This document shows positions 1-64,000 of a stretch of 64,000 bases of DNA, piece after piece. The stretch comes from Primulina eburnea. Its lineage: Eukaryota; Streptophyta; Magnoliopsida; Lamiales; Gesneriaceae. The notes beneath the pieces were generated by a model, which saw only the letters and a list, made by a program, of their open reading frames with translations, was not told the DNA's origin and searched no databases. The DNA lies in contig NC_133105.1 of assembly GCF_022965805.1 (NCBI RefSeq), positions 30,954,311 to 31,018,310 on the forward strand, written 5' to 3'. Within the stretch, counting starts at the first letter, position 1, and the number at the start of each line of letters is the position of its first letter. Position numbers and translations under genes: made by a program.

Positions 1-111
1 GCATATTTATCAAGTAACATGTATGTAAATCTAAACATGTAGAAGAATACAAATCTGTATTCAACATTTAAATCTTGACTCGACTCGTTTCTAATCTAGG
101 AATCCCGGTGT

Positions 112-166
112 GAATAAGACGGTCTGTCACCTACCCAACCACTCGGGGCAACAGTACGTCTTATTC
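112..166 (-). other. Inverted repeat in GypA LTR
   Basis: Arms GAATAAGACG (112-121) and CGTCTTATTC (157-166) flank a 35-base loop. The same arrangement is in the other GypA LTR (near 6248-6302) and in the GypC LTRs. It lies downstream of the TATA box in element orientation, in the R/U5 side. The arms contain AATAA, so a role in RNA 3'-end formation is possible but is inference. Confidence 0.6.
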
Positions 167-503
167 CTAGACTTCGGTCAACTCTGTATCGAGGGTCTAC
201 ACATATAGCAAATATGCTCCTATGCGTCGATACACCGAAACGTCTAGTTTTGGCAAATCTGCCAATATCTCCTATCTCAGGACTCGAATATACCTCAATA
301 AATAAGACATTACATAATCAAATGTAATAACAATCTAGTATGTGATTTAGGGAAACTCGTATCAAATCTGAATCGAGTTGTGCAATCCCAAGACCACATG
401 AATTATACCTTTCTTGTCGAATCGTCGGTCGAAGTCTCGAAGTCGGAATGTCACTCTGTCAAAACTAATCTTCTGAAGATGATGAAATGAAGTGTCAATG
501 CAA

Positions 504-516
504 GGTATTTATATAG
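504..516 (-). promoter_or_regulatory. TATA box of GypA 3' LTR
   Basis: The minus strand reads CTATATAAATACC. The same string is at 6640-6652 in the 5' LTR, where it would drive element transcription. The GC-rich modules end about 50 bases upstream. Confidence 0.65.
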
Positions 517-562
517 CATGCCATGTGTCAACATAAAAATCGAAGGTGGCAATTCGCATGCA

Positions 563-750
563 GCACCGCGGGTGCGGCAACTCAAGAGCGCGGGTGCGCT
601 GTGCTCACGGCAGCCCTTGCATTTTCTGAAATTCTCGGACCGCGGGTGCGGTGAAGTTATTACCGCGGGTGCGGTGTCTGTTCGCACAATTTCACCAATT
701 TTTATCAATGCACCGCGGGTGCGGTGATGTTATTACCGCGGGTGCGGTGT
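563..750 (-). repeat. GC-rich module cluster in GypA LTR (copy 1)
   Basis: Six copies or near copies of a 14-16-base unit, CACCGCACCCGCGGTG on the element strand, are scattered through about 190 bases. Each unit is itself an inverted repeat, CACCGC and GCGGTG around ACCC. The same unit occurs in the otherwise different GypB LTRs. Confidence 0.8.
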
Positions 751-848
751 GGCTTCGGCCATTCCTTTAATATTCTCATTTTTATATCATACATTCTTAC
801 CTCTACAAGTCTAACATCAATGCCAGTTGATAATTCTCGAGCCTTACA

Positions 849-863
849 TTTCTCCCCCTCTTA
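849..863 (-). other. GypA polypurine tract
   Basis: The minus strand is AAGAGGGGGAGAAA directly before the 3' LTR start TGTAAGG. This is the expected place for priming of plus-strand DNA. The tract is shared with GypC (31649-31663), pointing to relatedness of these two families. Confidence 0.85.
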
Positions 864-948
864 GACAGGAGTTCGTCCTCGAACTCGCAAGCAATTAATC
901 ATACAAGTGTATACAAAAGCAGTAAAATCAACTAACAGAATACTTACA

Positions 949-2259
949 TCAACTGAATAGCTCGGAATGCCTCTGTCTCATCTCAGACTCTGTCTCCCAA
1001 GTTGCTTCCTCGATGCCATGACGACTCCATTGAACCTTCACAAGCGGAATGATCTTGGTTCTAAGCTGTTTCTCCTTCCGATCAAGAATCTGTATCGGTC
1101 TTTCAACATAGCTCAGAGTCTGATCTAGCTCGGCTTCGTCAGGTTGAATGACATGAGAATCATCCGGCATGTATTTGCGCAACATCGATACATGAAAAAC
1201 ATCATGTATACCGGACAGTGAAGGAGGAAGAGAAAGTCTGTAAGCTCGATCGCCAATCTTCTCAAGGATCTCGTATGGACCGACGTATCTAGGAGACAAC
1301 TTCCCACGCTTGCCAAATCTGACAACGCCTCTGAAAGGTGAAATCTTCAAAAATACTCTGTCTCCCTGATCAAACACTAACGGTCTGCGTCTGATATTGG
1401 CATACTTCGCTTGCCTATCTTGTGCCGTCTTCATTCTCTTCTGAATGATCTTCACTTTCTCGGTCATCTCACGAATCATATCAGGTCCCAACTCTGGTAC
1501 CTCGGAGATATCATCCCAGTACAACGGAGATCTGCACTTCTTTCCGTATAAAGCTTCGAACGGTGCCATCTCAATGCTAGTCTGATAGCTGTTGTTGTAT
1601 GAAAACTCACACAACGGCAATGAATCTTGCCAACTAGTACCAAAATCTAGTACTACCGCTCTCAGCATGTCCTCTAAAGTCTGGATAGTCCGCTCTGACT
1701 GTCCATCCGTCTGAGGATGATAAGCAGTGCTCAGGTGTAAAGTCGTACCCAAAGCTTGCTGTAAGCTGTGCCAGAAGTGAGAAGTAAATCGTGGATCACG
1801 ATCTGATACGATCGACTTCGGCACACCGTGCAATCTGATGACCTCTCTGACATACAACTCTGCCATCTGATCGTGTCGATAGGTCATTCTATACGGAATA
1901 AAGCACGCTGATTTGGTCAGTCTGTCTATCACAACCCAAATCGCGTCACAGCCCCGCGAAGATCGAGGTAACTTCGTCACGAAGTCCATGGAAATGTGGT
2001 CCCATTTCCATTCAGGAATAGACAAACTCTGAAGTAAACCTCCGGGCTTCTTTCTTTCTGCCTTCACCTGCTGGCAATTCAGGCATCTAGACACAAATTC
2101 TGCAATGTCTGTCTTCATCTGTTTCCACCAGAATTGTGTCTTCAAATCATTGTACATCTTCCTGCCTCCAGGATGAATGCTAAGCCGACTACAGTGTGCC
2201 TCTGACATGATCTGTCGTCTCAAATCTGAAATCTCTGGCACTACTAAGCGGTTATTCAC
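949..2259 (-). pseudogene. GypA integrase with C-terminal chromodomain
   Basis: An open stretch of 436 codons covers nearly all of a gypsy integrase. Numbering from codon 1 of the stretch, the zinc-binding region includes C59 and C62. The catalytic D,D35E set is D92, D153 and E189, all present, with 35 residues between the last two. The final ~60 residues form a chromodomain, typical of chromoviruses that read chromatin marks at insertion sites. The reading frame has no ATG at its upstream end: it is the C-terminal part of a pol polyprotein, separated from RNase H by a TAA at 2287-2289 and a frameshift near 2415. Integrase itself looks intact, but it could not be made from a full-length pol in this copy. 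Confidence 0.93.
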
Positions 2260-3676
2260 ATACAGAATAGAATCTCTAACCTGATATTATGATATATGAC
2301 CAGCTCTTACCATATCAATCGATCTCTGAATGCTCGGATCAGTTCTTTGCGCTTCTTTGATCCTCAAAATCAGATCTGGCTCAATCTGAATCGCAGCAAG
2401 TCGCAACGGTCTACTCTGTATCAAATGTAAATCCAGACAAGCAACAATCCTCTACTAAATTCGATACACCTACAGTCGACAAGGAAAGCGCACATACCTT
2501 TCGACTCAAGGCGTCTGCTGCTGCATTCGACTTTCCTGGATGGTATTTGATCTCGCAATCAAAATCTTTCAACAGATCAAGCCATCGTCGCTGCCTCATG
2601 TTCAACTCTGACTGAGAAAAGAGGTACTTCAAGCAATTATGATCAGAGTAGATCTCGAATTTCTCGCCATACAGATAATGGCGCCAGATCTTGAGTGCAA
2701 ATACGATCGCTGCCAACTCAAGATCATGAATCGGATAGCGGGTCTCGTGTGGCTTCAGCTGTCTAGAGGCGTACGCTATCACGTGCCCTCGCTGCATAAG
2801 AACACATCCTAACCCTCTGTGAGATGCGTCACAGTATACAACGAACTCACCTGTACCTGCAGGAATCGTCAAGACAGGCGCACTAGTCAGCCTCTTCTTC
2901 AGCTCTACAAAACTGGCTTCACAATCTTCAGACCACACAAATGGCATATTCTTCTGTGTCAACTGGGTGATAGGCTTCGCTATACTGGAGAAATCTCGAA
3001 TAAAACGTCGATAATACCCGGCTAGACCCATGAAACTGCGTATCTCTGGCACAGAAGTCGGTCTCGGCCAACTGATCACATCTTCAACTTTACTCGGATC
3101 TACCGCAATACCATCTCCAGATATAATGTGACCCAAGAAGACGACCTGTCTCAGCCAGAATTCACACTTGGACAGTTTGGCATACAACTGCTCATTTCTC
3201 AAAGTCTTCAATACAATCCTCAGGTGATCTGCATGCTCAGTCAAATTCTTCGAATACACCAAAATGTCGTCAATAAACACAATCACAAAATCATCTAAAT
3301 ATCTCTGAAAAATGCGGTTCATCAAACTCATAAACACCGCAGGTGCATTCGTCAAACCGAAAGGCATAACAACAAACTCGTAATGTCCATACCTGGTTCG
3401 GAATGCAGTCTTCGATATATCAACATCTCTAACTCGGAGCTGATGATACCCTGATCTCAAATCGATCTTCGAGTATACAGAAGATCCCTGTAGCTGATCA
3501 AACAAGTCGTCGATGCGAGGCAAAGGATACTTGTTCTTCACTGTTGCCTTGTTCAACTGCATATAATCAATACACAGTCGCATCGAACCATCTTTCTTTC
3601 GAACGAAAAGCACCGGAGCACCCCAAGGAGATACACTGGGTCTGATATATCCCTTGGACAAAAGATCCTCCAACTA
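2260..3676 (-). pseudogene. GypA reverse transcriptase-RNase H, broken
   Basis: The stretch 2411-3673 encodes gypsy RT and RNase H: the RT active site FIDDIL is intact, and the RNase H part contains YCDASHRG and ends near DALSRK, the usual tail of gypsy RNase H. It follows the protease frame directly, but a TAG at 3674-3676 interrupts the junction. A frameshift near 2415 moves the linker to integrase into another frame, and that frame then meets TAA at 2287-2289. The enzyme domains are recognisable but cannot be translated as one pol. Confidence 0.92.
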
Positions 3677-5465
3677 TGCTTTCAACTCTTTCAGCTCTAT
3701 CGGCGCCATCCTATACGGAGCTCTCGAAATAGGAACAGAACCGGGCATAAGATCTATGCTGAAATCAACCTCTCGAACTGGAGGCAACCCTGGAATCTCG
3801 TCTGGGAATACATCTGTAAACTCGCAAACCACTGGCAGATCTGCCAATGCTGGGCTAGACTTCAGTAGATCTACTGAATATACGAGAAAGCCCTCTGCTC
3901 CTCTCTGAAGCAATCTACTCGTAGTCAGAGCAGATACTAAAGGAATCCGAGATCTGGAACCCTTGCCGTAGAATTTCCACTCATCTGTCATGTCGGGTCT
4001 GAATCTGACAATCTTGTGGAAACAATCTACAGTGGCCCTGTACTTGGTCAACATGTCTATACCAACTATACAGTCAAAATCAGCTAAACCAAGTACTACA
4101 CAGTCAAGATCAATCTCACGCCCCTCAAACTGAAGCATACAGTGTCTAACAGTAGTCACAGATATCAACCCACTCCCCAACGGAGAAGCTATAGACACTA
4201 CCGTAGACATCGACTCAACAGGCAATGCATGTCTCAATGCAAAATGTTCAGAGATGAATGTATGAGATGCACCTGTGTCAATCAACACATATGCAGGATA
4301 ACCGCAAAGAAAACAGTTACCTGCAATGACGTCATCTGGCGCCTCCTGCGCCTGCTCCTCTGTCAGGGCAAAAACACGTGCCTGCTGTCGGGGAGGCTGA
4401 CTCACCGTCTGACTACCTCCTGGTCTCTGCTGAGTCTGTGTGGAGGGTGGCTGGAAGGAGTGTACAGAAGATGCCTGTCTCTCCATCTGTGGCGCTGGTG
4501 CTGATGATCCTGTGCTATGGAATCGTTGTGCACCTCTCTGGGGACAAACTCTAGCAAAGTGTCCCTGATGCCTACAGATGTTGCAGCGTCCCATAACTCC
4601 TTGACACTGCTCTGTCGCATGTCGTCCTCCACACGAGCTACAATACACGCCACTGTAATCTGAACCCCGACCTCTCTGTCGAGATCCACTCGAACTCGAT
4701 GAACTGCTTCCGGATTTCTTAAACTGTCTGCCCTTAGCCTTCAGAAATTCCTTCTTGCCACTACCACTAGCTCCACTGTCAAAACGAGGAGGAGGTGGTG
4801 GAAACTGTACGGTAGTAGGCTGTGGCGGTCTCTGCCCCTGAACACCGTAGGAAGCCCCTCGCTGCCTGATCAAGCCAGCCTCTGCTCCCTTAGCTCTGTT
4901 CAGTGCCTCTGAAAAAGTACTAGGCCGTCCCGTGTTCACCAAAGTAAAAACATCGGGGTTCAGCCCGTTGATAAACTGATCAGCCACTGCCTCGTCGTTC
5001 CCTGCTACATGCGGTGCAAATCGTAGCAATGCAGAAAATTTAGCAACATACTCCTCGATGTTCCACTGTCCCTGCTTCAGATTCGCAAATTCAGCTCCTT
5101 TATCTTTTCGGTAAGAGACGGGGAAGAAACGCTGATAGAACTCATCCTTGAAGACTTTCCACGTGATGTCCATGCCTCGGTGCTCCAAGGCTCTCTTTGT
5201 AGTCAACCACTAGCTCTTGGCAACTTCTTGCATCTGATGCCCTATCAACTTCACACGTCGCTCATCAGTATATGCCAAAGACTCAACAACATCTCGATGT
5301 CATCAAGCAGCTCTCGCATTCTACTGCACTCTCTGTGCCCTTCAGGGTAGGCGGATGGAAAGACTGAAATCTCTTCAATAAGGTCTCCATCGGCAGAGCG
5401 GTAACATCCATCTGTGCACCGGACGTGCTACCCTGCTCTGGCTGTGGTATACGTCTACGTGGCAT
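3677..5465 (-). pseudogene. GypA gag-protease, broken
   Basis: The probable start ATG is at 5463-5465 (MPRRRIPQ). The capsid-like gag region then suffers small deletions near 5283-5310 that shift the frame, and a TAG at 5210-5212. From 5206 the frame is open for about 510 codons through the rest of gag, two cysteine-rich knuckles (one reads CNICRHQGHFARVC) and the aspartic protease (LIDTGASHTF). The TAG at 5210-5212 is a CAG-to-TAG change on the plus strand if the parent codon was tryptophan. Gag assembles the particle and protease cleaves the polyprotein; this copy can do neither unaided. Confidence 0.9.
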
Positions 5466-5703
5466 AAATCTGATTACCAAACTGATTAGTACACAATCAA
5501 TATCATCTGTCTCAGCCCTCCTCTGATCATATACCTCTGATCGAGAATCGGTTCTGATTCAGGCTTGAAATACTGTAAATCAATTCAGATAACAATACAA
5601 CATATAATAGGGAAAGCAATAAATCATGCTAGCATCTCAAAAGCAAGGAAGTTGACTCGATCTACCCCGCTCATTCTATTCTATCTCAGTCTACAGAACC
5701 TAC
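5466..5703 (-). other. GypA untranslated leader
   Basis: Sequence between the primer binding site and the gag start. I see no coding signal and no clear structure. Confidence 0.6.
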
Positions 5704-5716
5704 TGCTCTGATACCA
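5704..5716 (-). other. GypA primer binding site
   Basis: The minus strand is TGGTATCAGAGCA, the plant initiator-Met tRNA 3'-end complement used by many plant LTR elements. It lies five bases inside the 5' LTR. Confidence 0.9.
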
Positions 5717-6639
5717 CCTGTTGTGGGGACCCGGGCTCTAACTCAATTCTTTTGGGATTTAATTGGATCTTTGTTCGAAAATGTGGGTCAAAAATTTGCA
5801 TTTAACATTAATTCAAATGTATAATAAAAGCATGACATATATTTATAATAATTAAACAACATCAGATACATACAAGTCTGTCTAGTACAAAGATACAACT
5901 AATGTTAGAATCTCAAATACAAGTAGTTCAGATCTAGACAAAAACTACTAGTAATCTGCTGCTACACCCGGCATCACCACGCTATCAACTCTCTCTTCCT
6001 CGTCGTGACCCTGATCCTGCCCCACCTGTTGCCATGCACACATACAGACACGACAACAGCCGGATAACTCCGGTGAGAACATATCCCAGTATAAAACATG
6101 GAGGCATGCAATGTAATAATCATGTACAAAAGCATAGCATATTTATCAAGTAACATGTATGTAAATCTAAACATGTAGAAGAATACAAATCTGTATTCAA
6201 CATTTAAATCTTGACTCGACTCGTTTCTAATCTAGGGATCCCGGTGTGAATAAGACGGTCTGTCACCTACCCAACCACTCGAGGCAACGGTACGTCTTAT
6301 TCCTAGACTTCGGTCAACTCTGTATCGAGGGTCTACACATATAGCAAATCTGCTCCTATGCGTCGATACACGGAAACGTCTAGTTTTGGCAAATCTGCCA
6401 ATATCTCCTATCTCAGGACTCGAATATACCTCAATAAATAAGACATTACATAATCAAATGTAATAACAATCTAGTATGTGATTTAGGGAAACTCGTATCA
6501 AATCTAAATCGAGTTGTGCAATCCCAAGACCACATGAATTATACCTTTCTTGTCGAATCGTCGGTCGAAGTCTCGAAGTCGGAATGTCACTCTGTCAAAA
6601 CTAATCTTCTGAAGATGATGAAATGAAGTGTCAATGCAA

Positions 6640-6652
6640 GGTATTTATATAG
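6640..6652 (-). promoter_or_regulatory. TATA box of GypA 5' LTR
   Basis: The minus strand reads CTATATAAATACC in the LTR that would promote transcription of GypA. No sequenced transcript is available to fix the start site. Confidence 0.65.
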
Positions 6653-6698
6653 AATGCCATGTGTCAACATAAAAATCGAAGGTGGCAATTCGCATGCA

Positions 6699-6886
6699 GC
6701 ACCGCGGGTGCGGCAACTCAAGAGCGCGGGTGCGCTGTGCTCACGGCAGCCCTTGCATTTTCTGAAATTCTCGGACCGCGGGTGCGGTGATGTTATTACC
6801 GCGGGTGTGGTGTCTGTTCGCACAATTTCACCAATTTTTATCAATGCACCGCGGGTGCGGTGATGTTATTACCGCGGGTGCGGTGT
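6699..6886 (-). repeat. GC-rich module cluster in GypA LTR (copy 2)
   Basis: Six modules as at 563-750, with one base change in the fourth. They sit in U3, about 50 bases upstream of the TATA box in the sense of the element. Confidence 0.8.
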
Positions 6887-7512
6887 GGCTTCGGCCATTC
6901 CTTTAAAATTCTCATTTTTATATCATACATTCTTACCTCTACAAGTCTAACATCAATGCCAGTTTATAATTCTCGAGCCTTACAATGTTATATTCTTGAG
7001 TTACTTTTGGAAGACTTTATGGGCTAAACTTGGCACAAAATTGTTGTTTTCTACTACCTGTCATCCTCAAACGGATGGACAAACTGAAGTTGTCAATAGA
7101 ACTTTGGGAACACTTTTGCGTGCTATTCTTAAAAAGAACATGGATTGACATTTCTATGTACTTTATTTTGGGGTTGCCTAGGACTAAGAAGGGGTGGGAT
7201 TTTATTTTCGTTGTTGTGGATAGATTCTCTAAGATGGCACATTTTATAGCTTGTCATAAAACCGATGATGCTTCAAACATTGCGGATTTGTTCTTTAGAG
7301 AAGTCGTTAGGTTGCATGGCATGACTAGGAATATTGTTTCTGGTCGCGATGTTAAATTCATGAGTTACTTTTGGAATACTTTATGGGATAAACTTGGTAC
7401 AAAATTGTTGTTTTCTACTACTTGTCATCCTCAAACGGATGGACAAACTGAAGTTGTCAATAGAACTTTGGGAACACTTTTGCATGCTATTCTTAAAAAG
7501 AACTTCGATTGA

Positions 7513-10500
7513 CATTTCTATGGACTTTATTTTGGGGTTGCCTAGGACTAAGATGGGGAGGGATTCTATTTTTGTTGTTGTGGATAGATTCTCTAAGATG
7601 GCACATTTATAGCTTGTCATAAAACCGATGATGCTTCAAACATTGCGGATTTGTTCTTTAGAGAAGTCGTTAGGCTGCATGGCATGCCTAGGACTATTGT
7701 TTCTGGTCGCGATGTTAAATTCTTGAGTTACTTTTGGAAGACTATATGGGCTAAACTTGGCACAAAATTGTTGTTTTCTACTACTTGTCATCCTCAAACG
7801 GATGGACAAACTGAAGTTGTCAATAGAACTTTCAGAACACTTTTGCGTGCTATTCTTAAAAAGAACTTGGATTGACATTTCTATTGACTTTATTTTGGGG
7901 TTGCCTAGGACTCAGAAAGGGAGGGATTCTATTTTTGTTGTTGTGGATAGATTCTCTAAGATGACACATTTTATAGCTTGCCATAAAATCGATGATGCTT
8001 CAAACATTGCGGATTTGTTCTTTTGAGAAGTCGCTAGGTTGCATGGCATGCCTAGGACTATTGTTTCTGGTCGCGATGTTAAATTTTTGAGTTACTTTTG
8101 GAAGACTTTATGGGATAAACTTGGCACAAAATTGTTGTTTTCTACTACTTGTCATCCTCAAACGGATGGACAAACTGAAGTTGTCAATAGAACTTTGGGA
8201 ACACTTTTGCGTGCTATTCTTAGAAAGAACTTGGATTGACATTTCTATGGACTTTATTTTGGGGTTGCCTAGGACTAAGATAGGGAGGGATTCTATTTTT
8301 GTTGTTGTGGATAGATTCTCTAAGATGGCACATTTATAGCTTGTCATAAAACCGATGATGCTTCAAACATTGCGGATTTGTTCTTTAGAGAAGTCGCTAG
8401 GTTGCATGGCATGCCTAGGACTATTGTTTCTGGTCGCGATGTTAAATTCTTGAGTTACTTTTGGAAGACTTTATGGGCTAAACTTGGCACAAAATTGTTG
8501 TTTTCTACTACTTGTCATCCTCAAACGGATGGACAAACTGAAGTTGTCAATAGAACTTTGGGAACACTTTTGCGTGCTATTCTTAAAAAGAACTTTGATT
8601 GAAATTTCTATGGACTTTATTTTGGGGTTGCCTAGGACTAAGAAGGGAAGGGATTTTATTTTCGTTGTTGTGGATAGATTCTCTAAGATGGCACATTTTA
8701 TACCTTGTCATAAAACCAATGATGCTTCAAACATTGAGGATTTGTTCTTTAGAGAAGTCGTTAGGTTGCATGGCATGCCTAGGACTACTGTTTCTGGTCG
8801 CGATGTTAAATTCTTGAGTTACTTTTGGAAGCCTTTATGGGATAAACTTGTCACAAAATTGTTGTTTTCTACTACTTGTCATCCTCAAACGGATGGACAA
8901 ACTGAAGTTGTCAATAGAACTTTGGGAACACTTTTGCGTGCTTTCTTAAAAAGAACTTGGATTGACATTTCTATGGACTTTATTTTGGGGTTGCCTAGGA
9001 CTAAGAAGGGGAGGGATTATATTTTTGTTGTTGTGGATAGATTCTCTAAGATGGAACATTTTATAGCTTGTCATAAAACAGATGATGCTTCAAACATTGA
9101 GGATTTGTTCTTTAGAGAAGTCGTTAGGTTGCATGGCATGCCTGGGACTATTGTTTCTGGTCGCGATGTTAAATTCTTGAGTTACTTTTGGAAGACTTTA
9201 TGGGCTAAACATGGCACAAAATTGTTGTTTTCTACTACTTGTCATCCTCAAACGGATGGACAAACTGAAGTTGTCAATAGAACTTTGGGAACACTTTTGC
9301 GTGCTATTCTTAAAAAGAAATTGGATTGACATTTCTATGGACTTTATTTTGGGGTTGCCTAGGACTAAGAAGGAGAGGGATTCTATTTTCGCTGTTGTGG
9401 ATAGATTCTCTAAGATGGCACATTTATAGCATGTCATAAAACCGATGATGCTTCAAATATTGCGGATTTGTTCTTTAGAGAAGTCGTTAGGTGGCATGGC
9501 ATGCCTAGGACTATTGTTTCTGATCGCGATGTTATATTCTTGAGTTACTTTTGGAAGACTTTATGGGCTAAACTTGGCACAAAATTGTTGTTTTCTACTA
9601 CTTGTCATCCTCAAACGGATGGACAAACTGAAGTTGTCCATAGAACTTTGGGAACACTTTTGCGTGCTATTCTTAAAAAGAACTTGGATTGACATTTCTA
9701 TGTACTTTATTTTGGGGTTGCCTAGGACTAAGAAGGGGAGGGATTTTATTTTCGTTGTTGTGGATAGATTCTCTAAGATGGCACATTTTATAGCTTGTCA
9801 TAAAACCGATGATGCTTCAAACATTGCGGATTTGTTCTTTAGAGAAGTCGTTAGGTTGCATGGCATGACTAGGAATATTGTTTCTGGTCGCGATGTTAAA
9901 TTCATGAGTTACTTTTGGAATACTTTATGGGCTAAACTTGGTACAAAATTGTTGTTTTCTACTACTTGTCATCCTCAAACGGATGGACAAACTGAAGTTG
10001 TCAATAGAACTTTGGGAACACTATTGCGTGCTATTCTTAAAAAGAACTTGGATTGACATTTCTATGGACTTTATTTTGGGGTTGCCTAGGACTAAGAAGG
10101 AGAGGGATTCTATTTTCGCTGTTGTGGATAGATTCTCTAAGATGGCACATTTATAGCATGTCATAAAACCGATGATGCTTCAAATATTGCGGATTTGTTC
10201 TTTATAGAAGTCGTTAGGTGGCATGGCATGCCTAGGACTATTGTTTCTGATGGCGATGTTATATTCTTGAGTTACTTTTGGAAGACTTTATGGGCTAAAC
10301 TTGGCACAAAATTGTTGTTTTCTACTACTTGTCATCCTCAAACGGATGGACAAACTGAAGTTGTCAATAGAACTTTGGGAACACTTTTGCGTGCTATTCT
10401 TAAAAAGAACTTGGATTGACATTTCTATGTACTTTATTTTGGGGTTGCCTAGGACTAAGAAGGGGTGGGATTTTATTTTCGTTGTTGTGGATAGATTCTC

Positions 10501-10783
10501 TAAGATTTCACATTTTATGGCTTGTCATAAAACCGATGATGCTTCAAACATTGCGGATTTGTTCTTTAGAGAAGTCGTTAGGTTGCATGGCATGACTAGG
10601 AATATTGTTTCTGGTCGCGATGTTAAATTCATGAGTTACTTTTGGAATACTTTATGGGCTAAACTTGGTACAAAATTGTTGTTTTCTACTACTAGTCATC
10701 CTCAAACGGATGGACAAACTGAAGTTGTCAATAGAACTTTGGGAACACTTTTGTGTGCTATTCTTAAAAAGAACTTCGATTGA
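7513..10783 (+). repeat. SatIN higher-order repeat 1 (9 monomers)
   Basis: By diagnostic variants the nine monomers run B-C-D-E-F-G-A-G-A. Markers: B has TKMGRDS and KTIW; C has TQKGRDS, KIDDAS and EVARL; D has TKIGRDS and MAHL-stop; E has IPCHKT and LVTK; F has GRDYIF, MPGT and AKHGT; G has [13 protein letters not shown] has MYFIL, MTRN and FWNTL. The period to the next B monomer is 3271 bp. Confidence 0.8.
8484..9329 (+). pseudogene. Longest fused integrase-core frame in the array
   Basis: A 281-codon frame spans an out-of-frame segment plus two integrase cores. It exists because a one-base deletion near 8943 in monomer E cancels the frame shift that normally falls at the monomer junction. 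Both cores have lost the second catalytic Asp (SGRD instead of SDRD). This is a chance product of satellite mutation rather than a gene. Confidence 0.75.
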
Positions 10784-13693
10784 CATTTCTATGGACTTTA
10801 TTTTGGGGTTGCCTAGGACTAAGATGGGGAGGGATTCTATTTTTGTTGTTGTGGATAGATTCTCTAAGATGGCACATTTTATAGCTTGTCATAAAACAGA
10901 TGATGCTTCAAACATTGCGGATATGTTCTTTAGAGAAGTCGTTAGGTTGCATGGCATGCCTAGGACTATTGTTTCTGGTCGCGATGTTAAATTCTAGAGT
11001 TACTTTTGGAAGACTATATGGGCTAAACTTGGCACAAAATTGTTGTTTTCTACTACTTGTCATCCTCAAACGGATGGACAAACTGAAGTTGTCAATAGAA
11101 CTTTGGGAACACTTTTGCGTGCTATTCTTACAAAGAACTTGGATTGAAATTTCTATTGACTTTATTTTGGGGTTGCCTAGGACTCAGAAAGGGAGGGATT
11201 CTATTTTTGTTGTTGTGGATAGATTCTCTAAGATGACACATTTTATAGCTTGCCATAAAATCGATGATGCTTCAAACATTGCGGATTTGTTCTTTAGAGA
11301 AGTCGCTAGGTTGCATGGCATGCCTAGGACTATAGTTTCTTGTCGCGATGTTAAATTCTTGAGTTACTTTTGGAATACTTTATGGGCTAAACTTGGCACA
11401 AAGTTGTTGTTTTCTACTACTTGTCATCCTCAAACGGATGGACAAACTGAAGTTGTCAATAGAACTTTGGGAACACTTTTGCGTGCTATTCTTAAAAAGA
11501 ACTTTGATTGAAATTTCTATGGACTTTATTTTGGGGTTGCCTAGGACTAAGAAGGGGAGGGATTCTATTTTCGTTGTTGTGGATAGATTCTCTAAAATGG
11601 CACATTTTATACCTTGTCATAAAACCGATGATGCTTCAAACATTGAGGATTTGTTCTTTAGAGAAGTCGTTAGGTTGCATGGCATGCCTAGGACTACTGT
11701 TTCTGGTCGCGATGTTAAATTTTTGAGTTACTTTTGGAAGCCTTTATGGGATAAACTTGTCACAAAATTGTTGTTTTCTACTACTTGTCATCCTCAAACG
11801 GATGGACAAACTGAAGTTGTCAATAGAACTTTGGGAACACTTTTGCGTGCTATTCTTAAAAAGAACTTGGATTGACATTTCTATGGACTTTATTTTGGGG
11901 TTGCCTAGGACTAAGAAGGGGAGGGATTATATTTTTGTTGTTGTGGATAGATTCTCTAAGATGGCACATTTTATAGCTTGTCATAAAACAGATGATGCTT
12001 CAAACATTGCGGATTTGTTCTTTAGAGAAGTCGTTAGGTTGCATGGCATGCCTGGGACTATTATTTCTGGTCGCGATGTTAAATTCTTGAGTTACTTTTG
12101 GAAGACTTTATGGGCTAAACATGGCACAAAATTGTTGTTTTCTACTACTTGTCATCCTCAAACGGATGGACAAACTGAAGTTGTCAATAGAACTTTGGGA
12201 ACACTTTTGCGTGCTATTCTTAAAAAGAAATTGGATTGACATTTCTATGGACTTTATTTTGGGGTTGCCTAGGACTAAGAAGGAGAGGGATTCTATTTTC
12301 GCTGTTGTGGATAGATTCTCTAAGATGGCACATTTATAGCATGTCATAAAACCGATGATGCTTCAAATATTGCGGATTTGTTCTTTAGAGAAGTCGTTAG
12401 GTTGCATGGCATGCCTAGGACTATTGTTTCTGATCGCGATGTTATATTCTTGAGTTAGTTTTGGAAAACTTTATGGGCTAAACTTGGCACAAAATTGTTG
12501 TTTTCTACTACTTGTCATCCTCAAACGGATGGACAAACTGAAGTTGTCAATAGAACTTTGGGAACACTTTTGCGTGCTATTCTTAAAAAGAACTTGGATT
12601 GACATTTTTATGTACTTTATTTTGGGGTTGCCTAGGACTAAGAAGGGGAGGGATTTTATTTTCGTTGTTGTGGATAGATTCTCTAAGATGGCACATTTTA
12701 TAGCTTGTCATAAAACCGATGATGCTTCAAACATTGCGGATTTGTTCTTTAGAGAAGTCGTTAGGTTGCATGGCATGACTAGGAATATTGTTTCTGGTCG
12801 CGATGTTAAATTCATGAGTTACTTTTGGAATACTTTATGGGCTAAACTTGGTACAAAATTGTTGTTTTCTACTACTTGTCATCCTCAAACGGATGGACAA
12901 ACTGAAGTTGTCAATAGAACTTTGGGAACACTTTTGCGTGCTATTCTTAAAAAGAACTTGGATTGACATTTCTATGGACTTTATTTTGGGGTTGCCTAGG
13001 ACTAAGAAGGAGAGGGATTCTATTTTCGCTGTTGTGGATAGATTCTCTAAGATGGCACATTTATAGCATGTCATAAAACCGATGATGCTTCAAATATTGC
13101 GGATTTGTTCTTTAGAGAAGTCGTTAGGTGGCATGGCATGCCTAGGACTATTGTTTCTGATGGCGATGTTATATTCTTGAGTTACTTTTGGAAGACTTTA
13201 TGGGCTAAACTTGGCACAAAATTGTTGTTTTCTACTACTTGTCATCCTCAAACGGATGGACAAACTGAAGTTGTCAATAGAACTTTGGGAACACTTTTGC
13301 GTGCTATTCTTAAAAAGAACTTGGATTGACATTTCTATGTACTTTATTTTGGGGTTGCCTAGGACTAAGAAGGGGTGGGATTTTATTTTCGTTGTTGTGG
13401 ATAGATTCTCTAAGATGGCACATTTTATGGCTTGTCATAAAACCGATTATGCTTCAAACATTGCGGATTTGTTCTTTAGAGAAGTCGTTAGGTTGCATGG
13501 CATGCCTAGGACTATTGTTTCTGATCGCGATGTTATATTCTTGAGTTACTTATGGAAGACTTTATGGGATAAACTTGGCACAAAATTGTTGTTTTCTACT
13601 ACTTGTCATCCTCAAACGGATGGACAAACTGAAGTTGTCAATAGAACTTTGGGAACACTTGTGCGTGCTATTCTTAAAAAGAACTTCGATTGA
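10784..13693 (+). repeat. SatIN higher-order repeat 2 (8 monomers)
   Basis: The order is B-C/D-E-F-G-A-G-A'. Compared with block 1, monomer C and D are replaced by one chimera: C-type at its start (TQKGRDS, KIDDAS) and D-type at its end (KKNFD). This accounts for the loss of one monomer and looks like an unequal exchange within paired monomers. The final monomer is A-type at its start and G-type at its end. Confidence 0.8.
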
Positions 13694-16240
13694 CATTTCT
13701 ATGGACTTTATTTTGGGGTTGCCTAGGACTAAGATTGGGAGGGATTCTATTTTTGTTGTTGTGGATAGATTCTCTAAGATGGCACATTTTATAACTTGTC
13801 ATAAAACAGATGATGCTTCAAACATTGCGGATTTGTTCTTTAGAGAAGTCGTTAGGTTGCATGGCATGCCTAGGACTATTGTTTCTGGTCGCGATGTTAA
13901 ATTCTTGAGTTACTTTTGGAAGACTATATGGGCTAAACTTGGCACAAAATTGTTGTTTTCTACTACTTGTCATCCTCAAACGGATGGACAAACTGAAGTT
14001 GTCAATAGAACTTTGAGAACACTTTTGCGTGCTATTCTTAAAAAGAACTTGGATTGACATTTCTATTGACTTTATTTTGGGGTTGCCTAGGACTCAGAAA
14101 GGGAGGGATTCTATTTTTGTTGTTGTGGATAAATTCTCTAAGATGACACATTTTATAGCTTGCCATAAAATCGATGATGCTTCAAACATTGCGGATTTGT
14201 TCTTTAGAGAAGTCGCTAGGTTGCATGGCATGCATAGGACTATTGTTTCTGGTCGCGATGTTAAATTTTTGAGTTACTTTTGGAAGACTTTATGGGATAA
14301 ACTTGGCACAAAATTGTTGTTTTCTACTACTTGTCATCCTCAAACGGATGGACAAACTGAAGTTGTCAATATAACTTTGGGAACACTTTTGCGTGCTATT
14401 CTTACAAAGAACTTGGATTGAAATTTCTATTGACTTTATTTTGGGGTTGCCTAGGACTCAGAAAGGGAGGGATTCTATTTTTGTTGTTGTGGATAGATTC
14501 TCTAAGATGACACATTTTATAGCTTGCCATAAAATCGATGATGCTTCAAACATTGCGGATTTGTTCTTTAGAGAAGTCGCTAGGTTGCATGGCATGCCTA
14601 GGACTATTGTTTCTGGTCGCGATTTTAAATTTTTGAGTTACTTTTGGAAGACTTTATGGGCTAAACTTGGCACAAAATTGTTGTTTTCTACTACTTGTCA
14701 TCCTCAAACGGATGGACAAACTGAAGTTGTCAATAGAACTTTGGGAACACTTTTGCGTGCTATTCTTAGAAAGGACTTGGATTGACATTTCTATGGACTT
14801 TATTTTTGGGTTGCCTAGGACAAAGATAGGGAGGGATTCTATTTTTGTTGTTGTGGATAGATTCTCTAAGATGGCACATTTATAGCTTGTCATAAAACCG
14901 ATGATGCTTCAAACATTGCGGATTTGTTCTTTAGAGAAGTCGCTAGGTTGCATTGCATGCCTAGGACTATTGTTTCTGGTCGCGATGTTAAATTCTTGAG
15001 TTACTTTTGGAAGACTTTATGGGCTAAACTTGGCACAAAATTGTTGTTTTCTACTACTTGTCATCCTCAAACGGATGGACAAACTGAAGTTGTCAATAGA
15101 ACTTTGGGAACACTTTTGCGTGCTATTGTTAAAAAGAACTTTGATTGAAATTTCTATGGACTTTATTTTGGGGTTGCCTAGGACTAAGAAGGGGAGGGAT
15201 TCTAATTTCGTTGTTGTGGATAGATTCTCTAAGATGGCACATTTTATACCTTGTCATAAAACCGATGATGCTTCAAACATTGAGGATTTGTTCTTTAGAG
15301 AAGTCGTTAGGTTGCATGGCATGCCTATGACTACTGTTTCTGGTCGCGATGTTAAATTCTTGAGTTACTTTTGGAAGACTTTATGGGAAAAGCTTGTCAC
15401 AAAATTGTTGTTTTCTACTACTTGTCATCCTCAAACGGATGGACAAACTGAAGTTGTCAACAGAACTTTGGGAACACTTTTGCGTGCTATTCTTAAAAAG
15501 AACTTGGATTGACATTTCTATGGACTTTATTTTGGGGTTGCCTAGGACTAAGAAGGGGAGGGATTCTATTTTTGTTGTTGTGGATAGATTCTCTAAGATG
15601 GCACATTTTATAGCTTGTCATAAAACAGATGATGCTTCAAACATTGCGGATTTGTTCTTTAGAGAAGTCGTTAGGTTGCATGGCATGCCTGGGACTATTG
15701 TTTCTGGTCGCGATGTTAAATTCTTGAGTTACTTTTGGAAGACTTTATGGGCTAAACATGGCACAAAATTGTTGTTTTCTACTACTTGTCATCCTCAAAC
15801 GGATGGACAAACTGAAGTTGTCAATAGAACTTTGGGAACACTTTTGCGTGCTATTCTTAAAAAGAACTTGGATTGACATTTCTATGTACTTTATTTTTGG
15901 GTTGCCTAGGACTAAGAAGGGGAGGGATTTTATTTTCATTGTTGTGGATAGATTCTCTAAGATGGCACATTTTATAGCTTGTCATAAAACCGATGATGCT
16001 TCAAACATTGCGGATTTGTTCTTTAAAGAAGTCGTTAGGTTGCATGGCATGACTAGGAATATTGTTTCTGGTCGCGATGCTAAATTCATGAGTTACTTTT
16101 AGAATACTTTATGGGCTAAACTTGGTCCAAAATTGTTGTTTTCTACTACTTGTCATCCTCAAACGGATGGACAAACTGAAGTTGTCAATAGAACTTTGGG
16201 AACACTTTTGCGTGCTATTCTTAAAAAGAACTTGGATTGA
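13694..16240 (+). repeat. SatIN higher-order repeat 3 (7 monomers)
   Basis: The order is B-C-C-D-E-F-A. Monomer C is duplicated and the G-A-G segment is missing. Monomer B here (13694-14057) is a good representative unit: full 364 bp, open through the whole core in one frame, first Asp (SMDF) and Glu (TEVVN) present, second Asp changed to Gly. Confidence 0.8.
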
Positions 16241-19145
16241 CATTTCTATGGACTTTATTTTGGGGTTGCCTAGGACTAAGAAGGAGAGGGATTCCATTTT
16301 CGCTGTTGTGGATAGATTCTCTAAGATGGCACATTTTATAGCTTGTCATAAAACACATGATGCTTCAAACATTGCGGATTTGTTCTTTAGAGAAGTCGTT
16401 AGGTTGCATGGCATGCCTAGGACTATTGTTTCTGGTCGCGATGTTAAATTCTTGAGTTACTTTTGGAAGACTATATGGGCTAAACTTGGCACAAAATTGT
16501 TGTTTTCTACTACTTGTCATCCTCAAACGGATGGACAAACTGAAGTTGTCAATAGAACTTTTGAGAACACTTTTGCGTGCTATTCTTAAAAAGAACTTGG
16601 ATTGACATTTCTATTGACTTTATTTTGGGGTTGCCTAGGACTCAGAAAGGGAGGGATTCTATTTTTGTTGTTGTGGATAGATTCTCTAAGATGACACATT
16701 TTATAGCTTGCCATAAAATCGATGATGCTTCAAACATTGCGGATTTGTTCTTTAGAGAAGTCGCTAGGTTGCATGGCATGCCTAGGACTATTGTTTCTGG
16801 TCGCGATGTTAAATTTTTGAGTTACTTTTGGAAGACTTTATGGGATAAACTTGGCACAAAATTTTTGTTTTCTACTACTTGTCATCCTCAAACGGATGGA
16901 CAAACTGAAGTTGTCAATAGAACTTTGGGAACACTTTTGCGTGCTATTCTTACAAAGAACTTGATTGAAATTTCTATGGACTTTATTTTGGGGTTGCCTA
17001 CGACTAAGAAGGAGAGGGATTCTATTTTCGCTGTTGTGGATAGATTCTCTAATATGGCACATTTATAGCTTGTCATAAAACCGATGATGCTTCAAACATT
17101 GCGGATTTGTTCTTTAGAGAAGTCGTTAGGTTGCATGGCATGCCTAGGACTATTGTTTCTGATCGCGATGTTATATTCTTGAGTTACTTATGGTAGACTT
17201 TATGGGATAAACTTGGCACAAAATTGTTGTTTTCTACTACTTGTCATCCTCAAACGGATGGACAAACTGAATTTGTCAATAAAACTTTGGGAACACTTTT
17301 GCGTGCTATTCTTAAAAAGAACTTGAATTGACATTTCTATGGACTTTATTTTGGGGTTGCCTAGGTCTAAGAAAGGGAGGGATTCTATTTTTGTTGTTGT
17401 GGATAGATTCTCTAAGATGGCACATTTATAGCATGTCATAAAACCGATGATGCTTCAAATATTGAGGATTTGTTCTTTAGAGAAGTCGTTAGGTTGCATG
17501 GCATGCCTAGGACTATTGTTTCTGATCGCGATGTTATATTCTTGAGTTACTTTTGGAAGACTTTATGGGCTAAACTTGGCACAAAATTGTTGTTTTCTAC
17601 TACCTGTCATCCTCAAACGGATGGACAAACTGAAGTTGTCAATAGAACTTTGGGAACACTTTTGCGTGCTATTATTAAAAAGAACTTGGATTGACATTTC
17701 TATGTACTTTATTTTGGGGTTGCCTAGGACTAAGAAGGGGTGGGATTTTATTTTCGTTGTTGTGGATAGATTCTCTAAGATGGCACATTTTATAGCTTGT
17801 CATAAAACCGATGATGCTTCAAACAATGGGGATTTGTTCTTTAGAGAAGTCGTTAGATTGCATGGCATGACTAGGAATATTGTTTCTGGTCGCGATGTTA
17901 AATTCATGAGTTACTTTTGGAATACTTTATGGGCTAAACTTGGTACAAAATTTTTGTTTTCTACTACTTGTCATCCTCAAACGGATGAACAAACTGAAGT
18001 TGTCAATAGAACTTTGGGAACACTTTTGCGTGCTATTCTTACAAAGAACTTGGATTGAAATTTCTATGGACTTTATTTTGGGGTTGCCTACGACTACGAA
18101 GGAGAGGGATTCTATTTTCGCTGTTGTGGATAGATTCTCTAAGATGGCACATTTATAGCTTGTCATAAAACCGATGATGCTTCAAACATTGCGGATTTGT
18201 TCTTTAGAGAAGTCGTTAGGTTGCATGGCATGCCTAGGACTATTGTTTCTGATCGCGATGTTATATTCTTGAGTTACTTATGGAAGACTTTATGGGATAA
18301 ACTTGGCACAAAATTGTTGTTTTCTACTACTTGTCATCCTCAAACGGATGGACAAACTGAATTTGTCAATACAACTTTGGGAACACTTTTGCGTGCTATT
18401 CTTAAAAAGAACTTGAATTGACATTTTTATGGACTTTATTTTGGGGTTGCCTAGGACTAAGAAAGGGAGGGATTCTATTTTTGTTGTTGTGGATAGATTC
18501 TCTAAGATGGCACATTTATAGCATGTCATAAAACCGATGATGCTTCAAATATTGCGGATTTGTTCTTTAGAGAAGTCGTTAGGTTGCATGGCATGCCTAG
18601 GACTATTGTTTCTGGTCGCGATGTTAAATTCTTGAGTTACTTTTGGAAGACTTTATGGGCTAAACTTGGCACAAAATTGTTGTTTTCTACTACCTGTCAT
18701 CCTCAAACGGATGGACAAACTGAAGTTGTCAATAGAACTTTGGGAACACTTTTGCGTGCTATTATTAAAAAGAACTTGGATTGACATTTCTATGTACTTT
18801 ATTTTGGGGTTGCCTAGGAATAAGAAGGGGTGGGATTTTATTTTCGTTGTTGTGGATAGATTCTCTAAGATGGCACATTTTATAGCTTGTCATAAAACCG
18901 ATGATGCTTCAAACAATGCGGATTTGTTCTTTAGAGAAGTCATTAGATTGCATGGCATGACTAGGAATATTGTTTCTGGTCGCGATGTTAAATTCATAAG
19001 TTACTTTTGGAATACTTTATGGGCTAAACTTGGTACAAAATTGTTGTTTACTACTTGTCATCCTCAAACGGATGGACAAACTGAAGTTGTCAATAGAACT
19101 TTGGGAACACTTTTGCATGCTATTCTTAAAAAGAACTTCGATTGA
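16241..19145 (+). repeat. SatIN higher-order repeat 4 (8 monomers, second type)
   Basis: The order changes here to B/G-C-G'-H-A-G'-H-A. G' has [12 protein letters not shown] and TEFVN; H has KKGRDSIF with SDRDVIF and KTLWAKLG. Classes D, E and F disappear from here to the array end. A one-base deletion shortens the end of the C monomer near 16963. Confidence 0.8.
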
Positions 19146-22054
19146 CATTTCTATGGACTTTATTTTGGGGTTGCCTTGGACTAAGATGGGGAGGGATTCT
19201 ATTTTTGTTGTTGTGGATAGATTCTCTAAGATGGGACATTTTATAGCTTGTCATAAAACACATGATGCTTCAAACATTGCGGATTTGTTCTTTAGAGAAG
19301 TCGTTAGGTTGCATGGCATGCCTAGGACTATTGTTTCTGGTCGCGATGTTAAATTCTTGAGTTACTTTTGGAAGACTATATGGGCTAAACTTGGCACAAA
19401 ATTGTTGTTTTCTACTACTTGTCATCCTCAAACGGATGGACAAACTGAAGTTGTCAATAGAACTTTTGAGAACACTTTTGCGTGCTATTCTTAAAAAGAA
19501 CTTGGATTGACATTTCTATTGACTTTATTTTGGGGTTGCCTAGGACTCAGAAAGGAAGGGATTCTATTTTTGTTGTTGTGGATAGATTCTCTAAGATGAC
19601 ACATTTTATAGCTTGCCATAAAATCGATGATGCTTCAAACATTGCGGATTTGTTCTTTAGAGAAGTCGCTAGGTTGCATGGCATGCCTAGGACTATTGTT
19701 TCTGATCGCGATGTTAAATTTTTGAGTTACTTTTGGAAGACTTTATGGGATAAACTTGGCACAAAATTTTTGTTTTCTACTACTTGTCATCCTCAAACGG
19801 ATGGACAAACTGAAGTTGTCAATAGAACTTTGGGAACACTTTTGCGTGCTATTCTTACAAAGAACTTGGATTGAAATTTCTATGGACTTTATTTTGGGGT
19901 TGCCTACGACTAAGAAGGAGAGGGATTCTATTTTCGCTGTTGTGGATAGATTCTCTAAGATGGCACATTTATAGCTTGTCATAAAACCGATGATGCTTCA
20001 AACATTGCGGATTTGTTCTTTAGAGAAGTCGTTAGGTTGCATGGCATGCCTAGGACTATTCTTTCTGATCGCGATGTTATATTCTTGAGTTACTTATGGA
20101 AGACTTTATGGGATAAACTTGGCACAAAATTGTTGTTTTCTACTACTTGTCATCCTCAAACGGATGGACAAACTGAATTTGTCAATAAAACTTTGGGAAC
20201 ACTTTTGCGTGCTATTCTTAAAAAGAACTTGAATTGACATTTCTATGGACTTTATTTTGGGGTTGCCTAGGACTAAGAAAGGGAGGGATTCTATTTTTGT
20301 TGTTGTGGATAGATTCTCTAAGATGGCACATTTATAGCATGTCATAAAACCGATGATGCTTCAAATATTGCGGATTTGTTCTTTAGAGAAGTCGTTAGGT
20401 TGCATGGCATGCCTAGGACTATTGTATCTGATCGCGATGTTATATTCTTGAGTTACTTTTGGAAGACTTATGTGCTAAACTTGGCACAAAATTGTTGTTT
20501 TCTACTACTTGTCATCCTCAAACGGATGGACAAACTGAAGTTGTCAATAGAACTTTGGGAACACTTTTGCGTGCTATTCTTAAAAAGAACTTGGATTGAC
20601 ATTTCTATGTACTTTATTTTGGGGTTGCCTAGGACTAAGAAGGGGTGGGATTTTATTTTCGTTGTTGTGGATAGATTCTCTAAGATGGCACATTTTATAG
20701 CTTGTCATAAAACCGATGATGCTTCAAACAATGCGGATTTGTTCTTTAGAGAAGTCGTTAGATTGCATGGCATGACTAGGAATATTGTTTCTGGTCGCGA
20801 TGTTAAATTCATGAGTTACTTTTGGAATACTTTATGGGCTAAACTTGGTACAAAATTTTTGTTTTCTACTACTTGTCATCCTCAAACGGATGGACAAACT
20901 GAAGTTGTCAATAGAACTTTGGGAACACTTTTGCGTGCTATTCTTACAAAGAACTTGGATTGAAATTTCTATGGACTTTATTTTGGGGTTGCCTACGACT
21001 AAGAAGGAGAGGGATTCTATTTTCGCTGTTGTGGATAGATTCTCTAAGATGGCACATTTATAGCTTGTCATAAAACCGATGATGCTTCAAACATTGCGGA
21101 TTTGTTCTTTAGAGAAGTCGTTAGGTTGCATGGCATGCCTAGGACTATTGTTTCTGATCGCGATGTTATATTCTTGAGTTACTTATGGAAGACTTTATGG
21201 GATAAACTTGGCACAAAATTGTTGTTTTCTACTACTTGTCATCCTCAAACGGATGGACAAACTGAATTTGTCAATACAACTTTGGGAACACTTTTGCGTG
21301 CTATTCTTAAAAAGAACTTGAATTGACATTTCTATGGACTTTATTTTGGGGTTGCCTAGGACTAAGAAAGGGAGGGATTCTATTTTTGTTGTTGTGGATA
21401 GATTCTCTAAGATGGCACATTTTATAGCTTGTCATAAAATCGATGATGCTTCAAACTTTGCGGATTTGTTCTTTTGAGAAGTCGCTAGGTTGCATGGCAT
21501 GCCTAGGACTATTGTTTCTGATCACGATGTTATATTCTTGAGTTACTTTTGGAAGACTTTATGGGCTAAACTTGGCACAAAATTGTTGTTTTCTACTACC
21601 TGTCATCCTCAAACAGATGGACAAACTGAAGTTGTCAATAGAACTTTGGGAACACTTTTGCGTGCTATTATTAAAAAGAACTTGGATTGACATTTCTATG
21701 TACTTTATTTTGGGGTTGCTTAGGACTAAGAAGGGGTGGGATTTTATTTTCGTTGTTGTGGATAGATTCTCTAAGATGGCACATTTTATAGCTTGTCATA
21801 AAACCGATGATGCTTCAAACAATGCGGATTTGTTCTTTAGAGAAGTCGTTAGATTGCTTGGCATGACTAGGAATATTGTTTCTGGTCGCGATGTTAAATT
21901 CATGAGTTACTTTTGGAATACTTTATGGGCTAAACTTGGTACAAAATTGTTGTTTTCTACTACTTGTCATCCTCAAATGGATGGACAAACTGAAGTTGTC
22001 AATAGAACTTTGGGAACACTTTTGCATGCTATTCTTAAAAAGAACTTCGATTGA
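19146..22054 (+). repeat. SatIN higher-order repeat 5 (8 monomers, second type)
   Basis: The same order as block 4, B-C-G'-H-A-G'-H-A, with a period of 2905 bp from block 4 to block 5 and 2909 bp from block 5 to block 6. Private changes such as the extra T in the B monomer end (frame FENTF) are shared with block 4, indicating block-level duplication. Confidence 0.8.
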
Positions 22055-24203
22055 CATTTCTATAGACTTTATTTTGGGGTTGCCTTGGACTAAGATGGGG
22101 AGGGATTCTATTTTTGTTGTTGTGGATAGATTCTCTAAGATGGCACATTTTATAGCTTGTCATAAAACACATGATGCTTCAAACATTGCGGATTTGTTCT
22201 TTAGAGAAGTCGTTAGGTTGCATGGCATGCCTAGGACTATTGTTTCTGGTCGCGATGTTAAATTCTTGAGTTACTTTTGGAAGACTATATGGGCTAAACT
22301 TGGCACAAAGTTGTTGTTTTCTACTAATTGTCATCCTCAAACGGATGGACAAACTGAAGTTGTCAATAGAACTTTGAGAACACTTTTGCGTGCTATTCTT
22401 AAAAAGAACTTGGATTGACATTTCTATTAACTTTATTTTGGGGTTGCCTAGGACTCAGAAAGGGAGGGATTCTATTTTTGTTGTTGTGGATAGATTTTCT
22501 AAGATGACACATTTTATAGCTTGCCATAAAATCGATGATGCTTCAAACATTGCGGATTTGTTCTTTAGAGAAGTCGCTAGGTTGCATGGCATGCCTAGGA
22601 CTATTGTTTCTGGTCGCGATGTTAAATTTTTGAGTTACTTTTGGAAGACTTTATGGGATAAACTTGGCACAAAATTGTTGTTTTCTACTACTTGTCATCT
22701 TCAAACGGATGGACAAACTGAAGTTGTCAATAGAACTTTGGGAACACTTTTGCGTGCTATTCTTAGAAAGAACTTGGATTGAAATTTCTATTGACTTTAT
22801 TTTGGGGTTGCCTACGACTAAGAAGGAGAGGGATTCTATTTTCGCTGTTGTGGATATATTCTCTAAGATGGCACATTTATAGCTTGTCATAAAACCGATG
22901 ATGCTTCAAACATTGCGGATTTGTTCTTTAGAGAAGTCGTTAGGTTGCATGGCATGCCTAGGACTATTGTTTCTGATCGCGATGTTATATTCTTGAGTTA
23001 CTTATGGAAGACTTTATGGGCTAAACTTGGCACAAAATTGTTGTTTTCTACTACTTGTCATCCCAAACGGATGGACAAACTGAAGTTGTCAATAGAACTT
23101 TGGGAACACTTTTGCGTGCTATTCTTAAAAAGAACTTGGATTGACATTTCTATGGACTTTATTTTGGGGTTGCCTAGGACTAAGAAAGGGAGGGATTCTA
23201 TTTTTGTTGTTGTGGATAGATTCTCTAAGATGACACATTTTATAGCTTGTCATAAAACAGATGATGTTTCAAACATTGCGGACTTGTTCTTTAGAGAAGT
23301 CGTTAGATTGCATGGCATGCCTAGAACTATTGTTTCTGGTCGCGATGTTAAATTCTTGAGTTACTTTTGGAAGACTTCATGTGCTAAACTTGGCACAAAA
23401 TTGTTGTTTTCTACTACTTGTCATCCTCAAACGGATGGACAAACTGAAGTTGTCAATAGAACTTTAGGAACACTTTTGCGTGCTATTCTTAAAAAGAACT
23501 TGCATTGACATTTCTATAGACTTTATTTTGGGGTTTCCTAGGACTAAGAAAGGGAGGGATTCTATTTTTGTTGTTGTGGATAGATTCTCTAAGATAGCAC
23601 ATTTTATAGCTTGTCATAAAATCGATGATGCTTCAAACTTTGCGGATTTGTTCTTTAGAGAAGTCGCTAGGTTGCATGGCATGCCTAGGACTATTGTTTC
23701 TGGTCGCGATGTTAAATTCTTGAGTTACTTTTGGAAGACTTTGTGGGCTAAAATTGGCACAAAATTGTTGTTTTCTACTACTTGTCATCCTCAAACGGAT
23801 GGAAAAACTGAAGTTGTCAATAGAACTTTGGGAACACTTTTGCGTGCTATTCTTAAAAAGAACTTGGATTGAAATTTCTATGGACTTTATTTTGGGGTTG
23901 CCTAGGACTAAGAAGGAGAGGGATTCTATTTTCGCTGTTGTGGATAGATTCTCTAAGATGGCACATTTATAGCTTGGAATAAAACCGATGATGCTTCAAA
24001 CATTGCGGATTTTTTCTTTAGAGAAGTCGCAAGGTTGCATGGCATGCATAGGACTATTGTTTCTGGTCGCAATGTTAAATTCTTGAGTTACTTTTGGAAG
24101 ACTTTATGGGCTAAACTTGGCACAAAATTGTTGTTTTCTACTACTTGTCATCCTCAAATGGATGGACAAACTGAAGTTGTCAATTGAACTTTGGGAACAC
24201 TTT
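22055..24203 (+). repeat. SatIN higher-order repeat 6, incomplete
   Basis: Begins B-C-G' as in blocks 4 and 5, then has three less typical monomers mixing H-, C- and G-like variants. The last, partial monomer has a stop at the position of the first residue after VVN, and is cut at 24203 by the GypB-outer LTR. Confidence 0.75.
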
Positions 24204-24883
24204 TGTAATAGCCGAGCCCGGTGTACGGTACGGTTTTAGTTTTATGTGTTTATTGGGTTTTATGATTTAGAAGATTTGAGTTGTGTTATGGGTTATAGTT
24301 TAGTTGGTATTATTGTTTGTGGCTTGGTTGTTGTATTAGATGTTGTTGGTTGCGTCGTTTCAGCGTTGCAGATTGATTTTAGTTGCTTTGGATTGCTTCT
24401 TGGCCGAAGCTGTACCGCACCCGCACTCATTGTAGGGACTGCACCCGCGGTCTCATTTATTGGATTTTGGGAGTTTGGCCGTGGCATCACCGCACCCGCG
24501 GCAGTGCAAGGACCGCACCCGCGGTGAGACCGCACCCGCGGTATTTTCAGCACCGCACCCACGGTCATCGTGCATGGATTTTAATTTGGTTGGCCGAAGG
24601 CATAGCGCACCCGTGGTGCTTGTGGCAGCGCACCCGCGGTCTTGTATTATTGAGGTATGGGCGAAGCTTTAAGTTGCTTTTTGGTTGAGTTGACTTCACT
24701 TTTCACCTTTCCTTTCCTCCATTTTCGAGATTTCTCTCTAGAAACAAGGGTTTCCTTCATTTCATTTCATTTCCTAGCTTTGATTCTTGGATTTTTTTGG
24801 ATTTCCGAGTTGAGATCGAGCTTCTACGTGGTGAGAGGAAGCTAAGGTAAGTTTTTGGTTGAGTTCTATCATGGTGTTGGAAT
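24204..24883 (+). repeat. GypB-outer 5' LTR, first part
   Basis: Begins TGTAATAGCCGAGCCC like the two GypB-inner LTRs. It is interrupted after 680 bases by the GypB-inner insertion and resumes at 40436. It carries diverged GC-rich modules (24408-24640), but the TATA box seen in GypB-inner is replaced by an unrelated string. The five bases before it, ACTTT, belong to SatIN. Confidence 0.9.
24408..24640 (+). repeat. GC-rich modules in GypB-outer LTR
   Basis: Eight or so copies of ACCGCACCCGCGGT-like units, several with single-base changes. The number and spacing differ from GypB-inner, showing that the cluster turns over within the family. Confidence 0.75.
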
Positions 24884-25084
24884 TGTAATAGCCGAGCCCT
24901 GTGTACGGTACGATTTAAGTTTCGTATGTTATTTGGGTTATGTGAGTAGATGTTTAGAGTTGTGTTTTGGGCCATAGTATTATTGATTATTATTGTTCTT
25001 GAGGTGTTAGTTGTTGTTGGTTGTTCGTTTCAGAGTTTCGGATCGATTTTGGTTGGTTGATTTTTGTTCATTGCCGTAGCAAGA

Positions 25085-25290
25085 GTGCAACAGCGGTGTT
25101 AGAGGAGTGCCCCCGCGGTGTACTGTGCAGATTTTAGAGTTGGAGGGCCGTAGCATCACCGCACCCGCGGTGTGTACCGCACCCGCGGTGCTTGCAGTGC
25201 CGCACCCGCGGTGTTAGTGGTTCAGGATTTTTGTGGAGTGCCGTGAGCTCAGCGCACCCGCGGCCCTTGTGTTGGCGCACCCGCGGTGGA
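25085..25290 (+). repeat. GC-rich module cluster in GypB-inner 5' LTR
   Basis: Five clear and two degraded copies of CACCGCACCCGCGGTG. The last copy ends 13 bases before the TATA box. The same module is in the GypA LTRs although the rest of the two LTRs cannot be aligned. Confidence 0.82.
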
Positions 25291-25302
25291 GGTATGGGCG
25301 AG

Positions 25303-25313
25303 ATATTTATACC
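25303..25313 (+). promoter_or_regulatory. TATA box of GypB-inner 5' LTR
   Basis: ATATTTATACC directly downstream of the GC-rich modules. The same string is at 39275-39285 in the 3' LTR. Confidence 0.6.
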
Positions 25314-26472
25314 TTTTTGGAGTGGTTAGCCATCACTTTACCTTTTCTTTCCCTCTCATTTCCGATTTCCTCTCTTTTTGCAAGGGTTTTCTACCATTTC
25401 TTTTGTTCCCTATCTTCAATCCAAGCTTCTTTTCGACGATTCGAGTTGAGATCGATGTTCTCCTTGGTGCTAGGAAGCTTAGGTAAGCTTTTGGTGCGAT
25501 TCTATTAAGGTTTTGAGTTAAGGGTTGTCTTGGGTTTGATGTTTTGATGGTTTAATGGATTATTTGACTTGAGTTTTTGGATATAGAGTTGATGTTGGTG
25601 TTGTTTATGGATTATTGTTGTAGGTGGTGTACCAAGAGTAAGATTCAAGGTGTTATTGTGGTTTGTAAGTGGAATTTCATTCCTTTGCTCACATGATGTT
25701 ATATGTATTGTGTTTCAAAGGTTTTAATGTGTTATTCCCTTCATTTGATTCATGTTTATGTATTGATTTCATTGATATGTATATTGGAGGCATTGATGTC
25801 TCACTATTGTTAAAAATGGAATACAAGAGAAAAGATAGAGATTGCGAAACGACGGCTTTAAATGCTATTCAGAGTTCAAATGTTTTATTGGATTGATTAA
25901 TCATAGTCAGAGCATTACATGCAATTAGTTGATCAACGACCATAGGCTTTTATCCCTCACAGTTATCGATTTATATCGATGGGATTTTTGCAACCACAGA
26001 CAGAGATACTATTGATATCAATCCAACCAGAGAAAAGAGAATACCATCTTATTGCTGTCTTATTGATATGCTATTGCTACAGTTATTGCTACAGTATTTA
26101 TGTTTCAGAGTTGATGGTATTTATGATTTCAAAGTCATGTTTTACAGAGTATACTATGTATCATTGCTATGTAAGAGTTCCACTTGCTGAGATTTATTCT
26201 CATTTCAGTTATTTCATGTGATGCAGATCAGAGTAGCGGCCCGGGACGTTGACTGTGGACAGGGGGTCATATGCATACACCGTTGGAAGGAAGATTTTGG
26301 CATGATCATAAGAATGATGTTTTGTATTTTGCTTCGTCATTTAAATGATCATGTATTATTATTTTGTAAAGATGTTTAAAGAATCTTATTTTGAAACTCC
26401 TTCCATATTTTAAAGAAAATTTTAATTTCCGCTGCGTATTTTATTTAAAGAGGTCAGAGGTGTCACATTTAG

Positions 26473-26485
26473 TGGTATCAGAGCC
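26473..26485 (+). other. GypB-inner primer binding site
   Basis: TGGTATCAGAGCC, five bases after the 5' LTR; complementary to the 3' end of plant initiator-Met tRNA. About 120 bases of leader follow before the gag ATG. Confidence 0.92.
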
Positions 26486-26603
26486 GTGTTCTTCGGACCA
26501 ATGCATATGACTTCGTCTACTTTCAACTGTCCGGGTATGTTTTCTTGCATCTATCCATTGTTATATATTGATATGTCTTTTGTGAGCCATTGTAGAGTAG
26601 AGG

Positions 26604-28301
26604 ATGCCACCTAAGAGGAAAGCAGTAGAGGGTGAGGATAGTTTTTCCTCGAGAGTTGTCGATGAGTTCGGCAAGTTGCATAAAGAGCAGGCCAAGGTCC
26701 ACAGTGAGCAGATCCAGCAGTTGCTCCGATTGCAAGGAGCAGGTCAGGGCAGAGGTCAAGTGAGAGGCCAAGTTGCTCAGGCTGTTGGCACTGATGCCGT
26801 CTTTTCTGCTTTCAAGAGGATGGATCCGCCGGAATTTTCAGGGAGCACCGATCCTTTAGTTGCTGTCGAGTGGGTCAAGGCTTTAGAGGCGATCTTCGAT
26901 CATCTCCACTACGAGGACAGAGACCGTATCAACTGTGCTGTATTCATGTTGGTTAAAGCTGCACGCATTTGGTGGAATGCGACCAAAGTTGGAGTTGATG
27001 TCTCGACGCTGAAGTGGTCAGAGTTTACAGACTTGTTCTATGACAAGTATTTCCCCGATGCACTTCGAGCGAGGAAGGTTACGGAGTTCTTGGAGCTTCG
27101 ACAGGGGAGCTTGAACGTTGATGAGTATATTCTGAAGTTTGAGGAGGGTTGCTTGTTTGCTCCGTACATTGCATCCAACGACAAAGATAAAGGCGCTCAT
27201 TTCATTCGAGGCCTTAGATCTGAGATTCGTCGTGATATCAACATGTCCAAGGCCGTGACTTTCAAGGAGATCGTGTCCAAAGCTTTGTTGGCCGAGCAGG
27301 ATGAGAAGGACATCGCCAGGGAGAGGCAAGAGAGGCATCAAGCTATTGCTCAGAGAGGCCAGGGTTCTAATCAGAGGGGCAGGGATCGTTTCAAGGGCAA
27401 GGGCAAGATGGAGTCGAGTCCTAGACATCCGCCAGTTCCAGTTGATCTCGAGAAGCCACTTTGCCCTAAGTGTGGCAAACATCATCGAGGAGAGTGCAGA
27501 CTTGGCACTCATTCTTGTTACCGTTGTGACACGGCAGGCCACGTTTCCAGGAATTGTCCAAGTGGAGCTAACCAAGGGAAGGTGCAGGGTCGCATCTTTT
27601 CGAGGACCAAGGAAGGTATTAATTATGATTCTTCTGTGATCTCTAGTGCTATTTTAATTTCAGACAGAGTAGCTACTACTTTGATTGATACTGGTGCTAC
27701 TCATTCTTTTATGTCTGAATTGTTTTTGAGATCTTTGGGTATAGTTCCTTCTGTTATTCCCCTCCGGTTCAATGTTGTTTTGCCTTCGGGAGATGTCTTG
27801 TGCCCGACATCTATTGTGTATGCATGCCTTGTTCGTATTGATGATAGAGAGGTCTTTGCTGATTTGATTGTGATCCCGATGGTTGCCTTTGATGTTATTC
27901 TTGGCATGGATTGGCTTTCAACTTACCGTGCAGTGATCGATTGCGTTGCTAAGACGGTGACTTTTGCAGATGATAGCAATAAGGGAGGAGTTCTCGCCAC
28001 TGCAGGTACTTCGCTGGTCCTTCCTTTTATTTCTTGTCTTGAGGCTGAGAGATTGCTGTGTAGAGGTTGCGATGGTTTTCTTGCTTCTATTGTGGATGTG
28101 GATGGTTTGGTTAAGTTGAATATTGATGATATTGATGTTGTGAGGGAGTTTGCCGATGTGTTTGAGGATGATATTCCGGGTTTGCCGCCGGACAGAGATG
28201 TGGAGTTCGTTATCGATTTAGCTCTAGGTACGGTTCCTATTTCTAAGGCTCCGTATAGGATGGCCCCTACCGAGATGAAGGAGTTGAAGACGAAGTTGTA
28301 G
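26604..28301 (+). pseudogene. GypB-inner gag-protease
   Basis: A 565-codon open frame from ATG (MPPKRKAVEG). Residues about 70-240 are the gag capsid-like region. Two zinc-binding clusters follow: CPKCGKHHRGEC and the classical knuckle CYRCDTAGHVSRNC at 305-318. The aspartic protease active site is LIDTGATHSF with D362. The frame ends at a TAG (28299-28301) at the protease-RT border, and RT continues in the same frame directly after it, so the stop interrupts one gag-pol polyprotein. Gag could still be made from this copy; pol could not without readthrough. CAG-to-TAG mutation is the likely origin. Confidence 0.93.
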
Positions 28302-29276
28302 GATCTTCTAGACAAGGGTTTTATTCGACCGAGTTCTTCGCCTTGGGGAGCTCCGGTTCTATTTGTTAAGAAGAAAGATGGTTCTTTGCGGCTGTGTATC
28401 GACTACAGAGAGCTCAACAAAGTGACTGTCAAGAACAAGTATCCGTTGCCACGGATTGATGATCTATTTGATCAGCTTCATGGTGCTACTGTATTTTCGA
28501 AGATTGATCTTCGGTCTGGCTACTATCAGTTGAAGGTTAGGGAGTCCGATATCCCTAAGACGGCGTTCAGGACCAGGTATGGTCACTATGAGTTTCTCGT
28601 GATGTCTTTTGGTCTGACCAATGCCCCTTCAGTCTTCATGGATCTGATGAACCGTGTGTTCAAGACGTTCTTGGATAGCTTCGTCATTGTCTTCATCGAC
28701 GAAATCCTGATCTATTCCAAGACCAGAGAGCTTCATTCAGAGCATCTCAGAGTTGTGCTTCAGTTGTTGAGAGAGAGGAGGCTATTTGCCAAGTTGAAGA
28801 AGTGCGAGTTTTGGTTGGATCAGATTTCTTTTCTAGGCCATGTCGTCTCGAGGGATGGGATAGCTGTTGATCCAGTGAAGATAGAGGCGATTCAGAAGTG
28901 GCCTATTCCTACCACTGTCTCAGAGGTACGCACTTTCCTTGGTTTGGCGGGTTATTATCGTCGTTTCATTTCAAATTTTTCCAAGATTGCCCTGCCATTG
29001 TCCAATCTGACGAGGAAGACTGTGAAGTTCGAGTGGTCCATTGACTGCCAGAGTGCATTTCAGGAGTTGAAGGATAGATTGACGACAACTCCTGTTCTTT
29101 CATTGCCCAGTGGTTCAGAGGATTTCGTTGTCTATACCGATGCGTCGAAGAAAGGCCTTGGTGCAGTGCTGATGCAGCGAGGTAAGGTCATTACCTATGC
29201 TTCTCGCCAGCTGAAGGATTACGAGAGGAATTATCCGACGCATGATTTAGAGCTGGCAGCTGTGGTTTCGCCTTGA
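28302..29276 (+). pseudogene. GypB-inner reverse transcriptase-RNase H, N-terminal part
   Basis: Continues in the frame of gag after the TAG. It carries normal gypsy RT blocks ([26 protein letters not shown]) but the active site reads FIDEIL: the second of the two catalytic aspartates (codon at 28701-28703) is glutamate, which is expected to abolish or strongly weaken polymerisation. RNase H begins near YTDASKKG. A one-base deletion at about 29268 shifts the frame and creates the stop at 29274-29276; the frame starting 29273 carries on with the rest of RNase H. Confidence 0.92.
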
Positions 29277-29562
29277 AGATCTGGAGACATTACTTGTATG
29301 GCGAAAAGTGTGAGATCTTCACGGACCACAAGAGTTTGAAGTATCTGTTTTCCCAGAAAGAGCTCAATATGCGACAGAGGAGGTGGTTAGAGCTTGTCAA
29401 AGACTATGATGTGACTATCAGTTACCACCCAGGGAAGGCGAATGTTGTGGCCGATGCGTTGAGCCGTAAGTCAAGTTCTTCCTTGAGTTCTTTGATTCAG
29501 AGGCCATTGTTGATGGATTTGCAGAGAGAGGAGATTACTTTGGTAGTTCCGGGGACTATTGC
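29273..29562 (+). pseudogene. GypB-inner RNase H C-terminal part, cut by GypC
   Basis: Encodes the end of RNase H ([11 protein letters not shown], then [17 protein letters not shown]) in a frame shifted relative to the preceding part. The coding sequence is cut at 29562 by the LTR of GypC, with ATTGC at 29558-29562 as one duplication copy. It resumes at 37349. Confidence 0.9.
29558..29562. other. Target-site duplication of GypC, left copy
   Basis: ATTGC here and at 37344-37348 flank GypC exactly and fix its LTR ends as TGTGGGG and TTACA on the plus strand. Confidence 0.9.
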
Positions 29563-30198
29563 TGTGGGGACCCGGACGCTAAATATCTTTGGGATTTAAT
29601 TATCAATTAAGATAAAACAGGGTCTAAAATTTTTTTTTTCGTTTTAAGATATAACTGCGGAAGGTAATGGAATCTAAATACTATACATGTCTATATAAAA
29701 TACATTTCAGTATTAAAATACAACGAGCTAATCTAAGGTTCAACTACTAAAGTCCAGTAATAAAACCAAGTCTACTGTAAGTCCGGAATCACCACGCTAC
29801 ACTCGTCTTCTCTCATCATCATCTTGACCCTGATCCAGCCCCACCTGTTGTCATGCACACATACAAAACAAGACAACAGCCGGATAACTCCGGTGAGAAA
29901 TAAATCCCAGTATAAAACATGGTAAACATGTATATACATAAAATAATTCATGAAACATGCTGTCACGAATAAAATCAAAACATTAGATTTCATAAGCTAT
30001 GAAATCTAATCACAATAAACATGCAGTTCAAATCAGCTAAGCATGCATATAACCAATCTAAATCATAAAGACATGTTAGCACAACTGGAAGCAATAACGA
30101 TGGGTCCCATGATCTAGGAGCCACATCCATATGTGCATGCAGTCCTAATCAAATCATGTCTAGACTCGACTCAACTATAACTCTAGGGATCCCGGGGT

Positions 30199-30258
30199 GA
30201 ATAAGACGTCACTGGCTGTCACCTACCCAACCACTCGGGGCGACTGTACGTCTTATTC
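30199..30258 (-). other. Inverted repeat in GypC LTR
   Basis: Arms GAATAAGACGT (30199-30209) and ACGTCTTATTC (30248-30258), 38 bases apart. The surrounding ~90 bases are clearly related to 100-190 of the GypA LTR, whereas the U3 parts of the two LTRs differ. The second LTR copy is near 35896-35955. Confidence 0.65.
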
Positions 30259-31233
30259 CTAGACTTCGGTCCGAGCTGTATCGACGGCTGGCAATAGGAG
30301 TAATGACTACTCCTAAGTTGAGATACACCGAACGTCTAGAAGTCTGACAATGACTGTCAAGACTGTCCTATCTTAAATGCAATGAATAACAATCTGTAAA
30401 CAAGCATAATCATATTCATAACTGAATATCACAATTATCTTACCTGCTTGCATACAATTCTACAATCAAAGCATAATCAGGTAACAATATAAATAATAAT
30501 CAAGTATGTGATTTTATTGGGACACTCAAATTAATCTAATTTGAGTTATGCTTCCCGAATATCACATGAATTATACCTTTGTCATCCCCGTCTGATGAAG
30601 ACGAAGTCTCGAAGTCGAATTTGTCCATATCTGATCTGAAATGACAATAACCAATACATTGTATCAATGGATAATCCAATTCAAAATCTATCTGGTCAAT
30701 ATCTGAATACACTACAATCTGATTCATATCAACCATATCACAAGATAACAGAAACCAATACTGGATTTAATCAATCTGTACCAACTGATGTTTCGACGGC
30801 ATACCAATACTGTCTCGATAACCCCGTCAGTCTAAACATCACAACTATAATACCAGACTTCGAAATCCATACTGATACAAATGATAATCTCAATAACAAT
30901 ACGAATCTGATATAAAATCTCAATCAAATCAACTCTACAATTCATAACAATGCCATAAACAATCTGTTTCTAAATCTGACTTCGATTCTATAATATCTAC
31001 GGTAGCAGAAATCCCATATCTGAATCGTATTCAATTCTAACAACATCATAAATTCAAATCTTGTCTAAACGTAATAAAACTTACGTCCAGTTGTAGTCTG
31101 TGTTGATAGGAACTCAATACCGAAGTCGGATTTCAATTCTGATAAACGATTTGCTCGAAAATCAATTTCTCAAATCAAGAACAAATCCTTTCTCCCATTT
31201 CTCGATTTTTCCTTTTCTGAATTGTGAAGGAAC

Positions 31234-31250
31234 TTATATATATATATATC
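31234..31250 (-). promoter_or_regulatory. TATA tract of GypC LTR
   Basis: An alternating TA run at the expected place just downstream (element sense) of the GC hairpins. The run differs by two bases in length from the other LTR (36931-36945). Confidence 0.5.
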
Positions 31251-31300
31251 ATACGTTGCATGCAAATCTGAAACGTGGCTACCTTTCTTCAAATCCAGCT

Positions 31301-31512
31301 GGCGCTCGGGCTGTAATAAAATTCCGCCCGGGCGCGAGCTCGGCGCTCGGGCGGTAAACATCTGCCGCCCGGGCGCGAGGAGTTCTGTCTCCGAGCTTCC
31401 CCATTGGCGCTCGGGCGGTCGAAATCTACCGCCCGGGCGCCACACTTGCTGCCCGAACCAAAATTTGCGATGCCATGGCGCTCGGGCGGTGCTTTTCTAC
31501 CGCTCGAGCGCC
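31301..31512 (-). repeat. Four tandem GC-rich hairpins in GypC LTR
   Basis: Hairpins at 31301-31335, 31342-31376, 31406-31441 and 31477-31512. Each has arms of about 14 bases (GGCGCTCGGGCGGT and ACCGCCCGGGCGCC) around an AT-rich loop of 7-9 bases. The second LTR has them at 36996-37207. They lie about 50 bases upstream of the TATA tract in element sense. Confidence 0.85.
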
Positions 31513-31648
31513 GAGGGTTCTGTCCACTTTCTTGGTTAATCATGCAACGACGCTCGATCTCGACATAACGGTTCATTTGAGTTCGTATAACCTCGATCAC
31601 GTCAATTAATCAATGTCTGATTACAATAATTAAGTCTCGGGCATTACA

Positions 31649-31663
31649 TTTCTCCCCCTCTTA
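31649..31663 (-). other. GypC polypurine tract
   Basis: The minus strand is AAGAGGGGGAGAAA next to the 3' LTR, as in GypA. Confidence 0.85.
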
Positions 31664-33932
31664 GATCTGAGTTCGTCCTCGAACTCACCAATCATCAACC
31701 CAAATCTATCAGAAGAACTGTAGAACAGAGTTTAACATCCAAACTCATTTCACTAGCCGAATCAATCCCATATTATTGGCTATACCACACCCGAATATAC
31801 CAACCTGTAAGGTGTAACAAAACAACCACCTGTAGTTGTTAGCCCATCTGTTTATCCAATCAAGGACATATTCCTTGATCGGTTCCAAATATCAATCGTC
31901 ATCAGCCGACATTGGTTTCTTCCATCTATTCCTCTGCACTATCTTGATAACTAGTGCTAACATCCAGCACGAGAGTTCTATCAATATTTTTCAATATCTG
32001 AACAAGACACTCCGACTACCTGTCAATTTGTGAACAATCTGCCAGAGAAACAGCTTATGATATAACCTACCATAGGTACCCACTTAATCATAATCATAGT
32101 CTGATATACTCTACTCGAAATCATCCTTCTAGTCAATCTGACTATTTCTTTGACAGGGATCTCTGTCATTTAGTTCTGTTTGTACATCATCTTTACAAAC
32201 TACTAGATATAGATTGAACAATCTATCAATCACGATCAGACCATATCCGAATCTGAAGAAAATGGCGGTAATTTCATTACATCAGTTCTAGAAATGTACT
32301 TCCATTTCTATTCAGGATTATACTAAGTCGGTAATCATCTTCTGATTCCTAGCTTTCTGGCTTCTTTTGTTAGCGATCCAGACATATCAGTACCATTTTT
32401 ACCAACCTGTCGGTACAAAGGCTGTTAGAACTGATCAAATCTGTCTATACCAACACTATTTGTTCGAGTATCATACATTCTGAAATATCTGAATGAAAAC
32501 TGAATCCCCTGCGGTGCATTTCTGACACTACTTGTGACTTCAGATTCGAACTATCCGGTATAAACAATCAGTTAATAATATAAAATAATGAAGAAATACC
32601 TACCTGGCATTTGGCTCTGACTACCCATATCAAAAGCTATAAATAATTCGGAAACATTCTGACATCACACAATAGAAGTAGTCTGTCTGATACAAACACA
32701 AAGTCACATATCTATTACTGTAAACGATACTCTGCTCTGATTTCCACTGTTTACAATAAACTGTATTACACTGATTCACAATAACGGTAATATCACATCG
32801 AATTCTGAATAGAAAGAACTTATACAGATCTAGTGAGTTTAAAAAACTCATAACATAATAAATTCTGGCTGGCTGACCAAATCTTCATACTGCCCAGATC
32901 AACTGCTATATCTCATCTGCAAATAGAATATACTCCCAACCAATATAAAATGTCTCAAATACTGATTTAGAACAATAACAATACTCAGCAGATATACAGC
33001 AATACAAGAATAAGAAAATCAGAAGAAGACAATTTGCTCAAACCAGCTAATAAAATTCTGACATCTTTGACATTCTGCTAATTTTGATATTCCTGATACC
33101 GCATAATCTGCATATAAACCTGTATCACTAACTGCATTCGGATCCCTACCTGACCCATTGCTGTATACAATAATCATAATTCTCAGAATATTTAACCCAG
33201 TCTTCAAATATTCAATATAAACAATCAGATGCTGTGGATATATCCCGGAATCATAGATATAACAAGCATAATTCTTCAGAATACCCCTGAACACATAATC
33301 TGTCAATCTAGAAACAGAACTAAAATGTCTTCAAGAGAAATACACAATTAACTGGATTCTTTAGCCCATACTTTAATCTGTCAATTCTTTCAATTCTCTC
33401 TGATAGAGAACCCATCTGACATCTTATCTAAGCAAACACCAGTTAACTATGATATTAATATCAAATTTTAGGCTCGATTTCAGTGGATCTACTGAATACA
33501 TAAGGATGCCATCTGTTCCTTTCTGTAATAATCGAGTCCTAAACCCTACAATTTCTGAGGACTTCTGGATCGAAAATCCTCATTTATCAACTAGATCGGT
33601 TCTAAATCTTATCATTTCTGGAACACGTTCTACGATATTTCTGTACTTGTTTAGCATATACATGTCAATAATGCAGTCCAAATCAGACAATTACAAGTAC
33701 ATCATAATCTAATCCAGTCCCATCCTCATCTAACTGAGTATATAATATGTCACAGAAATTTCTGATATCAACATATTCCTCAACAGCCAAGGAATCAATA
33801 CTACAGTATACACAGACCCAACAGATACAGCATATCTCCATACTACTCATAACGAATGCATTAGTGTATATCAATACGTATGCAATATAATCATAAAAAA
33901 ATGATACCTGTTGTAACTTCTGGGTCTGTTTT
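31664..33932 (-). pseudogene. GypC eroded pol region
   Basis: No long frame. Short stretches still resemble GypA in the right order: 32240-32370 resembles the integrase segment at 1960-2070, and 33470-33530 resembles the protease segment at 3850-3900 (shared string TTCAGTGGATCTACTGAATA with one change). I see no RT active site. The region is about 2.3 kb against about 3.9 kb for the equivalent part of GypA, so there are deletions as well as base changes. Confidence 0.65.
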
Positions 33933-34883
33933 TCACGCATTGCCACCCGATGGTCCTGCTCCCTGGAATCTTTGGGAACCCTTCTGAGGACACACTCTAG
34001 CAAAATGCCCATGCTGTCCGCAGATATTGCATCTACCAGTTACTCCCTGGCATTGTTCGGTGGGATGTCTCCCTCCACACCTAGCGCAATAAACTCCAGT
34101 ATAACTCGGACTGGAACCACTGTAACTGGAGGAACCACTGCCTAACTTCTTGAACTGTTTCTTCCGAGCTTTCAGCAAATCTTGCTTTCCACTCGTGCTG
34201 CCACGTTCAAATCTCGAAGGGGATTGTGGTGTCTGGGGTTGCTTCACACACAACCTCGTTAATTGTCGAATCAAACTTTCTTCTGCTCTCTTTGCTTTAC
34301 TCAAGATATCAGCAAAGTGATAGGGTCGCTGTAGATTCATGAATGCAACTATCTCCGAATTCAATCCTCTAATGAATTGATTCACCACAGCTTCATCATC
34401 CCTAGCCATATGAGGGGCAAAACGCAACAGAGTAGAAAATTTAGCAGCATAATCATCAATATTCAATTGACCTTGACTTAAATTCTCAAATTCTGCTTTC
34501 TTGTCTTCTCGGTACGAGGCGGAGAAAAATCTTTGATAGAATTCAGTCTTGAAGACTTCCCACGTGATCACAGTACCACGTAGTGCTAATACTCTTTTGA
34601 TTTTAATCCACCAACTTCTGGCAGCCTCTTGTAATTGGTGAAATACCAATTTAACTCTTTGGTCATCTGTACAATCCAGTAGATCAAACAATATCTCTAT
34701 GTCCTCAACCCAGTGCTGACACGTTTCAGGCGTCTCTGTACCACTCGGAATCGGCGGCTGAAATAACTGAAATTCTGCCAACTTGGTTTCCATCGGAGTC
34801 GCTGACACATCTATCTGCGGTTCTGGTATATATGGCTGCTCATACGATGTACTGCCTGTTTCCAAAATCCTTCGGGGAGGTAT
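33933..34883 (-). pseudogene. GypC gag
   Basis: About 310 codons are open and encode a chromovirus gag: capsid-like region, then two zinc knuckles CARCGGRHPTEQC and CNICGQHGHFARVC, ending at SGGNA. It resembles the GypA gag closely in plan. The expected start codon, by comparison with the gag starts of GypA and GypB, reads ATA at 34881-34883, a C-to-T change on the plus strand; the first ATG downstream is about 30 codons in. So the frame is preserved but this copy has lost the usual start. No protease or RT follows in frame. Confidence 0.85.
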
Positions 34884-35240
34884 ATCTGATTACCACAAAC
34901 ATTAGTAACCCAATAATACAATGCTGTGCCAATCCTTTCTGATCATGATCATCTTACTGCTGATCATGAATCCGATCTGATGCATACTCAAGAATACATA
35001 ATATCCATTCAAATCATATAATCAGGTAAACATGTATCTTAAAGCAGTAACACATAGTCTCATGCTAGCACACAATGTCAATCAACATTAGAATCAATCT
35101 CATGCTAGCACACACATGCAAGGAAAGAAAGAAAATTCATCTACCCCGCTCAATCTTTTCTATCTCTAAAAGATCTATCGCTAAAGAATCTATAGGTAAA
35201 GGAACTATCAGCTCTAGGAACCTTCAGCTCTAGGACCTAA
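34884..35240 (-). other. GypC untranslated leader
   Basis: Between gag and the primer binding site. It holds a short direct repeat, CATGCTAGCACACA-like, at about 35065 and 35103. No coding signal. Confidence 0.5.
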
Positions 35241-35253
35241 TGCTCTGATACCA
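35241..35253 (-). other. GypC primer binding site
   Basis: The minus strand is TGGTATCAGAGCA, five bases from the 5' LTR, identical in position and sequence to GypA. Confidence 0.9.
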
Positions 35254-35258
35254 CCTGT

Positions 35259-37343
35259 TGTGGGGACCCGGACGCTAAACATATTTGGGATTTAATTATC
35301 AATTAAGATAAAACAGGGTCTAAAAATTTTTTTTTCGTTTTAAGATATAACTGCGGAAGGTAATGGAATCTAAATACTATACATGTCTATATAAAATACA
35401 TTTCAGTATTAAAGTACAACGAGCTAATCTAAGGTTCAACTACTAAAGTCCAGTAATAAAACCAAGTCTACTGTATGTCCGGAATCACCACGCTACACTC
35501 GTCTTCTCTCATCATCATCTTGACCCTGATCCAGCCCCACCTGTTGTCATGCACACATACAAAACAAGACAACAGCCGGATAACTCCGGTGAGAAATAAA
35601 TCCCAGTATAAAACATGGTAAACATGTATATACATAAAATAATTCATGAAACATGCTGTCACGAATAAAATCAAAACATTAGATTTCATAAGCTATGAAA
35701 TCTAATCACAATAAACATGCAGTTCAAATCAGCTAAACATGCATATAACCAATCTAAATCATAAAGACATGCTAGCACAACTGGAAGCAATAACGATGGG
35801 TCCCATGATCTAGGAGCCACATCCATATGTGCATGCAGTCCTAATCAAATCATGTCTAGACTCGACTCAACTATAACTCTAGGGATCCCGGGGTGAATAA
35901 GACGTCACTGGCTGTCACCTACCCAACCACTCGGGGCGACTGTACGTCTTATTCCTAGACTTCGGTCCGAGCTGTATCGACGGCTGGCAATAGGAGTAAT
36001 GACTACTCCTAAGTTGAGATACACCGAACGTCTAGAAGTCTGACAATGACTGTCAAGACTGTCCTATCTTAAATGCAATGAATAACAATCTGTAAACAAG
36101 CATAATCATATTCATAACTGAATATCACAATTATCTTACCTGATTGCATACAATTCTACAATCAAAGCATAATCAGGTAACAATATAAATAATAATCTAG
36201 TATGTGATTTTATTGGGACACTCAAATTAATCTAATTTGAGTTATGCTTCCCGAATATCACATGAATTATACCTTTGTCGTCCCCGTCTGATGAAGACGA
36301 AGTCTCGAAGTCGAATTTGTCCATATCTGATCTGAAGTGACAATAACCAATACACTGTATCAATGGATAATCCAATTCAAAATCTATCTGGTCAATATCT
36401 GAATACACTACAATCTGATTCATATCAACCATATCACAAGATAACAGAAACCAATACTGGATTTAATCAATCTGTACCAACTGATGTTTCGACGGCATAC
36501 CAAATACTGTCTCGATAACCCCGTCAGTCTAAACATCACAACTATAATACCAGACTTCGAAATCAATACTGATACAAATGATAATCTCAATAACAATACG
36601 AATCTGATATAAAATCTCAATCAAATCAACTCTACAATTCATAACAATGCCATAAACAATCTGTTTCTAAATCTGACTTCGATTCTACAATATCTACGGT
36701 AGCAGAAATCCCATATCTGAATCGTATTCAATTCTAACAACATCATAAATTCAAATCTTGTCTAAACGTAATAAAACTTACGTCCAGTTGTAGTCTGTGT
36801 TGATAGGAACTCAGTACCGAAGTCGGATTTCAATTCGGATAAACGATTTGCTCGAAAATCAATTTCTCAAATCAAGAACAAAGCCTTTCTCCCATTTCTC
36901 GATTTTTCCTTTTCTGAATTGTGAAGGAACTTATATATATATATCATACGTTGCCTGCAAATCTGAAACGTGGCTACCTTTCTTCAAATCCAGCTGGCGC
37001 TCGGGCGGTAATAAAATTCCGCCCGGGCGCGAGCTCGGCGCTCGGGCGGTAAACATCTGCCGCCCGGGCGCGAGGAGTTCTGTCTCCGAGCTTCCCCATT
37101 GGCGCTCGGGCGGTCGAAATCTACCGCCCGGGCGCCACACTTGCTGCCCGAACCAAAATTTGCGATGCCTTGGCGCTCGGGCGGTGCTTTTCTACCGCTC
37201 GAGCGCCTAGGGTTCTGTCCACTTTCTTGGTTAATCATGCAACGATGCTCGATCTCGACATAACGGTTCATTTGAGTTCGTATAACCTCGATCACGTCAA
37301 TTAATCAATGTCTGATTACAATAATTAAGTCTCGGGCATTACA
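35259..37343 (-). repeat. GypC 5' LTR
   Basis: 2085 bp, matching 29563-31648. Followed by the second ATTGC duplication copy (37344-37348), after which GypB pol resumes. Confidence 0.93.
36996..37207 (-). repeat. Four tandem GC-rich hairpins in GypC 5' LTR
   Basis: Same four hairpins as in the other LTR; the first hairpin has the better-matched arm here (CGGGCGGT instead of CGGGCTGT). Confidence 0.85.
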
Positions 37344-37348
37344 ATTGC

Positions 37349-38810
37349 TCGCTTTTCAGCGTTGGTCATTCGGGCTACATTGACGGACAGGATCCGTAGA
37401 GAGCAGACTAGCGATGTTCAGTTGACAGAGTTGAGAGCTAGAGCAGACGAGAGAGGTAACTCAGAGTTTGGTTTGAATGGAGACGGTTTGGTGACTTTCA
37501 GAGGCCGTATTTGTGTTCCTATTGGCGATGATATTCGTAGAGACGTCTTGACAGAGGCTCATACCGCACCTTATTCGATTCATCCAGGCAGTACGACGAT
37601 GTATCAGGATCTTCGTCGACTCTATTGGTGGCCAGGTATGAAGAAAGATATTGCTTTGTTCATTTCTCAGTGCCTTACTTGTCAGCAGGTGAAGATCGAG
37701 CATCAGAGACCTGCTGGGACATTGCTATCATTGCCGATTCCTCAGTGGAAGTGGGAGCATATTACGATGGATTTCGTGACTGGTCTTCCCAGAGTGCAGA
37801 GAGGTTTCAATTCCATTTGGGTTATCGTTGATCGATTGACCAAGTCAGCGCATTTTCTTCCAGTCAAGACGACGTATTCCATGAAGCAGTATGCCGAGGA
37901 TTATATTGCAGAGATTGTTAGACTTCACGGTGTCCCTGTGTCGATCGTGTCTGATCGTGACCCCAGGTTTACCTCCGAGTTTTGGAAGAGTTTGCACAGA
38001 GCTATGGGTTCGCGGTTACCGTTCAGTACAGCTTATCACCCTCAGAGCGACGGTCAGTCAGAGAGAGTCATTCAGATTCTAGAGGATATGCTCAGAGCTT
38101 GTACTATCGATTATCCAGGTAGCTGGGATTCTAAGTTGCCTTTGGTTGAGTTCACGTACAATAACAGTTACCAGGCGACGATTGGCATGGCACCGTATGA
38201 GGCACTTTATGGCAGGAAGTGCAGATCGCCATTGTATTGGGATGAGGTTGGTGAGAGGAAGATGTTGGGACCAGAGTTGGTCCAGCAGACAGCCGATGTT
38301 GTTGCAGTTATCCGTGAGCGGATGAGGACTGCTCAGTCTAGACAGAAGAGCTACGCTGATGTGAGGCGTAGGCCGTTGCAGTTTGATGTCGGCGATCACG
38401 TATTTCTGAAGATAGCACCTCTCAAGGGTGTGATGAGATTTGGCAAGAAGGGTAAGCTGAGTCCGAGATTTATTGGTCCATTTGAGATATTGGACAGAGT
38501 TGGTGATCGAGCCTACAGATTAGCCCTACCGCCAGATCTTGATAGAGTTCACAATGTGTTTCACGTATCGATGCTCAGGAAGTATATTGCGAATCCTTCC
38601 CATGTTCTTCACCACGAGCCATTGGACTTGACGCCGAATTTGACTTATCAAGAGATTACGATTCAGATTCTGGATCGCAGAGTTAGAGTTTTGAGAAACA
38701 AAGAGATCGGCATTGTTAAAGTCCTTTGGAGGAATCATTTGATCGAAGAGGCTACGTGGGAACCAGAGGACGAGATGAGAGAGAAGTATCTTGAGTTGTT
38801 CGTGCAGTGA
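37349..38810 (+). pseudogene. GypB-inner integrase with chromodomain (resumes after GypC)
   Basis: Once GypC and one duplication copy are discounted, this is in the same frame as the RNase H tail ending at 29562. The open stretch 37362-38810 has 482 codons. Zinc finger H67, H74, C104, C107; catalytic D137, D198, E234 with 35 residues between the last two; then the C-terminal DNA-binding region and a chromodomain ending near the stop. All key residues are present. The integrase is therefore intact in sequence but physically cut from the rest of pol. Confidence 0.93.
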
Positions 38811-38836
38811 CGTCAATTTCGCGGACGAAATTCCTC

Positions 38837-38850
38837 TAAGGAGGGGAGAT
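38837..38850 (+). other. GypB-inner polypurine tract
   Basis: TAAGGAGGGGAGAT directly before the 3' LTR. Confidence 0.85.
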
Positions 38851-40435
38851 TGTAATAGCCGAGCCCGGTGTACGGTACGATTTAAGTTTCGTATGTTATT
38901 TGGGTTATGTGATTAGATGTTTAGAGTGGTTGTTTGGGCCAGAGTATTATTGATTATTATTGTTCTTGAGGTGTTAGTTGTTGTTGGTTGTTCGTTTCAG
39001 AGTTTCGGATCGATTTTGGTTGGTTGATTTTTGTTCATTGTCGTAGCAAGAGTGCAACAGCGGTGTTAGAGGAGTGCCCCCGCGGTGTACTGTGCAGATT
39101 TTAGAGTTGGAGGGCCGTAGAATCACCGCACCCGCGGTGATGCAGGGACCGCACCCGCGGTGCTTGCAGTGCCGCACCCGCGGTGTTAGTGGTTCAGGAT
39201 TTTTGTGGAGTGCCGTGAGCTCAGCGCACCCGCGGCCCTTGTGTTGGCGCACCCGCGGTGGAGGTATGGGCGAGATATTTATACCTTTTTGGAGTGGTTA
39301 GCCATCACTTTACCTTTTCTTTCCCTCTCATTTCCGATTTCCTCTCTTTTTGCAAGGGTTTTCTACCATTTCTTTTGTTCCCTATCTTCAATCCAAGCTT
39401 CTTTTCGACGATTCGAGTTGAGATCGACGTTCTCCTTGGTGCTAGGAAGCTTAGGTAAGCTTTTGGTGCGATTCTATTAAGGTTTTGAGTTAAGGGTTGT
39501 CTTGGGTTTGATGTTTTGATGGTTTAATGGATTATTTGACTTGAGTTTTTGGATATAGAGTTGATGTTGGTGTTGTTTATGGATTATTGTTGTAGGTGGT
39601 GTACCAAGAGTAAGATTCAAGGTGTTATTGTGGTTTGTAAGTGGAATTTCATTCCTTTGCTCACATGATGTTATATGTATTGTGTTTCAAAGGTTTTAAT
39701 GTGTTATTCCCTTCATTTGATTCATGTTTATGTATTGATTTCATTGATATGTATATTGGAGGCATTGATGTCTCACTATTGTTAAAAAGGGAATACAAGA
39801 GAAAAGATAGAGATTGCGAAACGACGACTTTAAATGCTATTCAGAGTTCAAATGTTTTATTGGATTGATTAATCATAGTCAGAGCATTGCATGCAATTAG
39901 TTGATCAACGACCATAGGCTTTTATCCCTCACAGTTATCGATTTATATCGATGGGATATTTGCAACCACAGACAGAGATACTATTGATATCAATCCAATC
40001 AGAGAAAAGAGAATACCATCTTATTGCTATTTTATTGATATGCTATTGCTACAGTTATTGCTACAGTATTCATGTTTCAGAGTTGATGGTATTTATGATT
40101 TCAAAGCTATGTTTTACAGAGTTTATGTTCATTGTTATGTAAGAGTTCCACTTGCTGAGATTTATTCTCATTTCAGTTATTTCATGTGATGCAGATCAGA
40201 GTAGCGGCCCGGGACGTTGACTGTGGACAGGGGGTCATATGCATACACCGTTGGAAGGAAGATTTTGGCATGATCATAAGAATGATGTTCTGTATTTTGC
40301 TTTGTCATTTAAATGATCATGTATTATTATTTTGTAAAGATGTTTAAAGAATCGTATTTTGAAACTCCTTCCATATTTTAAAGAAAATTTTAATTTCCGC
40401 TGCGTATTTTATTTAAAGAGGTCAGAGGTGTCACA
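38851..40435 (+). repeat. GypB-inner 3' LTR
   Basis: 1585 bp, same ends as the 5' LTR. Its GC module cluster (39060-39260) differs by a small rearrangement between the second and third modules. TATA box at 39275-39285. Confidence 0.95.
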
Positions 40436-41388
40436 AGAATTGAGATGCTATAGGTTGATGTTTTTGATGGTTCAATGGGTTATTTGACTTGTATTTTTGG
40501 ATATAGAGTTGATATTGGTGTTATTTATGGATTATTGTTGTAGGTGGTGTACCAAGAGTATAGTTTGGAGGTGTTCTATTGGTTTGTAAGTGGAACTTCA
40601 TCCCTTCGCTCACATGATGTTATATGTATTGTATTTCAAAGGTTTCAAAGTGTTATTCCCTTCAATTGATCCATTGTTATGTATTGATTTCATTGATTAT
40701 CTATTGGAGGCATTGTATGTCTCATTTATTAAAAAGGGAATACAAGAGAAAAGATATAGTTTCCAAAGTGATTGTTTAAATGCTATTGAGAATTCAAATG
40801 TTTAATTGGATTGATTTAATCATAGTCAGAGCATTGCATGCAATTAGTTGATCAACGCCCATAGCCTTATATCCCTCAGAGTGATCGGTTTATAATCGAT
40901 TTGGGATACGAGCACCACAGTCAGAGATACTATTGATATCAATCCAACCAGAGAAAAGAGAAATACCATCTTATTGCTATCTTATTGCTACAGTTATTGC
41001 TACAGTATTCATGTTTCAGAGTTGATGGTATTTATGATTTCAAAGTCATGTTTTACAGAGTATACTATGTATCATTGCTATGTAGAGTTCCACTTGCTGA
41101 GTTTTTATACTCATTTCAGTTATTTTCATGTGATGCAGATAAGAGCGACGGACCAGGACATTGATTGTGGCCGGGAGTCATATGCATACGAAGATTGGAA
41201 GGATGATTATTTTGTTATCATTTTAGGACATGATCATAGAAATGATTATTTTGTATTTTGTATATCATTTGAATGATCATGTATTTATTTTGTAAACATT
41301 TTTATGAAATGTATTTTGAAACTCCTTCCATTTGAAAGAAAATTTTAAATTCCGCTGTACTTTTATCGTTACGGGTCAGGGTGTCACA
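40436..41388 (+). repeat. GypB-outer 5' LTR, second part
   Basis: Continues the LTR broken at 24883; together about 1.63 kb. It ends with GGTGTCACA. Clearly the same family as GypB-inner but more diverged, so it is an older copy. Confidence 0.92.
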
Positions 41389-41393
41389 TTTAG

Positions 41394-41405
41394 TGGTATC
41401 AGAGC
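41394..41405 (+). other. GypB-outer primer binding site
   Basis: TGGTATCAGAGC, five bases after the LTR. Confidence 0.88.
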
Positions 41406-41522
41406 ACCGGTTCTTCGGACCAATGCATATGACTTCGTCTACTTTCAACTGTCCGGGTATGTTTTCTTTGCATCTATCCATTGTTATCTATTGATATGTC
41501 TTTTGTGAGCACATTGTAGAGT

Positions 41523-41906
41523 ATGCCACCTAAGAGGAAAGCCGTAGAGGGTGAGGATAGTTCTTCCTCTAGAGTTGTCGACGAGTTCGGCAAGTTGCTT
41601 AAAGAGAAGGCAAAGTCCATAGCGAGCAGATTCAGCAGCTGCTTCGATTGCAAGGAACAGGACAGGGTAGAGGTCAAGTGAGAGGCCAAGTAGCTCAGAC
41701 AGTTGGCACTGATGCCGTCTTTTCTGCTTTCAAGAGGATGGATCCACCGGAATTCGCAGGTAGCACTGATCCTTTAGTTGCAGTGGAGTGGATCAAGGCT
41801 CTAGAGGCGATCTTCGATCATCTACAGTACGAAGATAAAGATAGGATCAGCTGTGCAGTATTCATGTTGGTAAAGGCTGCACGTATCTGGTGGAATGTCA
41901 CGAAGG
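41523..41906 (+). pseudogene. GypB-outer gag, truncated
   Basis: Starts at an ATG (MPPKRKAVEGED) as in GypB-inner. A one-base deletion near 41615 shifts the frame; from 41648 the capsid-like region is again readable (SAFKRMDPPEF, then AARIWWN). Similarity to GypB-inner gag stops at about 41906, where an unrelated LTR fragment follows. Everything downstream, including the second LTR, is missing. Confidence 0.88.
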
Positions 41907-42325
41907 AGCTTCAAGTATGTATGTTCTATTTAAAGTTACATGTGGTTTTATTATGTAGTACTTGTTACTCCCAGTTTATACGTGTTGAGTCTTTAGACTC
42001 ACTAGACTTGATCGATGCAGGCGAGGATGTCTATGAGGAGACAGGAGGTGGGGACCAAGGAGCAGGCTTGGACTAAGCGGGAGGCTAGACCCGAGGACCG
42101 CTCACGTTATTTTATTATTTTTATGCAAGTTTAAAATACTCTGATTTTATGTTTTGGGGTGAGGGATATTTGGAACAAGTATTTCGTTAGTAAATTTTAT
42201 TGGTGATGGATACTTTCCAAGATATTTTTAGGAATGATGAGTTGACGACCGTATGGATGTTTTTATTTAAGAAAATTTTAAATTTTTTCGCAAATTTTTA
42301 AGTAGCAAAAGTACGGTTCGTTACA
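41907..42325 (+). repeat. GypD LTR fragment
   Basis: The 3' part of an LTR ending GTTCGTTACA, recognised because a primer binding site and a gag follow directly. Its start is missing. Part of it (about 41970-42070) is the reverse complement of a related stretch at about 43400-43500. The region also holds a short incidental open frame that I do not consider a gene. Confidence 0.75.
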
Positions 42326-42327
42326 GT

Positions 42328-42338
42328 TGGTATCAGAG
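42328..42338 (+). other. GypD primer binding site
   Basis: TGGTATCAGAG two bases after the LTR end. Confidence 0.8.
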
Positions 42339-42556
42339 AGGTGTTCTTGTAAAGGGTTATGCCTACTACCAGTCGCAAGAAGCTCACGAAGTCACCCCTC
42401 AAGTCTGTAAGTTTTAAAGTTTCAAAATTATGTTATGTAGTACGCAATACGTTTGATTTCAGCATGTCTATGTTTTAAGTTCGAGTTTACATCTTATGAT
42501 ATTAGTAGTATGTTAATGCATGTGGGTTTACGTGTTGGGTAAATTATTGGAACAGT

Positions 42557-43165
42557 ATGCCTCATAGACATGTGATTGACCGTGAAGCAAGGGACGAGGA
42601 TAGAGAAGCTCGTGATGAGAGGAGAGACTCTCCTCCACCTCCACCTCCAGACATGCAGGCACAGATTCTTGCAGGTATGACGCAGTTTTTCGCCCAATTT
42701 GCGGGGAACCAGGCTTCAGCAGTGGGTGTAGGGGCGAGGCCCCAACCGGAAGCAGTGTATGAGAGGTTTAGGAGGATGAGTCCAAAGGAGTTCTCGGGTA
42801 CCACTAACCCGATGATAGCTGAAGGATGGATCAAATCCATTGAGGTAATATTCGACTTTATGGAACTGAATGATGCAGACAGGGTTAAATGTGCCACCTT
42901 CTTGTTGACTGGGGAAGTTAGGCTATGGTGGGAGAGCGCATCATTGGCAGTGAACTCGCAGACTTTGTCTTGGACTGGATTCAAGGAATTGTTCTTCGCC
43001 AAGTACTTCACTGAGGAAGTACGCTCCCGCCTGACCAAGGAATTTATGACACTGAGGCAGGGAGACAGCAGCGTGGCAGACTTTGTCAGAAGGTTTGAGA
43101 GGGGGTGTTACTTCGTACCCCTCATTTTGAATGATGTCCAGGCTAAGCTGAGACATTTCATATAA
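42557..43165 (+). pseudogene. GypD gag, truncated
   Basis: A 202-codon frame from ATG. It begins with a charged, Asp/Arg-rich segment and a run of six prolines, followed by the gypsy gag region (FRRMSPKEFSGTTNP, then RLWWES and ERGC). It is different from the gag of GypA, B and C, so a fourth family. It stops shortly after ERGCYFVPL where the sequence runs into an inverted LTR-like fragment; the zinc knuckle and pol are absent. Mutation has also altered residues near the end. Confidence 0.85.
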
Positions 43166-45286
43166 AGCCCTAAAAATCCTTACTTTGAAAATTTGGGGGA
43201 AATTTAAAATTTTTCTTTAAAAATAAATGGAGTGCCTCATTCATACCAAAAACTGCAAAAATGTTTAACGTTCAAAATAGCAGCAGAAGAAATTATTACT
43301 TGCCAAAATAACAAGTTAAAGTATTCAACAACTGATAAAATATTTGAGCATAAAAAAAATGGCAAGTGCTGAAACTGAGGTCCTCGGGTGCCACTACTGC
43401 CGACCCAAGCTAGCTCACTGGTCCCCGCCCTCGATCCCGACATCATCAGTACCTACAACAATCAAGTCTAGTAAGTCTAAAGACTCAACATGCATATATC
43501 GTAAATAAGGAGTAAATAATATAGTAAAATTTGCATGGGATAAAAATATCATGTCATGAGGAATACGTGAAAATAACTTGTCATGAGCAATTATAATACG
43601 TGCATAACTGAACTGAAAAATCATAGTAAAAACGTTTGATCCTTGGAGCCCTGTACTGAAATAGCTTGTAATAATTTTCTGGTGAGATTATGGTCTACGC
43701 AAGTTGTCCCTGAACTGAGCTGACCGATACTGGGGACCGGACCGGTAACTGGTGACCGGATTTACGTCTGATCAGACTACTGACACAGTATACTGGGCGA
43801 AACAACTGAACTGACCGGTAACTGGTGACCGGACCGGTAACTGGGGACCGGATTTAATCATGATAGTAAAGTGACCAGATGCAATATCGCATAAATCTCA
43901 AAATGAATATTTTGCATGTAATATAATTAACCAACATAATTAAATATGAACAATTTCGATCTTTTTAATTAAAATCATGTACTTGCGATATTTAAAAATA
44001 CCTATATGGCTTGATTGAAGAGTGAAAGAAGATATAAACATGCCTTGGTTTGTTTTGACAGAAAACAAATGAAATGACGACGCGGCGCGGTGGAGACGGA
44101 GTGCTCTTCACTTTCTTACTTAATTCCTTTAAATTAAGCATGCACCATAATTATTATAATAGCGTAAAAATCGTAAACATGATGCATGAACATCTAAAAT
44201 ATCATGAATTTGTGCTCATGGCGCTACCACGGCCAAAATCTCAACCGAGTGTAAAATGACCATTTTGCCCCTAGAAATCCAAAAATTACCGTTTTACCCC
44301 TGGACCTCTAAAATTGACCCGAAGCTTACCAAACTCCTTAAAATGTTCCAAAACATATTTAAAACCATTCTTAGACGTAAACCCGAGCCTATTTTATAAC
44401 TTAACCTATTCGTTTTAAAAACTTGGACTGAGGTCCCGGTTTTAACCCGGATCGTCTTGAAACTCTACCAAAATCTTCCAAATTTTTCTCCATATCTTAC
44501 AACCACTAAAATATCTTAAAACCATGTCATTATGTCTTCCAACTCACGGCTGGTATTTTCCAGAATTCCCAAAATCTTCGGTCCTATCCTATTTGTCCAC
44601 CTTGTGTATGCCTTTCTCCAAAAAAACTCACGCCCTCAGCTCCAGCCGACCTCCCTGCCACGAGCCAAATTATTAAGGACCTAGACTCGACCCTAAGACA
44701 TCTATGATCTCACAGAACCAAGCCATCGATCCCACGCACACTCCTAATCGCTAGGAACCAAGAATTTGCCGCAAGCTCACTACCGAGACTAATTCACCTC
44801 TCCCTCGTCGGATCGCCCTTCTTCTTGTCTCCAGCATGGCTTGAGTCATTCCAGACCCTGACTTGGACCCACCAGGGTCTGGTCCAGGGCTGAAGGAGGC
44901 TCTTGCGCGGCTGGTGAACAAGAAATCCTGGATCGAACACTAGCTAGCTCCATAACCCGATTCACGCGGCCCTCACGGTTTCGAACAAAAACTTGATCAA
45001 CTTCACGTTCCTGCACCTACAACCCTCCCTAACGATCTGCACAATCCCCTTGACAACCCAACACAGCAGCCCCTTGCACCACATAACAGCACACGTGAGA
45101 AGAAGAAAAAAAAGGAAAACAAGGGACGCATGCTATGAACAACACAAAGAGCAATACATGCTGAATGCTGGATCGACTGTTTCTCAAACAATTAACACAT
45201 GTAACAGCAGTTAATATGGTATGCGTGATGCGAGAATAATAGTGCATGGCGTGCCTGATATTTAATTGGTGTGCAGATGATCGAAC
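43166..45286 (-). repeat. Inverted LTR-like fragment related to GypD
   Basis: On the minus strand, 43500 to 43380 resembles the GypD LTR around 41970-42070, and the terminal A/T-rich part resembles 42250-42310. No TG...CA ends or duplication could be placed, so the extent is uncertain, particularly beyond about 44650, where I see no recognisable feature. Cut at 45286 by CopA. No gene is supported in this stretch. Confidence 0.55.
43721..43853. repeat. Short tandem repeat GACCGGTAACTGGTGACCGG
   Basis: Four to five copies, some separated by ~60 bases of other sequence, of an 18-20-base unit that contains the palindrome ACCGGT. Lies within the inverted LTR-like fragment. Confidence 0.75.
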
Positions 45287-47590
45287 TGTTAGAGTAGATG
45301 TCCTGCAAGCCAACGGTTGGCTAGGGAAATTATTGACTCAAGTGTAATAAACAGTCTTTATTTTAATATAATTTATCTTTTAATGGTTTCGTAATACTTT
45401 ATCTGTATACCCATGCAAGCAGCATAGATAAAGTCCTTGATTATGCTTTAATACAAATGAATCGTAATTCGATGTTGAAACTCATTTGTAAACACTGCAT
45501 ATTCTAAATTCGTTCCTAGTCGATTCAGCCGCCTAAAACATGGATAAAGGTCGCTTGAGCTCGAGACTAGCATCTGTGATGTTGTGTACTGCGTTTCTTG
45601 GTAAGGGCATAGAGATGTTTAAACATACAGATGGGTAGTCATATGATGATTATACCGAACAACCCTCCCTCGGACTTTCCAAGTGGTTATCATTCATCGA
45701 GAGGATAAGTCCGTTGTTATGATTGTACACCATTAGTCCTTACGACCCGGGACAACACTGAGGCTCTATATGCTAGGGCTGTGCTTTGACTCGTTTACCG
45801 GCTCCAGGAGAGTCATCAGGTGGCGAGGTTGGGTACAGTTGCGACACATATAGGAGCCAGTGCATTGTAGTCGGGGATTCACCGCTCACCTACGGGTGTG
45901 GATATCCTGTGTGATCTGATGAATTAATAGTGCATTGAATCTCTGGCCAGAGTATCAGATGTACGTTAGAGAAGGAGTTCTCAAATAGTACACGCGATGC
46001 CACTATTATAGTTATCACATAGTTATCGAATTAATATGCAACCCTCGATGAACCAATGGTTGCAGATTCGATCGGGATATATGAGATGAAGGGACCGTAC
46101 TGTGCGTTAATCATAATCGGCTGGTTCTTGCAGGCACTATCAGTGATACCTAGGGGATCATGGGGCGATGCTACTAGACGCTCTTACCATGATCCGATGG
46201 GTGCAATCAGAAATGAGTTCTGACATTCTCATGATCAAATGTTGGTGCATGGAATGGGGCAAATAAGGGTAAGCCCAAATAAAGGAAATTGTCCTGAATC
46301 ACAAAGAGTTGTGAACCCACGGCTAGCTGTATCCCTGAACCATTGAGGGTCACACAAGCACTGGTTTACTTGTTCCCGTTGAGATAATAAATTCAATGAG
46401 TTGGATTTATAAGAAATAAGTTTGATATGATCAATCGATAAGCTTATAAATAAAGTTTATAAAAGCTTATAGAAATTTTGAGAATATGACTGTTAAGACA
46501 GTCAAAGGAGTACACATGCCTTATTTAGACATTGATGATCTCGAAATTAAAGTGTGCATCATAATAAAAGACAAGTTGAAATTGTCATATCGATGATATT
46601 GGATCGTCGATCGGGATTATGATGATATTAATGTAATGGAAGCATAGATCATGGGCTTGTAAGAGTATAAGCTCACCATGCTAATTTATTAAAGTTCAAT
46701 TGGGCTTTAATAATCAAATTATATTTTAATTGAGTTAAAATATAGCCCATTAAGTTTTTATAAAATATGGTATTGATTTATGTAATATGAAAATATTCAT
46801 GATACCATAATTTTAGAAGCTTGCACACAAAGAAAATAATATTGCATGATTAGTGGTGTGATATTTTCGAGAATCAAATATATGTTGAAATCCATTAACT
46901 TAATTAATGTAATTAATTAATGAAACAACAATTAATTAAAATAATAAAATATATTATTTTGGTTAATTTATAAATGGCATGACCGAAGGTTTGAGAAATG
47001 AGAATTGATTTTCCCAAAAGTTTTCGGTGATAAGGATAAGGCATCCAAATATTTTTGGAATCATTAAATGACTTAATTAATTTGATTAATTAAGTAAAGT
47101 AATGATTAGAAATAATAATAAGGATTTTATCCTTATTTACGTGGATTGCATAAAAAAGCTATGAACAAGGAATTCATCGATTCGGCTATTCCAATTTTGT
47201 TCAATTTCGAAGCTCTCAAAATATTCTCTCCCACATTCTCTCAAAAATCGGCCACTCCAAGTTCGAGGTTGTGCCGGTTTTTTGTGTTTCATCTTAACGA
47301 AAAATATCTTCTAGATTTCTAGTGCAATTTAGAAGAGGAATAAATATTCCAGTCGTGGACCGGATTAGGAGATTTGAAGTATGTTCGTAGGGATTTACAA
47401 CAAGAGCTATCTCCGCTAACCCCGGAATAGTTGGAGCCACGTGATTTATTCACCAAAGGTATAATTACTAAACATCCTATGAATGTTTTTATTAAAATCA
47501 TACGAGCGTCCAAACACATCTTGAATGTCAAGATCTAAAATTTTTAAAACTTCCGCTGCGTTTGGGCGTGTAGAAAACCGAGATCCAACA
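45287..47590 (+). repeat. CopA 5' LTR
   Basis: 2304 bp, from TGTTAGAGTAGATGTCC to GAGATCCAACA. The five bases before it are CGAAC; the matching duplication would lie beyond the window. Confidence 0.92.
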
Positions 47591-47591
47591 G

Positions 47592-47604
47592 TGGTATCAG
47601 AGCC
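47592..47604 (+). other. CopA primer binding site
   Basis: TGGTATCAGAGCC one base after the LTR. Confidence 0.92.
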
Positions 47605-47754
47605 AGGTTTTCTGAATCGTATGATTTAAATTATATTGAATAATTTGTTTCTAACCACACAAGAAAATTTTCAGAAAAAATCGATGCACCATAAAATTAT
47701 TTTTCGAAAAAAATAAAAATAAAAATAAAAAAATTCGCGATCTATCGGAATTGT

Positions 47755-48000
47755 TCCGGGCAGACCGCGCGCAGCGCGCAGAAGCGCGCAGCATGCGCGC
47801 GTGGCGTGCGCGCGCGGAGCGGCGCAGCGTGCGGATGCGCCGCCCTGCGCGGCGCACAACGCGGCGCAGCGTGCGGAGCGTCCGCACGCTGCGCGCAGCG
47901 TTGCGCGCACCTGTGCGCGCTTGCGCGCACAGGTGGCTGCCACTGCCCGAATCGTTCGGGCAGCGGGCGGGCAGCGAGGGCGACTGCCCGGGATCGTCTC
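47755..48000 (+). repeat. CopA GC-rich leader block
   Basis: About 240 bases built from GCGCGCAG-, GCGGCGCA- and TGCGCGC-like words, very rich in CpG and in a sharply AT-rich setting. It includes a perfect hairpin at 47944-47962 (TGCCCGAA, loop TCG, TTCGGGCA). The open frames on both strands here result from the lack of AT-rich stop codons, not from coding. It begins about 150 bases after the primer binding site. Confidence 0.8.
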
Positions 48001-49480
48001 GGGAAGCGTTCTGATTGGTGGGCTTGAATTGTTTGGGCCCGTGGTGCAATTTTCTGATTTTTCAAAATTTTGGGTAAAATTGATATTTTTGAAAATTGGT
48101 TCAATTTTTATTTTGGAAAATTAATTTTTGAAAAATTTATAATTTTCTTGTAAAATAAATAATTAGAATATGATTTTAATTATTTATGGTAAAAATGAGT
48201 TTTTACAAGAAATCAATTATTATTGATTTAATTGGAAATTAAATAAAAGAGTTTATTTAATTTATTAAATTTTTTAATAATTGTGGTGGTTAGTGATAAA
48301 ATTATTAGATATATGATTTATCAATTAATTAAATTATTTAATTAAATTGATGTTAATATTTGTTATTAAATGCATGAAGGATGATCGAGAGCCTTGACCA
48401 ATGTGTTAGGTGTATGTTAGGATATTTTACTGTTTTTATTCAATTTTATAATATTTGATATTATTAAAGTGGGCCTGGTTTATGGCCCGTTCCCACCCCC
48501 ATGAGATGTATCGCTTATGTGTCATGGCTATTCAAATGTAATAATTAGAAATAGTGGGAGATCAAGACTGGAAGATGGTGGGCCCGATGATCAAAATGAA
48601 GACATGTAAAATATTGGAAGCTTTTGTAATAAGTTGCATTTGCATCCCTGCATTCACCTAGATTTTGGACCTGGATCCATGTCTGGCTCACATGGATCTA
48701 ATAGTGTTGGCGATCGATCATCCTTATTTATTGTTGAATGTCATATTATGATATATATATGTGATATATAGTAGTATGCATGTATGTATATTATTATATA
48801 ATATAGTTGCATGAATCCGGCAAACATACAAACTCGTGGCACGCGATTTTTAAATTAAAATGATGAGACAATTTTAAAATTAAAATCCCTCATTTTGAAT
48901 ATGATTCAAAATTTATATCAAATCGAGAAGTAAAAATTAAAAGAGTTTAATTTTTCCTTGCCTTCCATCAACCGTGGTTGCATGTTGATCGCTACCCGCG
49001 GACAGTGTCTGGCTCATATTATTGGGGAGGCCTGTACGCCGGAAAGCTGTGACTTCCACCAGACATATGATGTGTATTGAGTGGAACTCCCATGACTTCG
49101 GCTCATATTATTGGGGGAACTCATGGCGACCGTCTACTACAATTCAATATTGATGGGTCGGTTTGACACGCGAAAATAAACGACGTCATATTATTGGGTC
49201 CTTATTAAACGTGAGGCAAAACACGCGGAGGTTGCATAGGGATGCAATTGGATTATACCTTTTAGAAATTATAATTGACTGATATTATTCGGGATTATAA
49301 TTGGCTAATTGGACTCTACGTGCCCACTAAAGAAATACGATTTCCCTTTTTCATCAGAGGGTGGTGGAAATGTCAAAATAGTGGGAGGGAGATTTATAAA
49401 ATAAAAATCCATATTTTATATCTTAAAATTATTTTAAAATAATCAGCAACTATTATTCTGTTTCCGTATCAGTACATTTT
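48001..49480 (+). other. CopA untranslated leader, with repeated CATATTATT motif
   Basis: AT-rich leader. A conserved hairpin-like stretch at about 48472-48515 (GTGGGCCTGG and CCCGTTCCCAC) has a close counterpart in CopB. The string CATATTATTGGG or a near match recurs at 49015, 49104, 49187 and 49282, 83-95 bases apart, again as in CopB. No coding sequence. Confidence 0.7.
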
Positions 49481-52400
49481 CGATTTCGTCACGTAATACA
49501 TTTCTGTTATTAACAAGCTAATCGAATCTAATTTTCAAGACTGGTTGGGAATATTGTTCTGAATTCAGAGAAAATAGCATACACACTAATGTCAGTCTTG
49601 TTGAACTGACAGAGCATGCAAGATGGTAGGACCATAGTATGCAAGCTAAAGTGTAACATGCTCGCTTCTATGTCAAATGAACTTTAGGGACAGTTTGAGG
49701 AAATGTCGAATGCTGCTGACATTCAAATGCATATGCAAGAGTTGCATGGTGTACGAAACTCGTACGATGATGCACACCACTTTCAAGGAGCTCATGACTA
49801 CACGTATGCAAGATGGGGCTTTGGCCCATGAGCGTAGTGTACGTATGACTGGGCTTATTGAGAAGGTGGTGGGCCTGGAATATGTGATTCCTGACGAGTT
49901 ACTAGATAACATCAATTTGTTGTCTTTCTCTTCCTCATTTGACAGGGTTATTGTTGTTTTTCTAATGGGCCTCTCATCAGACGAAAAAATAGTCCATAAG
50001 GTAAGGGAAAGAAATGTTCTGTCCCTCACAAGAAAAACAATCCCAATAAGAGGCAAACTCTGAAGGACACTTAAAGGGCCTACAAAGCTCGATAAGTCAG
50101 AACATACTTATTACACTGCAAGAAGTCCGGACATAAGAAATTGTATGCGCCAGAAATGTTCTGGAAATGATAAGTGAATGTCCAAATAAACATGATTTCA
50201 ACAGCAAAAGAAAGTTAGATGACCCTAATCCCACACAAATATGGCACGCTAGACTAGGTCATATCTCCTCAAGAAGGATGCACAAACTAGTGGGAGAAGG
50301 CATGTTTGACTCGTCAGACATAAATTCTCTACTTGCTTGTAAATCCTGTCTGAAAAGAAAATGACTAAGACTCCATTCGATGGAAACGTGGAACGTGTGC
50401 ATGGTCTACTGGATTTGATCCACACAGACGTTTGTGGCCCGCTAAGTATTAGCACAAAATATGGGCGATCCTGCTTCGTTATCCTTACTGATGACCCTTC
50501 GAGGTATGGATATGTTTATGTTTATGAAACACAAATCTGAAGCATTTGAAATGTTCAAAGAATTCAGATCTGAAGTAGAAAATCAGCTAGAAAGAAGTAT
50601 TAAGGCATTTCGATATGATCGAAGTCGAGAATACTTAAGTGCTGAATTTTTGGGTTATCTAAAAGAGAATGTGATTCTCTTACAGTGGACTCCACCAGCA
50701 ACACCACAATTGAATGGTGTTTCTGAACATTGTAAGCGAACCTTGTTGGACATGGTTCGATCAATGATGAGATTCACTGAATTGCCTACATCGTTTTGGA
50801 TCTTTGAGCTTGAAACTGCGGCAATGTTGTTGAATAATGTCTATACTAAAGCAGTTGATAAAACACCATATGAGATATGGATGGGTAAAACTCCCAAAAA
50901 ATTCTTACATGATAATATGGGGATGTCCTGCTTACGTGAAGCAGACAGTGGGAGACAAATTGCATAGTAGATCCACTTTGTGCTACTTTGTAGGATATCC
51001 AAAGAATTCTGTTGGATATTATTTCTATCATCCCAATGAAGCAAAATGTTTGTTTCAAGAAATGCCACCTTTTTGGAAAGGAAGTTTCTATTATATAGAA
51101 AAGACAAGATGATAGAACTTGAAGAAATTCAAGATACTCCCTCAACTATAGTAGTTGAACATAATCCCCAACAACCAGTAGTTGAAGTACAAGCTCCTAG
51201 AAGTTCTGATAAGGTTATTAGACCACCTGCAAGATATATGCTTACTCATGAACAAGGCCATGATGAGTCTTGTGTTGGTTGTGATCCAATGAATTTCAAA
51301 GAAGCAATATCTGATACTGATTCAACCAAATGGCTTGAAGCCATGCAGTCAGATATGAACTCTATGTATTCAAACCAAGTCTGGAGATTAATGGATCTAC
51401 CTGAGGGAATCGTTCCCATAGGATGCAAATGGATCTACAAAAGAAAGCTTGGGGCGGATGGGAAGGTATTTTCAGTAGGAAATGAGCATAAGGTATGCAA
51501 ACTTCAGAGATCAATATATGATCTCAAGCAAGAGTCAAGGAGTTGGAACCTCAGATTTGATAGCACTATCAAAGAGTTTGGTTTTGCTAAGAATCCTGAG
51601 GAACCATGTGTGTACAAGAAAGTTAGTGGGAGTGCAGTGACATTCCTAGTACTTTATGTTGATGATATCCTGCTCATTGGGAATGATGTAGGATTATTGC
51701 AATCAACTAAAGTATGGTTAGCCAGTAAATTCTCCATGAAGGACATGGGTGAAGCATCCTATGTATTAAGAATACAAATCTATAGAGATAGATCAAAAAG
51801 GATGTTGGGGCTCACCCAAGCCACATATATCGATACCATTAAAAAAAAGTTCTCTATGGAAGAGTCCAAGAGAGGATACTTACCAATGTGTCATGGTATT
51901 ACTCTATCTAAAGCTATGTGTCCCAATACTGATGAAGAGATAGAGATGATGAAACGTATTCTATATACGTCTGCAATTGGTAGTATCATGTATGGTATGA
52001 TATCGACACGTCCTGATGTTGCTTACGCTCTGAGTGTTACAAGCAGATGACAGGCGAACCCTGGTCCAATGCATTAGAAGGTCGTGAAAGATATTCTTAA
52101 GTACTTGAGAAGGACTAAGAATTTGTTCATGGTCTATGGGGGTGGAGAATTGAAATTGGAAAGCTACACTGATTCTAGCTTCCAATGTGATGTAGATGAT
52201 TCGAAATCAACCTCTGGTTTTGTATTCATGCTATATGGTGCGGCTGTCTCTTGGAAAGGTTTCAAGCAAGACACCATTACGGATTCCACCACTGGAGCTT
52301 AATACATTGTTGCGTCTGATGCAGCCAAAGAGGCAGTTTGGATGAGGAATTTTGTCCAATTGTTGGGCGTTATTCCTAATGGAGTTGATCCAGTCCCGTT

Positions 52401-52640
52401 GTACTGCGACAACACTGGTGTCATTGCGCAAGCAAAGGATCCAATGTCTCATCAGTGATCCAAACATGTACTGAGGAAGTTCCACATCATACGGGAGATT
52501 GTGGGAAGAGGAGACATATCAGTCGAAAGAGTCCCCTTTGCAGATAATGTTGCTGATCCACTTACATAGCCCTTGCCAGGACCATTGTTTCAGAAGCATC
52601 GCGAAACAATGGGATTAAAGTTAAGGGTAGTTGGCTCTAG
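49481..52640 (+). pseudogene. CopA gag-pol relic
   Basis: Follows the order of CopB but is broken throughout. The gag start region is rearranged and the ATG lost. A gag piece is readable at about 49677-49970. The zinc knuckle and protease are deleted. The integrase zinc finger (IWHARLGHI, CKSC) lies at 50240-50360 and the integrase core at 50461-50967, with frameshifts. RT runs 51046-52050, but about 220 bases are missing near 51473, removing the block that holds the first catalytic Asp in CopB (QMDVKTAF); the second site YVDDILL remains. RNase H at 52084-52630 has stops including TGA at about 52456 and TAG near 52566. No functional product is possible. Confidence 0.9.
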
Positions 52641-52642
52641 GG

Positions 52643-52654
52643 CAAGTGGGAGAT
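52643..52654 (+). other. CopA polypurine tract
   Basis: CAAGTGGGAGAT immediately before the 3' LTR, identical to that of CopB. Confidence 0.85.
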
Positions 52655-53210
52655 TGTTAGAGTAGATGCCCTGCAAGCCAACAGTTGGCTAGGGAATTTA
52701 TTGACTCAAGTGTAATAAACAGTCTTTATTTTAATATAATTTATCTTTTAATGGTTTCGTAATACTTTATCTGTATACCCATGCAAGCAGCATAGATAAA
52801 GTCCTTGATTATGCTTTAATACAAATGAATCGTAATTCGATGTTGAAACTCATTTGTAAACAATGCATATTCTAAATTCGTTCCTAGTCGATTCAGCCGC
52901 CTAAAACATGGATAAAGGTCGCTTGAGCTCGAGACTAGCATCTGTGATGTTGTGTACTGCGTTTCTTGGTAAGGGCATAGAGATGTTTAAACATACAGAT
53001 GGGTAGTCATATGATGATTATACCGAACAACCCTCCCTCGGACTTTCCAAGTGGTTATCATTCATCGAGAGGATAAGTCCGTGGTTATGATTGTACACCA
53101 TTAGTCCTTACGACCCGGGACAACACTGAGGCTCTATATGCTAGGGCTGTGCTTTGACTCGTTTACCGGCTCCAGGAGAGTCATCAGGTGGCGAGGTTGG
53201 GTACAGTTGC
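52655..53210 (+). repeat. CopA 3' LTR, first part
   Basis: Matches 45287-45842 with five substitutions by eye. Interrupted by CopB after GTTGC (53206-53210), which is the left copy of the CopB target-site duplication. Confidence 0.93.
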
Positions 53211-54998
53211 TGTTAGAGTAGGTGCACGTCGAGCCAAGTGTTGGCCGACTGTTCACAATGAAACTCTTTGTATAAACGATCTTTATTTTAATAATATTTC
53301 AATTTATTAATTTGGCGCATCTTTATCTTTATACCCATGCTAGTTGCATAGATAAAGTCCTTGAATATACAAATAGTAGAAAGAATATGAGATTCTCATA
53401 TGATGAGTATCATGAAACTCATATTTGGAATACTGTATATTCTAAACCGTTCCTAGTCGATTCAGCCGCCACTAAGAAGGATAAAGGCCGCTCGAGTTAG
53501 AGACTAGTATCTGCGATGTGAGTACCATGTTTCATTAGTAGGGGACATTGTGATGTCCGAACATGCAGATAGGTGCTCCTTGTAGAGTGCACTGAACAAC
53601 CCTCCATAAAAGGACTTTCCAAGTGGTTCTCACTTATCGAGTGGAATAGTCCTGGTTTATGGTTGTACAGAATTAGTCCTTATGACCCGGGACAACATTG
53701 AGACTCTATGTGCTAGAATTACACTTTGACTTGTTTACCGACTCTCATGGGGTCATCAGGTGGCAAGGTTGGGTGTTTTGTCGAAACACATAGGAGTCGA
53801 TGCATTGTAGCCGGGGATTCACCGCTTACCTACGGGTATGGATATCCAATGTGTTTTTCATGTATGTGTGGGTTGAAATCTCTGATCAGAGTATGGTGGT
53901 AATTATGAAAGGGGTTTCATAGATTACACCATCGATGCAACCACAACATGACACATAGTATCGATTCATTGACAACTCTCGATAGACCAATAGTTGTCGA
54001 ATCGGTCGGGATATATGAGTTGAAGGGACCGTACTGTACGCTAACCATAATTGAATGGTTCTTGCCGGCACTATCATGTGATACCTAGGGAATCACGTAA
54101 GCGATGCTGCTAGGCGTTTAACGTGATTGGTTGGGTACTATCAGACTAGAGTTCTGACGTTCTTACTAATAAGGAGTTGATAAGTAATAATGGAGCAATT
54201 GGGGTATGCTCGAATAAGGACATGTTTAGTCCGAATCACATAGAGATGTGAACCCACGGCTAGTTGTATCAATGAACCATTGAGGGCCACACAAGTACTT
54301 GCTTTGTAAATCACGATGAGAAGTAAAATAGTTCAATGTGTTGAACGGCTTATAAATGTGTTTATAAGCGTTAAGAAAAATAGAAGTATGACTTCTAAGA
54401 GAGAAATATAAAATTTAATTTATGGAAGTGTTCCTAAGATTAAAATTTGGCCAAGTGAATAATGTATTTGAAAATTGTGATTTTCATAAATATTATTATG
54501 GACTAAATTAAATTAATTCAAGTGTTGAATTAATTAAACACTAGTAGACCTAGTAGAGTCTAAATAATTAAATTAATTCAAGTGTTAAATTAATTAAATA
54601 ATATTGAGTCTTGTAGAACTCAATTAAAATAATTATTTAACTAGTGGGACTTGAGTAAAATCAAGTAATATTTAATTAATCTCAAATGTGTTTGAGATAA
54701 TTAAAATTTAGTCTATGGTTTTTTAATGTGTTAAAAAACCATATTATATGCATGTCATTCTAGGGTGTGCTTGTAGATTTGTCTACCAAAGAAGAGCTAA
54801 AGTATTCATACTTTAGTTGGAGCCATTACATCAAACTCAAGAGGTTGATAGGTAATCTTTCTTAAACATCCTATGCATGTTGTTTTTGTTTTTGAAATGT
54901 AAATATTGCACTTAAACTTGGTGGCCGAAAATTCTAGTAGAAAATAAAAATTTTTGACTTCCGTTGCGCTTCCGGCCACCGTAACCGGTCCGCTTTCA
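53211..54998 (+). repeat. CopB 5' LTR
   Basis: 1788 bp, TGTTAGAGTAGGTGCACG to CGGTCCGCTTTCA. Starts like the CopA LTR but soon diverges, so CopA and CopB are subfamilies. Contains repeated CAAGTGTTGAATTAATTAA-like strings near 54520-54600. Confidence 0.95.
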
Positions 54999-55000
54999 AG

Positions 55001-55012
55001 TGGTATCAGAGC
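55001..55012 (+). other. CopB primer binding site
   Basis: TGGTATCAGAGC two bases after the 5' LTR. Confidence 0.93.
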
Positions 55013-55145
55013 TATGGTTACGGTTTTTGTGTAATATTTGCATAATATTATGTTGAGATCGATTTCTAACCGCTTGAGAAATTTTTGGTGCAAGGAATCA
55101 CTAGGGCCGAAATTTTGAATCAAAAACAAAAAAAAAACATTTTTT

Positions 55146-55214
55146 CGGGCAGCATGTTGCTGCCCGAGCTGCCCTTGTTTTTCGGGCAGCAAAGGGCAGC
55201 CCGAGGGGCTGCCC
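55146..55214 (+). other. CopB leader hairpin cluster
   Basis: Three adjacent inverted repeats built from one word, CGGGCAGC and its complement: 55146-55166 (9-base arms, 3-base loop), 55168-55190 (7-base arms, 9-base loop) and 55194-55214 (9-base arms, 3-base loop). Located about 130 bases after the primer binding site, in AT-rich surroundings. CopA has a GC-rich block with a similar hairpin at the same place. RNA packaging or dimerisation is a possible role by analogy with retroviral leaders; this is inference. Confidence 0.85.
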
Positions 55215-56828
55215 GAAAATTGCAGATTTTTAAATAAAAAAAAAAATTTTTTTTGTTGCAGATTTTTAAAAAAATTATTACAAATTTTTAATAGGGGCGA
55301 CGACGATGACGGCTAGGGTTTCCAAAAGTGTTTTGGAGAATCTTAGTATCATGGGCCTTGAGATGTTGGGCCATTGGATGGACAACATAATTTGTGAAAT
55401 TTAAATGGGCCAAAATATTTTTGGTGAAAAATGGTTTTTGGGCCCTTAAGTTTAAATTTAAAATTGTTGCACATATTTTCTCATAAAATAAATAATTGAA
55501 GTTGGACTTTAATTATTCATAGTAAATTGTGATTTACAAGAAATTCGATTATAAGTAAATTAATTTGAAAGTAGACAAAGGAGTTTGTATACTTTGTTAA
55601 TTTAATTTATAATTGTGGCGGTTAGTGATTGGATCAAGATATATAATATTGGATCAATTAATTATAGTGATAATTAATTGATGGTGTATGATATGTGATA
55701 TTATGCATGAAGGATGATCAAAAGCCCAAGCCCAATTTGCTAGGTGTATGCTAGGATATTTGTGTTGAATGATTGTAATAATTATCAATTTAAAGTGGGC
55801 TTGGTTTATGGCCCGTTCCCACCCCCATGAGATGTATCCCTATGTGCCATGGATATTTAATTGTAAATATTAGAATAGTGGAAGATCAAGATTGGAAGAT
55901 GGTGGCCTTGGTGATTATGAAGATCGAAAACATGTAATATTGGATGCTAATGTAATAATGTAGTTGCATTTGCATCCCGTGCATTTACCCTAGGATTGGA
56001 CCTAAGCCCGTGTTTAGCTCACACGGGCCATTAGTTTTGGGGCAATTGATCATCCTTGTACTGTTTTCTATTTATAATATATGCATGATATGTTATAAAT
56101 AATGAGTATGTGCGTTATTATTATTATAATAACAAAGTTGCATGAATCCGGCAAACATACGATCAAACATGGCGAGCTTTTAAAATAAAATTAATGATGA
56201 GACCTTTCAAAATTAAAAAACCCTCATTTTGAATAAGATTCAAAATTAATATCAAGTCCGAAAAGGGGAATTATAAATTTGTTTATAATTTCCTTGTCTT
56301 CCATCGACAATGGATGCATGATGAACGCTACCCGTGCTCGGGGCTCGGCTCATATTATTGAGGGGGCCCTGGGTGCTGGAAAGCTGTGACATCCATTGAC
56401 ATGGTGATGTGAACTACGTGGAACTCCCATGATTTCGGCTCATATTATTGAGGGAACTCATGGCGACCGTCCATTAAGGTTCAATATCGATGGGTTAGGC
56501 TTGACACGTAAAGATGAACGACGTCATATTATTGGGTCCTAATCAAACGTGAAACAAAAGTATACGTAGAGGGTTACATGGCGATGCAATTGGAAACTAC
56601 CTTTTAGGAGTTGTGATGGCCGATATTATTCGGGATCACAATTCGCTAATTGGACCTTACGTACCTACTGAGGAAAGTGTTTCCCGTTTTCACTAGAGGG
56701 TAGTGAAAATGTTAAAACAGTGGGAGCGATAATTTATAAAGTAAAAGTCCAAACTTTATATCTTATTAAATATTTTAAAATAGTCATTAACATTTATCTG
56801 TTTTACTTTTCAGTACAAATCTGTGACA
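55215..56828 (+). other. CopB untranslated leader, with repeated CATATTATT motif
   Basis: About 1.6 kb without a gene. A stretch at about 55797-55840 (GTGGGCTTGG and CCCGTTCCCACCCCC) is nearly identical to CopA. The CATATTATTG motif recurs at about 56350, 56440, 56526 and 56631 with surroundings matching CopA, including CTCATGGCGACCGTC after the second. Such conservation in non-coding sequence between diverged subfamilies suggests function at RNA or promoter level. Confidence 0.7.
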
Positions 56829-59800
56829 ATGTCATCAATTCGCAACCCGTTTTCGGTTATTCTCGAAAAACACGTTCTAACCGGACCTAACTATATCACT
56901 TGGCTAAGAAATTTAAAGATCGTCCTAAACTCGGAGAGAATCGCATACACACTGACTGAGTCGCCCCCTGATGAGGCTCCGACTGACTGCAGTCCCGAGG
57001 AACTGCAGACCTACAAGGATTGGTGCGACCATGACTTGAAGGCCAAGTGTTACATGCAGGCTTCGATGAACGATGAGCTGCAAAGGCGATTCGAGGATGC
57101 AAAGAATGCTGCTGACATTCATTTGCACCTCAAGGAGCTGTTCGGTGAGCAGACTCGGCCTTTGAGGCATGCCACAGTAAAGGAGCTCATCACTTTACGC
57201 ATGCGAGATGGGACTTCGGTCCATGAGCATGGCCTAAAGTTGATTGGGCTCGTGGACAAGCTCGTGGGCATGGATTTGATCTTGCCATCAGAGTTGACCA
57301 CGGATGTGCTACTGTTGTCACTGCCTAGCTCTTTCGATCCTTTTGTCGTGAACTTCAATATGAACAAGCTCGAGCCCAGCCTTGAAGAGTTGGTGAACAT
57401 GCTTGTAACCTTTGAGTCCACCATCAAGAAGGAGAAGTCGGTTCTTTATGTGGGCTCTTCATCTGGCACGAAGACCGGTCCACATGGGAAGGGAAAGAAG
57501 CGTGCTTTCCAGCGCCCCAAGAAGAGCGAGCCCTTGAAGAGGCAGACTCCGAGTCCCGTAGTGGCAGCCGCGCCAGCCAAGGCTGAGAAGACTGTTGACA
57601 TCTGTCACCACTGCAAGAAGCCTGGACATTGGAGGCGTAACTGCAGGGAATATCTTGCGCAGAAGGGTTCTGGCAAAGGTATGTTCTACATTGAAGTGAA
57701 TATCTCCATTAACTCTACTTCTTGGGTATTGGATACCGGCTGTGGCTCACATCTCTGTAATGATTTGCAGGTGATGGGAAGAAGTAGGAAGCTCAGGGAA
57801 GGTGAGACCTTCTTGAGGTTGGGCAATGGAGCAAGGGTTGCTGCCAAGGCTGTGGGAGATGTTTATTTATGTTTGAACAATGATTTTAATTTGGTTTTAA
57901 GAGATGTTTTATTTGTACCAGACTTGATCAAAAACATTATTTCCATTCCTATGCTTGATATCGATGGATTTTCTTGTTTATTTGGCAAAGGTGTTTGCAA
58001 TATTTACAAGAATGAATGTTTAGTTGGTACCGGTGAACTTGAAAACAATCTCTACACCTTAAAATTAAAAGATATTCCACTTAACAATGTCCAAACAATA
58101 ACAACAACAAATAAGCGCAAACAAGATACTCTTAATTCGGCACAATTATGGCATGCTCGATTAGGTCATATATCCCTAAGAAGGATGAACAAGTTAGTGG
58201 GAGTTGGCATGTTTGATGTGTCCGATATTAATGCTCTCACGACTTGTGAATCCTGTCTGAAAGGAAAGATGACCAAAATTCCCTTTAAGGGCCATGCGGA
58301 GCGAGCCAAAGGGTTATTGGATTTGATCCATACCGATGTGTGCGGTCCGCTTAGCATCACCACTAAGCATGGACATGCCTACTTCATCACCTTTACCGAT
58401 GACCATTCGAGGTATGGGTATGTGTATTTGATGAAATACAAGTCTGAAGCCTTTGAAAGGTTCAAAGAATTCAGAAGTGAAGTAGAGAAGCAATTGGGAC
58501 GAAGCATCAAGACACTTCGATCGGATCGAGGTGGTGAGTACTTGAGTGCCGAGTTCCAAGAGTATCTTAGAGAGAATGGGATTCTCTCGCAGTGGACTCC
58601 GCCCGCTACACCGCAGTTAAATGGTGTTTCGGAGCGTCGTAACCGGACTTTGATGGACATGGTTCGGTCTATGATGGGGTTCACGGAGTTGCCGCCATCC
58701 TTTTGGGGATATGCGCTTGAAACAGCGGCACTGTTGTTGAACAATGTCCATACAAAGGCAGTTGACAAGACTCCATATGAGATATGGATGGGTAAGCCTC
58801 CCAAGTATTCTTATCTTAGAATATGGGGGTTTCCTGCTTATGTGAAGCAGACAGTGGGAGATAAATTGGATAGTCGATCCATTTTATGCTACTTTGTGGG
58901 ATATCCAAGGAATTCCATTGGATATTATTTCTATCATCCTCAAGAAACAAAGGTGTTTGTTTCTAGGAACGCAACCTTTTTGGAAAAGGAATTTCTATTG
59001 GATAGAAAAGGCGAGATGATAGAACTCGAAGAGGTTCGAGAGACACCCACAGTTGTAGAACCCACACCCGAGAAGCCAAGTGAGGAGATTCAAGCTCCTA
59101 GAAGAACCGAGAGAGTCTCGAGACCACCTGTGAGGTATGGTCTGCTTCTTGAAGAGGACCATGATGAGCCTAATCTTGGATGTGATCCAAGGACCTTCAA
59201 GGAAGCGTTATCGGATGCCGATTCATCCAAATGGCTTGAAGCAATGGAATCTGAGATGAATTCCATGCATTCGAACCAAGTGTGGAATCTTGTGGATCCA
59301 CCTGAGGGAACTGTTCCCATAGGGTGTAAATGGATTTACAAGAGGAAACTTGGGGTGGATGGGAAGGTATTGACCTTCAAAGCGCGATTGGTAGCGAAAG
59401 GGTATACTCAAAGACAAGGTGTTGACTATGAGGAAACCTTTTCTCCAGTTGCGATGTTCAAGTCCATTAGGATATTGCTAGCCATAGCTGCATGGTATGA
59501 CTATGAGATATGGCAGATGGATGTAAAGACAGCCTTCCTTAATGGGGATATTAAGGAAGAAATTTACATGTCTCAACCTGAAGGGTTTACATCCATCGGA
59601 AGTGAGCATATGGTATGCAAACTTCAAAGATCTATTTATGGTCTTAAGCAGGCATCGAGGAGCTGGAACCTCAGATTCGATAGTACAATCAAAGAGTTTG
59701 GTTTTACTAAGAATCCTGAGGAACCCTGTGTGTATAAGAAGGTCAGTGGGAGTGCTGTGACATTCCTTGTTCTTTATGTTGATGACATTCTACTCATTGG

Positions 59801-60761
59801 GAATGATGTAGGAATGTTGCAATCAACAAAGATATGGTTAGCAAGTAAGTTCTCAATGCAGGACTTGGGTGAAGCATCTTTTGTATTGGGAATACAGATC
59901 TATAGAGATAGATCAAGAAGATTGCTTGGTCTCACCCAGTCCACATACATTGATACCATCGTGAAGCGGTTCTCGATGGATGAGTCCAAGAGAGGACATC
60001 TACCAATGTGTCATGGCGTGTCCCTATCCAAGTCTATGTCTCCCAAGACTGATGCAGAGATAGCGGCGATGACACGAATTCCGTATGCTTCGGCTATTGG
60101 TAGTATCATGTATGGGATGATATCTACACGTCCTGACGTGGCATTTGCACTAAGTGTAGTGAGTAATTATCAATCCAACCCTGGTCTTCCACACTGGAAA
60201 GCTGTGAAAGACATCCTCAAGTATTTGAGAAGGACCAATAAGTTATTTTTGGTCTATGGGGGTGGAGAACTGAAATTGGAAGGCTATACCGACTCTAGCT
60301 TCCAAAGCGATGTTGATGACTCGAAGTCAACCTCCGGATTCATATTCATGCTCAATGGTGGTGCTGTCTCTTGGAAGAGTTCCAAGCAAGACAGTACTGC
60401 GGATTCCACCACTGAGGCAGAATACATTGCTGCATCGGCTGCAGCAAAGGAGGCTGTTTGGATTAGGAATTTCGTCCAAGAGTTGGGCGTCATTCCTAAT
60501 GGAGTTGCTCCTATCCCGGTGATGTGTGACAACACGGGAGCCATAGCTCAGGCGAAGGAGCCAAGGTCTCATCAGAAGTCCAAACATGTATTGAGAAAGT
60601 ACCACATCCTCAGAGAGATCGTGGAAAGAGGAGATGTCGTGATTGACAAAGTCGGCTCCGCAGATAATGTTGCTGATCCACTAACTAAGCCTTTACCAGG
60701 ACCATCGTTCGAGAAGCATCGCGAGTCAATGGGTCTAAAGTATATAGGTAGTTGGCTCTAG
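56829..60761 (+). CDS. CopB gag-pol polyprotein (Ty1/copia)
   Basis: A single 1310-residue frame from ATG at 56829 (MSSIRNPF); a GTG two codons upstream is open but less likely. It encodes all proteins of a copia element in one polyprotein, cleaved by its own protease. Gag capsid region about 1-230; zinc knuckle CHHCKKPGHWRRNC at 259-272, binding the genomic RNA; aspartic protease with D302 (LDTGCGSH); integrase zinc finger from H442 (LWHARLGHI) to CESC near 478; integrase core D524, D566, E602 with exactly 35 residues between the last two; RT with QMDVKTAF and YVDDILL (D985, D986); RNase H from about 1150 (YTDSSFQSD, then STTEAEYIA) to the C-terminus. No missing catalytic residue, stop or frameshift. 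The length is usual for plant copia elements. Confidence 0.96.
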   Translation: MSSIRNPFSVILEKHVLTGPNYITWLRNLKIVLNSERIAYTLTESPPDEAPTDCSPEELQTYKDWCDHDLKAKCYMQASMNDELQRRFEDAKNAADIHLHLKELFGEQTRPLRHATVKELITLRMRDGTSVHEHGLKLIGLVDKLVGMDLILPSELTTDVLLLSLPSSFDPFVVNFNMNKLEPSLEELVNMLVTFESTIKKEKSVLYVGSSSGTKTGPHGKGKKRAFQRPKKSEPLKRQTPSPVVAAAPAKAEKTVDICHHCKKPGHWRRNCREYLAQKGSGKGMFYIEVNISINSTSWVLDTGCGSHLCNDLQVMGRSRKLREGETFLRLGNGARVAAKAVGDVYLCLNNDFNLVLRDVLFVPDLIKNIISIPMLDIDGFSCLFGKGVCNIYKNECLVGTGELENNLYTLKLKDIPLNNVQTITTTNKRKQDTLNSAQLWHARLGHISLRRMNKLVGVGMFDVSDINALTTCESCLKGKMTKIPFKGHAERAKGLLDLIHTDVCGPLSITTKHGHAYFITFTDDHSRYGYVYLMKYKSEAFERFKEFRSEVEKQLGRSIKTLRSDRGGEYLSAEFQEYLRENGILSQWTPPATPQLNGVSERRNRTLMDMVRSMMGFTELPPSFWGYALETAALLLNNVHTKAVDKTPYEIWMGKPPKYSYLRIWGFPAYVKQTVGDKLDSRSILCYFVGYPRNSIGYYFYHPQETKVFVSRNATFLEKEFLLDRKGEMIELEEVRETPTVVEPTPEKPSEEIQAPRRTERVSRPPVRYGLLLEEDHDEPNLGCDPRTFKEALSDADSSKWLEAMESEMNSMHSNQVWNLVDPPEGTVPIGCKWIYKRKLGVDGKVLTFKARLVAKGYTQRQGVDYEETFSPVAMFKSIRILLAIAAWYDYEIWQMDVKTAFLNGDIKEEIYMSQPEGFTSIGSEHMVCKLQRSIYGLKQASRSWNLRFDSTIKEFGFTKNPEEPCVYKKVSGSAVTFLVLYVDDILLIGNDVGMLQSTKIWLASKFSMQDLGEASFVLGIQIYRDRSRRLLGLTQSTYIDTIVKRFSMDESKRGHLPMCHGVSLSKSMSPKTDAEIAAMTRIPYASAIGSIMYGMISTRPDVAFALSVVSNYQSNPGLPHWKAVKDILKYLRRTNKLFLVYGGGELKLEGYTDSSFQSDVDDSKSTSGFIFMLNGGAVSWKSSKQDSTADSTTEAEYIAASAAAKEAVWIRNFVQELGVIPNGVAPIPVMCDNTGAIAQAKEPRSHQKSKHVLRKYHILREIVERGDVVIDKVGSADNVADPLTKPLPGPSFEKHRESMGLKYIGSWL

Positions 60762-60763
60762 TG

Positions 60764-60775
60764 CAAGTGGGAGAT
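60764..60775 (+). other. CopB polypurine tract
   Basis: CAAGTGGGAGAT, three bases after the stop codon and directly before the 3' LTR. Confidence 0.88.
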
Positions 60776-62563
60776 TGTTAGAGTAGGTGCACGTCGAGCC
60801 AAGTGTTGGCCGACTGTTCACAATGAAACTCTTTGTATAAACGATCTTTATTTTAATAATATTTCAATTTATTAATTTGGCGCATCTTTATCTTTATACC
60901 CATGCTAGTTGCATAGATAAAGTCCTTGAATATACAAATAGTAGAAAGAATATGAGATGCTCATATGATGAGTATCATGAAACTCATATTTGGAATACTG
61001 TATATTCTAAACCGTTCCTAGTCGATTCAGCCGCCACTAAGAAGGATAAAGGCCGCTCGAGTTAGAGACTAGTATCTGCGATGTGAGTACCATGTTTCAT
61101 TGGTAGGGGACATTGTGATGTCCGAACATGCAGATAGGTGCTCCTTGTAGAGTGCACTGAACAACCCTCCATAAAAGGACTTTCCAAGTGGTTCTCACTT
61201 ATCGAGTGGAATAGTCCTGGTTTATGGTTGTACAGAATTAGTCCTTATGACCCGGGACAACATTCAGACTCTATGTGCTAGAATTACACTTTGACTTGTT
61301 TACCGACTCTCATGGGGTCATCAGGTGGCAAGGTTGGGTGTTTTGTCGAAACACATAGGAGTCGATGCATTGTAGCCGGGGATTCACCTCTTACCTACGG
61401 GTATGGATATCCTATGTGTTTTTCATGTATGTGTGGGTTGAAATCTCTGATCAGAGTATGGTGGTAATTATGAAAGGGGTTTCATAGATTACACCATCGA
61501 TGCAACCACAACATGACACATAGTATCGATTCATTGACAACTCTCGATAGACCAATAGTTGTCGAATCGGTCGGGATATATGAGTTGAATGGACCGTACT
61601 GTACGCTAACCATAATTGAATGGTTCTTGCAGGCACTATCATGTGATACCTAGGGAATCACGTAAGCGATGCTGCTAGGCGTTTAACGTGATTGGTTGGG
61701 TACTATCAGACTTGAGTTCTGACGTTCTTACTATCAAGGAGTTGATAAGTAAGAATGGAGCAATTGGGGTATGCTCGAATAAGGACATGTTTAGTCCGAA
61801 TCACATAGAGATGTGAACCCACGGCTAGTTGTATCAATGAACCATTGAGGGCCACACAAGTACTTGCTTTGTAAATCCCGATGAGAAGTAAAATAGTTCA
61901 ATGTGTTGAACGGCTTATAAATGTATTTATAAGCGTTAAGAAAAATAGAAGTATAACTTCTAAGAGAGAAATATAAAATTTAATTTATGGAAGTGTTCCT
62001 AAGATTAAAATTTGGCCAAGTGAATAATGTATTTGAAAATTGTGATTTTCATAAACATTATTATGGACTAAATTAAATTAATTCAAGTGTTGAATTAATT
62101 AAACACTAGTAGACCTAGTAGAGTCTAAATAATTAAATTAATTCAAGTGTTGAATTAATTAAATAATATTGAGTCTTGTAGAACTCAATTAAAATAATTA
62201 TTTAACTAGTAGGACTTGAGTAAAATCAAGTAATATTTAATTAATCTCAAATGTGTTTGAGATAATTAAAATTTAGTCTATGGTTTTTTAATGTGTTAAA
62301 AAACCATATTATATGCATGTCCTTCTAGGGTGTGCTTGTAGATTTGTCTACCAAAGAAGAGCTAAAGTATTCATACTTTAGTTGGAGCCCTTACATCAAC
62401 CTCAAGAGGTTGATAGGTAATCTTTCTTAAACATCCTATGCATGGTGTTTTTGTTTTTGAAATGTAAATATTGCACTTAAACTTGGTGGCCGAAAATTCT
62501 AGTAGAAAATAAAAATTTTTGACTTCCGTTGCGCTTCCGGCCACCGTAACCGGTCTGCTTTCA
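60776..62563 (+). repeat. CopB 3' LTR
   Basis: 1788 bp, same ends as 53211-54998, no net indel. Followed by the right copy of GTTGC. Confidence 0.95.
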
Positions 62564-64000
62564 GTTGCGACACATATAGGAGCCAGTGCATTGTAGTCGG
62601 GGATTCACCGCTCACCTACGGGTGTGGATATCCTGTGTGATTTGATGAATTAATAGTGCATGGAATCTCTGGCCAGAGTATGAGATGTACGTTAGAGAAG
62701 GAGTTCTCAAATAGTACACGCGATGCCACTATTATAGTTATCACATAGTTATCGAATTAATATGCAACCCTCGATGAACCAATGGTTGCAGATTCGATCG
62801 GGATATATGAGATGAAGGGACCGTACTGTGCGTTAATCATAATCGGCTGGTTCTTGCAGGCACTATCAGTGATACCTAGGGGATCATGGGGCGATGCTAC
62901 TAGACGCTCTTACCATGATCCGATGGGTGCAATCAGAAATGAGTTCTGACATTCTCATGATCAAATGTTGGTGCATGGAATGGGGCAAATAAGGGTAAGC
63001 CCAAATAAAGGAAATTGTCCTGAATCAAAAAGAGTTGTGAACCCACGGCTAGCTGTATCCCTGAACCATTGAGGGTCACACAAGCACTGGTTTACTTGTT
63101 CCCGTTGAGATAATAAATTCAATGAGTTGGATTTATAAGAAATAAGTTTGATATGATCAATCGATAAGCTTATAAATAAAGTTTATAAAAGCTTATAGAA
63201 ATTTTGAGAGTATGACTGTTAAGACAGTCAAAGGAGTACACATGCCTTATTTAGACATTGATGATCTCGAAATTAAAGTGTGCATCATAATAAAAGACAA
63301 GTTGAAATTGTCATATAGATGATATTGGATCGTCGATCGGGATTATGATGATATTAATGTAATGGAAGCATAGATCATGGGCTTGTAAGAGTATAAGCTC
63401 ACCATGCTAATTTATTAAAGTTCAATTGGGCTTTAATAATCAAATTATATTTTAATTGAGTTAAAATATAGCCCATTAAGTTTTTATAAAATATGGTATT
63501 GATTTATGTAATATGAAAATATTCATGATACCATAATTTTAGAAGTTTGCACACAAAGAAAATAATATTGCATGATTAGTGGTGTGATATTTTCGAGAAT
63601 CAAATATATGTTGAAATCCATTAACTTAATTAATGTAATTAATTAATGAAACAACAATTAATTAAAATAATAAAATATATTATTTTGGTTAATTTATAAA
63701 TGGCATGACCGAAGGTTTGAGAAATGAGAATTGATTTTCCCAAAAGTTTTCGGTGATAAGGATAAGGCATCCAAATATTTTTGGAATCTTTAAATGACTT
63801 AATTAATTAAGTAAAGTAATGATTAGAAATAATAATAAGGATTTTATCCTTATTTACGTGGATTGCATAAAAAAGCTATGAACAAGGAATTCATCGATTC
63901 GGCTATTCCAATTTTGTTCAATTTCGAAGCTCTCAAAATATTCTCTCCCACATTCTCTCAAAAATCGGCCACTCCAAGTTCGAGGTTGTGCCGGTTTTTT
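62564..64000 (+). repeat. CopA 3' LTR, second part
   Basis: Resumes after the duplication copy and matches 45843 to about 47283 with eight substitutions and a 9-base deletion (near 63800). About 300 bases of the LTR lie beyond the window. Confidence 0.93.

Follow-up and report, generated by a model that had tools for sequence, protein, structure and literature searches.

A satellite array derived from the integrase core of a Ty3/gypsy retrotransposon in Primulina eburnea

Terminal repeats and other non-coding parts prevail as sources of transposon-derived tandem repeats, according to the account in PMC9659126. In maize, CRM1TR and CRM4TR are described as tandem repeats built wholly from one retrotransposon, with CRM4TR occurring in islands between which lie assembly gaps or intervening sequences that include nested LTR elements (PMC3648361). 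Satellites with coding ancestry are also on record, and those given in PMC9659126 derive from a gag ORF (rye E3900 and Aegilops speltoides), the Tnp2 transposase (Chenopodium) and LINE ORF2 (rodents). The origin of satellites from gag or pol segments is already acknowledged in print. The word 'integrase' does not occur in the main text of that review, and our literature search found no satellite made of an integrase core. The array described here, in a 64,000-nucleotide stretch of Primulina eburnea DNA (the window), has such a core as its repeat unit.

The array and its monomers

Tandem Repeats Finder reported a single array at 6985-24205, with a period of 364, 47.4 copies and 94% matches. The array itself occupies 6985..24203 (+ strand), as originally predicted, and runs through the window for 17.2 kb without interruption, its ~364-bp units head to tail in one orientation. 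When monomers were cut at a fixed phase, beginning at integrase residues IDISMDF, the 46 full units that had been predicted were recovered, with lengths of 361-365 bp and the first at 7144..7507 (+). Two cut monomers complete the array, 159 bp on the left and 338 bp on the right as cut, although the final two bases of the right piece could just as well belong to the beginning of an LTR. Pairwise identity of the monomers averaged 95.0% (range 91.2-99.7%), and their mean identity to the consensus was 97.0%. In its length, continuity and uniformity, the array has the structure of satellite DNA, a class that also tends to occur in many copies or several arrays per genome, usually in heterochromatin. 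A degenerate pattern spanning the monomer junction matched the window exactly at 34 places, where 100 shuffles gave an expectation of 0; it had none in viral and none in prokaryote genome contigs, as expected for a plant repeat. Matches of a monomer to the rest of the window extended over 13-29 bp only. A check of dinucleotide periodicity gave weak signals only, and a search with bacterial settings reported no tRNA gene in the window.

The monomers show an eight-monomer higher-order periodicity. Identity at a lag of eight was 0.967 overall and 0.976 for monomers 25-46, and an overall value as high was reached in none of 5000 permutations. By lag-8 identity, monomers 25-40 (15872..21685, +) are two successive copies of the higher-order unit, with class strings at a 3% cut of ABCJGAJG and then KBCJGAJL, and monomers 41-44 are the start of a third. 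The last two full monomers and the right partial one (23140..24203, +) belong to the most divergent units, with best identities to any other unit of 0.967-0.970; monomer 18 likewise reached 0.967. Divergence is raised at the right end of the array only, and there it fits what a natural edge of an array would show.

Integrase ancestry and coding state

The translated monomer consensus is an integrase core, and a 291-residue open reading frame within the array matches Pfam rve (E=5.2e-14). The consensus aligned end to end and without gaps to the gag-pol proteins P0010 and P0012, with 118/121 residues identical in each case, and departs from both at residues 8 and 67 alone; these relatives come from P. 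eburnea and P. huaijiensis. The alignment places the whole unit within one element, as in a retrotransposon-derived tandem repeat. The monomer corresponds to residues 902-1022 of the parent-like P0010, and the H2C2 (827-884) and SH3_Tf2-1 (1068-1116) domains of that protein both lie beyond its limits. This bears out the original prediction of an integrase core only, without the zinc finger or C-terminal domain. The prediction was also correct that the parent is neither GypA nor GypB, the elements at and near the array's ends, which have 35-37% amino acid identity to the Primulina relatives in the integrase region. Monomers were found inside complete elements in no more than a trivial sense, namely as the one copy present in each parent-like gag-pol protein. 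Unlike the array, P0010 and P0012 have a single core per protein, flanked by zinc finger and SH3 domains, and retain all three catalytic residues.

D1 is intact in 35 of the full monomers and the catalytic Glu in all 46, while the second catalytic Asp (D2) is kept in 14 and lost in 32. The consensus preserves the 35-residue Asp-Glu spacing, but has Gly at the D2 position. The full triad is present in 13 monomers, 12 of which contain an in-frame stop, and is broken in the other 33. Monomer 35 (19506..19869, +) was the sole full monomer found by the residue and stop check to keep the whole triad in a frame free of stops, and it too is without both flanking domains. With the triad mostly broken, and the HHCC zinc finger and C-terminal domain outside the unit, the monomers do not have the make-up of a functional D,D35E integrase. 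The consensus length of 364 bp produces a frame shift at each junction. The synonymous fraction of monomer variants was 0.214 (30/140) against an expected 0.207, and variants were distributed 45/49/48 by codon position. The substitutions look neutral; nothing in the array suggests that it still encodes a protein, and it is best explained as a non-coding satellite. The description of the unit as a catalytic 'D,D35E core' was therefore wrong or too strong.

The parent was probably a chromovirus-like Ty3/gypsy element related to P0010 and P0012, judging from the proteins of these relatives, whose C-terminus presumably resembles that of CRM elements. A motif of our own making for the type II chromodomain, which was present in the positive controls GypA and GypB, was found in none of the 240 proteins among the matches listed, many of them fragments. 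It was likewise absent from 95 C-terminal tails (80 of at least 60 residues), which were picked by a pattern that misses GypA and GypB and include some from merged gene models. A protein search with a grass relative returned no lineage label among the 120 matches listed, and the consensus protein gave five pattern matches in viral contigs, none of which was confirmed. In groups A and B of the CRM clade, the integrase C-terminus is described as lacking a type II chromodomain (PMC3059260, PMC6317226).

Flanking elements and formation of the array

The left terminus of the array is the outer end of the GypA LTR, and its right terminus is the TGTAATAGCC LTR start. On the left, part of the GypA 5′ LTR (6137..6984, - strand) abuts the array and matches window positions 1-848 at 98.7%. 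On the right, the start of a GypC LTR (24204..24883, +) abuts the array and was later split by GypB (24884..40435, +), which lies within the GypC LTR with both of its own LTRs (24884-26467 and 38851-40435) and is flanked by GGAAT and AGAAT; GypC-like LTR sequence picks up again near 40455. LTR divergence (K) was 0.0186 for GypB and 0.0131 for GypA, the latter over the 848 bp that remain where the start of the window truncates the LTR. At the tomato rate of 1.3e-8, quoted in PMC13310191, these values give insertion ages of about 0.5 My for GypA and 0.7 My for GypB. No satellite sequence was seen within the window beyond the far side of GypA or GypC, which tells against our reading that both probably inserted into the array. 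Because both ends are LTR termini, the array has probably been cut, and its full length probably exceeds the 17 kb seen here.

We consider it highly probable that one ~364-bp integrase-core segment was tandemly duplicated, expanded and homogenised into a non-coding satellite, and later met by LTR elements. The founding event would have been an illegitimate join duplicating a segment that spans just the integrase core, linking the start of the core to a site about 120 codons downstream. Such a join would have shifted the frame, and comparison of protein and array suggests that its two sides share about 2-4 bases of microhomology. Unequal exchange and gene conversion are candidate routes for growth and homogenisation, as is the reinsertion of circular copies, and the process at work would also have yielded the eight-monomer higher-order repeats. 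Other LTR retrotransposons may then have inserted into the array, and would now form both visible ends.

By analogy, the array might instead have expanded from a short tandem repeat that some variant family of retrotransposons already carried within its integrase gene, since expansion of element-carried repeats is the route described for nine Lathyrus sativus satellites (PMC7004042). The Lathyrus Ogre repeats, however, are placed in that account downstream of gag-pol, where they need not break proteins, whereas a frame-shifting 364-bp duplication within integrase should disable the element. Each of the four Primulina relatives that were read has one core. Some proteins scored above the level of a single core (P0001 at 427 bits, against 257 for P0010), and recurrent 121-residue tandems were considered and dropped for these; among the 18 proteins read, those with multiple matches, such as P0001 and P0002, look by eye like duplications of far larger units, which were seen in gene models of Senna, Sinapis, Paspalum and Lolium. 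A pre-existing repeat is therefore improbable. An assembly artefact, whether collapse or false tandem extension, is more improbable still. False extension would be expected to yield near-identical copies, whereas 82 of the 151 variants in the 46 monomers are each private to a single monomer, distinct monomer classes follow an ordered pattern and both ends pass cleanly into LTR termini; collapse could still have shortened the true array.

Retention of the array for a truncated integrase product, such as a dominant inhibitor of the parent element, seems to us scarcely credible, even though the protein domain is still recognisable and the + strand has 20 stop-to-stop open reading frames of at least 165 residues, the longest of 291. 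The synonymous fraction equals the neutral expectation, the triad is largely broken, frame shifts occur at the 364-bp junctions, and the long frames typically open with out-of-frame translation. A 170-residue frame of this kind, its first part out-of-frame satellite, was used as a protein query. Its best 120 of 6494 matches (top score 239 bits) gave no sign of satellite, 119 of them covering 68-79% of the query. The exception, P0198, covered 97% but proved on reading not to be satellite-derived, its first 50 residues being unrelated. Ten of these 120 matches were read, and absence of satellite among the listed proteins is weak evidence because plant gene annotation usually masks DNA of this type.

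Relation to known satellites

On a more tentative view, which we think rather unlikely, the array is one island of a recently born satellite, possibly centromeric, whose source was the integrase core of a CRM retrotransposon targeted to centromeres. Such an element would then have supplied a satellite from its own enzyme gene, with eight-unit higher-order repeats like those of alpha satellite. Renewal of centromeric satellites by centromeric retrotransposons is an idea raised in PMC3648361; it would be directly testable in Primulina should the parent prove to be a CRM element and the array centromeric. Since the unit here comes from a conserved enzyme domain, a satellite can evidently arise without a non-coding source and without earlier repeats inside the element. 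The array is favourable for study because living relatives all but reveal its founder sequence and the elements on either side of it are datable.

Like the array, CRM1TR and CRM4TR, as described, each represent one Ty3/gypsy segment close to an extant parent, and some of their islands are split by nested LTR retrotransposons. Their unit consists of LTR and UTR (about 1.37-1.39 kb in CRM4TR), whereas the Primulina unit, 364 bp long, is integrase coding sequence and contains neither LTR nor UTR. The Ogre-derived satellites of L. sativus share a Ty3/gypsy origin but are tied to short tandem repeats, and the source here is a normally single-copy enzyme domain. NicCL3 of Nicotiana tomentosiformis is reported as a tandem array possibly including part of a Ty3/gypsy element, with a 2.2-kb unit in which gypsy similarity is confined to a small region (PMC3351487). 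In the coding-region satellites of PMC9659126, part of a transposon gene likewise became a satellite or part of one, but the genes are others. Beside these systems, the Primulina array is an exceptionally clear example of satellite DNA from an enzyme-coding segment.

The integrase-core array and its source

Tandem repeat detection in the window gave one array with a period of 364, at 6985-24203. Cut at a fixed phase, it yields 46 full monomers of 361-365 bp with a partial unit at either end, every unit lying on the + strand; the original prediction had given both the array coordinates and the monomer count exactly. The monomers show a mean pairwise identity of 95.0% (range 91.2-99.7) and a mean identity to their consensus of 97.0%, and outside the array the window contains only stretches of 13-29 bp that match a monomer. 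The array is real, well formed and of satellite type.

The consensus translates to 121 residues (IDISMDF...ILKKNL) with no stop. It was used in a protein search in which candidates were restricted to about 400-1270 residues, as set by the query length used. Among the best 120 of the 2534 matches, the nearest in sequence were the gag-pol proteins P0010 of Primulina eburnea and P0012 of P. huaijiensis. Both proteins match the consensus at all but 3 of the 121 positions, and the only positions at which both depart from it are 8 and 67; P0013 and P0014, both of P. eburnea, show 6 differences. In P0010 the unit corresponds to residues 902-1022 and the Pfam rve match to residues 904-997, with the H2C2 zinc finger at 827-884 and the SH3_Tf2-1 domain at 1068-1116. 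These domain positions therefore indicate that the repeat unit is the integrase core and little else. The Primulina relatives are 35-37% identical to the integrases of GypA and GypB, two LTR retrotransposons of the window, and their best match anywhere in it outside the array is 46%. Going by this retrotransposon, the host is probably Primulina or a closely related plant. Gene models from Senna, Sinapis, Paspalum and Lolium (P0001, P0002, P0003 and P0006-P0008) contain at least two large partial copies of the integrase region, which are probably merged neighbouring elements.

The consensus junction of the array reads AAGAACTTGGATTGAC, and at the unit edges P0012 has K-N-L-K downstream and P-W-I-D upstream. 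Read from the array DNA and the P0012 protein, the two sides of the junction would have at least TG in common, and CTTG if the Pro codon allows.

Coding character and higher-order structure of the monomers

The array monomers are no longer an enzyme. In the Primulina relatives, position 67 of the consensus holds the second Asp of the catalytic triad, and a check confirmed the 35-residue spacing between it and the Glu. In the full monomers, the codon at this position is GGT in 31 of 46, GAT in 14 and TGT in 1, while Asp is retained at position 6 in 35 of 46 and Glu at position 103 in all 46. The full triad is present in 13 monomers, 12 of which contain an in-frame stop. As all four Primulina relatives have Asp at position 67, the Gly probably arose within the array and then spread. 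Synonymous changes among monomers (30 of 140, or 0.214) were compared with the 0.207 expected for the same mutation spectrum, and distinct substitutions are distributed 45/49/48 over the three codon positions. Open reading frames of ~170 residues typically start with out-of-frame sequence, because the 364-bp unit moves the frame at every join.

Fifty-two shared variants, each present in at least 3 monomers, sort the monomers into classes. Identity at a lag of 8 monomers is 0.967, whereas every other lag up to 23 gives 0.944-0.955. This lag-8 value was reached by none of 5000 permutations of monomer order. It rises to 0.976 in monomers 25-46; monomers 1-24 are less regular (0.968 at lag 8, against 0.949-0.960 at other lags up to 16). 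The lag-8 pattern therefore indicates exchange or duplication of several monomers at once, after the classes had formed. Such multi-monomer exchange could proceed by unequal crossing-over or conversion, and circular intermediates might also be involved.

Array ends and neighbouring elements

On its left the array adjoins a GypA LTR (6137-6984) at the outer terminus of that LTR, which is 98.7% identical to 1-848 (K 0.0131 over 848 bp). The right end adjoins an LTR beginning TGTAATAGCC, belonging to the retrotransposon GypC. This LTR appears to be split by GypB and to continue near 40455. The LTRs of GypB lie at 24884-26467 and 38851-40435 (K 0.0186), and its flanking sequences, GGAAT and AGAAT, agree at 4 of 5 bases. 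From their continuous offsets we infer that both GypC pieces are one LTR; their identities to the GypB LTR differ, at 68.8% and 86.5%. At the tomato rate of 1.3e-8 per site per year (PMC13310191), GypA would be about 0.5 My old and GypB about 0.7 My. If both array ends are insertions, the array predates these ages. The last three units at the right end have a best identity to any other unit of 0.967-0.970, a level found elsewhere only in monomer 18, and the value for the left-end unit (0.987) is not lowered. Divergence that is raised only on the right suggests that the array naturally ends close by on that side, and that on the left it was cut through its interior.

Within the GypB pol, a minus-orientation element at 29560-37350 carries two 2.1-kb direct copies, 98.7% identical and presumably LTRs (29560-31654 and 35256-37350). 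Among ORFs of at least 150 aa, only a gag-like one (33933-34889) lies between them, and the element therefore resembles a GypA relative that is non-autonomous and has gag alone. A CCGCACCCGCGG-type box was seen by eye in several copies at 6700-6890 and 24410-25300, in LTRs of two families, GypA (read on the strand of that family) and GypB/GypC, which look unlike apart from these boxes. A single 1325-residue ORF at 56784-60761 reads as a Ty1/copia polyprotein and has a relative of 78-79% DNA identity at 50234-53202. Blocks at 45287-47283, 52655-54998 and 60776-64000 are 98.8-99.1% identical and joined in differing orders, as expected of nested LTRs or recent segmental exchange.

Parent lineage and known satellites of transposon origin

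Groups A and B of the CRM clade are described by Neumann and co-workers as having no type II chromodomain, with a CR motif in group A (PMC3059260, PMC6317226). A type II chromodomain motif of our own, present in GypA and GypB, had no match in 95 C-terminal tails, of which 80 had at least 60 residues, nor in the 240 proteins among the matches listed in two protein searches. Of the 80 longer tails, 71 contain GP-x-TR, a segment of CRM tails, and a stricter pattern matched 14 of the 95. The lack of chromodomain-motif matches, together with the GP-x-TR counts, inclines us, short of proof, towards a parent of the CRM lineage. The silence of Pfam on a chromodomain counts for little, because Pfam gave none for GypA or GypB either. 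Against a centromeric reading, CRM elements with the CR motif may sit in interstitial regions too, and CRC-rich putative centromeres of Coffea are described as being without tandem repeats (PMC5818461); the location of groups B and C is disputed between PMC3059260 and PMC3605345.

In a literature search that most subscription papers lay outside, neither an integrase-derived satellite (among the matches listed) nor a satellite study of Primulina or Gesneriaceae was found. The source of the array is unusual, yet it has precedents. Satellites may derive from gag or pol domains according to PMC12628747, and PMC9659126 tabulates gag-ORF, LINE ORF2 and transposase as sources of tandem repeats, the word integrase being absent from its main text. 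The maize satellites CRM1TR and CRM4TR are built from LTR and UTR (PMC3648361), and those of Lathyrus are tied to repeats downstream of the Ogre gag-pol (PMC7004042).
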